From Mesodorylaimus sp. YZB2_4 (Eukaryota; Nematoda; Enoplea; Dorylaimida; Dorylaimidae), in assembly GCA_030248295.1 (NCBI GenBank), contig JASANH010001018.1, positions 434,001 to 498,000 on the forward strand: a DNA stretch of 64,000 nt. The letters run 5' to 3'. Of the stretch, positions 1-64,000 are shown one piece after another. The position numbers were made by a program, and so were the translations under genes. Each line of letters opens with the position of its first letter. Position 1 is the stretch's first letter. The notes below the pieces were generated by a model. It did no database searches. It saw nothing but the letters and a program-made list of their open reading frames with translations, and was not told the origin of the DNA.

Positions 1-3000
1 ACTTCAATATTCCTCCCGCAACCGAGCACTGGGCCAGTTTCGACAGAGGCGGAAGCCATGGAAACTCCCGCTGCTTCACCTACAGATGCTGTAGCTCCTA
101 CTGAACACGATCTGATTTCCACAGCGATCCTGGTTAGCTCGACAGCTCTCCCAGCAGCAACCCAAACAAAGTTTAGCACACGTGCAGCCTCGAACGACCA
201 AACAACTGCCGGACAGACTCCCTACCTGGGCACGTCAATCCAAACTGCAGCAACTGACAGCGAGAAGCAAAGCACACTCGCAGATGATACAACGATACAA
301 TCAGACTACTCAACAGTCCTTGCCTATTCTTCGACAGCCCCTGACACTAGTCTCGAAACCTTGGAGAGAACAACACCTCGTAAACCGTCAAGTTCACTAG
401 CAAGCAGCACCAGGGCATCGTTACCAACTCAAACACCACCATCCACCATTCCAGAAGACCTGTCCGCCTTGGCCCTTCCTTATACAACGCCAGAATTGAA
501 TCTGGGGGGCGTCTCAACTGACGCGATCACGACCCTGAAAGAAGGCACGACTGAGTCACTCACACCAACTTCCTTTTCCCCCTACAGTGGCACTTCGCTA
601 GAGGCTGAAACAGAGGCGCCTTATATCGAATACGAAGCCACAACTCGTCTGCGTGTTCTTCGAAAACGAACCCTCCCAGTACAAAGTAACATCACGCAGA
701 TACCACTTGCCGGTTTTCCTGCCGACTCGACTTTTGATTTGTTCACATTCTCAATTGGGCCAGAAATGGAAACCGCCTATACTGAAGTTGGAATTGCACC
801 CGCAGAGAGCAGCGCTATAGCCCTGATGACATCTACTGCTCCCGCAGGAAACTACACAACCACCGCATCGCCGTTCATGACAGAAACTCCACAATCTGAA
901 GAGCACCTGATGCCTGCCGTTGGCACAACGAATAATATCGGTGAAATCAACACATCTGGCACAGCCAGCCCCACAGATAATGCTGTTTATGACAGTGACA
1001 TAGAACAACAATTAGAAGTTGAGACGGTACCTCCAGAAACTACCACTCGTCGCCATATATTGAAAAAAGAAACCAATGGCCCAAACTTTGCACGGTTAGA
1101 TACACCATCAGTTGATCGAATTATGACAGAAGCTCTACAGAAAACACGGACACCTGCTTCCTTTCCTCCAAGCCAAACTTACACCACATCCGGCAGGCCA
1201 AGCTACCCGAGCTCCAACATTGAGCCAAATGTCTTGCCGCCCATAACAAGGCAGCTTATTGTCAGCCCGGTGGACAGAGGCCTCGCATCGCCAGAACCAA
1301 CTATCGAGTACGAGCCTCCTGTTACTGTAGAACCGAACAGGGACAAGAATTTAGCAACGCCTGTCCATGATGACAAAGCAGAAACATCAGAAGCTAATCC
1401 CGTTTCACACAGTGATGCCCCACCGTCACTAACTCCTAAAAGTCATAATCCAGTCACCACTGTTAAAAGGAGGGATAACACAGAAACTACTAAAAGTTTC
1501 GACTCGACTCCTGGACGAATTGCTAGCCCACCTAGTAACAATAATTTGCCACAGACTAAGGTGATGGAAGCAACAAAGCCATTGAGCTGGCCCCAGGCTG
1601 GAGCCAGCCCATCGCAACCGTCGAGCAAAGGACCAAGCAAAACAGATAGCCCAGCCAGCAGTCCTGCGGGTAACACACCATCGACAGTTGCACTCAAAAA
1701 TACCAGAGCTGGTGCAACACCAGCCAGTAATTCAACCAGCGCCATGCCCATAAACCCGGCTGCAGAGCCGCCCCCTCTCGACGCGGAACCGGTGGGCATG
1801 CCTGTGGAAGTTCAGCCTAATGATAAACAACCATCTCCATCCATTCCAAGTTCGAAAACACCTTACCTCCCTGCAGAGCAGCCTCCAGCTAAATCAAACC
1901 CTGCGGATACATTGCCTTCTGAAGGACCGCCTAAAGATAGCCCGCCAGCTTTATCTAACCCGCCTGAAAACCTACTTTCCCCTCCAGTTCAGCCGACACC
2001 CCTCCCACGACCAGACCATGCACCCTCTAAAGCAGCCCCAGACGATGCGAGGCCCGCTTTATCTAATCCATCAGCGAACCCGCCTTCAGCACAACCTCTG
2101 GCTGTACAAAGCCCTGCGAGCGTACCCCCTTCTCAACCAGACCCGAATGACGTACCCAAAGGCACAACTAACCCACGTGAGGGGGCGCCGCCTTCTGACG
2201 AGCAACCACGGGACGTACCTCCGTCATCAAACCCTGATAAGGAGCCATCACCCACTCGAGTGGAGCCCAAAGATGTAGCCAACCCACCAGTCGATGATAA
2301 AGACACTCCAAATCAGACACCTGATAAAAATAAGCCCCCAATTGAGCCGAATGACGAGACCCCTCCAAAGAATAGCAATACACCAACAAACAACGGGCAG
2401 GCAAACTCACCGTCGCCAGCAATAGCACCCAATGATAGACCTGACGATCCTTCCCAAGCATCCAAGGATCTCTCATCTCAGCCCGTCCCATCCATTGGTT
2501 CTCCTCCAGTCACAACTCCTGGATCTCAGCCAGCGGCGAGTCCCCTGCAGACCATATCTGATGCTCCAAGCCCGCCACCAAGTGCCTCGACGGATCGATT
2601 GTCCAATTCGAGCAGTGGGACTACAAACTCGCAAAGTCCGACTGAAATTTCGAAATCGACTGCAAGTGTTACCGTTTCCAATCCGAGGTCTGATGCAACA
2701 GTTGAACCCGAGTCCCCTGGCACGGGAACCCCAGCAGGCAAGCAAACATTGTCTTGAATGTACACCGTAGATCACCAGTTAGTCTTCGTGTGCTTTGGGT
2801 TTTAGATCCTTGTCAGATTTACGACGAGTGGGGGCCATTCGGCGAGTGCAATGCGACCTGTGGCTCTGGGGTCAGAACGCGGGAGAGAAAGCGCTATCCA
2901 GTGAATAATCAGACAAATTCATGCCCACCACAAACCGATTCAGCCGACTGTGAATTTTCGCAGCCTTGCGTGAGTGTTCTAAAAGGCGCATGACGTGCCC

Positions 3001-4991
3001 TGGAACTTCAGATCCCGTATCCTTGCGTTTCAGAACCCAATGAGCGACAATGAGCAGCTAGCGGCCAGCATCATGATGAAAATTGATTGCATTTGGATTC
3101 TGAGCGGACTCGGAGGAGCTATCATATCTTTTTTGTTGATGAGGTATCCAAAGTTCGTGCATATTTGCATAAAATGTGGCATAAAATGTGGAAGGTCTTT
3201 TTTTCTTTAGGCAACACTACTATCTGCAGATTATTCACCTCAATGCCGACATCAGCCTATTCTTAGGTCATCTAGTAGCAATGTTCTTTGCACTCAGAAA
3301 CGATCATCAATTCAGCCATGTAAGTTTTTTTGCTTACAGTATGTCTACTCACGACCGGGAACCATTTAAACAAAGCAGACGCCTCAGCTTAGGGTATGTA
3401 AAACTGTACGTGTGCTTGGCCCTTGGAGAAGGTAGTGTATTTTGTTGCCTTGACTGGCCGCCACATACAGCATATTGTATCAATTACCTTCGTTATGCAT
3501 CGATAGGCGAGACATCTCCAGGCGAGGCGGAAACCCCTCGGGTTGATGTTTCTGGCCCCTAAGACTAAGAGATCTGACTATCAAGGACTATTCAGCCTAT
3601 TAAGGGGACCTGAGGAGCACAGTCTGCACGAGCTGTCTCAATGACTTATTGCAGGACATATGCAAAATGGCCGCACTCGGTCTGCAGTTCTTCTTCCTTG
3701 CGACATTCGCGTTCCAAGGATTCGAAGCCTTGCACATTTACGCGGTTTTGAGTGATGTGGTTTTGGGAAACGATGTGTTTATTGGTTGGAAAGCGGCCAT
3801 GGCTGTTGGTTGGGGTAAGGACGGCGAGGATGTTACCAGGGGTTCTGCTGCTCAACAACTACATTTTCTAGGCGCTCCGGCAATCATAACAGCCGTTACT
3901 GGAGCAGTATCGTACAACAAGTTGATGTCCGACTACTCGTAAGAAGCATGGAAGCATCTTTACAATACAATCGATGCTGATGTTATCAATCCTACTGTAG
4001 GTGCTGGGTCAACTTTGGCGACCCAGTAATGCTAGCCACGTATGTGCCAGCAGGGGCCATGGTCATAACCACCGTGATCATATTGGAAGCCATTGGCTTA
4101 GAAAAAACGAGCAGGAGTTCACCAGCCATTACATCGTGCAGGTATGCAAGCGACTTGGTTTCTGAATTGTCCAGGAGAATCTCACAACTCAGCTTTTTCT
4201 GACAGAGTTGCGCACCTTGGACTAAACTTGATGTTTGGCACGCAATGCGCGTCGTGGTTCTGCAGCGTCATAGCCATCTATTACCAGCGACTATGGTTAT
4301 ATACCAGTGTGTTCAAACTGAACATATTTCTGGGCGTCTTCATTTGCGTCTACCACATCATTTCAAACGAGAAGGTGGGTTGGTGCTTCAAAAGTCTATC
4401 AAACCGCTAGACGCACGATGCCAATGTAACCCGTGTTGTGGGAGGTAGTTGTATGCCTTTGGACCTTATTAGGTGGAAGGCATACATAGCACAAGCCCTG
4501 CCAGTTAAAATTACGGGTTCTCAGAGTATTAGCAGTCGGAAACTGCGCTAACAAGGGTTTGAAGTTTGAAGTCGACTTTGGCAGTTGTCTCAAAAATTGC
4601 CAGCCGTGATCCGACACCCACGTAATGGGGAGAGACGATGCCGTACCAGCCCTGTCTGTCTGTTTACTCGGTAGTCAAGCACTTAAAAGCGCACTCAAAC
4701 GGCGCCGCACATTTGAGGATTCTAAACGATAAAGAACACAATTATGGGAAAACTACGTCATTTATGATTTTGCATAAAACTTAGACGTGCTTTTTGAAAT
4801 CCAATGAATCCATCGCTCTGTCACCACCCAATGACTCGGTGCCCCCGCAGCGCGGATTGCAATAAGCACATGTTACAATAAAGTAGTTATTGTGCAGAAC
4901 TCTTGAAAGATAAGCGTACTGTAACTCTACAAATTTCTAGGCCCGGAAGACTGCGCAAGCTGTTGTCAAGAAAATCATCAAATGCCGCTGA
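1..4991 (+). CDS. Receptor gene A (partial): mucin-TSP1-7TM, family-B2-like GPCR
   Basis: The 5' end lies outside the window, because the reading frame is open from base 1. Exons that I can join in phase: 1-2737 (about 912 aa, Thr/Ser then Pro-rich mucin stalk), 2806-2969 (TSP1 repeat, WGPFGECNATCGSGVRTR), 3034-3143 (TM1), 3211-3319 (TM2, IIHLNADISLFLGHL), 3655-3814 (TM3, CKMAALGLQFFFLATFAF), 3872-3938 (TM4, GWG/APAIITAV), 4001-4141 (second extracellular loop starting CWVN, TM5), 4206-4374 (TM6-TM7, GVFICVYHIISNEK) and 4941-4991 (basic tail, KKIIKCR-stop). The CK in TM3, GWGAP in TM4, CW in the loop and the F-x-x-x-YH-x-x-x-NE end of TM7 are hallmarks of adhesion/secretin receptors. No GAIN domain or GPS motif lies between TSP1 and TM1, which are about 10 residues apart. 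The first intron uses a GC donor (CAG/GCAAGC at 2738). Expected at the plasma membrane. Ligand unknown. Paralog of genes B and C in this window. Confidence 0.8.
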
Positions 4992-5228
4992 AAAGAGCGA
5001 CAGTGCATGCGAGATCGTTTCGTAATCGCCACCCGTGCCCTACTATCTATGCACACTGCGCTGCTGCAGCATCATTAGGATTGCACTCTTAGAAAAGACA
5101 CAATAATCTATAGTCCTGTCTCGCTGTACGGGTACCGTGTGTCGAGTCATATCTTTTGTATTGCATACGATCTGCAGCCTGCCCGTTGCACCAATTTATG
5201 TATATATCGAACCACTTGCTTGAGTTTG

Positions 5229-5234
5229 AATAAA
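5229..5234 (+). terminator. PolyA signal of receptor gene A
   Basis: AATAAA lies about 240 bases after the stop codon at 4989-4991, in AT-rich sequence. It is the first canonical hexamer after the last exon. Confidence 0.55.
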
Positions 5235-5372
5235 TGAATATGCACCAGCTTGGTATGAATGTATAATTGACGGTGGGAGGGGCACCACCAGCGGAAGATC
5301 ATCACAGCACGAGGTCCTGTATCTCAGCAAGATTGTTTGCTCAAAAGCAGGGCAGATCGGCGATGGCACTTG

Positions 5373-6078
5373 TAACCAGCGCACCCAGGCGGCGGGAGAT
5401 AGTCGAGACCGAAGTCTCTAAGCAAAAAACTCCGACTGGAGGTAGGCAAGTCTCGCGACTATACCTTCTCTAGAAACATCAACCGAAGAGGTTGACGTCC
5501 CAGCCAGGGGAGCGTATCGATTACTCCCGATCGCCAGGCGTGCTGGTCACATTCCTCCCAACGTTGGAAAAATGGCGTCCCCGCCATTCTCCAACTGGGA
5601 GAACCAACACCCCAGTGGTGGTGCCTTATCAGCGCTAGGTGTTCCACCCACCGTCGCGCTAAGGCGCACCCAACGCTCGCCGAATCTTCTCCTCCCGCGT
5701 AGGTAATAGCGGAGTAGGTTTCGCCCGCTGGCCCCTGGTGCCTCAGTGGAGGCAACCCAGACCGAAGTTTGGTAGGGAGTACACCTGCAGGGAACCCCGG
5801 GCCACAGCAAGCGCGGGCGCGCCAGTCCGGCGTTCACCACAACCACCCGGGCTAGCACACTAGTCCATAAGGGGCTTACATCCGAAGAAGGCCCTTTGGT
5901 TCGTGACGCCAGTGTAACCGGCGCACCCAAGCGGCGGGAGGTAGTCGAGACCGAAGTCTCTAAGCAGGTAGGCAAGTCTCGAGACTATACCTGCTCTAGA
6001 AACATCAACCGAAGAGGTTGACGCCCCAGCCAGGGGAGCGTATCGATTACTCCCGACCGCCAGGCGTGCTGGTCACAC
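5373..6078. repeat. Two direct copies of MITE-like repeat family A
   Basis: Bases 5373-5556 and 5915-6078 are near-identical direct copies (both contain GAGACCGAAGTCTCTAAGCA and GTTGACG.CCCAGCCAGGGG). They flank about 360 bases of GC-rich non-coding sequence. The first copy carries a short extra piece (about 15 bases, AAAAAACTCCGACTGG) that the second lacks. Relatives in the window lie at 11519-11760, 54533-54712, 59110-59227 and 63432-63590, sharing TTTCAGCCG and GACTTGCCTG..CCAGTC blocks in either orientation. Confidence 0.65.
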
Positions 6079-6527
6079 ACTTTCTCCATACCTACAGTAT
6101 TCCTCCATACTGCAGTCCTGTACGAGCACCCATGGGAAGAGGAGGTACCATTCTCGTGTAATGGGGCTAGGAATAGTGCAAACTATTTAACCTTTTGCTT
6201 ATCCTCATGGGTGCATATCTGCGCTTGGTGATGTGGTAAAGTATGAAGAAGGACGACAGGTATGATCTTAGGTGAATTTTTCACGTTAAAAAGTCACAGC
6301 AAAGATCGCATTAGGTATACGGTAACAAGGAAAACTAAAAGTGTCCCGCTGCAATGGCACGAATCTATTAATCCGCTGCCCACAGTGCATAGTCTAAAGG
6401 TGCAATTCATGTTTTTTCCAGATAGTTCAGAGGGTCATGTCATGTCAAGGCGTACTTTATCCATAGCCAAGCACTATACAGCGCACTCGAGAGCTAACAC
6501 ATATTTGACAACCATTTTCTTTACTGA

Positions 6528-6606
6528 GGGGAGTCGAACCCTCCCCTGTAAGTGCGCACCCAGCGTGAGAGGCGGACGCCTTAACCCGCCGCTAGGCCAC
6601 GACCCC
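6528..6606 (-). other. tRNA-like sequence (pseudo-tRNA or SINE head)
   Basis: On the minus strand it reads GGGGTCGTGGCCTAGCGG.., a good A box, and later GGGTTCGACTCCCC, a good B box/T arm. CTCTCAC sits where an anticodon loop would be. The 3' end (CTCAGTAAAG) does not pair with the 5' acceptor GGGGTCG, and the anticodon stem is poor, so I do not call a functional tRNA. It may be a pseudogene or the head of a tRNA-derived SINE. Confidence 0.4.
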
Positions 6607-6640
6607 GTTAAGATGCCTTAGGTTTTATCAGTTCCAGCAC

Positions 6641-7609
6641 CTAGGGGGTATTCTGTCCTGATGGTGGAGGTGAAAGCGTTAAATCCAAGGTGGCGAAGTT
6701 GTTGATGTGGGTGAAATTATTCCGCGAAAAATTTGGGATTTGTTTCCCGTTTGATACAGAAACAATACTCAGTTGTTTATTTTTTTGAAACAATCCGGTT
6801 GGAAGGCTTTCGATGTTGTTTCCTTCCAAATAAAGGGATCTCAAATTGACCAAGTCGTCGAATGCGCCTTGTTCTATTCTTGTCACATTGCTCCCAGAAA
6901 TTCTCAGGCGTCGCAAATTGACCAAGCCTTGAAGTAACTGCCGACTAACTGTGTGCATAAAGCAGCGATGCACAGTGACAGAAGTCAATTTGGCTGCTGA
7001 TTTCCTGTAGGTAGTCGGTGGAAATGGCTCGTTCCCGCAGAGGCCATCGATTGACAGCTCGATCAAATTTGTGAATTGTGAGGCCATTGAAAGCAATCGA
7101 TGCGCGGGCTCACAAGTCTGCAGACTCAACTCATCCAGGGTGTCTTTGATCGATCGAAGGGCTTCAATTGCGTCTTCTTCAAAAATAAGGGACTCCGCGC
7201 TAAAATATTTGAGTTTAGGGTTGTGTCGCAATGCCCTTGGTGGTATTCTTAGGAAAGGGCGATTGGTCTGTGAATGCTGGTAATGGTGAATCCTCAGACT
7301 TTCAAGATCTGGTAGCTGGGAGAATGTGTTTTCTTCAAATGTAATGTTTCCTCGAACTCCAAAAATGTGGATACTCTTGAGATGCGATGCGATTTCCGAG
7401 AAGGTATACGTGGCCGACTTGTTGTACTGTTCATGGATAGCAGCTTGCTGGAGGAATTGTGTCATTGTCATTCCAGAGAGGTCGAAATTTCGGCAGTTTA
7501 GTAACTCGCATTCCCCGTCAGGGCAGCTGTAGCGCGACGTGCATGGTGAGGAGCGCGTAGTACTCAGGAAGAAGTGGAAGAGAAAAACAATGCTATAATA
7601 GGACAACAT
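6641..7609 (-). CDS. Secreted leucine-rich-repeat protein
   Basis: Single exon, 322 aa, starting at the ATG at 7609 (MLSYYS..). The first in-frame codon further up is a TTG, so this ATG is preferred. An N-terminal signal peptide (hydrophobic core YSIVFLFHFFLS) is followed by a Cys-rich cap (CTSRYSCPDGECELLNC). LRRs become clear in the C-terminal half: LRRLRISGSNVTRIEQGAF and LVNLRSLYLEGNNIESLPTG. No transmembrane segment or GPI-type tail is evident, so a secreted protein or an extracellular binding module is likely. Partner unknown. The N-terminal half has only degenerate LRRs. A TATA box lies about 60 bases upstream. Confidence 0.8.
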   Translation of the reverse strand: MLSYYSIVFLFHFFLSTTRSSPCTSRYSCPDGECELLNCRNFDLSGMTMTQFLQQAAIHEQYNKSATYTFSEIASHLKSIHIFGVRGNITFEENTFSQLPDLESLRIHHYQHSQTNRPFLRIPPRALRHNPKLKYFSAESLIFEEDAIEALRSIKDTLDELSLQTCEPAHRLLSMASQFTNLIELSIDGLCGNEPFPPTTYRKSAAKLTSVTVHRCFMHTVSRQLLQGLVNLRRLRISGSNVTRIEQGAFDDLVNLRSLYLEGNNIESLPTGLFQKNKQLSIVSVSNGKQIPNFSRNNFTHINNFATLDLTLSPPPSGQNTP

Positions 7610-7670
7610 TTTCCCAGTTACCCTCAATCAACAGCTTATCGCTAGACCTTCCTCGCTTGGCTTACGCTCC

Positions 7671-7680
7671 GTATTTATAA
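7671..7680 (-). promoter_or_regulatory. TATA box of the LRR gene
   Basis: The minus strand reads TTATAAATAC about 62 bases before the ATG at 7609, which would give a short 5' leader. Confidence 0.5.
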
Positions 7681-10600
7681 CGTTAGATGTCCACAGCTAC
7701 CAGCTCCTTCAGAAGTTTTGTTGTTTCGGACTTTGTAACGCGGTGAAGCAAATGCTGATTGTTTCCTATGTGTGCGTCAAGTATTTGCGCCATCTCACCA
7801 CCCACGCAAATTCCTTCCTAGAAACTTAAACACCCCTGGGGGCCGGAAATAGGAAGCTGTTTATCAAGGGATTCCAGACGCCAGAAGCAACTGTTTAGAT
7901 ATCCGATGCTTGATGACGTATGCAGACCTGTCTGAAGCTTTCAGCTCGATGTTTCTGTGTTTCCCACTATTTGGTTCGCGGGTTTATTTTCAGGCCTGTT
8001 AGACTTTCACATCGGTGCACTTCCCACTAAAGGTGTTTTTATGCTAGCTCATGCATTTCGTGCCCCTGAAGATATCTGTGCATATAGATGCACAGACGCA
8101 GAGAGACAGATGCAGAGAGAATATAAGTAGAAATTGGGACGTCTTTACAGCGACACTTCCAAAGGAACAAAAAGACAAATAAATTACTCAAATAAGACAT
8201 ATATTTGTTTATAAACGACCGATTGAACTAAAGTTCAGTCAAGCTCTCCATGTATTCTTGCTCTAAAAATAGCTCTATCGCCGCTCCAAGCCTTGGACGT
8301 TGTGATACGTCAGAGTCTATTAGAGTATAGCAATGCCTATCTCACAAGCTCCTAACCGGATTGTAAATGCAAGGAGCACCACGCAGCATCCGTAAAGTTG
8401 CCCTAGCATTTTGGGTCACCCTTGTAATTTGGTGCCACGATCCAAGAAAAATGTCTGGAGCTCAAGACCTTATCGATGGCGTCTGTGTTATAGTTGTTGT
8501 TTGTGAGTGGGCGACAGATCTTCTTCGCTCTCGTACCGGCGGGTTCGGGCTGATCTTACAGGCGAGCGGTCCAAGGTCTTCAATAGCCCAAGCCTGGTAG
8601 AAAGGCTTATTCCTGCACAGTATGGATCACTAAGACCCCGATTCCTAAACAAACCCCTCATCAGGCGTGTTTGCCGCGTCTCCCAAGGGTGCCTGCAACT
8701 GCTCTGTGCAATGATACACTAGCCTGGCTGCCGGTCGAATGCACCCCGTCCTAAGATGCCTACTCTGACGAACAGTTCCACAGTCGGTGGCACAGTAAAG
8801 ACTTCTGTCAACACCAGAGGATCCTTTACGAAGCACGACAATGCACGACGATGTCTTAACAGTCCTAGATCTTACACGCAGACAAACCGAGTACCTGCCC
8901 CGAAGTCAACCCCTGAACTTTTCCATTATGAACCGAAGGGAACGACGACCGCAGAGGCCCTTGGAGAGTATGCTTATCGAAGTCCCTGGCTGGCGCCTGG
9001 CCTGCCCCACAGTTCTGCCAATGGGGTGGACCACATCGAGGGGTGGCCCCCCTGAAGGGAGAGCCCCGATCTCTCCAGGCGGCCTGCTCTTATACCGCCC
9101 TGGCTCCTCCTCACCGAGCCAACTGCCCAAGGCACACCCCGCAAGAACTCCAGGCGCCCCCAAGCGGCAATGGTCACAACATCTGCGCCGCTGGTCGATG
9201 CCACTTCGGGTTTGTGAACTTTGGATCGGCGATACGGATGCTTATCAGCCATATGTTTTATCAAGTATGAGGCCGATGTATACGACTTGCCGTACTAAGA
9301 ACATATATGCACCCGCAGGTACTTCGACTTCTTGTGGTCTGGAATATGCTCGATCAGACCCTTCTCGTCGGAGAAGCTTTTGTAGCAACTAAACGGAAAA
9401 AGATAGTAAGGATAATGCCTACATATTTTTGTATTATGACTCGTCCATTCTTGTCAAACGAAACCTCATGATCAGTGGCTTACCTGTTACACTTCCACGG
9501 CTTCGTGACATCTTTGAAAATTGGACAGCTGGACAGCTTTGCCGCATTCAGCAACAGGGCATTTATATGGCTTCTCCCCTGAAATTTAAGTATGGAAGAA
9601 GCGTTAAGAATGACTTTCAAAGAGCACCCTTGCCTGTGTGAGTGCGGACCTGCTGCTGCAAATGGGACAACTGAATGAACTGAGAGTAAAAGAAAAGGCA
9701 CTCTGGTTATTAGGGTTCAAAGAGCTTCTGATTGGACCGACCATAGCTCGCCTCGATAGCATTTTATAGGCAATAACGCTGAAGCTGGCTTTATAAGTAA
9801 CGTTAGGATTTATGCTCAATCTCAGATTAAAAAGGCAGGATTAACCTCAACGGAAACCCCCGTATGGTGCTTTTTGAATCTTGGGCAGGTTTTGGACTGA
9901 CTTCCCCTCTTGCAGGCCAAACAGAAAGTCTGTCTATCAAACGGCAATGTTCTCTATATTTGAGCTCTCTGTCTGGGTATTCGGGGCCACCTATTCTTTT
10001 TCCGCAATATTTGTATGGCCGGAATAATCTTATCTGCAAGTGTGTTCGGACATGTTGAGTCGAATGACTATTGCTTGAAAACGATTTTTGACACCTCGAA
10101 CACCCGTACGGCTTTTCAACATTTTGGTTTGCACGTTGACGTTTGCTTGGTGTGATCTTTGTGCCAACACTCTAAAAAGAAACGCTCATCTGAAAATATT
10201 GGAGGGTCAAAAATATTTTTAGTACTATCTTTTTTTGTAACGTAGTGATGTGGCTAAAAAAACATTATTCTGTTAAAAGTCGGTCATCCCTTGTGTTCCA
10301 TGCCTGTTTTTGACTAGTTGGTTGGGCTTATCGTCCGCCCGCGCACAAAGCTTCCGTAAATCCAAGAGAAAACGAAAACTAAGAGGGCAAGGTACAGTAC
10401 ATGGCAAGATGCCACTGTAAAAATCTCCTGATGCCAAGATTCCCTGAAGATCCCCTGATCCCCTGAAGCAGCTGTACATTGTGAGCAGGAAACGCGATAC
10501 GCTCCCAGCAATTTATCGCCCACGGTGTTATTCGCAAGATAAGTAGTGCCTTGAATTTCAACCTAGCTGTAGAACACCACCAATAATTATCACGTGCCCA

Positions 10601-11228
10601 GCTAATGATCGTCCATGTTATTCGGCCCTGCCTTCGTGGATCGATCGACATTATCTGGCTGCAGGATGTTGTTCAGAGGGACTCTGCTCTTGCCTCCCAC
10701 GTTTTCTTTCTCGACAGTTTTACCGCGTAAAGGGTTTTTGTATGGAGCAAAGAACAAAAGCCAAGAGATCTCTTTTGGGGAAGACATAAGAATAAAAGAC
10801 CGTAAGGTGAATTCGAGGGCATAAATTGAGAAAGCTACACTTAATTTGCTCCAGTCAATAGCAGGCTTAATTTGCAATTGTGTAAGAGTAAAAGATGATG
10901 AAGTGGCAAAATCGAAGCAGTGTTTGGACTCCTTAGTCCTCCAAGGGACAAAAACGGCCAGCACGGGCATATTACTCACACAATAAGCCAGGGTTATGTA
11001 CCAAATCCACCTATGATGTCCTGTGTGGACTGGTAGAGAGTGGCTACTTATTTGCAAGTTGTGGATCACGCCTACTGTGATTTCTTAAATGCCTTAACAG
11101 GAAGATTATTTGTTTGAGGCAGATAGGAACATATTTGAGGGCATCTCACAATCAACCTTTTCCACTAGTTTTTGAGCGAGTCTTTAGCTCGAAGCGTAAG
11201 CCTGAATAGTTCCTTCGGTTGAACAGGC
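7681..11228. other. Intergenic, no supported gene
   Basis: I see only short open frames with no recognisable domain, codon bias or splice pattern. The longest (8841-9392, plus strand) has no recognisable motif. A non-coding RNA or a distal regulatory role cannot be excluded from sequence alone. Confidence 0.5.
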
Positions 11229-11395
11229 TCTTCTGGCAGTCGATCCTCTACGCAGAGCCGACAGCTCGGAGCGTCATCTATGAGGGAGAAGTTTCAGCCG
11301 CGGACTACGATAGGAGACTTGGCGCTTCCCTGGGATTCTGACGTGGCGCAAAAAGTTTGACTGGTCACTTCCTCCAGAAAAATACACCACACGTA
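11229..11395 (+). repeat. MITE-like repeat family B, diverged copy
   Basis: Shares the order of blocks GGCTC..CTGGCA.TCGAT, ACGGAGCCG.CAGCT..GAGCGTCA, GTTTCAGCC, GACTTGG and GGTCACTTCC with copies at 29884-30072 and 54212-54372. This copy is the most diverged of the three. Confidence 0.55.
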
Positions 11396-11518
11396 CCACA
11401 CACCCTCTTAGAACAAGAGCTTCAGAGATCCCTCAGACCGAAATCGACCAAGTCCAGTCATCAGAAGCAGTTGCAGCGAGAAGCAGCGTGGCAGCCTGCT
11501 GCGAATTTCAACCAAGTG

Positions 11519-11760
11519 TAACCCTCGTGCCTGGTAGGATATGGCGAGTGGGAATCGATCTCCCCTACAAGGGAATCGCAACCCTTCGAGTGGATGTTTC
11601 AGCCGCGGGTTTAGTCGCAAGACTTGCCTGCTCCAGTCGGAGTGTTTGTCCCGCTGACTTCGGTCGGCAACCTCCCTCGTGCGCCCGCCAGGCTTGCTTA
11701 CACCAGGCGGGGGAGCTTCACGGAGTGTGTCATGCTCATGCTTCTTCTTATCCAACCAAG
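11519..11760 (+). repeat. MITE-like repeat family A copy
   Basis: Starts with CCCTCGTGCCTGGTAGGATA, which resembles the terminal inverted repeat of the element at 29272-29462. It carries the GTTTCAGCCG, GACTTGCCTGCTCCAGTC and GACTTCGGTCGGCAAC blocks that define family A. Confidence 0.55.
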
Positions 11761-12370
11761 GCTCACTCAAGGGATAGGAAACACAATTGTGTTTGTGAAT
11801 TTGATAATGAGAGGGAGAAAATCTAGTGTGTGGACTATCGATTAACTCAGTGGTCAAATATTCGCCCCGATAAGAGGTGGAAACAGTTTGTCTGGTAACC
11901 GACAGACGACACTTGCCCGGCGGGAATAGTGTCCAAACGGGAATATACAAGGGTGACACCCGAACCCAAGTAACAAATGAAGACCAAAACATGAATAAGA
12001 ACCTAATTTATTGCCAATCTGTCGCAAAGACTGTTATGTAAACCACTATCCAAAAGGTAGGGCGGCTCCATAGTCAATTCGAGGGTCGAGTGTTCCGAGC
12101 CAATAATGAAGAAAAAGGAGGAATAGGGAAAAGTTCTCGCCAGACTCATAATCTGATCTCTGATCTCTCTAATCTGACCTGATTTCTCTGACTTGTTCTC
12201 CTTCTCCTTTTTAAACAGCATCCTCCGTCAAGAGAAGATTACGTAGGCTTACGTGGTAGATTTTACCCCAAATGGGAGGCCCGCGCCCCTTGAATGATAC
12301 AAACAGATGCCCATATATGGGCCTGAACAAACTCTACTTTACAGTATAGTCTGTACATCCAGCAAATTCT

Positions 12371-12775
12371 TCATGCGGCCGCGGTGGTGCAGCGGTTCGG
12401 CATTCGTCTCTCCGTATTGCTTGGGAGCAAGTTGCTGCACTCGTCCAGGGTTTGATCCCCAGTGACGGAGGTCGGGTTGTGAACCATAAACCCTCGCACG
12501 GCACGGCAGACCTGGGTGACTCCCCCTGTACCGTCGAGCTGCTCCGAGTGGAGAGAATAGAAGCCAAACAATTAGACAGTCTCGGCTGTCGAACATCGAC
12601 AGGGGTCACAGCCCACCCGCCATCGCCCGAGGAAGTCGGTGTTCGCCCAGTCCAGGATGCCCGCGTGGAGGTGCTCCTAGTGCAGACACGCAGAGGGAAG
12701 CTGCCACGTGTGCTGGTCCCCACACAGCCTCGCTTATCATAACATGACTGCTGGCCGGCTAGAGGCAAAATGGAC
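12371..12775 (+). repeat. tRNA-derived SINE, copy 1
   Basis: The head has a pol III A-box-like GGTGCAGCGGTTCGGC and a B-box-like GGGTTTGATCCCC about 60 bases apart. An unrelated body of about 300 bases follows, containing GAACCATAAACCCTCGC and GACAGTCTCGGCTGTCGAAC. Copy 2 at 28085-28473 has the same head and body in the same order and strand, which shows a mobile family rather than a single pseudo-tRNA. Confidence 0.75.
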
Positions 12776-15700
12776 TGGAAGCCCTGTGGGGGAACTGGGG
12801 CGGCGCGCGACCCAACCCACAAAAATTTTACAAAAATTTCTTCATACCTTCGGCACCTAAAAAGTGCAGAAGATCCATCCTACGTCTCATTTTACAGTGC
12901 TACGTCCATCGGGACACCACCACTGGATCGAAAATGAGTATGTACATATTTGACCACCCTATCCGCTGATGAAGGCAACAAACCGACTATGTTTTGGGTC
13001 TTACACTATATGACCACGCAGCACGTGGAAAGCCGCTCACCTGCGGATCGTTCTTGGTGAAATGCTCGACCAGCTGAATACAAGGGAGGCGAAGACCTAC
13101 CTTTACTCCCATTGGAATATCCGACGACTGGCCACTGTTATGGCGCGCTGTTCCTCCAGCTTTTGCAGTCGGTAATCGCAAAGATGAAAAAAGAAACACC
13201 ATGAAGCGCTCACTACGTCCAACTTACTTGTCAAGACTAGGTGCGATCACTTCTGACGCTTACATATACAGTAGGACCCGTCGTCCGCCGGATCTCGCCT
13301 ATCGCTGCTCCTCGCTCGTTATTTACTGGTCACTCTTTGGATAATGGGATAAATGTATCGGTCTCGCTAGCTCGTTCTACGTTCGACTATATGGTAAAGG
13401 GTTTTTCAATCAATCGCCCTTGAACTAATTAATTCCAGGCCTTCTTCCAGGTTATTATCCTGTATCATGTGCATCCGTATCAGGTTTCAAAAGCTGCTTG
13501 TCGGCGAGAGGCAGTGCCTTCGATCTACTTGCCGCAATCAACGTCTTTTCTGCGTCAAACATTTTGTGTACCGAATCAAAAGACTCGGGCGAGAAAGTGG
13601 ACAGATCGAATGAAAAGGTGCATAAAACGGACAAATGTTGCGCGTCACTTTCTACGTTTCAGTCAGTTTGTCAGTCTGGAGCACTTTATAGAATGGAGAA
13701 AACCGAAAGCAATAGCTGTTACCATCATTTATTATTAAACATTGACGATAGAACAACTATCAGGGGCAAGATTTACAGCCAAATCGGACCGAAATTGGCT
13801 TTTTTACACAGGTAACAGATGGTGTACCTTCAACAGGGTTTCGTGCTGTATGTTTACAGGTGCTACTGTGATGCGGTTTTATTGAGATGTAATATAATGG
13901 AACCAAACAGCAAACGGGGGTATCTATCGTGTCGAGCAATACAGTAAGTGGAGCGGCTCGTACGATTCAGTGCCCATTTAGACCAGCACTAGGCAGTTAT
14001 TGGTAAAATTACTTTTAAACACAAGCTAAATCCAAAATACTGTATATACCGTAGGTTTTCTTACCCCCCCTTAGACTTATTGGTCAATAATAAAAGTGAT
14101 TAAGCCAACTTGCCGTATATTTCATGGGTAAACGATTGGCACCAAAACGACTTGATTTTCCTGATTCATTCTCTTTTATGGTGGCAGGGACCTGCGTGCG
14201 TCTGTTATGGTGAACATGATAGATGACCTCCTTGTCAAATAACGCTTCCTGAAATAACGCTTTCTGATCTCAGTGATCAGACAGTTTCTGTCGCTCCGAA
14301 GGCTGTTGATGCAGAAAAGGCACATTGTGAATTGCCTTTTGGTACTTGGACTTGTTTGTTTTGTTGTAAAAACAGCTTACATGTTTCAACATTTACACTG
14401 CGATTCGCTAGAAAGCAGAAAGAAAAATTGCTGAATGGAACGACGAGGTGTCAGATTTGTAGCATGAAGGATGTCGTTCGACTGATTGGCTGCTACAATT
14501 TTACCACGCAAGTGAGCATAGCCAAGCTGAAACGTCCAGAAAACAGTTAGATATGGGGGGATACTAGACCTTATATAGGCCGAATGCTGTCTGCCAGCGG
14601 AAAGGGTCGGAATATGGTTGAAAGCAAAGGTTCGGCTCCCATTGGGACAAGTGAAATTATAATAGCGAAAAACTAGCTGCAGTAAGCGAGACGGGGCGTG
14701 CTGATTGATGCAATATACTGTATGGTCTGATAATGCAGCAAGTTGGTGGCATCCAGGAATTGTGAGAGAAAGTGGTGCACGATGTAACAGGCCAGAATCA
14801 TACGACAGCATCACCCGAGACTGTCAAATGAAACTTTATTTCGGAACGAGCTCTACGGGTAATTCGTGGATGCTGTGAGCGTCAATTGGAATCATTTTAA
14901 CTATGCATGAAAGCGAGACCCGGCAAACGTCGGGAAACTTTTCGTGCGGGACTTCTGCAAGCTAACATTATTACTGAGACTGATTCAGATGTGAATTGCC
15001 GTCCACTGACTTAGGTAGGTCGGATCTTGGGTCGAGGTACGCTCTGACCCCTAAATTACAGGTTCATTTAAATGGGTCGAATTTGGGGCTGCTATATGGT
15101 AGCAGAAGATAAACTAGTTGCGCCTTGCAAAAGGGCTTACTGCGACTTGACCTCCCCTTGTACCTTGTTTCCTCGTAGACCCGGATGGGGCCAAGTAATT
15201 TCGGGTCAGGTCAGGTCAAAATCGGATCGAGTCACATTTTTAAACGATCCGGTTCAAACAAGAAAAATACTGCAATTTTGCAAGTTCCTAGTTTTAGCAG
15301 TTGCAGAAACCTTTTCAAATCTGTTCCAAAGTCCAGATAATGCCTAAAACAAAGTCTGACGTGGACATGCAAGCCTTGCATGTCCACGTCTTCATTCTGC
15401 GTGACTTCCAAAAATGTAAGATGTGAGTACGACCACATTTTCTGAGTAACACTCAACGCACTGTAGCAAGAAATCTGAAAATGGAACACGGAACTTTGTT
15501 AAAAGTTCTAGCCTTAAAAATTACACGCTGGCGTCTGTGAAAAAGCAATTTCCGTGAATAAACCAGAAAATTGCTTAAAATGTTTATTTACACTCTCAAT
15601 TGCTTCACAATATCTTGAAACATCCAGTAGTGTGAGTTTCTTATGCTATGTGGAAAATCAAAATGTATCTTCAGTACTGTATGCTCTGGAATGCGCCTCA

Positions 15701-16507
15701 TGCTCTGGAACGAGATTTCGATCCCATTGTTTCTATCAGAAATGCCATGACTGACCGAATGCCGATCTCAACCCGTGCTTTTTGTCTTTTTCGAGACTTT
15801 ACCCTGACTGGTTCTAGCAAAGCCTCATTCTTTCCTCCACACCTAATCAATTTCCAGCGTGGCCGATTTGATTACCAGCTTGAACTTGGCAATGTGTCCT
15901 CGGAGTGTGCTAATGCGCAAGGCACCAGATATCGAACAGCACACACGAGTACAAGTGTTTTCATGCGGTCTTGGAATGGCTGCGTCTCTCAGGCTCGGGC
16001 TCTCCTAATGTCCATGATTCACCCAGATCGTGTTGACAAGCCTGAAAAAAGGGCATAAAAGAATTGCTTCCTTTAAAAAAGTTGTTTTAGCGAGATGATG
16101 CCATAAATAGGGGATCATTGGTGGAGGGAGACCAGTGAGTCACAGAGCCAATGACTAGCTCGTGTCCTTAATCGTATTGGCTAGCTCGTTTAGGCCTGGT
16201 CTCGTTCTCCCGGTCTCATACTTTTTCCAACCTAAAATGGCTTTTATTGAGGAAAGCGGCTTTCGTCCGGTCGAGCATGGGACTCGTCAACAAGCCATAC
16301 TTTGATCATAGAAAGCTGACTTCATCTTTTAGTAAACGAGCGTGACGTTGTTTTGGTTGTGTTTCAGGGATTTGTTCAGTGTCGGCAGTGGTCACTGGAG
16401 ACGAGGATCGATATAGCTTTTAGTACAGACACGTCGTATCCTATTTCAAAGAGACGTCTGACGATTGGTTGATTCGCATTTGAATTGGATTCAACTTGTT
16501 TCTAATC
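12776..16507. other. Intergenic, no supported gene
   Basis: AT-rich spacer with scattered TACAGTA/TACTGTA heptamers and one perfect palindrome (15358-15390). No open frame here shows a domain or a convincing exon. The last few hundred bases are the probable promoter and 5' UTR of the Jupiter-like gene. Confidence 0.45.
15358..15390. repeat. Perfect 33-nt palindrome
   Basis: Two 16-base arms (GACGTGGACATGCAAG and its exact reverse complement) surround a single C. No mismatch occurs in the arms. It is isolated in spacer DNA, far from any gene I can support. Confidence 0.9.
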
Positions 16508-19500
16508 ATGGCCAGTGGAAGGTAAGTGCGAGGAGGTGGTGCAATAATGGTACCAGGCGGTACGCGTTGAGCTTGCCATAGATGAGAAGGTACTGTAATA
16601 ATGTTATGTGGTTCTAACACACAGAAGGAGCCGACAAATTGTGGGGGAGAGACTCGTTTGGATTATTCCTCCAAGCGCACAATGAGTGATTAGCGCTGCT
16701 ACTTGTGATAGGCCTACCGCATCGCCTGTTTGCTTGCATTGCAGCCGCCTTATCCCATCTCTAACCTGCATGTATGGCCACCTTCAATTCCCTTTCCAAT
16801 TCAACACATTCCTATGCATGAGCGATGACTTACAATATCAGATTAAATGATTCGTGTTTTACAAGTCCACATTTAAGTAGAGGTCGCGACGACGTCAAGG
16901 TCGTGCATTTGTGAGACGGAGGATGACACTGACGATCAGAAAAGACACATGACATTGAAGACATACCAGCATGTAAAAAGTGCGTGCATACTTTGATACT
17001 CGCCGCCTCGACTACTACAGTATCATGACGAGGCCTGAAGAAATCCAGACTGTGCTCTTTTATCTAGGAAGCAACCTAAACTATTTAATTAAACTTCTTT
17101 ACACTACACTATAGGTACAATACAGAAGCTTGTCGTACAGTATTTGGCATAGGAGCAACTGGAGCTACATGTATGTGTCTAGAAACGATCTCAAGCTGGA
17201 AGGTAGGATATTTATGCAAGTGTGGAAGATGCAGCAAGAGACAGTCGACTGCAGTTTTAATCTACACCGTTTAATCCACTCTCTATCAGGCAAAATCAAG
17301 CGTACGCCCGCATGCATTGTACTGCATAAGAATGCGTGCGCCCACATGGGGAGATGTGGGTGCGTTTACAGTCACAACCCCCCCCCCCCCAAATGCATTC
17401 TTTCGGGCCCCCCAAGATGTGTCTATCCGTAAAACACTTGATAGCCGTGTATGCAATGTTCTTTCTGCGCTCTCTCAAACCAAATCCCAGTGCTTCGTAT
17501 CTTTCCCATCATAGTGCCTTCCCAGCTCTTCCTACTCTTGCATCCAGCAAGTATTCCACTCGGAATTCTAGCGTATTAGTACGGGAATGTCTCTTAGGAT
17601 CTCGGCTTTCTTCTCGCTAGTTCCTTGTAGACTGGGCTTGGTCTCGGATCCACTTAGGCAGTATCAGTTGGCGTTTCTAAAAAGGGCATAAAAGCGGAGT
17701 AAAGCGAATGGTTTGCACAAAATCGAAATTGCTCGCTATTTAATGAGGGGGCAATTTGGCTCAGTTAAAAGCGTCCTAATGATACGACTGGCGCTGATTG
17801 CATGCGGACTATCCTGTTTACTCTTGCATAAACATCGTTTCACATAAAATGTTCTGGATTCGATGAGAAAATTGTGATTTTTTGCTTGAAATAGGAACGG
17901 GCAGTTGATGAGGGGAAGGCCAATCTACTAAAGACGGCATTTTAGTGAGAATAGACTTTAACAGGTCAGGGAAAATACAGACCTAGTCTGGGCTACTGCA
18001 TGAGAAATAAGCCAGGAAGATAGCCTAACTATTTCCCCGACTTTTCACAAAAAACCCCACAAGTTTCTAGTCAACATGGCTCGTTCATCATCGTGAATAA
18101 GTTTTAAGAAATCAATCAACTTTTTTAATACGCTGGTGAAAATCGTGTCCAGAGGAACCACATTTGGTCCCTTCTACCAAAACCAACTGGTACCCCGTTG
18201 TCGAAAGGGTGGTGGTCGATTCGGCAACACGCTCCCAACTCAATCGATCGTTCTCTACGACCAAGGGTTAGTCTAGCTCTGAGAATGACCATAAAAAGGC
18301 GTTCAACTGACTGAAACGAAATGACTTCTCCCGCTTCCTTTGTGCGCATTGATCAGCCGGAGGCCTGCGAAAAAACAAGCTGAGGCTGGTCGATGTCCAA
18401 AAATGGGTATTGCCCGTTTCCTGCGCCGAGGGCGAACATCGGGGCGGGTGAGATTTTAGGAGGCAGATGGTGAGAGGCATGAATGACACACTAAATGCCT
18501 TTCTCACGCTCGAATAAGGGAACCGACGAATGCGCAGTCAAGCGCGCTTGCAATGCGGCCAGTGGCGATTGGACTCGTTGTGTCTTAAGTCAACGATTGA
18601 TGTCTTATGCAAGTCTCCTGTTATCGCAAGGAGGAAATAGAAGTCGTAGTTTCTGTACTTTTGGCTGCTTTGTTATTCAGACTGTTTCTTCTCTGCAGCC
18701 TAGAGGCAGCACATTTTGCTTCTGGCAGCGGTTCCATTCGTGGGCTAGATCTCTTCGAAATAGGCAGTTAGGGACGGGAAGAGCCTGCCGGATGGTTACC
18801 CCTATCACCTGCTTTATATACCCAATTTGTAGCTAGCTAAAGAGGGCTGGTTAGCTGGCCAATCTGTGCCCATTTATTGGTTTATTCAAATCCTCTCTTC
18901 AAGCTGAGTTGAGTTGGAGCAGAGTGGCCCCAGACGTTTCCAGTTTCCGTTTTTTAATCCGTTATTTACCAGAAAAGCTGTGCCCTCCTCTTGTTGACCA
19001 TTTCTCATTTGCGACTGTGACTGTCAGCAGAGGAAATAGGGGAGGGAGGGGCGAGTGGAGAAAACAGAAGGCCAAAACGGGGCTATTAGAATGGGGGGGA
19101 ACGGGAAGGACGTATCGCGGTCTCGTAATCGTCGTCACCTTGGCTGGGCCCTTGGCTCTAGACGCCCCTCCCCACACGCCATAACCCGCCTTGTAATATC
19201 AGATGAACAAACGAGATTAGACTCGTCTCTTCTGTGCAACAAACAACCAGCGCGTGTTCGGTTCAGTGTGTTGTTCGATTTATTTCCGACTAGCCCGCCC
19301 CAACGGACATCGAGCAGACCGCCCCTCATTCACTTGGTCGGTGAACAGTGGTCGAGTGCAGTGGCGTCCAAACCACGTGTTAGTCTACGAACTCGCTGCT
19401 CTCTACTTTACATTGCTGCAATACCCGAGTCGGTTGCGTCGACGCTGAGGTGTCATTAGTCGAGTTCGGTTGGCTCGCGTGCTGCACATCTGCTCTGGGC

Positions 19501-21071
19501 TCACTCGCTTCTTTCCGTTGCATTCGTTCTGTGGTGACAGTTTGCGAGAATGAATTTGGAACCGTCGCGCTTCTTTGTCCCAAAACGCCACATCAGGTAA
19601 GAAATGATTTCTGTAGGACTTCAAAGGGCTTGCATCGAGAGAACAGTACTGACAATAAGGTGCTTTTGAGTACAACTTATCCCGAGCGAAGGAGCATAGG
19701 AAGGGGATGCTCGATGGGAATACAACTGGAACTCTTCAAAACATGATGTTTGTGCCGAGGCATTAGCAGCGTGCGATGTTGTTTACGTGCCAAAGATGCC
19801 TTTCTTTGCGAAATAGCAAAGACGAATGGGCTTTTCATTGCTGGCACCGATACCCTCTTAGGCGTATTAATTAGGATCGCTTCATATCTCTCATATTTAA
19901 TTAACGTCGCTCACGTCGGCCTTAAAGGGTAATCTTGGGCATGGCATGCTTGTCGAGGGTTTCTTTTGCATGGTAGTAAGGTGCACACGTATTCTTTCTA
20001 TCGCATCTCACGACGTCAGTGGCGCGTGGTTCCTCGACCCACCTTGACCAAGGTCGTTGATTCTTTTCGTAAGGCACACCAAACAAGGACAGCATGTTGT
20101 CTTTTGTGTGAGTTTTTCGCGAAATCATAGGCAATGAAACTCGAAGATTACACATTAGATGACATTGAGTGGGTAAATGACACCGAGATGGAGGCGACGA
20201 TAAAACAAGGAGACTGAAGAAGGCGTGAAGAAATGGGTGCAATTTGTGACATGCGAACTAGGTTACGTACACATGTTTTTACAGGATAGGCGCATTCGAG
20301 GTGACTTATAACATGTCTACGTTTCAGGGTCAGCAGTCCGAGTGGTGGCCGCATTTCGTCGGATATTTTCAACACGAGCGATCAACCGAGCCCTGCTCGA
20401 AAAGTCAGGGATAACCAGAAATCATCAATCGTCAACACTGGAGTCGGAATCGACACCAATGGCAATCTGAGAGTAAGCCTACGAATCCTCACCTAATCCC
20501 CTACGGCCGGGCCAAGCTGTTTACTGTGCGTTTGTTTTTGAAGATGAAGATTGCCAGGCACCAGAGTGGAAGATGTCAGGTCTGAATTCAGCGCCTCTTA
20601 TTTCAGCGCACGACTTCGTCGCCTCGCCATCACGACAGCACCAAGAGTCGCTTGTTCGGAGTAAATGGCGATGCGAACGGTGACTCGCCGAGACGCAACA
20701 ACGACACTTGGCGATCGCACATCTTGTTCTCGGACGCTGACGGTCAGCCGGTGCAGGATGGAATCAAACGGACGCCAAAGAAGCGCGTTCCCAGCGGAGG
20801 TAAAGGTGAGTGGAGATTTCGATTCTCCTGTGAAATGCAATTGACTACTCTTTCCTTTTTAGGTGTGAATCCAATCACTGGCTCCCCTTTGAATCTCCAA
20901 ATGAACGGTTTGACTCCATCGCACACGAACGGCATGACGAATGGCTCGCACGCGTATGACCACGACGATGTGCTGACCGTGGTACTCGGATCGGAAGGCA
21001 ACGGTCCGGTGGCCGTCCTGAATGGACACGGCGATCATCTGTCGACTCCTCGCCGTCGCGCTGCTCAATGA
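16508..21071 (+). CDS. Jupiter/HN1-like microtubule-associated protein
   Basis: Exons: 16508-16521 (MASGR), 20328-20472, 20607-20805 and 20863-21071. All junctions are GT-AG and in phase; the first intron is about 3.8 kb. The start MASGR-VSSPSGGRISSDIFN resembles the RVL-PPGG-..-IFG motif of Jupiter/HN1 proteins. Further family-like motifs are KSRLFG, RVPSGGKG and VNPITGSP. The protein is about 189 aa, hydrophilic and predicted disordered, with no membrane segment, as in the family. Family members bind microtubules or regulate growth signalling; that role is inferred here. The C-terminal region (MNGLTPSHTNG..) is lineage-specific. A second first exon lies at 19550-19596. The 3' UTR runs to the AATAAA at 21655. 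Confidence 0.65.
19550..19596 (+). CDS. Alternative first exon of the Jupiter-like gene
   Basis: The ATG at 19550 opens MNLEPSRFFVPKRHI and ends at CATCAG/GTAAGA in phase 2, the same phase as exon 16508-16521. It therefore splices equally well to the exon at 20328. The sequence just upstream (19.0-19.5 kb) is less AT-rich and a plausible second promoter. It would replace MASGR with a 16-residue basic N-terminus. Confidence 0.5.
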
Positions 21072-21654
21072 ATCGAATCATAGGTACTTCGGCTCGGCGA
21101 CTTGGCTAGGAATGAATGAGTGATTTCTCGTATCTATTTTCTGGGCCGTCCTTTCTTTACTCACCATGGATTGTGCATGTTTTCTTTCGATGTAAGCAGC
21201 TGATGTGCTTCGTTTTTGTGCTCACGTTCTGGCTGACTCTCGCGCTTTTGGAATCTTCATTTGATTGTGCAATTTAGATACTGTATGTCTTGCAAATCCT
21301 GTGACGGCATGGCGTGCGTGCCATGTGACTACTTACCCCTCAACATTGTCTGTAAGATATGAGACTGGTGATGCGTGTCACTCTATCTGTTACTATGCTT
21401 CGAGTATTGAATCTTGGATCTACTGAAAAGGTGCATCTAAAGTACAGCAGAGCAAAGTAATGAAAACAGAATTTCTTGTCACCAGAATCACTTTGACAAG
21501 CGAGTTTACGAAATGGTGCTCACCTCGCTCATTCATGAGCATGTGTGTTCATGCACACACGTACCTATCGGACCCTCACTACAACCTGCACTTTTCAGAG
21601 AGAAACGTCGGTCTACGCTAGCAGATATTTGGAAGGAACGTTGCTCTTTATGGA

Positions 21655-21660
21655 AATAAA
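21655..21660 (+). terminator. PolyA signal of the Jupiter-like gene
   Basis: AATAAA lies 584 bases after the stop codon at 21069-21071. No earlier AATAAA was noticed in this 3' UTR. Confidence 0.5.
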
Positions 21661-22867
21661 AGGTGAAGAAGAAGGGGTGGAGATTTGATCAACATTTGAA
21701 CTTACCGCCTCATGATTAAATTTGTATGGTAATATTGGTAATATTGATGTTTGTTTGGTAATATTTGTTTCATCAGCCGATAACCTCTCCTTACAGTATG
21801 TGTGACCTGGTCTCAGACGAAGTCGACATTCTAACAGAAACTTTCAGAGATGTGGCGCTATTTTCTTTTTTCACAAGGATGACTTGACTCTCCTGTGATG
21901 CCAGTGGCAAGGCTGGTCCTTCTTCCTACTTGTCAGAATTTTGTTTTTTATGACCAACATCTTCCAAAATCCATCAGCGATCCGTAGCCACTAGAACATT
22001 TTTAGGTTCAGCAGGCATCGAGGCCTGCCTCATCTACAGAGGCATCATTCATCACTTTGCACACATCTGTTTTGTGCATTGAGGCTGTAAGTGGGATGAA
22101 TAATGGCCAATGTATATCTCTAGGCACCATGCCGATGAACTGGGCTGCCCAATAATCCTTTCTCATCTAGCCCCATGCTCCCCGCTGATCATAACGGCTT
22201 ACGGATAGCACGAGTAGAAGTAACAAGGTCGACAAAAGACATTGTTCAGGGAAGCATTAACAAGGCCCCCAGCTAACAAGGTCATCCTTACAACAGAAGA
22301 CCCCTTGGGTCTGTTCGCTAGAGCCAAGAGGTCCGCTTGATTGTCCCTTGAAGCCTGATTTAGTACAGCATCAGCAGGACATCATCTCATATGTTTTAGT
22401 ACTGAGTCCTGCTGGGCACACTTCAAGGGTGCAAATAGATTCTAAATGAAGTCCTGCGAGGCCCCTCCCTTGTCCGTGCTTCGAGTTGACACTGTTGCTT
22501 TTGGCACAATTTATCAAACATACTCACACTTTTATCGAATATCCTTTGGGCATCTACGCATATTGAATATTCAGCATATTATTTGAAGTATAAAACCTGT
22601 ATTGGCTGCTTGGTAGCAGCAGAATGCGTTGGCGTCTCCAGCATTTGACATGGATGATCCATTGGGACGAAGTAGGCAAGCACCTATGCAAACGTACTGA
22701 TGACATAAAATATATATGGCTGATATGGGTGGTCGATCGGGGGTCTCCACTAGCAATGCTGGCACAATTTCTGCCGCGCTAACCTTGCCGTGCTTATTCT
22801 TTATTTGAAAAGATCTCTCCACTCGAAAAACCACTCTGTCGATAGTAGAACCGTTTCTTGGCCAAAG
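21661..22867. other. Spacer between Jupiter-like gene and GPCR
   Basis: I see no gene. The last part is the probable promoter and leader of the receptor at 22868. Confidence 0.45.
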
Positions 22868-23800
22868 ATGAACAACTCGAGCGTGGACGCCCAGCCCGTC
22901 CTTGACTTCCAGAGCGAAATCAACTTTCTCATCTTGGGTATCATTGGAATCGTGGCAGGCGTGACCAACGTGTTCATCCTGGTTGTCTTCGTCTCTTCTA
23001 AACGACTCCTCCAGTCCTCTTCCCTCCTCGTCGCCCTCGCTGTGGCCCACGCATGCAATGGGTTCATGCAAGCCGGGGAATATTTCAATTCTAGTTCCAA
23101 CGACTTCATTCTGGTCACCCCCCTCGACTGTATCAAGTCCATGTGGCCTAACCTGTTCATCGCCACCTACCAGTTCCTACCCCTCATCCTGGCCCTTGCG
23201 GGTCTCGAGCGTCTGCTGGCCATGGCAGCACCCATCTGGTACCGTGTCCACTGCACCCACCGTCGTCTGTGGTACGTGACACTATGCTCGTTCGCCTTCG
23301 CCCTCCTCTGCTTGATCATCAACGCCCTCATTGCCTGGTCCAGATCGGACACCCTTATCCCTGGATCGTGCATACCACCCACAATCGTGGGGGTGGAGTT
23401 CATGGTTTACGGCATCCACCTGCCAGCCGTGCTGAGCGGCGTGTGCGCCACAGTGTGCACAGCCATCGGTGTGCACATTGGACGAAAGAAACTGGCCAAA
23501 ATGCCGAGCTCTAGCAAAAGTGAGCTGGACCGAGTGAAGCGACAGATCAGACTGACCAAGTGCTTGCTGCTCATCAGCGGCCTCGACGTGGTGTGCGTGG
23601 TCATACCCAACCTCGTGCTCCTCCTCTACAACACTGAGCTGATAGTGTTCCCTCTCAGCCAGCTCGTATACTTCGGCATGATATACTGTTCCGACTCGTT
23701 ATGGAATGTTGTGGCCTTCTTCTTGTTCAACCAGGAATTCCGAAAATCGGCGATAAGACTGCTCCGTTGCACTAAGACACGAGTCGGGACAACCGCTTAA
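22868..23800 (+). CDS. Single-exon rhodopsin-like (Srsx-like) 7TM receptor
   Basis: 310 aa from the ATG at 22868 (MNNSSVDAQ..). The codons upstream in frame lack a convincing earlier ATG, and NNSS supplies an N-glycosylation site in the short extracellular N-terminus. Seven hydrophobic segments are visible; TM1 is LILGIIGIVAGVTNVFILVV. ERLLAM at the end of TM3 stands where DRY is usual, and SLWNVVAFFLFNQEFR at the end of TM7 stands in place of NPxxY. A Cys at the top of TM3 (LDCIKS) and another in loop 2 (GSCIPP) could form the usual disulfide. The pattern is closest to Srsx-type chemoreceptor/orphan families known from nematodes. Ligand unknown. It is convergent with the F-box gene. Confidence 0.8.
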   Translation: MNNSSVDAQPVLDFQSEINFLILGIIGIVAGVTNVFILVVFVSSKRLLQSSSLLVALAVAHACNGFMQAGEYFNSSSNDFILVTPLDCIKSMWPNLFIATYQFLPLILALAGLERLLAMAAPIWYRVHCTHRRLWYVTLCSFAFALLCLIINALIAWSRSDTLIPGSCIPPTIVGVEFMVYGIHLPAVLSGVCATVCTAIGVHIGRKKLAKMPSSSKSELDRVKRQIRLTKCLLLISGLDVVCVVIPNLVLLLYNTELIVFPLSQLVYFGMIYCSDSLWNVVAFFLFNQEFRKSAIRLLRCTKTRVGTTA

Positions 23801-23888
23801 GCAACAACGGGCGCGCCAAGCCAACGAGGTCGGCTTGTCGAAGTTGATCGCATGTGACATGAATCTTGCTAAAATAAAAATTTCTGAG

Positions 23889-23922
23889 AATAAATCAATA
23901 ACCCAAAATATAGAATTTTATT
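23889..23922. terminator. Convergent polyA signals (GPCR + and F-box gene -)
   Basis: AATAAA at 23889-23894 on the plus strand lies about 90 bases after the receptor stop. TTTATT at 23917-23922 is AATAAA on the minus strand and would serve the F-box gene, giving overlapping 3' ends. Confidence 0.5.
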
Positions 23923-24268
23923 CCACGCGCCCAAACAGAATCTGACCGATTGGAAACACAGAAACTGCAAACAAAGCGTCGCAAATGCAAAATAAGATAC
24001 TTTGACCAAAAATACCTATAAAGCTAAAACCACGGGTGCAATGACCGCAGTGTTTAGGTCAGTCATCATGAACTAGGACATGTATGTAGAAAATAGCTGT
24101 CAAAATAATTATACTGTTCGAGTGTTAATTCGAGGCACATGACTATAAATTCGGCGACCCACTGTAGGTTGAGCAAATCCTGCAGACAACGGGCATAGCT
24201 TTCCCAACTCATTGATTTAGCACCCCCAGAAAGCACAACTGTGAACCCAGCCAGCCACTAAAGCAATA

Positions 24269-25576
24269 TCAAATACTCGCACTCGACCCACACCCTTCAC
24301 CAGCCCCATGCCCGTTAACCTTCATTCCCGAAATCGAGCATTCGACCCAGATCACCAAATCTTCACCGCACGTATAAGCATCGTATATTTTTCGACGTTT
24401 CGACGTGTGCAACTTCTCTTCTCTAAACCACTTGATACCAGGCCGACGTCCCAGTATCTCGTCCACATCGACAGCAGTATCGCACAGCCACACGATCAGT
24501 CGTGGCACCTTGGTGAAATCGCGTCTCGTCGACTCACCATTATCGTTGTACTTCCTTTCCCATCGTAACTTGAAATACTTGCTCACCATCTTTTCGATCC
24601 CCTCGGAATCGACCAACGGTGCACGCAACTTCAGCCATCGAATATCGCTCCTGACTTTCCACCCGTCCGCTAATTTTTCCAAAAAGTTATTATCGATGAT
24701 CGTCATAACTGACTCGTTGCCCCGAAAGCACAGTTCCAAGCGTGTCATCGACTGGCATAGTTGTAGCTGTGTCGCAGAGTTGATTAATGGACAAGTGGAC
24801 AAAATGGAGCAATCGTCGATGTACAAATGCCTGAAACAAAAATCACTAAATTCCTAGGGCACTAGAATAAAAGAAAACGATGATCCTCAGATGGTTTTCT
24901 CCACGCTGCGATGCTGAAGCGAAAGGCAAACTCAACATGGTGCTTAAACAGAGGGAGATTATTTCTTACTTCAAACGATTACTCTGCTTCAAAATGTCCA
25001 AACTTGCAATCGAAACGCGCTCAAACGAGCAACGAAATAAGCGCAATTCGAGAAAGCGGGGTTGCCAAACAGTGAAGAGAAATGAAATCAGCTCATCACT
25101 CAAATCGACGTCAGCTAATAAACACGCATGAGTCGGGGTCAGGTAAGCAGCCATGTGGTGCAGGAACTTCAAAAGCTGCTGATCGGTGTCCTTAGTTTGA
25201 ATTCGTATAGTCACATCGCGAAACGACGTGTCTTTCTTTCGCTGACTCTCAGTCAAAATTCCATCTGCTTTAGTCGACTTTCCGAAAATTTTCACTTTAA
25301 CCGTCTCAAGCGTTTTAAGTTGCGGCGTGCGTTTACGAATCGACTTAGTTTGTTCGTTGCTCGTTTTGACATAGGCGGAATTGATAAGGCGACGCCATTG
25401 TTTCGATACGGAGCTGCATCGGAGGATAGTTTTTGGATCGTCGATATAAGAGAAAATATTTCGCAATAAAAATTCGGGCAGGTCGGTAATCGAAGCTGCT
25501 TTCGGATATGAGTCAAAACGCCCAGTTCGAGCTAACTTGGCGGTGCGCGGGGCAGGTTCAATTGTCAAGCTTTCGT
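24269..25576 (-). CDS. F-box protein (partial 5' end)
   Basis: Two exons join in phase: 25576-24970 and 24830-24269, with donor AA/GTAAGA and acceptor TTTCAG/GC. The F-box is ITDLPEFLLRNIFSYIDDP followed by a serine/tryptophan helix (VSKQWRRLINSA). About 330 residues without repeats I recognise come next. F-box proteins bring substrates to SCF ubiquitin ligases through Skp1; the substrate domain here is unassigned. The 25576 border is an acceptor (CCTCATTTCAG/AC, phase 1), so at least one upstream exon with the start codon is missing from my model. The frame is also open to 25619, so a start there is the alternative. Confidence 0.65.
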
Positions 25577-25804
25577 CTGAAATGAGGAAAAAAAAGATTT
25601 TCCACATCCTAACAAGCAAGCCAGGTTGCTAGGTTTTCTCAGATGGTATTGTATAAAAACTGCTGTTACTTATTGTTTACAGGGGTCACAGAAGGAACAG
25701 GGAATGATTTCTCCTGATTTTTTCACTCTGTAATAAATCAATTTCAATTGATTTACTAACTTCGAGACCAACAGCCAAATAGGAAAGGCGGGTGCGCCGA
25801 AATT

Positions 25805-26047
25805 TCAGCCCCTCAGTTTTCCCAGGTTCTCTAGGTACTCCTCGGATTCCCTGGCTTTTCCAGGCTTTCCCGGTTTTGCAGACTTGTGTATGAATCCTGG
25901 CACCCACAAAAATCGGAACGGCCTATGATCAAAATTAGGGCCTGTATTAGCACAGCATTCCCAGGAAAAATAACCAAGCACCCAAAATCCAAGAATCAAA
26001 GCCAAAGTGGCTAATAATCTCCCTGGATGTAGTGCACTTACTTTCAT
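25805..26047 (-). CDS. Possible small membrane protein or first exon
   Basis: An 80-aa frame starts with ATGAAAGTAAGTGCACT. It has one hydrophobic segment (LLATLALILGFWVLGYFSW) and a basic Pro/Gly/Lys tail. ATGAAA/GTAAGT is also a perfect splice donor, but its phase (0) does not fit the phase-1 acceptor of the F-box exon. I cannot decide between a small gene and chance. Confidence 0.2.
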   Translation of the reverse strand: MKVSALHPGRLLATLALILGFWVLGYFSWECCANTGPNFDHRPFRFLWVPGFIHKSAKPGKPGKARESEEYLENLGKLRG

Positions 26048-28084
26048 CTATCTTCACGACGACGGCATAGCCACGACCGCGTGACAATGACGGGCGCACC
26101 ATGATGCACTTGCCTCGCCATACTTTGCTTCCAGGGATCGAATGGAGCTATAAGCAAAGTGCGGTAGAAACCTTACTTGGACAATAATGAACCAAAACAT
26201 GTGTTTCGTGCCTCCGCTTCACTTATTGGCTTCGGTGGTGGTCTAGCAAATTAGGGATACACCCATGATTATGCATTGCAATTTTACAAACGCAATTGCA
26301 TTTAGGCCTAAACCTTATTTAGATTCAAGGATACGGATCAACCTTTTTCGTCTTGTTACAGATTTACCACTGTTTTATACTAGTAGCTTCATTGGTGCCT
26401 CTAAATGGGGGGGGAGGCAGGTCGACGGTCAGCAGTTTTGGTTTTGTGTTCCCGTACTGTGTTATTATGAGAGATAAAAACACAAGATCATCTACGCAAA
26501 CAATGTGATAGTAATGTATGTAAACTAAAGCTTATACGTACCTGCAAACGCTGAACGCAGTTTGATGTTTTTACTCCGTTCATCTAGCCCGACCGTTGTC
26601 AGCTAGCACAGCGTTCGACCATACCACGAAATTGTACTGTACATATGTACGAATAACTTTTTACGCATGGAATAAAACTGTATAACCAACCTACCTACAT
26701 TCATACGAAAAAAAGTGAGAGACGAGGACAAATATTGCGAGACGGAATTGCGTTTCGCATTCCCGCTGCTAGCAGACAGAAACCTGTAAATCATCAAAAA
26801 CAGCGCCAAATTCAAAACTTGGACGCTTCAGCGTCATAAATACAGCGCAACATTTCAGGAATAGATTATTACAAAAGGTCGACTTATTCTTGAAAAAGTC
26901 GGCCCGGCGTACCCTGGAAGTCAAAAAACTCTCTTATATCGAGAGTGCTTCTGGAAGTACAGTGTATGCCTTATCGTTAAGTACAGTATAAAAATATGCA
27001 TTTCACTTGCATAAGATTGGGACGATCTTGAAACAGAAGTCATGCTGTCGGAAAGGAGTACCCATTCCCGACTTTGCTTCGATGCTAGGCGCAAGTTCGA
27101 TTTCACTGTTTTACTTACAGGTCAGCACTAGCAGCACTGGCACGAAAAGCACAGGATCAGGTGAGTCATACTGTATTCAGTAATGTACTTATTGATGTTG
27201 TATCGCACGATCATCGCACACACGCTATCAACACATGGTTGTTACTACAAATACAGTTCTTGTACAGCCACCAACTCTTGGAAATTGACTCTTTGGTCAG
27301 ATGAGAGCAGATTTTGCATGATCTCCAATTGTCCTCAAAGATGCACCAGGAGAAAGGGAATACCAATCAGGTTGCAATCCGGCTGGGGTCATGGGCGTTC
27401 TTTAGCTGGAAGAAGTCAGTCGAATGTAACAAATGCCAGCCAAGATCACCATTAAATCCAAGATTTATCCGCCACTCGTTTTTATATGCTGATGATCGAT
27501 AGAAATCGTTGATATGACAATGAACATCGTAGTCTGACCAGAATTTGATGGCGAATCTTATGAACCCACTTTAACTCTGCTACTCTATGCTAACTACCGT
27601 CAAAATCTCATAAACCAGCTGAAGCATAGTTTTGCGCATTGTCCACTTTTCTATGCGCACCAGATGTACAGTATGTTCATCAAACTCCTTTCCCAAAAAC
27701 TTTCACACAGCCGTCCAGACAAGTGCAGGGTGTTCTCTGACTTCTTGATCCAATTGGTAATGTGTTTAGAATGTTTTGGGTGAAAAAATCATCGAGCTTT
27801 GGTCAAGTTGCGGTCAAACTAGGATATGAGGCAAAACTGGGCACTGCTTCCCCGCTACTTCGTATTCCGCCGGCGTGTGTTATGTCCGTCCCAATCGGTC
27901 GTTGGGGGGGGGGGGGGATGGGGGGTCGCTTTGTGCTTTTTCTTCGGGATAGGGGCCCTGTTTTGCTAGCGGCTGCCATCATGCCCAGCTCGAGAGAGAG
28001 AGATCCCCCTGGTCTCATACAGCCTCTCTTGCAACTGCCGGAAGGTATGCAATTTAAAGTACGCAGAACTACTGGTAATTAAGG

Positions 28085-28473
28085 TAAGTGGGCAGCAGCG
28101 ATTCGGCATTCGTCTTCCCATATTGCTTGGTAGAGAATGACTGGACTGCTTGGTAGGGAATGGCTGGACTCGTCCCGGATTCGATCCTTGGTGATGGAGA
28201 TCGGTTTGCGAACCATAAACCCTCGCTGACCTTGCAAGCCAGGCCGTTGGTGACTAACCCGGTAGAGTGGTGAGACGGAAGCCGAACGAGGAGACAGTCT
28301 CGGCTGTCGAACACCGGCAGGGTTCACTGCCCACCCGCCATCGTCCAAGGAAGTCGGTGTATAGTCCAGGATGCACTCGCGTGGAGGTGCTCTCAGTAGA
28401 GACACGCAGAGGGACGCTGCTCCCCGCACAGCGTTGCTTGTAAGGCTTGACTGCTGGCCGGCAAGACGCAAAG
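28085..28473 (+). repeat. tRNA-derived SINE, copy 2
   Basis: Same A-box-like (GCAGCGATTCGGCATTCG) and B-box-like (CGGATTCGATCC) head and the same body as the copy at 12371. The head carries an internal tandem of about 28 bases (GACTGGACTGCTTGGTAGGGAATG..) that copy 1 lacks. Confidence 0.7.
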
Positions 28474-29271
28474 CGACCAAAAAACATCTACTGGGCGGTT
28501 ACAGGAATCCGAGACACCAGTAAAAAGGGCATGTGTGTGGGGGTACAAATACAACGAGCGTGTCCAGCTAGTGGATTTTCGCGTCGAGTCCGGCTGGCCG
28601 GCTCTAGGCAAAAACGAGCTTTGGCCAAAAGAAACTTGAAAACGAAAAAGGTCTGTGATATGGAACGTTTCCCTTCCAATTTCTCGCAGTCGTTGCCCTT
28701 GCAATTAGTACACTGAAATATTGAATGAAACACCACCAAGGTCCCATTAAAAGGTGGGGGTGGCTTGACGACTCAATGTAATGCACCAATTTTTCATAGT
28801 GCAGTGTCCCCAAAGCGACCTTGAAAATATGATCTAAACTGATAGATTATGTAAAAGCCCTCTTATCAGCTTCTGTACCCACCTTAGTTACGCGGGAGAG
28901 CTCTGGATCGCTGACAAAGGTGTTCATCGAACAATCAAATATGTAAAATATAAACGTGAACATGGTGCTCGCTCTTGTAGGCACATCGGCACATCTTCGA
29001 TCTCATTATACAGATAGGTCCAGTGACCGTAAAACGTGGAACAGGAAAATCGGAAATTTCAATACAGGTCTCTAGCGATGCTAAGGCTACTTGCGATCTA
29101 CTCAGAGTAGATTTCGAAAAAAAAGTATTCCTAACTGCCCACTTCAGATTCGTGAATTCTTTTCCGACTTTCTCACAAGGTTAACTAGATAGACCCGTGC
29201 GCCGCATAAACTGAGACATTTGTTGCACCACGCATGTAGTTTCTGTTTTTTGCAGGAGCAGTAATTCGAGC

Positions 29272-29462
29272 GTCCCTCGCGCCCGGTAGGTTATGGCGAA
29301 TGGGAAAGAATCATTGAGCTCTCTCGGCTAGGAAACGTCATCCCTAAAACGCCAAAAAGGCGAGTCTAGACCCTTCCTGCGACTGCAACATCAGCTGGAG
29401 GAGTCGAAGTTTCCAAGCTAGCTCTTTCCCACTCGTCATAACTAACTAGGCACGAGGGGTAC
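29272..29462. mobile_element. MITE with terminal inverted repeats of about 38 bp
   Basis: The left end CCCTCGCGCCCGGTAGGTTA..TGGGAAAGA is matched, inverted and with few mismatches, by TCTTTCCCACTCGTCAT..GCACGAGGG at the right end. The roughly 110-base interior has no coding capacity. The end sequence recurs at the start of the family A copy at 11519. Confidence 0.65.
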
Positions 29463-29883
29463 ACTAGAAGGCTTATTCTCGAAAGATTGCTAAATGTAGC
29501 AGATTAGGGTCTAAAAACTAGACTCTAAACTTTTCCAGTCATTAAAGAGCAACGAGGATTGAAATAGTTTCTCTAATTGCTTTTATAATTTTTCGAAAGA
29601 GAGTTGAGTGCTTTTGATCGTAATTTCGGTGGATAATTTCAATCATTTTAGTGAACTCATGAGAGCAGAAGACTTAGTGTAGATAATTGATCCGATACGG
29701 CGATGGTCTTACAGATCGGCGGAGTCATCCTGCCCTAGTTGCTGGTCAGGATGATGCAGGTTCAAGGCCACAGAACTTGGCCCCTACTTGCTCTTTGCAT
29801 TTTGTTATTTTCATTTGACAGCTCTTGTCAAGCTTGTAAGTGCTTTGAATTTGTTTTTAAGAATGTGAGGAGGATGTAAAAGT

Positions 29884-30072
29884 TGCAGAGGCTCGACTGG
29901 CAATCGATACTCTGCACGGAGCCGGCAGCTGGGAGCGTCACCCGTCAGGGTGACGTACAGTATCAGCCATACGTCACCCTGGTCGGAAGACTTGGTACTG
30001 GGTTTTCGGCGTGGTGCAAAAGCTCCACCGATGACTACCTTCAGTAGTACGGACCCAGTCGTATTAAAAAGT
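29884..30072 (+). repeat. MITE-like repeat family B, full copy
   Basis: Best preserved uninterrupted copy: GAGGCTCGACTGGCAATCGA, GCACGGAGCCGGCAGCTG, GAGCGTCACCCGTCAGGGTG, ACGGACCCAGTCGTATTA. It shows what the interrupted copy at 46331/54372 looked like before the BEL insertion. Confidence 0.7.
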
Positions 30073-30295
30073 GTTTGCATAATGAGAGAATCGTTAGCAG
30101 TGTCCTTTTGTGGAGTTTGTATCCGAATAGCATGAATAATATCTTGGTCTTTGATTCTGAGATGCTATATTCGAAGGGGGAGGGGAGAACGATAGGCTAA
30201 AGAATGTGTTTCATTTGTTCATGACCAATGTATCGATAATAGGCATGGGTGTCCTGATCTGCCCTACTCTGGTACCAGTTTACGGAGATTTTGCT

Positions 30296-30500
30296 TGTTC
30301 GAGCCAGTGCCCACGTATTTGGCAAGCTATGGCGAGTAAAAGAGAATTATGGATCTCCCCCCCCCCCCCCGACCGGGAAATGCTAGCGCATAGGGTTGAC
30401 GTTTCACCAGCAGGTACAGTCGAAACACTTGTTTGACTGCAGATGGAGTTTATGTCTCACCGAGTTTGGCCCGTCGGATTCTCCCACTGCGGATCGCACC
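30296..30500 (+). repeat. Probable diverged family A copy
   Basis: Weakly matches family A: GCTATGGCGAGTAAAAGAG, GTTGACGTTTCACCAGCAGG and CAGTCGAAACACTTGTTTGACTG occur in the family order. A C12 homopolymer interrupts it. Confidence 0.35.
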
Positions 30501-31736
30501 AGGTACTCAATCGAGAGAAAAGTGACTTGTGTTGCGAATTGCAAATACGATACTGTCTTTCTCACTAACTGATTCGGCTCGTGGTCAGAATTGCGCTCTC
30601 TGTGATTCTGCCATAGGCTGTTTAGAAACTCGCTCATGGGCCGCTGCTATACTGTATACCTACTGTATATGCACGGCCCGTGGCGTGATGTGTTTACGAA
30701 TAACTCACAATCAGTGCCAGGGGTCGTTGATTATGTCGGCTCGTTACAGCGGCCTAACCGCTCTCCGCTGGTCAAAATTAGTTACAAGTCGCCAAAGATT
30801 TCACCACTGCTGCCACTGTTTTTCGGAAAAACCAAATTCGTTGAAGCCTGTGTTTTCGGGATTCACGGCTGATGTGACTTTTGCCGTTCTGGCCCCATGC
30901 ATTTCGAATACGCCGATTTAGTGCCATCTATTGACCAAATAAGGATTCGGCGTCGAATCTTACAGAATCAAGCGTTCTGTCTGTCACGTTTTTAGCGAAA
31001 TGAAATTTGGGCGCCTTGATCACAAATGGTTTTTATTTGGCGCAAAACCGTAATCTGTATTTTTTTGCAAATCCAGGCTTGTTGTACTTCTGAAAGTACC
31101 CGCAGCAATTTCGACCGTAAATGCTGCCAATTCTGAACTTAGTCAATAAGGAGCCAGACCCGATTTTCAGAGGCGGTCAGCTACTAGCAAAAATTAAAAT
31201 AAATCTTACAGTATTTGCAAGGCTTAAAAATCGCGAAGCCACGAAAAGTAGTTTTGTCGCTTTTCAATGGCATTGGAAGGAATCTCACAGGCAAAACTTG
31301 CCTGTGCAAGAGCTATCGTCCCTGACATTGGGCCTATTCCTGAACTTGAAATATGCTCCGTCTCTCAAAGCCCTAATGCAGTGCAACTGCTTGATTCAAA
31401 AGAAAAGTCATTCGAGTATGGTAACTAGTTTAGGCACCCTTTGGTAATGTTTGGCGAGAGGCCACACGGGACGGTGTGCGAGAGAATGCACGTAAGAAGG
31501 GGCAAGCAGGTCACAAACCTCGGGAAAGGTTGGGCGCCGATAATGAAAATAAGCTAGCGGTGATTTAGAGTGTTTGTAGGAAGAGTATCGGCAGTGCGTG
31601 TGAGGAGTAAATAAAGGACCGATTTTGCTGATCTCTGCTGATGGTTTACGCCTCTTGCACGAGTCATAAGAAAGCTCTTCCTCATGTATTCTTACTTTAT
31701 TTATTGATTGCGATTTCCGTTCAATATGCTCAATAG

Positions 31737-34700
31737 GTAACGCCACCAAGGCATGCATTGGAGACTCGAAGACCGTCACCTACATGTACAACGATATCTG
31801 CTATCTGATCCGATTGGACAGAGTTGACACATGGAAGACCACAGCTACAGACTGCCCGCTACTCCAGTATGGATATTCCCGACCTGCTGTTTTCAAGAAG
31901 ACGACCGACTACCTAAACGTCATTGGAAATCTGAAACAGAAATTGGATGCAACCATCCTTGCTGGCAGCGCAGTCTGGCTGGGCGCTCAGACAAAGACCA
32001 GTGGCAGCGGCGGTCAGCTGTCTGATTATTGCTGGATGGCTGATTCGGCAACTCCTGGATCCAAGGTTACTAACGACTCGATTTCAGTCAACATGACTCT
32101 CTTGAAAGCTGGAGCCGACGCTTCAAAAAACCCCTTTTCTCTCGTTACCGATCCAGCGCAGCTGTAAGGGTATGTAGTGTGGATACTAAATGTTAGTCGA
32201 GAAGGTTACACGGATAGAAAGGCCAGTGAGAGAATATGTAAGAAGGTCGCGAGCAGGTCATAGCCAACAGGAAAGGTTAGGCGTCGGGAATGCAAATGAG
32301 AGCTAGAGGTGAGTGAGTGTGTTAGTAGGAAGTGTTGGTAGGAAGCGTATCTATCGGCAGTGTGTGGATGAGGAGTAAATGAAAGGCGGTCGCTATCTTG
32401 TTGGCTTGCACCTCTTACACAGCCATTAAACTTTTACTCTGTCGTATTCGATGACACAACCCCCACCAGGAAGTTTCCTATGGTCTGTGAACTGGGTAAG
32501 CTCATGCTGCTCGAGATAGCGACTGCGAAACGAACAATGTCTGTCATTTCTTGGTTGCAGGTTGCGGATACACATCCATCGATTGCCCACCCGCTTCACC
32601 TAAGGGTGCATGTGATGGGACCACATGTCCGTTTGGGATTCCTGTAACTACGACCACATCAACCACTACAACGACTTCAAGCACGATGACGACAGCAAGT
32701 ACAACGACTTCGGGCACCACAAGCACATCCACAACAAACGTTATCACTGCTACAAGTTCAGTCGCTTTATCTCTTTCAACAACGACTGAAATTCCTTACC
32801 AATGTAAGTATGTGGCGCTCAAAAAGTTTCCAGGAATGATGTAAATGTAACCCACATCTTCTTGCTAAGAGCCCTCCTCTCATGCCGCACGGCTTACTGC
32901 CCAGCAACTAGATCGTAGCGACTTTCTGGGCAGCTCAGTTGGAATCGCAATGCGATCGATAGGGCTAGAGCTGAAAAGCATTGCTCAAACCAAGATTAGC
33001 TCTAAAAATGGATCAACAGATTCAAGAATGCATGGGGGAACTTTGTTACTTGTAAACTTTACCACACGTGCATCTTTCCGTGATCTCAAAACCCAAACTG
33101 GCCAGTTTTCTTTTAGCCACCGATGCGAGTTCAACAACGCAATACTCTACAAAAGCGACGACTGTTGCCTTGAAGGGGACAGCCATCACAGCTCGACCTC
33201 CACAATGTGAGTGAAGTACCCTAATCGAGTTAATGCCGAGATCTGCCATAACTTCGTTCCTAGGTGATGCGGCAGCGGCTTGCAGGGCCATCTCGCTTCC
33301 AGCTGTCTACTACAACAACATCTGTTATGTCTTACCTGGAATGCGGTCAACTTGGGATGCCGGCTACAACGTTTGCACAAATGCTGCTACAGTATTATTT
33401 AATCCACCCATGGATTATGGTCGAATGGCCGTCTTCTACAACTACACAATGTACACTGACATTATGCAGCAGCTGTACATCAGAGCGAACAGAACCACCG
33501 CAGTGTGGCTTGCTGCACGTACTTCGAACTCGAGAAATGGAACTGACCTTTCCGAGTTCTGCTGGATGACTAGCCAGTCACAGTACGGCTCTCAAGTCAA
33601 CGATCGATCCACCTCGCTCGCCCCTCCCCTGTCAGGCCCCGCGCCATACTGCCTGTCAACAAAACTTGAGAATCCACAGTACTTAATTGCATCGTCCTGC
33701 TCTGCACTGGTGTTTTCACCCTCTTTCATATGCGAATTTGGTGAGTGGAATTTGGACTTTTTTGTCAGAGAGAAAGGGGAAAAAGTTTCTTAGGATGCAA
33801 TACCCCTCAAGATGCAACATGTCCTGGCTCGTCATTCCTAAATCCAGTGTGCCCACTGGGCCAGTGCGATATACAATCACCATTGCCAACAGTCACAACT
33901 ACGAGCGACACTTCGACTTATTCATCATCAACAACCGCTCTGTCTAGTACAACCACTAGCGATGCATCTTCTGCTAAGATCACCAGCTCTTCCTCTCTGA
34001 CTTTCGACTCAACCCCAACTCCATCAACCACCAAATCGACGGCTCCCCTTACTAGCGCATCAACATCTCTGAAACAAACGACGTCTACGAGGCCCACTAC
34101 TCTGTCCTTTTCATCCTCTCCCACCAGACTTTCAACGAGCAAAGCACACCTGACAACATCAACACCAACTACGGCATCGACCTCAACTCAACAAACCCCC
34201 ACAACTGTCTCGACTCCGGCCTCTTCCACAACACCTTCAACGAGCAGAGCGCCCTCCACGACATCAAAACCAACTACAACGTCGGCTCGAACTCAACAGA
34301 CCTCCACAACTGCTTTGACTGTATCGACACTCGGCCCTTCAAGCGCAACCAGAACTTCATCTGTCGGCTCTACTACATCATCTTTATCTTCAGCCTCTGT
34401 ATCCACTTCCGATTCGACAGCTAGTACACCCACTTCGTCAGCTGCAAAAACTTTATCCACGACCACTACCAACGTCCCAACAAGCGCGACTCGAAGCACC
34501 TCCAGGACGACTACATCAACCCTAAAACCCACGACTTCGACGGCAGCGTTTACGTCAACTCCTCTTAGCACCAGCTCTCCATCGCCATCAACACAGAATC
34601 CCACAACCAGAGCTGTGACTGATGCGCCATCCACCACTATTTCAACCACTTCGTCTTCAACTTCAGTTGCCAGAAGTAGAAAAACAGCGTCTCCGAAGCC

Positions 34701-37562
34701 GAGTACTACAACAACAAAGTCGACTGCAACCAGCACGTCGACAACTGAAACGCCATCCACTTCAACAAAGCCTTCAACAGCGACACAACCAGCAACCACA
34801 GGGGCGTTGACAACAACGTCAAGTGCAGTGCCCCCAAGTACGACAAACATAGCCACGACGGGATTAACCACAGCCATAATGACCACTTCCATTCCAAAAA
34901 CAAGAACGTCAAAACGTCGAGGGAGAAAAATTCGAACTCCACCACCACCGCTACCAGATATTTCCACATTCCGCCTGTCAACTGAATGGATGCCGACTTC
35001 TTCCCTTGTTGAAACAACGTCTACCTTCGCTACTAGCACGACTTCCGCTGGATCAACTTCCAGTAAGTCAACATTCCAATCTTCGTCTCTGGGTGAGACA
35101 ACGACTGGGCCATTATCAAGTGTCGAAATCGTACCCTCAACAGCAGCATCAACTGAATTGGTCACCGACCCGCCAATGGAGCTGACGTCCACTGTGACAG
35201 AATCCCCTTACACGTCTACGACATATCAAACCACGACACCGAATTTCATGACTTCTACAGGAACAGAAACTGCAGTAACCACAGCGGAACCAAGCACCAG
35301 CCAGTCGAAATCGACAGTGGCACAAACAACTACAAGCTCCAAAGAAGTAACCACAGTGGCATCCACATCAGCGGGCAGCAGTCAAGTTTTGTCTACCACA
35401 GCTAGAGATGCCAGTACAACAACTGAATCTTGGACAACTGTGCCTGTCGACACGTCTACACCATCAACCTCCGTGGCTACGACAGAGACAAGCGACGATC
35501 TCAAAAGTACAAGTGCATCCCTAGGGTCGTCCAAGCAATCTAGTTCATTGGAAACCACAGCTGACCAATCCACCACGATATCCCAGCCGCCAACAAGTAG
35601 CAGCACTTGGTCAACCACACATTCCCTCGAAGGCACAACCTTGGAAGACACTGTCCCAACAACAACGGAAACTTTAACAGTGCTGCCTGCAGACGGCCCC
35701 GCAACTTCACTTTCCTCGAGCACAATGTCTGCAAGTTCTGCTATGGCCCAAACCACACTTGCTGCTTTATCATCAACCACAGTCTCCGCCACTCAAACCT
35801 CTGTTAAATCGCATATTGTGCACCAATCCACCACGCCGACTACGGTGGTAGCCGTTACGCCTGGCGCCTTCGTGCCCACTACCATCTCTTCCACGACCAA
35901 GATCAGATCTACGGCCGCACCTAGCACCAAGTCCCTTACCACCACAACTTCAGAGGAGACATCCACTCTCAAGCATCACAAAGTCTTCAAAAAACGAACA
36001 ACTGAATCATTTACTGACAACCCGACTATTGCTCTAACCCTGCCAGAGTTGTCGGACGAGAGGGCAGCTTCTGCAAGTGAGCAGCCGCCACCCAATCCTA
36101 AATACCCTGCCACACGTAGAGTAGTAGGCAATCGCACAAAATCCACCACTTTCATTGGCGAGATACGTAGCACCAGCGCCAACCCAGCTGAAACATCACC
36201 GCTTAAGTCAACATCTGGTGGTGCAACTACCAGTTTGGGTATCTCAAACCTTCAAACAACTATCGCTTTTGAAAGTCGAGATAAGACTCAAGGCGCAGTT
36301 CACCTAGCAAACATACCAGAGGTCATTTCTATTTCGCGTCAAACAACGACCGAAAGTCAAAATGAGGCCGAAGGCAATGTTCTGGAAGAAAGAAAAGCGG
36401 AAACGATCATCGTCCTGCCGCAAACAACGACTGCATTCGTGTACAAAATTTCGGGGTCATTCTCAAAACAGGAAAAGTTTGTCAGCCTCGAGCCTCTCAT
36501 CAAGACCCCGCCTCCGATGAAAACAACTAGCGGCGTCAAAGATTTGCAATTAACGGAAGAAGCTACAGAAACCATGGCAATATCGAGTGATTTTCTCGAT
36601 GGAGTTCCGACAACAGAGGCTGAGTTGCACATATCTTCCGAATATCTATACCCAAAGACGAGTCTGATTAAGGATACTGTAGGAAACGTTGATCGAAGGC
36701 GGACGGCAACACCTGGGCCTGATAATATACAGAGCCAACAAGGCCATTCCAAAGTCGACGCAACAACAAGAGGCCAACCATCAATCACTGAGGCCAGATT
36801 TGAGAGTACTCCCGACCCCGGAACCAGCAACGAGCACTCAACAAGTTCAAGCTCCCATGCAAGTCCCTCGTCAGCAACATCTCCACTCTTATCAACACCA
36901 AATGGCTCAACGATCTTTAGCACACTGGTCTCAACTTCAACTCGAACACCTCCCTATTCAGCCACTTCTAGTTTCAGTGCATCACTAAAACAGATTTCAG
37001 TGGGAAGCTCATCCACTTGGGCTTCAACTGGCCAATATCCCACAACAAACGCGAGAGCGATTACCACCTCCCCCAGTTTCTCTTTGTCAACAGCGGATCC
37101 AAGGGTTCCCAGCACAAGCAAGCCCCCAGACCCTTCATCGCGAGCACCCAGAACAGGGAAGACAACGACTCCAGGTATGACTGCTTCTTGCAGGCAGTAG
37201 CGGGAAGATCGATCGAGCTCTCATTGGTTTATAGATATCTGCCTGTCGTTGGAATGGGCTGCATGGTCTCACTGCAGTGTGACCTGTGGGTCAGCCCTCA
37301 GGAGCAGAACCCGGAACCGCCTTCCAACACAGAATGCAACGATTGACGACTGCCCGGCGGAGACGACAACGGAGGCTTGCCGCCTTCCGCCATGCGTAAA
37401 GGACCTCTTTGACGCTCCCCGTGCGCTGAACTCTAAACCGGCCTTTTTACAGACCCCAATGACTGAAATCGAGCAGGTGGCCACCAAAGTGATGATGAAT
37501 GTGGGCTGTATCTGGATCCTTGTGGGTCTTGGCTGCTCCATTCTCGGGCTCATCATTTTCAG
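31737..37562 (+). pseudogene. Receptor gene B, 5' part: CTLD-CTLD-mucin-TSP1-TM1
   Basis: In-phase exons: 31737-32163 and 32470-32495 (first C-type lectin domain; WLGAQTK, DYCWM, FPMVCELG), 32561-32803 (Cys-rich link plus Thr/Ser stretch), 33264-33740 (second CTLD; WLAARTS, FCWMTSQ, SFICEFG), 33795-37174 (1,127-aa mucin exon opening with a second Cys-rich link), 37235-37395 (TSP1: EWAAWSHCSVTCGS..RSRTRNR), and 37453-37562 (TM1: IWILVGLGCSILGLIIF). Every border uses phases equivalent to genes A and C. The CTLDs keep the WL..R/K, CW and C-E-F/L frame but no obvious EPN/QPD sugar-binding triplet. The donor after TM1 (AG/GTATGT) is intact, but an LTR element begins 6 bases later and TM2-TM6 are absent. 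If the intron is retained, translation stops after about 24 LTR-encoded residues, giving a single-pass lectin-mucin. The signal-peptide exon was not found. Confidence 0.75.
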
Positions 37563-37568
37563 GTATGT

Positions 37569-37875
37569 TGTAGGATGCCGTGAGGCGAGGTCTCCCGTAT
37601 CGATAAGACAAACAAATGCGAGAGAGATTTATTGAGCAACCACACGAGGCAACACAACACAACACGACTGAGCAGACTAGGCACACGGAGCCGGCAAGGC
37701 ACCAGACAGGAAGTCAGCCAGACAAAGAGGCAAGGCGTGGCCGCAGAGCGACGAGAGACTAGGCGGACGAATGGGCAGGGCACGTATCACCAAAAAACGC
37801 AACATAGCAGGGCAGTGTCGATGACAGGCATAAAAGACCTAATGGCACGATATATCGAACACTATATCCCTCACA
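37569..37875 (-). repeat. 3' LTR of the gag-protease element
   Basis: Begins TGTAGGATGCCG and ends ATATCCCTCACA on the plus strand. It carries AATAAA on the minus strand (TTTATT at 37628). Its first base is the seventh base of gene B's TM1 intron. Confidence 0.85.
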
Positions 37876-39472
37876 TTGGCTATCTTGCCAAAACCCAATG
37901 GACTCCCACTGTCCATCCAATCTCACCGATCCATAATCGAACGCCGCCAATAAAGCTTCAGATAAGACTCCTGATACGTAATCACTGCCATGGATACCAA
38001 ACACCACCCGATGAGCCGAGCCCAGATAGTCCAGATCCGAATTAATCCAATCGACACACCACGCGACACTTTTACAAAAAGCTCACACACCCTGGCCGAG
38101 TACACAAAAATACTCAACACTATATCCCTCACTATACGAGGGTGCCCTTATGCGGCTGATAAGATACGAGATATAGTATGACGCACACGAATACACATGA
38201 TACGATAGGATATGATATAGTCAAGGCCCAAAGACTGAAAACTACGACTCGCCAGAATCCTATCAAAATATGACATATCCCACGTAAGGGCTAAGAATGC
38301 GTACACCCCCAATATTCCCAAAAAAAAGGTGAAAAACCTGGACATAACAACGCCTCGGTGGCCCAAAACATGAAAACGAAATGACCCTAAAAACAAACAT
38401 ACCGTAAACACCCTCTCTCTATATCTAACACGAGTCAATAAGTCGATATAAGCCCCCGAGGGACGTAAGAATTCCACATCCGATGTATTCCACTAATCTT
38501 GCATATCCGTAGGCGTTGGCGTCGGCGTCGAAGCATGCGAATCTAGCGATGCCTGGTCAAAATTAAAATCAGCAATCAGCGTACCCGAAAATTCTAACAG
38601 AATCATAACAGCTAGAGAATGGACATTCGTTGCTATAGCAGATCAACACTTTCATATCAATGACTGGGTCTTGCGCTGGCGTTGGAGACATACCACCGAG
38701 TGGTGCAACCTGATGATCGCTCGATCCTGGAACATTCTCAGCTAGCCGAATCAACTCCTGAAAACGTTGCAAAATCGCTGGCGCATCAGGCGAACTCACA
38801 ACCACCAATCACAATACATCGATCGATCCTAACTATAATGGCCAAAATAATTAGCAATCATGCGGATGCAATTCGTCCAAAAATAATCGATACACGCAAT
38901 TTCCTGACACACAGTGCAGCGAAAAGAATGCTTTCCCTCCATTTGCAAAAAAAACAGACGGGCAGGCAATAGCAAATATTGAATCCACAGGCTGAGCCTG
39001 GCCAGTGCACTCCATGCATCGCGAATACACGAAGGGATCAAAATCGCATGTGCAATGCATCCGACATGGCCATTGCCAGAGCATGCACCTTACTTCCATG
39101 GTCTTGTTATTCATTGGCGATTCGATCTGCACCAACCAGGCGGCGCCGAGCAAGCAAAGATGAGTCGAGAAATAGCAATAAAAAATGCAGGCACAATGGG
39201 CAGGTACAAATCAAATCGCAAACCGACTGACGATGAGCCCTGGAAACGTCTTCCACAGCATGCACGGACCATCCACCAAATCAATTAAAGCCTGGGGGTC
39301 CCTGACCGACTGTAAACAGGCATCCCACAATAGCAGAAATCTGAGCATTAGAAACCAAACTTGCGCAAAATCGGACCGTTTCAGGAAAAATCCAAGAGCA
39401 GGTAAAAGTCATAATCAAGGGCACATCCAGTAGTATACAGGCCCGGCCATTCCTATATCCTTGTACGATTTC
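37876..39472. other. Non-coding tail of the gag-protease element
   Basis: AT-rich sequence with stops in all frames and no RT/IN motif. At 38112-38130 a short piece (AACACTATATCCCTCA) repeats the LTR end, suggesting past rearrangement. Confidence 0.5.
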
Positions 39473-42400
39473 CTAGTCCAAGAGTGCATCCACCATCGAC
39501 GTCGATGGGGTCAATGAATCCACATTCGGGGTGAACAATTTCAAGTCCTTACACCCAGCTTTATGATCAGCTAATATGATCGCTTGCCCATATTCTTTCC
39601 CAGAACTCCATTTATCTGCACTCGAATTTCTCGACTTTCGTATCGACTTGGAATCCATCAAACCTGGAGGCATGATAACCGCTGGAAGCGGGGGACCCTT
39701 GTTCGAATAATAGGATGCGCAAACGACACAACCTGGCATGGCCATCTTCCCCGGTGCTCGTTCTGCAATCCCCATTTTCTTGACAAATTTGATTCGCTTC
39801 CTGCCCCGTTTCAGCGTCACCATTTTCACCTTCTGTTCCACCTCTTTCGATCCTCGCATCACCGGAGGGCCCATAGGACCGCAAACCACGGTCGTCAAAG
39901 CACTGCACCGTCTCGTTTGAGTCTCAGCTCCAATTCCCAACTGAGCGTTGCGATGAATTGTTTTGATAGGCGACTTTGTGACCACTGGTTGCTTTGCTTG
40001 CACTTCACCATCACGCGACTGCTCGCCCAGACTTATGTATTCCACGCCTTGCTCTAGAACCACAGTCGCACCACTTTCGATTTCCAAGTCACTCGAACCC
40101 AACACACTCGTATTTACTCGCTCTTCTTCATACTGTGGAGGTTGCCTGTCAGACAGAGCCGTCGAAGATATTACAGGCTGAGCCTGGGTACAAACGTTGT
40201 TATCCTTGTCACGCAGCGGAGCTATCTTGCCACTTTGACTTTGGGGGTCATCCTGAGCCAGCGGAGCTATCTTGCCATTCGATAAATCTGGCTGATCGTT
40301 GATCGACGGTCCACCCACAGTGACCACATGCTCGCTGGCAATATGCGAATTCGAAGCGATTCTTCCATTCCAATCAGGTGGCTCTCCCAAATCAAAATGA
40401 ATGCGACCTTGCGAACTTCGATCGCGATCGCCATTCAAAACTACTGGTTTTCGAACATGAAGCAGATTGAGAGACACTTCAATGGGCACTGGAGGTCGAG
40501 GCAGAATTCGAACCTGTTGTGCGGCAACTTTGAAATTGGCAGCTGGGGTACCTCGAACATTGTTGACATATGGCAATTCGACTCCTTTCAAATAACCAGC
40601 GCAGTAGGTGACCGACTGTTTGCTTTCGGATAATGTATGCTGATATCGATTATTGATGTCTTGACCAATCAACATAGTGAGCAGACCCCGAGGGTCGTGC
40701 AAAATAGCTACTTCATGCAATATCGTTTTCGTTCCAAACGTAAGGTATACCTGCCGAGTGCCCAAAACACGAGGTGCGTCCTTGTCAATCGATCGAAATG
40801 ACAATGAACATTGCTTGACCGAACCATCCCAACATGGGTGGATTTCCTGATACAACTTGTCCGAGATTACTGACGCCTGGGCACCCGAATCGATAACAGC
40901 TTGCACATATCGCCCATCGATGCCGATAATGATTTCTGGCGAGTCACGGCGCTGCAATGGTTGCAAGGCTGGCTGTTCCAGGGCAGCAGACAGTACAGCA
41001 TGACGCTGGTGAAACGCAAGGCATCGATACCATTCATCTTTCCCAAAATCCATTTCTGGCGTGGATTTCTGAGTCACTCCTTCCGATCGTTCGACCGCCT
41101 TCGATGGCAATTTGGGCCAAACTCGATGAGGCTGCACGACTACATGATTGACATTAACTTGATTCGATTGGGCTGACTGAAGAGGCGCTTGCTGCTGAGC
41201 AGCGTCAGATAGAACTGGCGAAACCGACTGACCTGGAGCTGCTTGCCATGGTTGAGCGCGGGCTTGACGTTGCGACTGTTGCACTTCAGCCATGTCTTCC
41301 ACAAACAAATATGGACATCGAAAATGACCATGGCCTGGATTCCGACTGCATAACTGACATGGAGGACGTCGAGGGCAATGCGCAGCCACATGACCCCATT
41401 CATAGCATTCTTTGCATTGCATTTGGTCAACGAATCTTGGCACGGGCACCTGCACTACAGCGTCATACGTGTGCCCAGTTTCTGGTGAACGATAGGGGCG
41501 ATCTCCCAAACCAGTTGGTGGTGGACGAGTTGTTGGTTGCGAAGCTCCAGCGGTCATTGATGCAGCCTGTGGACCGAGTCCAGAAAGTGGGGTCATCAGA
41601 CTAGGCAAATGTGTAGGCGACTCTTCAAAATTGCTTGATAGCGGAAAATACGCAGGCGCAGCAGCAGCTTTTGACGCAATTTGATCGAGATACTGTTTCG
41701 GTTCAGGCGTAGGATACGATGGTGATGAGGCTGATTGCGCTTCTGGCTGTTGTAATCGAGTTTGCGGTTGATAATACGAAGCTGGTGGGCGCTGCTGATA
41801 TCGACTGTAAGGCGCCGGAGGCACGGAAATCGGGGTACCTGCTCGAGCGCCAAAATATTTCGGATTATTCGGGGGAGCGGGCGCGGCATACGCATTAGCA
41901 TCGTGACCTTGATCCATATCCGTGACTTCTACTGCTGCGGCCGTGGCAACCGATTGCGATTCGTTCGAAGCCGACTGAGTCGGGTTACGCAGCTGCCACT
42001 TCGCTGCCCGCAACTTGATTTCCTCGAACGACGTAGACTGCGACCCATCGATATGATGTTCTTGAATAATACGGGTCAACTCACCTGGCAGATGCCTTCG
42101 AAAGGCGTCAATCAACTGCCACCGCAACTGATCAGTTGTACATGCCGGATAGGCCCGTTTGGCCGCGTGTTCCAATCGATTTCCAAATTCGAGATACGAC
42201 TCACCCTGTGCTGGTTTCAATTCTTGAAACTGCGTGATCAAGAACGACTCGTCCCTCAACTGAAATTGAGCAGCCATATCCCTCGTCAACTTCGGCCAAG
42301 CCACCTGCGGGTTGGCTGCCTGATACTGACACAACCACTGGGCCGCCTGGCCCGTCACATTTATTGGCAACAATCGCAACAGATCTTCCTCCGCAGAACA

Positions 42401-44160
42401 ACCCCACACCCCCATTTTCATAACGTATTCACGCAACCACTCGTCCAGCGGAGGCGAGTTGACCGAGCCAGCGTACTTGACAATTCCGATATCGATCGAT
42501 TTTCCTTTGTCCAACAATAATTGCAATCGCGACCGAGCCAATTCCGAGTGGGATCGAGACTTCCGCAGTTGGCCCGGAGGCGGAGCCCCGCTATTTTCGC
42601 GATCTCTCCGTTTACGCACATCGGACGCCACACTGACCACTGACTCGCTATCCGAATGATCCGTGGCATCTGAAAGAGGATTATTAACCGACTGAGTCGG
42701 GCGAGACGTGCCTTTCTTTTTCGTCTCCACCACCGACGCCAAGTTCATAATCGATTTATGGAGCGTCGCCATCTGCGCCTGCGTCGCATCCTGCACTGCT
42801 TTGACGATTGCTTCCACCTGCGATGTCGTCCCGTCCTGTCCCGTTGTCGACTTTGCCACATGAGACGGCGGCTGCGATGACGACTGATTGATAGCGGTTT
42901 CATTGTACACCTGCTGCCAGGCACGGTCATAATCTTCCAAAATTTCGTCAGTCGCTACCTGTTGCTCAGCAGGCAGAGCCTGGAAAGTCACCTGCCGGGT
43001 CGGGACCGAGGGGAAACAGTACTTACCCGTCACCGAATCTTTAGCCAATGGTTGTCGCGTCTGCGGATGCAAATATCGAATATGCACGGGCAACGGAACA
43101 TACATCGTTACCAAATCGTCTCGTCCAGGTCGAGGTTCGTGATTTTCTTGAATCCAAAATTCCATCAGCCCGCTGGACGGGCCGAACGAAGCCGACAACT
43201 CGATTTGAGCAATGGCCGCCGCCGCTAATCGCACAGCATGACGCAACGAAACCAGATCACTCGTCTCATCGATGTCACGCCGAGCGCGGGGAGCCAAGGC
43301 CGTCAACATACTTTGCCAAAATTCGGGATCCGTATTGTTCAATAATTCGTGCCAGCCAACCCATCGATCGATGCTCGTCGGAACCCTGCCAGAGGGGGAA
43401 TCCACGTCAATCACTGGAATATCGGGCCGCCCACTCGTAGCACCTGACCGAGTGTTGTTCGTGGAGCCTCCCCCGCTCGCCACCGTTCGATCGCTCCGCA
43501 TACTGTACTGGCCAACAACGTCCACATTATTTGCCGAGCTAGAAGAATCTTGGCCAGAGGCCGGTAACCCCGGGACGGCAACCCTCTCCAAAAGCTCAGC
43601 CTGGCGGGTAACTAACTTACCAACCGTCTGGTCCAACTGTTGAACTCGTTCACGATACAACCGATCCTCTTCCTTCTGCCTGGCCCGTTCCGCTACCAAC
43701 TCGTCCCCCCCCCCCGAAGCCGTTCCTCTTCCTCATTCTGCCGGGCTTGACGAATGCGCAACTGCTCGTTTTCCCAATGAATACGCTCTTCATCCCCCGC
43801 ATATCGAACACGTCGCTCCGTCAACTGCACATCTTCGATTTCCAATTGCTGAGCCCGTCGATTGAGCTCCTGCTCACGACGATTACTCTGCTCGATCATT
43901 TCCCTTTCCCGTTGCTGCAATTCCTCAAAACGCAATCGCCACTGCTCGGCCATATCGATAGCGGGCGGGTTCTGCGGAGGAGGCTGAACCTCGGGAGCAT
44001 TTCCATTGTCTCCATTGTTTCCTAATCCGAGATTTTCCAAATTCGGTCCGTGATCGATATTTCCTTGAACGTGATCGCCGCCAATCGGATCGTTGTCGAT
44101 GCCGATGATCGGCGGGACGTCGCCGTTCTGATTATTGAGAATGCCTCCTTGATCGGCCAT
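39473..44160 (-). CDS. Gag-protease polyprotein of non-autonomous LTR element
   Basis: Starts at the ATG at 44160 (MADQGG..). A charged coiled-coil region (QQREREMIEQSNRREQEL..) is followed by a Retrotrans_gag-like capsid region (WLCQYQAANPQVAWPKL, then FRRHLPGELTRI), a CCHC zinc knuckle (CKECYEWGHVAAHC) with a second Cys/His cluster, and an aspartic protease (VIDSGAQASVISDKLY; catalytic DSG). About 450 further residues contain no RT or integrase. The frame is continuous except at a C11 run (43705-43715), where the frames on either side do not match; this may be a mutation, a sequencing error or a programmed shift. About 1,560 residues in all. Gag would form particles; RT and integrase would have to come from another element. 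Confidence 0.8.
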
Positions 44161-44304
44161 GCCAGACACCAAGGTACGAAAAATTCGAAAAAACGAAAAA
44201 TTTTCCACCAAAATTCAAAATTCAACGAAATTAAGCCAAAATACGAAACCAATAATCGATTCCCCCACGCGGACCTCCGTTTATCGATCCGGCATGGGAA
44301 CCAA

Positions 44305-44613
44305 TGTAGGATGCCGTAAGGCGAGGTCTCCCGTATCGATAAGACAAACCAATGCGAGAGAGAGATTTATTGAGCAACCACACGAGGCAACACAACACAA
44401 CACGACTGAGCAGACTAGGCACACCGAGCCGGCAAGGCACCAGACAGGAAGTCAGCCAGACAAAGAGGCAAGGCGTGGCCGCAGAGCGACGAGAGACTAG
44501 GCGGACGAATGGGCAAGGCACGTATCACCAAAAAACGCAACATAGCAGGGCAGTGTCGATGACAGGCATAAAAGACCTAATGGCACGATATATCGAACAC
44601 TATATCCCTCACA
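44305..44613 (-). repeat. 5' LTR of the gag-protease element
   Basis: Same ends as the LTR at 37569 and a GAGAGAGA stretch longer by two bases. It abuts the truncated TM7 exon of gene B at 44614. Confidence 0.85.
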
Positions 44614-44835
44614 ATTTATTACCAGCACATCGCGTATTTCACAACTGTGTTCGGTATTAACGCAGCGCTTGGCGCGTTCATCTTCATGTACCACTTGCTT
44701 GCTAATCAGCAGGTGAGATATTGTAAAACTCCTACTTAAATGTATTTTAAATAGTAAGCATCTGAGACTGTATTAACTTTTTAGGTTAGAGCATTGGCTG
44801 TAAAGACTTACCGTCGCTGTTTTTTGAAAAAATAA
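44614..44835 (+). pseudogene. Receptor gene B, 3' remnant: TM7 and tail
   Basis: 44614-44712 encodes IYYQHIAYFTTVFGINAALG then AFIFMYHLLANQQ, aligning residue for residue with TM7 of gene A (IYYQRLWLYTSVFKLNIFLG). The exon's left part (TM6) is missing at the LTR border. It is followed by intron 44713-44784 and exon 44785-44835 (VRALAVKTYRRCFLKK-stop), matching the basic tails of genes A and C in phase and length. An AATAAA overlaps the stop codon (44831-44836). This proves that B once had a complete 7TM bundle. Confidence 0.8.
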
Positions 44836-44836
44836 A

Positions 44837-46330
44837 GTGTTATGGATAATTAAAGGAGAAGGCTACTGATCCCACTCTTCTTGCTAGTTTGATAATGCCG
44901 ATATACACTGGGATTTATAAACACTACAGCAAGGTTTGCCGTGCAAATGTAATGGATTGCCAAAATTTTTTCATATGATTTAATTTTACGATTATTTGGG
45001 TTATGATTTGAATTGAATAAATGCTGAGTGATATGAACACGAGCAGTTTGGATAAAAGAATGCGTTTCGTGCAGCTGCATCGAAGTTGAATATATTTCGA
45101 ATATGTATGGGGTCTACATTAACTGGGGTTACATAACGGTGCATAAGTTAATAAAAATCATGATCGACGAATTTCAAATTTGTCCTCAGGAAAAACGAAT
45201 AAAAGTGATGATGAAAGCACCGCACACTCACTTTGCTGGGTGATAAAGTTGGCTGGTCACACTGAATGCACCAGCGTGCACCCGTAGGGCGTGAATCGTC
45301 TTGATGATCAGGCAGGGATCTTGGCAAACTGCTTTTTGCCGATTAGAATGAGTATCTAAATCCAGTTCAGTTACTTCAGATCGAGTCACCCAGTTCGCAT
45401 TAGACCTGAACGAAGGAACTATCTGCAACAAATTCACGAAGCCAGCCGATAAAGCTGTCACAGCGATGGGGGTATGTTATCAGTTTCATATCAAGACAGC
45501 CGATGGATCTAAAAGAAGTGTCAACACGGTATTGACTCATGAAATGCCGCGATCGCACTCGAGGACTGACACAGGCAATCTCTGGTTCCGTTCGATTGGC
45601 TATTACACACTCTCCAAATCTTGACCACAAACAGGCCGCCGAGTCCACTCTCCTGTTGCCCTCATTTGTGAAGAGTGTTGTTCAAATATCCAGGCAGCGT
45701 TTTAGCCATCCCAAGACACGGTCCATCCAGTGCGTGGACCAGGCCGAGGTAAAGTCGAACTACTCCCCTGCTTCGTGCCATGATCTGTGCTTTAGCGAGG
45801 CCTACAACCAGCAGTACCAATGCTGGCTGCACGATAAGGAGCCAGCCAACAGCGTGGCTCATAACAATGTCACGGCATCCTGTAACGCCTACGATTGGAC
45901 TCCCTCAAGCATCTAGAGCGTTCAGAAGAGAACAGCCGGCGTTCAGATGTCGTATCCAATGCGTCCAAGCAATTGTGTCTGACCCAGTGTCCCTCTGAAT
46001 GCGATCGCACGTACTTGGACATCGCTTTACGATAACGTTATCATGTCGATGACAGTCACTTACGGCCACTTGAAAAAGAACTGTCGCAATTGATTCGTTC
46101 GCGGACCATATCTGTCAAGAGATCAGATTTGGGCCCATCCATGAGGGCGGTGTGTTCATATGCTCGAAAAGAATATCATCTCGTTCACTTCATTCGTCAG
46201 CAACTTGAATGCTTGTCTGGGCCTGCTCGTGGGAAAACCGTGATGACTTTCGCAAAAAATGGAACTGTTCGCTGGAAAAAAGTACAAATACTCTATGACT
46301 AGGCCGGGCAGAACACTGTTGGAAGCTGTG
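44837..46330. other. Spacer with one possible Cys-rich exon
   Basis: Mostly AT-rich. 45694-45916 could be the end of a lost gene: an acceptor (AAATATCCAG) precedes SIQCVDQAEVKSNY..SCHDLCF..CWLHDKE..SCNAYDW then a stop. The spacing of cysteines and an NVT sequon look like a secreted domain, but I recognise no family and see no partner exon. Confidence 0.3.
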
Positions 46331-46360
46331 TAGAGGCTCGACTGGCAATCGATAGGTACT
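46331..46360 (+). repeat. Left half of family B repeat plus TSD
   Basis: GAGGCTCGACTGGCAATCGA is the start of family B (compare 29887). It is cut at GTACT (46356-46360), where the BEL element begins. The other half resumes at 54212 with the same GTACT. Confidence 0.8.
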
Positions 46361-46655
46361 TGTAGCGAGAGCGACGTTGTGAAAGCGTAGTTGAAGAGAG
46401 CGACGAGAGAACCGACTGCCCAGGTCGGCCGGAGGAGAGAGACTGAATATACCACAGCTTCGTTACACTGTCTTTTTCGGACAAAGATACGCAGGCGACC
46501 ACTCCGGTCGGAGACAGAACGAAGAGAATGAGCCACAGGAAAGCGAACTAACGAAAGCATAAAAAGGAAAGAATCACATCGTAAAGTCACAAATCGACCA
46601 TGCTTCTCCTCGGCTGTAATGTGAGCCTTGAAATCCATCGCGCTCCGTCGCGACA
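46361..46655 (-). repeat. 3' LTR of the BEL element
   Basis: 295 bp. On the plus strand it opens TGTAGCGAGAGCGACG and closes CTCCGTCGCGACA. The last 31 bases recur at 54181-54211, at the other end of the element. No purine-rich tract is evident next to it. Confidence 0.8.
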
Positions 46656-46914
46656 CTCCGGCGGGCGAGAGATGCCCAGGGAACGGGGGAAGTTGGGACC
46701 AGAGTTCATGGATCAGTATCAGAAAGGTACTGTTATTGTAACGAGATGGGTCTACCAAAAAGAGAAAAGGGAGCTTTTAGAGACTACAGAAGAGTTATTC
46801 ATGCGAAAACCGAACTTTCAGAAAACACTTTAGATACGTATTTAGATAAACTCGACGAACGACATTTAGATAAGACATAGATAGATCTCAGACGTATTTG
46901 CATGCTCTATACGT

Positions 46915-49646
46915 CTGACTGTTGTGCATGCGAGGCGGCGCATTCAAGAGGATACAGATTCTGGATAGGGCGACGAATCGATCGTCCAGACGAGAATCGG
47001 ATGTTGGCGCTGCGGACTTGCCCATCCGTACCGCGTTTCAAATCGACGATTTTGCCCATGGGCCAGTGCATTCAGGGAGCGGGCGCTTTCACAAGAACGA
47101 TTTCCCCTATTTGGGGAGTATGAGGGGACTTGATTCGGGGCTGGCGGTGCGTCCAACGAGACCTTTCCATAAGGGACGTAAGGTACTGGCGTCGCCAATG
47201 TTGCCAGAATGTTTCAAGATAGCCTTGGCTCTTCCGCCAAAGGGTGACGAGGTCAGCGTTACGAAACTTGCGATCCGTTGTGAAGGAGTCGTTGATTGCG
47301 GACGACGTTCGTGAGGAGAGGAAAAGCTGGGGAGTTAGGCACTCTCCATCTTCAATATCGGATCCAACGTAGACAAGTGGGCGAGAGTTCAGGACCGCTC
47401 CGATTTCACAGATAAGCGTGCTAAGCTGCGACACGGTCAGAGTAGAATGATCGATGGATTTACGGAGGCATTGCTTGACCATACCAATTAGACGTTCGTA
47501 GAAACCTCCTTCCCAGGGAGTGGATTCCGTGATGAAATGCCATACGATTTCGTGATCGAGGCAGTAAGAGGAGATGAATTGTTTGGTTTGTTTAAATTGT
47601 TTCGCGTTGTCGGAAATGATTGAGGTGGGTTTACCACGTCGAGAGATGAAGCGAGAAAGGCATAAGAGAAATTCGGATGAGGTAAGATTATTGACCAATT
47701 CGAGGTGAATTGCACGCGTAGTGAGGCAAGTGAAGATGCAGATCCAGTTCTTTTCCAAACCCAATTTCGTTTTGACCAAGAGTGGCCCAAGATGGTCGAG
47801 GCCAGTATGAGAGAAAGGGAGCGTTTTTGTCACTCGCGAAGCGGGGAGGGGAGGGAATAGAGGGGCCGTATACGGGCCGCCATCGACGCGTTTGCATACA
47901 AGACAATGACGAAGGACTGAGAAGATGACTGAACGCCCAGCAGGTATCCAGAATCTTTGCCGAATAGCGGATAGCGTATGCGCGACCCCAGCGTGTTTCA
48001 GCTGAACGTGAGTGTCCATAATAAGGAGACGCGAGAATCCGCTTCGTTTTGGGAGCAATATAGGAATTTTTGCTGACGTTTGAAGATCCGATTTTTCCAA
48101 GCGTGTCGTACATCGGATGATGCCCTCCGCATCGAGAAAGGTGCGTAGGCCGGGAACAGACGAAGGACCATCTGGGTAGTGACTGCTCTGAATGTGGCGA
48201 ATCAGATAATGTTGAGTGTTAGCGATTTCATCCCCAGTTAGTTCGGTAGTCGGCGTAGATTTGATTTTACGGCAATGATTGAGAAAGCGTAAAACGTATG
48301 ATACAACGCGAAGAAGGCGTTGAAGGGTCGTGAATCGTTAAAGAATATCGGTTTCCTTCTGAGGATTTACGCTGATGAGAGTCTGTGTGTCTATAGACGA
48401 TATAGGAGCTGAAATTTCAGGAGAAGTAGGCCATTTGTCGGGCGATTTGGAGAGGAAGTCGGGTCCGTTCCACCATGAGTTAAGCGAACTGTAGTTTTCT
48501 GGAGTGGTACCGCGAGAGGCTATATCGGCTGGATTCGATTTTCCCGGGACGAAGCGATAGGATACGTTTTCGATGGAGCGGATTTTGTTTACGCGATTCT
48601 TAATGAAGATTGTATCTGGTCGGGGATTATGGAGCCAATGGAAGACGCATTGTGAATCGGTCCAGAGGTAGCAGGTTTCGACTTTGAGTTGGGTGGGCTG
48701 TAATGACTGGCGTGTCAAGGCGATGGCGCGACTTCCGATGTCTGCTGCGATAAGCTCAAGTCGAGGGATCGATTGCTTCTGTTTAGCTGGGGCGACTCGC
48801 GATTTGGCGGAGACGATGCGTGTGACGATCTCTTCGTTCGGACATTCGAATCGTAAATAGACGCAACAGCCGAAGGCGGCTTGAGAGGCGTCTGAGAAAC
48901 AATGGACTTCACAGGATGGGGGAGACGACTTGATTCTCCAATGAATCGAGGCCAGGAGACATTGCCGAGCGAGGTTAGCTGTTGAAGTAGAATGGCCCAC
49001 TTTTGAGAGTCGGTTTCAGAAAGAGCTTCGTCCCATTTGCGACTGGTGTTCCAGAGGGCTTGAAGGAAAATTTTTGCTTGAATCGTGATAGGTGAGACGT
49101 AACCGAGGGGGTCGAAAACACTGGCGACTGATCGTAGGACAGATCGTCGGTTGGGAGCCGCTGGACTTCGACTGAGTTTAGGCTCTTTGATGCTGAGGAG
49201 GTCGGTTTCAGTATCCCAGACAAGACCAAGTACTTTTACTTGCTTGGAAGTGACAAGATCTGGCTCAGGGAGGGAATCTCGGAGATCCGGGCAGGAGCCA
49301 GACCATTCACGAAGGTTCATCGATGCGTCTTGGAAAATTTTCTTTCCATCTGAGTAGAACTGGTGAGCTTGGTCGGGGGTCTCGACCCCAGTGATGACAT
49401 TGTCGACGTAAATGTCATTTAGAATTTTCTTAGCGGTTGGGCTTTCGTATTTCTTGAGATGGTGCGCGACAGTAGCGGCAAGAAGAAAGGGCCAAGTGAT
49501 GATGCCGAAGGGAACACGAGCGAATCGAAACGTTTGGACGTTATCTTCCGTAGTATACTAAGAGGCATCCTTCAGCCAGAGAAACCGGGTTACGTCTCTG
49601 TCTCCCTCTTGCAATCCGATTTGTAAGAAAGCCTTTTCGATGTCTG
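46915..49646 (-). pseudogene. BEL pol remnant: RT (C-part), RNase H, integrase
   Basis: Reading leftward: RT continues from KAFLQIGLQEGDRDVTRFLW through FRFARVPFGIITWPF to NDIYVDNVITG, where YVDN replaces the usual YVDD. RNase H follows (HCFSDASQAAFGCCVY, LWTDSQCVFHWL). Integrase has an HHCC finger (HVQLKHAG..CLVCKR) and DDE residues (GLDHLGPLL, SDNAKQF, PWEGGFYERLIG). Lesions: TAG at 49558-49560, a frameshift near 48930, TAA at 48338-48340 and TGA at 47072-47074, after which the usual C-terminal sequence (GKIVDLKRGTDGQ) continues. The element cannot make an intact polyprotein. Confidence 0.8.
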
Positions 49647-49845
49647 TGTCATGGTTAAGTTTGTATCTCCCGCGTGGATATCATGTAGTGTAGTGTGCGT
49701 TATTGTAAAGCTTGCTCGCCAGGGCTACGGCCAGAGCAGGCGACCGGTGTAGAGTACAGAGGATCGTAATATAATTCTCGTCTAGTGCGGTTGGTCTGGA
49801 GATTACTCTTCTCCGCACGCGGTCACGTCGGATAGCAACGTGACA
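49609..49845 (+). repeat. Left direct repeat: BEL flank (38 bp) plus 5' LTR (199 bp)
   Basis: 49647-49845 is the LTR (TGTCATGGTTAAG..AACGTGACA). The 38 bases before it (49609-49646) are BEL RT coding sequence. All 237 bases recur at 52369-52605, including the BEL-derived part. Confidence 0.8.
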
Positions 49846-50292
49846 TTTCTGGCGAGCTTGGCAGGAGGCGAGGAGTCGGTGGAGAAGAGTGGCGGATTGG
49901 TATATATACCTGTAAGTCGGGTTGATTCGGTCTTGGGTCGTAGTACGGGAGCTTGTCCTTGGATTGGGACAGCGATATTTGGGCAGCCGCTTCGTTCCGC
50001 TTGTGCTTCCTGGATTGGTTGCACTGGAAACGGACTTAGAGAGTTTCGTGCTGTTTGTGCTTCCTGGATTGGTTGCGCTGGAGACGCACGTTGGGAATTT
50101 CGTTTGAGTGCCTCGTGTGCTCTGGAGACGAATTCCACGTTCGTTTGCGTTACCTGGATTGGTTCGCTGGAGACGAAGCTTACTCTCACTAGCGGAATCG
50201 TTGAGTACCTGGATCGGTTCTCTGAAGCGAATTCGATCAGTAGCTCGAAAAGTTGCCGCGCGGACTCACGCGCAGAGACTGTGGGGGTGAGC

Positions 50293-51936
50293 ATGGCTGC
50301 GAAGTTTAGTATCACGTATGCGGAATTGCGTGAAAAGTTACCTCCTTGGGTGAAGAAAGAGGTGTTGAAGGCCTATTGCGATGCCAACAACGTGAAGGTC
50401 TCGGCCACATCAACGAAACAGGATATGGTAGAGGAACTTGGCAAGGCGATTTCTGCCGGATGGGACCAAGGTGCTGTGCATGGAGGTAGCAGCGGGGAAA
50501 GTACTTGGGAAATGTCCATGATCGATTTCGGTCCGTACATGAATGAAAGTACGAGTAAAAAACCGCCGAAAGGAGACGGAGAGTATACGGGAGCGGACGA
50601 TGCGTCGAGCAAGGCGACGCCTATGACGAATCCGCAACGGCCACGCCTGGACCAAGGCGATGGTGGCACGGGTATCGCTCAGATGATGATGCAGCAACAG
50701 GCCATGTTCTTCGAGTTCCTGCAGAAACAACAGCAGAGGCAGGATGAGGACAGGCGCCGCGAAGCTGAGGAGCGGAAACGCCAGGAAGAAAGGCAATTGG
50801 AGCAGCATAAGATAATGCTGGAACAGATGCAGGCTTTGACTGTCTTGATTCGGTCACCGCCACAGGCTGGTAGTACGCAGCCCAGTCAAACGTCTGTAGT
50901 GTCCCCGTCTGTGAATCTGCCAGGTCTAAAGATCGCAGTGTTTTCGGGCGACGTTGAAAAGATAGACCCATTCGAGTGGTTGCAGACTTTCCGTACATAT
51001 AGTACGTTAGGACGGTGGTCCGTCGTTCAAGTCATGGAGGGTATCAAAGTGTATCTGACGGGCGAGGCTTTAGCCAAGTGGAACGAGTTGACTGATACGG
51101 ATAAGAATTCTTGGGAACGTGCAACGGCTGTATGGCTGGAAAAGTTCCTCGGAGAGAAAAGGTCGATTTTCAGAGTGCAGTTAGCTGCCCTGAAGCAGGA
51201 AAATCGTTCAGTCGCCTGGTATACACAAGAATTCTTGCGACTGGCAAAGTTGGCCTCATTTAAGGCCACGAACCAGACGGTTCGGGATAATGACTGGCCT
51301 ATATGCGAAATGTATGTCGCAGGATTGCGCAACACGATTCAGAAAGAGGTTCGCAGAGATAACCCGGATAGGTTATCAGTGGCGAAGGAGTTTCAGGCTG
51401 GTGATATGGTGATGTATAAGCGAATGCATACACCGGCAGGCTTATCATCGAAGCTGTTAGGCTCCTGGACTGGACCCTATCGTGTCACGCAAGTGATATC
51501 GGCTCACAACTTGATTATCCGTCCGCAAGGAGGATTAGTTGGCGAAGAGAAGCGTGTTCACGTAGAACAGGTGAAGCGGTATGTGCCAGAGGTGGATAGG
51601 CCACGCAAACCAAGTCTGCTGAAGGTCGGTGATGCAGTGTGGGCCAAAATGAAGTACCACCCATATTTGCCAGCACGTATAGTGGATGAAACGGAATTCC
51701 CGGATAAGAGGCCTATAAAACCAAATTGGGTTCGTGTACACTTCTTCGGCGAGAATAAGTACGGACTAGTCGAGCGCGATAACATCTTCGACTACAGGCA
51801 GTATAAGGAGGTGTTAGCCTCCAAGGCGGCAGGTTTGCCTCGTGCGATGCGAGACGCGGAGAGGTACTTGGAGGAGGAGAAGGACACGCGCAGTCGTGTG
51901 GCTTTGGTGAAGGAGAGACGGAAGTGGGTGCAATAG
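50293..51936 (+). CDS. Gag fused to integrase GPY/F module and PWWP domain
   Basis: 547 aa from the ATG at 50293; the frame is open upstream to the LTR but has no better ATG there. Domains in order: a SAP-like N-terminus (about residues 10-50: VLKAYCDANNVKVSATSTKQ then DMVEEL); a Gln/Glu/Arg coiled coil (about 130-190); a Retrotrans_gag-like region (about 207-366: VEKIDPFEWLQTFRTYSTLG, WLEKFLGEKRS); an abrupt switch at about residue 368 to an integrase C-terminal GPY/F module (GDMVMYKR..SKLLGSWTGPYRVTQV, VHVEQVKRYVPE); and a PWWP domain (about 440-510: VGDAVWAKMKYHPYLPARIV..VHFFGENKYGLVE). AKMK-x-x-P-x-x-PARIVDE and FFG closely resemble the HDGF/LEDGF class, which reads H3K36-methylated nucleosomes. 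Protease, RT, RNase H and integrase core are deleted, yet the frame is intact. Expected to be a nuclear or chromatin-directed Gag. Confidence 0.8.
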   Translation: MAAKFSITYAELREKLPPWVKKEVLKAYCDANNVKVSATSTKQDMVEELGKAISAGWDQGAVHGGSSGESTWEMSMIDFGPYMNESTSKKPPKGDGEYTGADDASSKATPMTNPQRPRLDQGDGGTGIAQMMMQQQAMFFEFLQKQQQRQDEDRRREAEERKRQEERQLEQHKIMLEQMQALTVLIRSPPQAGSTQPSQTSVVSPSVNLPGLKIAVFSGDVEKIDPFEWLQTFRTYSTLGRWSVVQVMEGIKVYLTGEALAKWNELTDTDKNSWERATAVWLEKFLGEKRSIFRVQLAALKQENRSVAWYTQEFLRLAKLASFKATNQTVRDNDWPICEMYVAGLRNTIQKEVRRDNPDRLSVAKEFQAGDMVMYKRMHTPAGLSSKLLGSWTGPYRVTQVISAHNLIIRPQGGLVGEEKRVHVEQVKRYVPEVDRPRKPSLLKVGDAVWAKMKYHPYLPARIVDETEFPDKRPIKPNWVRVHFFGENKYGLVERDNIFDYRQYKEVLASKAAGLPRAMRDAERYLEEEKDTRSRVALVKERRKWVQ

Positions 51937-52074
51937 GAATCGGAGACGTCGGTCAAACTCAATCAACAGCGTACAATACGGTCGTACGATGTCAATGGAG
52001 ATGGGCGACTTACGACGCCAATGATCATGATTTTTGCGTTTCGATATTTTGTGTTTCGTGTAGGAGTTCGTGTA

Positions 52075-52368
52075 ACCTGAGGGGGAGGTGAATGTCACGG
52101 TTTAAAGGCTCCTGCATACTAGGCGCGTGGACGCGTGCGGGCGTGCGAGCGCGCGTGCGTGAACGAAAATTCAGGTTATACTTCACGCGTGAAAGCTAGC
52201 GTGGGCGCGTGCGTGAGAGAATGGGGGGAGGGGGTCGCGTGAACACGTGACGCCGCCTTGCGTGAGCCTCCGTAGCCCGATCAGTCTGCTAGGGGGCATG
52301 GTTTGGCAGTCTCACTCGTGAAATCGAAATGCCATATTTTGTGTTTACAGCAGATCGATATTTTGAGT
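52075..52368 (+). other. Polypurine tract, second LTR-like start and CpG-rich tract
   Basis: GAGGGGGAGGTGAA (52079-52092) looks like a polypurine tract. It is followed at 52093 by TGTCACGGTTTAAAG, which resembles the LTR start TGTCATGGTTAAG and mirrors the LTR end CGTGACA exactly. The following 275 bases are rich in alternating GCGTGCGTG runs and have no match in the left LTR. Confidence 0.45.
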
Positions 52369-52605
52369 TTGCAATCCGATTTGTAAGAAAGCCTTTTCGA
52401 TGTCTGTGTCATGGTTAAGTTTGTATCTCCCGCGTGGATATCATGTAGTGTAGTGTGCGTTATTGTAAAGCTTGCTCGCCAGGGCTACGGCCAGAGCAGG
52501 CGACCGGTGTAGAGTACAGAGGACCGTAATATAATTCTCGTCTAGTGCGGTTGGTCTCGAGATTACTCTTCTCCACACGCGGTCACGTCGGATAGCAACG
52601 TGACA
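52369..52605 (+). repeat. Right direct repeat: BEL-derived 38 bp plus 3' LTR
   Basis: The LTR copy is 52407-52605, followed by the TCTG duplication and BEL RT sequence. The preceding 38 bases (52369-52406) duplicate BEL RT sequence that belongs only to the left flank. Confidence 0.8.
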
Positions 52606-54194
52606 TCTGCTGATATTTCGATGGGGTGCAGTTGGAAGCGAATGAGGATATGGGCTACATTATCGAGAATGACCGGGCCACGGTATAGGCATTCGTTAAG
52701 ACTCAGATCTGACTTGTTTGCTTTAGCAGAACCATCATATACAATGCGAAGTTTAGTGGAGCGATCAGGTGTTATTACGGCATGGTGAGGAATGTAGTGC
52801 AGCTTGTTTGGTGAGGGATCCTCTGGGACCTTCTCGATGATACCGCTTTGAAGCTGGTAGTTGATGGTTCTTTGATACTGATCAAAGACTTCAGGTGAGG
52901 TGGCATGTCGCTTTACGAGAGAATTCAAACGGCCAAGAGCGAGTTTGTAGTTGGATGGAATTTGATAATCGGGGTATATCCATGGCCACTTTACGTAGTA
53001 TCGTTTATCTTTGAAGCGCAGATCATTCTCAAACGTGCGAAGTACGGATTCATCATTGACATCAGATGAATGGTCTCGTATTCCAAGTTGTTCAAGATCC
53101 CAAAATGCCGATGGGTCAACCATGTCCATGGCGTGCGAATCGAAAGAATTCGGACTAGGCGAATCGACTTGAGAGAGCGTGTTCGTAAAGAGAAGCGTCG
53201 TATGTGAGATGATGTTTGTCGATTCATTCGTAGCAGATGGAGTTGGTGATTCTCCTTTCCCAGTAAGGATCCACCCCAGATGAGAAGGAATGAGAGATAG
53301 CGGAGAGCTTCCCGGCACTGAGACACTGAAGTCAGCGAAGATTTGATCCCAGTATTCTGCGCCAATTAGGATGTCGACAATACGGGACTCCGAAGCACAC
53401 GGAATAGTATCGGCTAGATCGTAGGACTGCAGGAATGTCTCAGCTTCTGGAGATAGGGTTGCCATCGGGCGAACCGTCGGGTCGGTTATCTTCGGAATCA
53501 CATAGGCATAGGCTGTGATGCTGAGATCGAAGCCATCGCGAGTGCGAATGGAGAAAGCTACCAAGCGGGAGCTGAAGGAATTCATGATGCCACCGAAAGA
53601 AGAAACGCGAATCTGCTCTATTCGAATAGCAGGAGCACCAATTCGCCTAGCGAATTCTGAAGAAACGTAGGATCGTTGACTTGCAGAATCAAGTACAGCG
53701 TGGCCATCGAAGAACGGCTTTGATGGGCCAGAACGAGCGGTGATCTTGGCGGACAGCATGAAGGAGGAGCGAAGAGGACTTGGAGCTATGCAGGATGTTG
53801 TTTGCCCAGATGAGGGGCCGGTCGTAGAGTGAGATGTAGCAGAGGAGGAGGAAGAACCGCAGAGCGAACGATGATGCCTTCCATGGCAAGATGGGCAGTT
53901 CTTAGTACTTTTGCAATCACCAATGCGATGACTGCTAGACAGACAGTTGAAGCAGAGTTTCTTTTCTGAACATTGCTTCTTGCGATCGTTGGGCGTAGGA
54001 TACTTCGGGCATTCGCTGGGCCAGTGACTACCATTGCAGAGCTGGCACATCGGCGGTTTCGTTTGAGAGGATCGAGAGCCGCGGTGGCTATTCGTAGCGG
54101 GGTTACTTGAAGCGAGGTTCATGGTTGTGAAGACGCGACCATGACTCTGATGGCTAGCCGAGTTCCGAGTAGCCACCGCCGCCTTGAAATCCAT
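52606..54194 (-). pseudogene. BEL gag (C-part)-protease-RT (N-part)
   Basis: An open frame from the ATG at 54194, which lies inside the 31-bp LTR remnant. Only about 50 residues precede two zinc-knuckle-like clusters (CQLCNGSHWPSECP; CFNCLSSSHRIGDCKSTKNC), so the Gag N-terminus and capsid core are gone. The aspartic protease follows (GHAVLDSASQRSYVSSEFAR, with DSA), then the RT N-terminus (KLRIVYDGSAKA, SLNECLYRGP). The frame runs into the nested LTR at 52606 and stops at 52563-52565. The junction MDFKA fuses LTR sequence in frame with Gag. Confidence 0.75.
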
Positions 54195-54211
54195 CGCGCT
54201 CCGTCGCGACA
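54181..54211 (-). repeat. 31-bp remnant of the BEL 5' LTR
   Basis: Identical to 46625-46655 (CCATCGCGCTCCGTCGCGACA end) and directly followed by the GTACT duplication. Sequence left of 54181 is Gag coding, not LTR. Confidence 0.8.
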
Positions 54212-54372
54212 GTACTCTGCACGGAGCCGGCAGCTGAGAGCGTCACCCGTCAGGGTGATGTTTCAGCCATGTATCAGGTTGGAAGACTTGGTACTGAGTG
54301 TTTGGCGTAGGGCAAAAGCTCCATCGGTCACTTCCCTCAGTAATACGGACCCAGTCGTATTACAACTGCTCT
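54212..54372 (+). repeat. Right half of family B repeat plus TSD
   Basis: GTACT, then CTCTGCACGGAGCCGGCAGC and the rest of family B to ACGGACCCAGTCGTATTA, completing the copy whose left half is at 46331. Confidence 0.8.
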
Positions 54373-54532
54373 GACGCACACTCACATCCAAGCTGCACAA
54401 CACTTTTTACAATTAGACCGCAGTAAGCCATGCTGCGATTTCAAGCCAGTATAAAACAGTACTATGTCAGACGTTGATGCCAAGCAGGTGTCGTCCACAG
54501 GTTCGCACGCTCAACAGTAGATATGTAACCCA

Positions 54533-54712
54533 CGGCTAGCGGACCATGGCTTGGGATCGAGAACTATTGATCTCTCTTGGCTCAGGGACGTCAGGTCTCG
54601 GGTTGACGTTTCAGCCGCAAGGCGGGCGCAGGACTTGCTTTGACATCGGAGTTTTTGTACTGTAATACCGACTTCGGTCAGTCGCATCTCCTGCGCCCGT
54701 CTGCCAACGGTT
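54533..54712 (+). repeat. MITE-like repeat family A copy
   Basis: GTTGACGTTTCAGCCGCAAG, GACTTGCTTTGACATCGGAG and CCGACTTCGGTCAG match family A in order. CCACGGCTAGCGGACCATGG occupies the left end. Confidence 0.5.
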
Positions 54713-56525
54713 GCACTATCACTGCTGCATCATAGCTTGTACGATATTTAGGGCCAGGGGTGAAACTGATAGCCAATATCCAGTAATCTGGCTATTCAGT
54801 TTCAAAATCCTACCAGATTCATCGTATAGCATATTTTTATAGGAAGCTTTATGCGTTTTCACCCAGAATGGACCAATTTTTAAGATTGAGTTTTGAGCGC
54901 GCCGATTAGCTTCGCTGTAAAAGAAGAAGTGTAGGGCAGACCGAGGATGGGTTTTAAAAGATGAAAAAACTATAAATGGAGATCGAGCCCATCGTCTCAC
55001 CGACAGCTCCGCCAAGCAAATCGCAGAGCTTCCATCGTGCATCGAGTCAACGTCATGGGGCAGAATGCTTGTTGCTTTTGTGGATTCCATTATTACGTAG
55101 AGATTCCTTGTTGCCAGTCAGAAATCGAGGCTACACAGTGTCCTCCTTTGTGCGTCCGCAGGATCGCCTTGACTGCACGCCTACATGAAATAAATATACA
55201 GATACACACTATCAACATCTGCCTTTACAGTAAGTGCACCTATACATCCATGCGAATAGCCTTACTACAATTGGTCGTCAAGTCACATTCCGTGTCATTT
55301 TCCTTTCGCATGATTTGCTGCAGTTGTCCGAAACCGCAAGGGAAGGGTTGTGTGAAAATACCTTGGACACTACTGTATACTTCGTATGGACACACACACA
55401 GTATGTTGTAGACGAAACACGGTTGCTGCTAGCATGCTCGCACCGTCCGCTAATCGTAAGTGTACCCGCTGTACACTGTATGGCCAGTCCATGCTCATCG
55501 TTTGTCTGATCACTGTTAGTTTGGCCATGAGACCCTGTTCACTCGCTTCCTCTCACCGTCACTCGCATCAGCATTGTTTTATGCCTCGATGTTCCGACGC
55601 CCGTCTTCGCGACGGATCTGCGCAATGTCTAGTGATTTCATGTGATGCACAAAAATCCAGTCTTTCAAAAAGGCAGTCAATCGTCTAGAAGTGAAAAACC
55701 TGGTCTTGTTCCATCCAGTCAGTAACAAATTCATGTGAAAAACCACAAGCGAATCATCCGCGACCAAATCCGTTTCAACGACCTTGGCCTCAAACCTCGC
55801 GATTAGCCTCAGGCTCTGTTCTAAAACCAGGCCATTGACTCCGGACTTTCCTTTTTTATCCTCACGCATATCACACGAGGAACCCCTTCAATCGAAAAAT
55901 CGGTCAAGTAATTTCCATTCTTTGACAGCTTTCTTGCCATGATTGATGGTTGTCGCTAAGGTCGTGCCTGTTGACGTGAGCAGACGAATAACCGGTCCCT
56001 CGGTAATTTAGTCGAAAATAGTAGCTCCGCGATTAAAACAGACAATATGAATCCAAGAGTCACGCGCGAGATGAGAGATCCGAGATGCGCTAGTTGTCCT
56101 TGGGGCGCCCGCAGTGCGCGAGATGACATGATGAATTCCGAAAGTTCATGGCCTTTAGACACAACTTAGAAATCTATGGGCTAAGGAGGACCTGTCATCA
56201 ACTGTCGTTATCCAACGAGACATCTCCAGGGTCTCGGTTCGAATAAGGCATACACGCATTCTTGAACGATCTTTAAAATTAAATTTTATGTTTCGCTTGA
56301 ATGATGTTTACTGGTGATTGGATCAGGCACTAGTTTTAGATCGGCCTCTCTTGGTCTATTTTAGTTTTTCTACTGCGCCTGGTGAAATGTCAGCCAGGAA
56401 TTGCATTGAATCTGACGTGAGATTGAAAGAGACGATAGCGATCAAAATTTTTGACGAATTTCTTTAGTTGGACGACCTTTGTTTACTGGAATCGAGGCCC
56501 GTCTAGAGGACGCCATATCTAGGCC
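54713..56525. other. Intergenic, no supported gene
   Basis: No domain, convincing exon or repeat family recognised; short frames only. The right end is the promoter region of the repeat-protein gene. Confidence 0.45.
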
Positions 56526-56533
56526 TATATAAG
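56526..56533 (+). promoter_or_regulatory. TATA box of the Pro-Ser-Asn repeat protein gene
   Basis: TATATAAG about 100 bases before the ATG at 56630. Combined with a short leader, this suggests strong, regulated transcription. Confidence 0.6.
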
Positions 56534-56629
56534 GAGGTAAGAGATCAGTGAGAGTGCCAGTCCTACTCGATTGATAAACTCGTCTCCTGTTCATTCTCCG
56601 TCTGTACACTATTTCGTTCGCCTGTCAAG

Positions 56630-57608
56630 ATGAAAGCGATCTTTGTCCTCGCTGCCCTCGTCTATGTGGCCCATGCTGCGGTAAGTGCAACTTGCTGTTT
56701 TTGCTCAGGTTAATGTTGGAACGATCATGACCGCTCCATCCCTAACTACTTTCTATCAAGCGATGGCTAAGCTGGTGTGCTTTCAGCCGCAAGCTCAAAA
56801 TCAACACGCAGGTAACCGACAGAGGCCAGGAGGCCCGCCTCCAGGTGCCGCCGTAGATCCAGCGGCCAGTTCCTCTTCCACATCAGGCCCATCAACCACC
56901 GATTCTTTGGTTATTTCCATCCTCAAAGCCGAATCGTCGAACGCCTCGGCCAACACTTCAGCTCCAGCGCAAGAACAGCCATCAGCACAGGCTCCTAATC
57001 CAAGCAACCCTAGCAACCCTAGCAACCCAAGCAACCCTAGCCACCCAAGCAACCCTAGCAACCCTAGCAATCCTAGCAACCCAAGCAGCCCTAGCAACCC
57101 AAGCAGCCCTGGCAACCCAAGCAGCCCTAGCAACCCTAGCAACCCTAGCAACCCTAGCAGCCCTAGCAACCCTAGCAACCCTAGCAACCCTAGCAACCCT
57201 AGCAACCCAAGCAACCCAAGCAACCCAAGCAACCCAAGCAGCCGTGGCAACCCAAGCAACCCTAGCAACCCAAGCAGCCCTGGCAACCCAAGCAGCCCTA
57301 GCAACCCTAGCAACCCTAGCAACCCTAGCAACCCAAGCAACCCAAGCAACCCAAGCAGCCGTGGCAACCCAAGCAGCCCTAGCAACCCAAGCAATCCCAG
57401 CGACCCAAGCAACCCTAGCAATCCTGCTAATCCAAGCAACCCGAACTCTGCTCCATCAGGTGAGCATAGGCCAGGCGCAGCTGCTGGTCAGCCACGCTCA
57501 TCCAAAGAATCGAAAGGAAAGAAGTCCAGCAAGGAACTCTCGACGTCCACAAGCAGCAGCACAAGCACCACCACTGCGCAAGGCAACAACATCGTGAAGT
57601 CGGGTTAG
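56630..57608 (+). CDS. Secreted Pro-Ser-Asn repeat protein
   Basis: Two exons: 56630-56680 (MKAIFVLAALVYVAHAA, a textbook signal peptide ending at GCG/GTAAGT) and 56787-57608 (acceptor TTTCAG/CCG, phase 0). The product is about 290 aa: a Gln/Asn/Pro-rich N-terminus, a Ser/Thr linker, about 145 residues of PSN/PSS/GNPS triplets (from 57000 to about 57440), and a Lys/Ser-rich tail. Asn is always followed by Pro, so N-glycosylation is blocked; Ser may be O-glycosylated. It has no cysteines in the mature region as I read it, and is certainly disordered. TATA box and polyA signal are both clear. Function unknown; a secreted matrix, adhesive or protective coat protein is possible. Confidence 0.8.
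57000..57436 (+). repeat. 9-bp (3-aa) tandem repeats, AGCAACCCT/AGCAACCCA
   Basis: About 48 units of the 9-mer in the coding exon. Blocks with CCT or CCA proline codons, and GGC or CGT interruptions, are themselves duplicated (the CGTGGCAACCCAAGC block at 57242 and 57360). This indicates expansion by slippage and unequal exchange. Confidence 0.9.
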
Positions 57609-57760
57609 GTACGAAATGCTGCATGGTCTCACCAGCTGACTGCTTTTATGCTCCTTTATGATCCGCTCAGTTTCAATAGCCCTGGCATTTTTCTCCTTGG
57701 CTCCTTCAGCTTGGTACGATGCATCTTCTCGAGATGATTGACGTATTCATGTGATTATGC

Positions 57761-57766
57761 AATAAA
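57761..57766 (+). terminator. PolyA signal of the repeat protein gene
   Basis: AATAAA about 150 bases after the stop codon at 57606-57608. Confidence 0.6.
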
Positions 57767-58203
57767 AGATCTTCATAGTATCAGTGTTTTCATGCAGAAC
57801 GAGGGGCCTCTCAAGACCCACACACAGACAAACCTGTAAAAGTGCGAGTACCAAAACCTCACAGCAGCTCGCTTGGGTACATAATTCAGTGCACTGAAAA
57901 TCAAACCACTCAAAAACCCTTCAACATTTTAAAAAGGAAAATATGACGAGAACTAAAGTAGGGACACACGGGTTAATAACGCAAATGTGTTTTTATCCCT
58001 TCAGGAATCACTGTCTAACCTTTTCATCAAAACTGGTATGCATATTGACACAGCAGGCCTGTGATTAGTGCACAAAAAACTGCTATGATAGATTGGTTCA
58101 GAAGAGAAGGGCCATGTCTTGTGGTTATCTTGATTCTCTTCCCTTCTCACACATCACTTGGAAACTGGTACCCCATTCACCAGCACTGCAGTACTTAATT
58201 ACT

Positions 58204-61200
58204 TCAAAAAAGCGCCGCCATTTTCGCCTTTATCAGAGAGCGCAACTTGCGAGCAAGCTGGATGGCCTGAAAAATCTAGTTTGAATTAGCCAAAGTTCAA
58301 ATCCTTTGAGAATTGTGGTTGCCTTTTCATTAGAGGAAATGTGATAGATGCAGGTGAAGATGCCAGTGACGATGTTGAGACCAAAGACGACACTGTAGTA
58401 GGATATCCGCTGATAATACACAGCATTGGTGGCCATAAACCATGCTGTAAACTGCACTAGAAATGCCAAGCCTAATCCGGCTCGCGAGACCCTAAAAGAA
58501 GCACGCTACAGACACACCTCTGTGACGAGCAGGCTAAGTTGTGCATACTTGCACGAATTTGCAATGTCGGACTTTAAACTGGAGGAGATGTGTCCAGTTG
58601 CCTCCAGCAGTATTATAGTTGACCACCCTATCAGAACAATGGGAACGAAACTGCCCAGGAATGCATTGTCTTCGATGTTTAGCCAGCAGCTGCAACATAA
58701 AGCTTTAATCTCGAGATGGAATCCTTCAATGACCAGTGACTTACGAATATTCTGAAATCAGCTGGCCATAGGAAATTACTGATGTCAGGGCAGTGATCAC
58801 TGCTGGTGCACCTGAAAACGGAGATGATGTATTCACAGGGGAAAAACTGTGGTAAGTCTTACCCCAGCCAATGACGATGGTAGGAACCACGCCTAGACAC
58901 GAGTTGTTGCCCATGACTACATGAGTCAAAACGGTGTAAATGTGAAACGCCTCGAAACATTGGAATGTATGCGTGACTGTGAAGAAATACTGCAAACTGA
59001 TCGCGGCGATTTTACAGGTGGTCTGAAACAGCATCAGTGTATTCTTTTTGTATTGGGGATGAAACGCAGGGCTGAAGAATGACACGTGTATTGATGCAAC
59101 CAAGCTTGGCAGGCGTAGGAGGGAGGTTGCCGACCGAAGTCGCCGGGACAAAAACTTTGACTGGAGCAGGCAAGTCTTACGATTATACCTACGGCTGAAA
59201 GAGGGGTTGACGTCAGGCATGAGGGTTACACTGATATTCGTTGCGGGCTGCAGAAGCATCATTCTTTTCGCTCTGCCCCCCCCCCTCAGATAGGGAAACA
59301 CCTCTTTACGCATTGCTTGCAGAATTCAGTCTTCATACTGAAGCTCACATTGATTAACCCTCACTCCCTCAACTGAACTTACTTCGCTGTACTTGTCGTC
59401 GTCTCGCTTGGCAAATATCAATACAAACACGTGGGCGCAAAACAGACTCACGTCTTCGTTCAACTGGATTATTTGCAGGTAGTTTTTAGACCTAGGCAGA
59501 AAGCATGTCTTCTGTGAAAATCCTTGACTCTCCAGATACCAACTCTTCAACTTGCCTTAAGCAAACGCATGCCACCATGGAGCATCCGAGCGCTGCAAGA
59601 ACCCATACGCATCCTATGTTCATAATGTAACGCACAATCATCTCCTCCATGCTGGTCATCGGGCTCTGAAATAGTCACCTCTAGCTACAATACCTGCCCT
59701 TCCTTAGCCACTGCCATTCTTACACATTGATCCGTATCGCAGGGGACGATTTCATAAAAAGTGTCCCCAGCTAGGCTGTCCCTGTTCAGGTAGAAGCACG
59801 TTCGATTGCGGATTCTGGACGGCGGGGTGCAGCTGGAGCATGTCCTGAATGGTCCCCACTCGGATAGTCGACAATGCTCTACAATGAACGATGAATGCAC
59901 GACTGTTAAAAGTTAGACTCATGTCTTCGTACCTGGTGTCTGCTTTTCATGCTGCCCCGAAGTTTGTGTGGTCGCTTTGAAATTCGCGATCCCAGGTTTA
60001 GGATTCGCATTGGAAGTACTGGGAGGCCGAGTTGAGGGATGGTAGTCAAAATGGGATGAGCCCGTCGGGGTGGTGAATTGATATGGTCGGCTAGTGTGAG
60101 GGAGCTGAGAGGAAGGAGCGCTGTTTGTCGCTGGCTCTGATAATTGATCGTCGCTCGGTGGCAACATGGGCAATGGCTCGTTACGAGCAGACAATTGTAT
60201 ATTCGTCGTTCGGTCTTGGTTTTTCAGTGTTGAAGAAGCTGGCGGCAATACTGGAGGGTTGGCTGATATGTATCGAATGGTTGTTCTAAGGGCGGTTTCA
60301 AGGTGGCCATTCGTGAAACCAGGGGACTTTTTTTCAGACAGGTGCTCAACAGGGGATAAGATAGAGGGTAGTGGGATGATAGTGGGGCCTGCCTTCGTGG
60401 AATGTGTTGAAGTCAGTGGCTGATGGTGGTTTTGATGATAGTGGGGCCTGCCTTCGTGGAATGTGTTGAAGTCAGTGGCTGAAACTGGCTAGGTTCTTCG
60501 AGAATGCTTTCTCGCAGAAGTGATTCCGGGATCAAAGGTAAAGGAACCAGAACTGACTCTAACGTTGATAATGGGCTAACTGCGCTGTTTTGGACCACTG
60601 GCGCTTGAGGTTTAGTCAACCGTAACATCGTTTGTGTGGGCCAGGGAGAAGAACTGCCCAGGAGGGACGTTGGCGTGGTGTCAATTCCAGCAAAGGAGGT
60701 TTCAGTGATTTGGTGAACGCTAAGTACCCAAGATTTGCTAGCTGGGGTCACCGTATTATCTTTCTCGAAAATTTGAGTGGTAAGTGCCACCTGCTGGGTA
60801 TCAGGTTCCGTGACTGTGATTAGCGGCAGCGCGATCATATCTGATGCGAGGGGATAAGTGTCGGTTGCATCGGTTTGCGTGCTCAGAATTGACTCTGGTA
60901 TCCAAGTCTCGGGAATTACTTTTGTGACTGCATGATTAGGTGCAGCTGTCTCTAAACTGACCCGCGCAATAGCAGCTGTCTGCGTACTCTGGACTGCAAC
61001 AGGGCCCACAAATGGTTCACTGACACCCGCAGGCACAGACGTTTTTAGTTCTGGAGTGAGTGGGATGTGCCGCTGAAAGGTGATTTCAGGCTTATCATCT
61101 GATGGCTGCCTATCTGTGCTGTCGATCTCATCTAATGATTGGGGATAAATTGTCACGTGATCATATCTTACAAGCATTGTTGATGATGATTGTGATATGG

Positions 61201-63360
61201 GGATCCTTGGATCGTACGGGTCACTAAGGAGGGAAGGGGCTGTTGTCTTTGCTGAGACAATCGTGGACGCAATATTGGAGATAGGCTGCCGACTTCTGAC
61301 ATCAGATACTGGTGCCAATTTTGTTAGGCCAGTTGATTCGGACACTCTCGTTGGTACTGCATTTGTTATCTGCTTAACAGCAAGTGGTGTGATTGGAAGG
61401 GCATCGCTGATGGGGTCGGCACGAAGACGGGCAGGAGTCGGGTCAAGGAAGGCTGCAGTTGGGACTACTGGACGATCCGACAGCCCATGACTTGATATCA
61501 AAGGCAAAGTGGCTGATTTCAACGAACTAATCGGTGTAATCTCAGACCGTCGTGTCGTACTCCTAGCACTAGAAGCATAGTTACTCGGGGATGACGAATC
61601 TTGGCTTGGTCTTTGGCTGTACGATTCTGATGACGTTCGAGTACTTTGAGGTACCTCAGAAGTTTTTGCTGTTGTTTGCAGACTGACTCCAGAGGTCTCT
61701 TCAGTCGCTTCATAGTGCATAGTCTTGCCTATATCTTGCATTTGTCCATCAGACCACATCGTTGATTCAGTGCCCTCAGTGGTCCTGGGCAGTAAAGAGA
61801 CAGGAACTAGTGGAACTACGACGTCCGCTCTAGTCGTTCCTTCATGTTCGTCTGCTGAAGCAGTGCCCGCAGTTGTCTGCTCAGGGATCCAAATTAAACT
61901 CTCTCCATCGCTTGGTGTATTTACGGCCATACTTTCCTGGACTTGTTTCCTGCTGGCGCTCGAAGGTTCTATCGAGCTCGTCAGAGAAGGAGTTGGCAGG
62001 GATTCCTCTTCAATGAAGACTGTCAAGCGTGTCGAGGTAGTTGTGTTCCCCACTTTAGGCGTATTGCTGGAAACAGTTCGTATTTGGCTGCTGGAATTCT
62101 CGGATGCTGCGGATGTTGAGAGAATAAGAGATGCTGCTTGCGTGGTAAGAGTCTTCGAGGTTGCCTTATAAGTCAATTCATTAGAAAGTGCACTGGTGGT
62201 TAATGGCTGTTTTCTGCCGGCCGTTGGTTTAGTTGACCTAGTTCCAGTTCTCTGTTTCCTTGTTGAAAATGTGGAGCCAATTGACGATGTATGTAAAATT
62301 GCTGTCGGAGTTGAAGCAGCGACTAGCCTATCGGTCGTTGTGTGCACCATTTCTATGAAAGTAGTCTGCTCCAAATGACTAAATGGGAGTTTAGTTGATT
62401 TGGTTGCTGCTATGGCTTTCCTTGTTGATATCGTTTGGGCTGATGAAAGAACGGTCTGCATGACCTCAATTTTATCTGAGCTCATTTGAACTGGCGATGT
62501 TGCTTCCTCACTAAAGTATCTGCTTGTTGTCTTTTGCGTTGTTTCACTCGTAGCGGCCGACTCTGCTTGAATGGATTTTGTCACTGTCCTAAATTCTGTT
62601 TTTGAAACTGTGGCAGCCTCTGGGGTTTTCGATGGATTCGTGGTAGCCTCCGCCAATGCTGATGGTGTGGTTTCTGTGCTAACTTCGAGTGGCTCGATTG
62701 TCCTCGTGTGCAATGTCGCACTAGGTCGCGACAGCTCTAATTGATTTGTTGGTGGTTTCGTTGTCTTGGTTACTGCTCTGACTCTCTTTGTTGATGATGT
62801 GGAGGTCTCAGATAGGGTGGATGGGAGAACATTTTCTTTCGTAGTCCTCGCTGATACTGAAGAGGTTGTATCTGTGGTGATGGGAAAAAAGGTCATTGTG
62901 TCACTGCTAGTTGATGGCTCCATTTGAGTTATTGGAGTTTCATTTGGTGTGGTCACTCCAAGCCTGGTTTTCGTGGGAGCGTATGATGCGGTCGTTGTAG
63001 CATTGATCAATGCTTTCTCTGCAGCCGTTTTTGATTGACTTGTAGTTACGGTGAGCGGAGTAGCACTACTGTGCGTAAGGATGCGCTCTTGGGACGTCTG
63101 GACTGACCTATGGTGCACCGTCGAGGTGCTCGTGTCTGTCGAAGTAAGAAGAGACGTTTCAGGCATGTTGACCAGAGAATTCATATTAGTTGTGTTTGCG
63201 TTGGAAGGTTGTCTGGTCTGTGTTAATGTCGAGGGAGATGTTGGCGTTCTTGAAATTAAAGACGTTGGCGTAGTTCCAGGTGTGAAAGAAGTGGATATTG
63301 AGTAAACGGACGTCCCCTGCCTGCACCTAGACCTTGTCGGAGAATGGATGGATGTCGAAG
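58204..63360 (-). CDS. Receptor gene C (partial): mucin-TSP1-7TM, family-B2-like GPCR
   Basis: Exons in phase, reading leftward: 63360-59933 (about 1,140-aa mucin, acceptor TCTTTTACAG, phase 1 as in gene B), 59902-59724 (degenerate TSP1: SEWGPFRTCSSCTPPSRIRN), 59665-59556 (TM1), 59491-59383 (TM2), 59022-58863 (TM3: CKIAAISLQYFFTVTHTF), 58811-58745 (TM4: GWG/APAVITALTS), 58689-58549 (CWLN loop, TM5), 58491-58323 (TM6-7: GIFTCIYHISSNEK) and 58266-58204 (tail, AIQLARKLRSLIKAKMAALF-stop). No GAIN/GPS. GC donors follow TM1 (AAG/GCAAGT) and TM7 (AAG/GCAACC; intron only 56 nt). The TSP1 repeat has lost the CS-x-TCG core. Two copies of a 49-bp sequence at 60375-60482 shift the mucin frame unless 59 bases are removed. 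Upstream exons (lectin domains?) lie beyond the window or were lost. Confidence 0.75.
59110..59227 (-). repeat. Family A repeat inside the TM2-TM3 intron of gene C
   Basis: On the minus strand: GTCAACCCCTCTTTCAGCCG, GTAAGACTTGCCTGCTCCAG and GACTTCGGTCGGC, the family A order. It lies between exons 59022 and 59383, so it does not touch coding sequence. Confidence 0.6.
60375..60482. repeat. 49-bp direct repeat with 59-bp period in the gene C mucin exon
   Basis: GATGATAGTGGGGCCTGCCT.. at 60375 and again at 60434, each 49 bases and identical, with a 10-base filler (TGGTGGTTTT). The period is not a multiple of three, so the upstream mucin frame stops at 60413-60415. Confidence 0.9.
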
Positions 63361-63431
63361 CTGTAAAAGACTGCGCTGAGTATAGATGTTTTAGTGAAAG
63401 CCAGAGTCGGCAGCACGACCACCGTGCATGA

Positions 63432-63590
63432 TGGGCCATGGCGAGTGAGGGTAAATTGTTAATCTTCTCTGGGTGGGAAACGCCAACCATGGCTTCTTCA
63501 GCCGCAGTTACGTATAGTCGATGGACTTGCCTTGCCCAAGTAGGAGGCTTTGTCCTGCCGGCTCTGGTCGGCAACAAACTATCCTACTAC
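63432..63590 (+). repeat. Family A repeat upstream of the gene C mucin exon
   Basis: CCATGGCGAGTGAGGG, CTTCAGCCGCAGTTACG, GACTTGCC and CTCTGGTCGGCAAC match family A. The open frame that continues leftward from here into the mucin exon starts in this repeat, so I do not treat it as a true N-terminus. Confidence 0.55.
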
Positions 63591-64000
63591 TGCTTGGTTA
63601 CAGCAACATCTGACCGTACATACAGTATTTGTAATTGAGGCGTGCTACTCACCAAAGACTGAACTTCCTGTCGCCGCCATCTTTACAGCCAAGAGAGTGT
63701 GAGGCTCAGGTGATGACAACCACATTGTCCTATTCGCTCCGAAATAACAAGCATTTGTATCGCATTGCATATTATTTGTCTTTATCCCCGTCGATCCATG
63801 CCGAATATTTGGCGAACCACTTGGGCAATCGATTTTAGGACTTTCGCACCCTGTTCAATCAAAGTCCTAGATATACTCAGTACCCTAGATATTAGCTGTG
63901 TCAAGCTTACCGAATTCGCAGAGCATGCTAAACTCGTCATGTCCATCGCATTTGGACGAATAAAAGTCGAATGGTCGAGATGGATCGACCGTCAGGCAAA
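63591..64000. other. Window edge, nothing supported
   Basis: No exon recognised; probably an intron or upstream sequence of gene C. Confidence 0.4.

Follow-up and report, generated by a model that had tools for sequence, protein, structure and literature searches.

The window analysed here, a stretch of 64,000 nucleotides from the nematode Mesodorylaimus sp. YZB2_4, contains a frame in which a retroelement Gag is joined to the end of an integrase and to a PWWP domain, raising the question of where such a fusion comes from and what a PWWP domain does behind an integrase. The initial annotation had proposed that the parental Gypsy element carried the PWWP fused straight onto its integrase and that the derivative in the window kept this reader on Gag. 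Overall, this interpretation is partly supported.

Domains of the fusion frame

The 547-aa frame (50293..51936, + strand) runs uninterrupted from its ATG, with open reading from 49786. Pfam recognised a Retrotrans_gag (capsid) domain at residues 253-322 (51049..51258, +; E 2.4e-7) and a PWWP domain at residues 446-525 (51628..51867, +; E 3.1e-12). Between them lies the integrase GPY/F module (about residues 366-433; 51388..51591, +), a small beta-barrel in the prediction; taken alone, this GPY/F-like stretch gave a weak match to SH3_Tf2-1 (E 0.013), which is below the cut-off of that profile. The solved structures closest to the PWWP by sequence are the PWWP domains of HDGFL3, HDGF, HDGFL2 and LEDGF. 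By profile match as well as by fold match the tail is a PWWP domain of the HDGF/LEDGF class, and the union of Gag, GPY/F and PWWP in one frame is confirmed.

Full-length relatives

A search of the genome (G000; 145,146,385 bases in 1067 contigs) with the 547-aa protein yielded at least 90 matches, a lower bound as 79 of 373 candidates were scored. In the relatives, kilobases of sequence separate the Gag part (to residue 365) from the tail (from about residue 365), both being on one strand; in L031 (contig C419) a single frame of 1873 aa contains the two. Scanned as four pieces, this frame matched Retrotrans_gag, zf-CCHC, Asp_protease_2, RVT_1, RT_RNaseH, Integrase_H2C2, rve and PWWP, and it carries the signatures YIDD, HHCC, D-D-35-E, LDSG and CCHC. 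Its LTRs are identical across 199 bp, have the ends TGTCACGG...GTGACA and are flanked by a 4-bp target duplication (AGTG). Judged by domain order, signatures, LTR ends and duplication, L031 is a Ty3/Gypsy-type LTR retrotransposon. The LTR pairs of the A-lineage copies examined are 95.6 to 100% identical, and flanking 4-bp duplications were exact in five of eight copies and inexact in L032, L038 and L041. L031 has moved in the recent past.

In the frames of lineages B (L051, L052) and C (L053), Integrase_H2C2, rve and PWWP likewise stand together in a single frame. Seven lineages were counted, namely A (with A1, A1b and A2), B, C (C1 and C2), D, E, F and G, where for D-G the PWWP stretch alone was read and the link to the integrase was taken from the match tables; the window copy belongs to sublineage A1. 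The proposed parent is thus found as full-length Gag-Pol-PWWP elements in several lineages, and the opposite outcome, full-length relatives that all lack the tail, did not occur.

Distribution of PWWP-tailed integrases

A genome search with the Pfam PWWP profile gave at least 146 matches (150 of 173 candidates scored), which were paired with the integrase-tail matches of three queries after exclusion of duplicates and short pieces. A PWWP match was counted as lying directly behind an integrase if, on the same strand, an integrase or GPY/F match ended no more than 700 bases upstream of it. This holds for 115 of the 146 listed matches and for all 35 whose frame is 1000 aa or longer; for 17 the frame reaches at least 1600 aa. 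When the upstream match was required to start at least 200, 300 or 450 bases before the PWWP, 112, 78 and 73 matches remained (35, 30 and 30 of the 35 in long frames), the drop at 300 bases arising mainly because the query for the A copies starts only at GPY/F. Shifting the PWWP places by 5 or 20 kb in either direction gave zero in each of the four controls, and no PWWP match lay behind an integrase on the opposite strand. At least five of the 31 PWWP matches without an integrase neighbour represent fragments of such elements (C531, C78, C21, C397, C696).

For 56 integrase-tail matches, some of them in frames of about 1600-2000 aa, no PWWP match was found behind the integrase. Most of these appear to belong to other, tailless Gypsy lineages, while some are PWWP lineages with a broken or unscored tail, e.g. 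C432, which is identical to B over the integrase. Since PWWP-less Gypsy integrases thrive in this genome, success does not depend on the tail.

Membership in the chromoviruses was considered and rejected, as Pfam found a PWWP in 13 of 13 element tails or tail pieces scanned and none of the 70 genome matches of the chromodomain profile (longest frame 859 aa) lies behind the integrases found here. As a separate observation, the integrases of D are ~70% identical to those of C1 and the PWWPs only ~35%, the D PWWP being closer to that of C2 (55%); the tail may either be fast-evolving or have been swapped as a module.

Selection on the PWWP and its aromatic cage

Selection was estimated from Nei-Gojobori counts, for which the PWWP was measurable in five of eight pairs, three A1-A2 pairs being saturated. 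Between A1 and A1b (C419, C25) the PWWP shows 18 synonymous and 4 nonsynonymous changes (dN/dS 0.04). The other pairs gave 0.02 (C334 vs C982), 0.00 (C25 vs C982; 2 changes in total), 0.13 (C419 vs C79; 3 changes in total) and 0.09 for two B copies, whose dS of 1.78 is near saturation. The values for the integrase core were 0.13, 0.07 and 0.38 in the measurable pairs, those for GPY/F 0.09-0.22 and those for the stretch behind the PWWP 0.15-0.41. Evidently, the PWWP is under purifying selection and, in A1 vs A1b, as constrained as the integrase core, even after the loss of the cage tryptophan described in the following.

According to PMC3663649, the cage of LEDGF consists of M15, Y18, W21 and F44. 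Specificity is lost in the mutants M15A and Y18A, and binding altogether in W21A and F44A, possibly because the domain unfolds. The alignment places M, H, L and F at these positions in the window PWWP, i.e. His and Leu where LEDGF has Y18 and W21, and a LEDGF-type H3K36me reader cage is absent from the window copy and from A1. At the W21 position, Leu is found in 22 of 22 A1 and A1b copies read, the window included, Trp in five of six A2 copies (Arg in the sixth) and in those copies of B, C1, C2, D, E and G that were read, and Ala in both F copies read. Because the copies of the other lineages carry Trp, this residue is most likely ancestral and was lost in A1 and F. C2 and D (one copy each) have the aromatic residues F, W and F at cage positions 18, 21 and 44, together with V at position 15; C1 has Leu at position 44. 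The derivative has thus kept a PWWP on its Gag as proposed, but that this PWWP is still a reader is doubtful.

Putative function of the tail

The PWWP takes the position of the chromodomain of chromoviruses and has the fold of the LEDGF tether. By analogy to both, the chromodomain acting in cis and LEDGF in trans for lentiviruses, it would be an integrase-borne chromatin tether which keeps the integrase-cDNA complex on nucleosomes; the PWWP-tailed integrase of the full-length relatives suggests that the elements themselves supply the guide to their place of insertion. In the lineages with a cage, best in D and C2, the domain would read H3K36-methylated chromatin. In A1, including the window copy, tethering via DNA or nucleosome contacts or via an altered ligand appears more likely because A1 no longer has the cage Trp. 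Reading of H3K36me is plausible in the former lineages and doubtful in A1. As a whole, we consider it probable that the window copy is an A1 deletion derivative of a PWWP-tailed Gypsy element whose PWWP is an integrase-borne tether, with H3K36me reading where the cage is kept. Counting against this are the loss of the cage Trp in A1 and F, the thriving PWWP-less Gypsy elements and the position of the window copy within another retroelement. Ten frames scanned in L033, L038, L039, L041, L043, L044 and L049 include retroelement pieces as well as one GPCR-like, one exonuclease-like and one matchless frame. At L033:6816-7820 (-) a frame matches Srx, a chemoreceptor family of Pfam (E 2.6e-7), which points weakly to a nematode as host.

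A more far-reaching version, which we put forward tentatively and at slightly less than even chances, holds that lineages A-G are a radiation of Gypsy elements with a cis-acting LEDGF counterpart that directs insertion into gene bodies methylated at H3K36. Cage loss in A1 and F, combined with the strong conservation of the A1 domain, would then mark a switch from methyl-lysine to another chromatin ligand, so that a single genome would harbour related elements with different targets.

It is rather unlikely, although worth weighing, that the tail helps the integrase without any reading of histone marks, by DNA or nucleosome binding, multimerisation or contact to a host protein. A1 and F do without the cage Trp while the A1 PWWP stays constrained, and PMC3663649 describes much of LEDGF nucleosome binding as driven by DNA contacts; as far as copies were read, the Trp is nevertheless kept in A2, B, C, D, E and G, with the exception of the one A2 copy carrying Arg.

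Origin of the window copy

The fusion frame lies between two LTRs. The 5' LTR (49609..49845, +) is truncated on its outer side and keeps 237 bp, which differ from the 3' LTR by 3 mismatches (98.7% identity). It is followed by TGGCGAGCTTGG (49850..49861, +), which we take to be the likely primer binding site and which also stands directly behind the 5' LTR in L031, L032 and L034. A polypurine tract, GAGGGGGAGGTGAA (52079..52092, +), precedes the 3' LTR (TGTCACG...CGTGACA; 52093..52605, +). The LTRs of the relatives measure about 199-204 bp, and the 3' LTR of the window copy is long because a dispersed repeat of roughly 265 bp (about 52102-52366) sits inside it, for which 42 matches are found genome-wide among those listed, the window's own counted. 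The 5' LTR copy starts within about 2 bases of the end of this repeat, and the leader before the ATG contains two tandem 54-bp units that are 81% alike (49991-50098).

Compared with L031, about 3.86 kb are missing from the window copy. At the deletion junction (51380..51388, +) the parental Gag is in frame with the integrase end, and imperfect microhomology is present, at which template switching or recombination would have created the fusion. A 201-base junction query gave at least 40 matches in the genome (40 of 47 candidates scored), and among the matches listed solely the window's own spans the junction. The window element derives by deletion from a Ty3/Gypsy-type LTR retrotransposon and is non-autonomous and private. 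Over its whole length its Gag scores best with L039 (C532; 96.6% DNA identity), in which the 54-base gap that L031 and others show against the window Gag is absent. Over Gag bases 608-1088, L038 is 99.2% identical, and in the tail seven A1 copies reach 97-99% identity; the window copy may be a recombinant.

The uninterrupted 547-aa frame, the in-frame junction, the 98.7% LTR identity and the retained primer site and purine tract would fit a functional Gag-PWWP protein, perhaps co-opted or parasitic. We regard this as improbable, given the truncated 5' LTR and the lack of a second junction copy among the matches listed; moreover, few stops are expected by chance at such an age, and a junction is in frame by chance in one of three cases. 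The one-off capture of a host PWWP exon by a Gag remnant in the window copy alone, in the absence of any integrase-PWWP element, agrees with a Gag-PWWP joint seen in this copy only (among the matches listed) and is refuted by the many full-length relatives, in several lineages, with integrase, GPY/F and PWWP in a single frame.

The element is inserted (+) into a BEL/Pao element (-), outside any recognised gene. One half of the latter lies at 52607..54242 (-), the other, with Peptidase_A17, integrase domains (Integrase_H2C2) and DUF5641, at 47072..49608 (-). By eye, ~36 coding bases of the split BEL/Pao element (47072-54242, -) appear to be lost at the 5' junction, which is also the truncated side of the inserted LTR.

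Elsewhere in the window, a second LTR-flanked element (37569-44613, -; 307-309-bp repeats, 98% identical) contains a 1419-aa frame (39473-43732) whose family matches are confined to Gag and aspartic protease. With no RT frame between its repeats among the listed frames, this element, too, seems to be non-autonomous and to carry gag. Furthermore, there are a 307-aa frame consisting mostly of NPS-type tandem repeats (56685-57608, +) and two very long Ser/Thr-rich, mucin-like frames of 1151 aa (33745-37200, +) and 1056 aa (60413-63583, -).

Comparison with known systems

With the chromoviruses (PMC3605345), the elements share the Ty3/Gypsy domain order and a Royal-family chromatin-type domain behind the integrase GPY/F; they differ in that the tail is a chromodomain there and a PWWP here, where 0 of 70 chromodomain matches follow one of the integrases found. 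In LEDGF/p75 (PSIP1), the lentiviral tether, a PWWP of the HDGF/LEDGF class is likewise linked to an integrase, but it sits on an integrase-binding host protein, whereas here it is within the element's own frame and, in A1, without the cage Trp. LTR retrotransposons treated by de Mendoza in 2019 and 2018 reportedly acquired by capture a methyl-CpG-binding domain or cytosine methyltransferases; they resemble the present elements in carrying a host-type epigenetic module and differ in that their domains are other than PWWP. Neither 'PWWP' nor 'chromodomain' occurs in the main text of de Mendoza 2018. Our literature search, which combined PWWP with LTR, Gypsy, Ty3, chromovirus and endogenous retrovirus topics, returned no PWWP-tailed LTR element in the titles and beginnings of abstracts it covered, and an earlier description may exist in repeat libraries or in further papers. 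As far as these sources extend, chromoviruses and the captures of methyl-CpG-binding domains and methyltransferases are the precedents for captured chromatin modules.

As several lineages, recent intact copies, PWWP-less Gypsy controls and natural cage-loss lineages are present in one genome, the role of the reader is testable by insertion mapping. Chromodomains are a known case of a covalently attached reader that chooses the integration site, and LEDGF, in trans, one of integration guided by a PWWP. An integrase-fused PWWP would unite both, with retroelements having reached the LEDGF solution independently.
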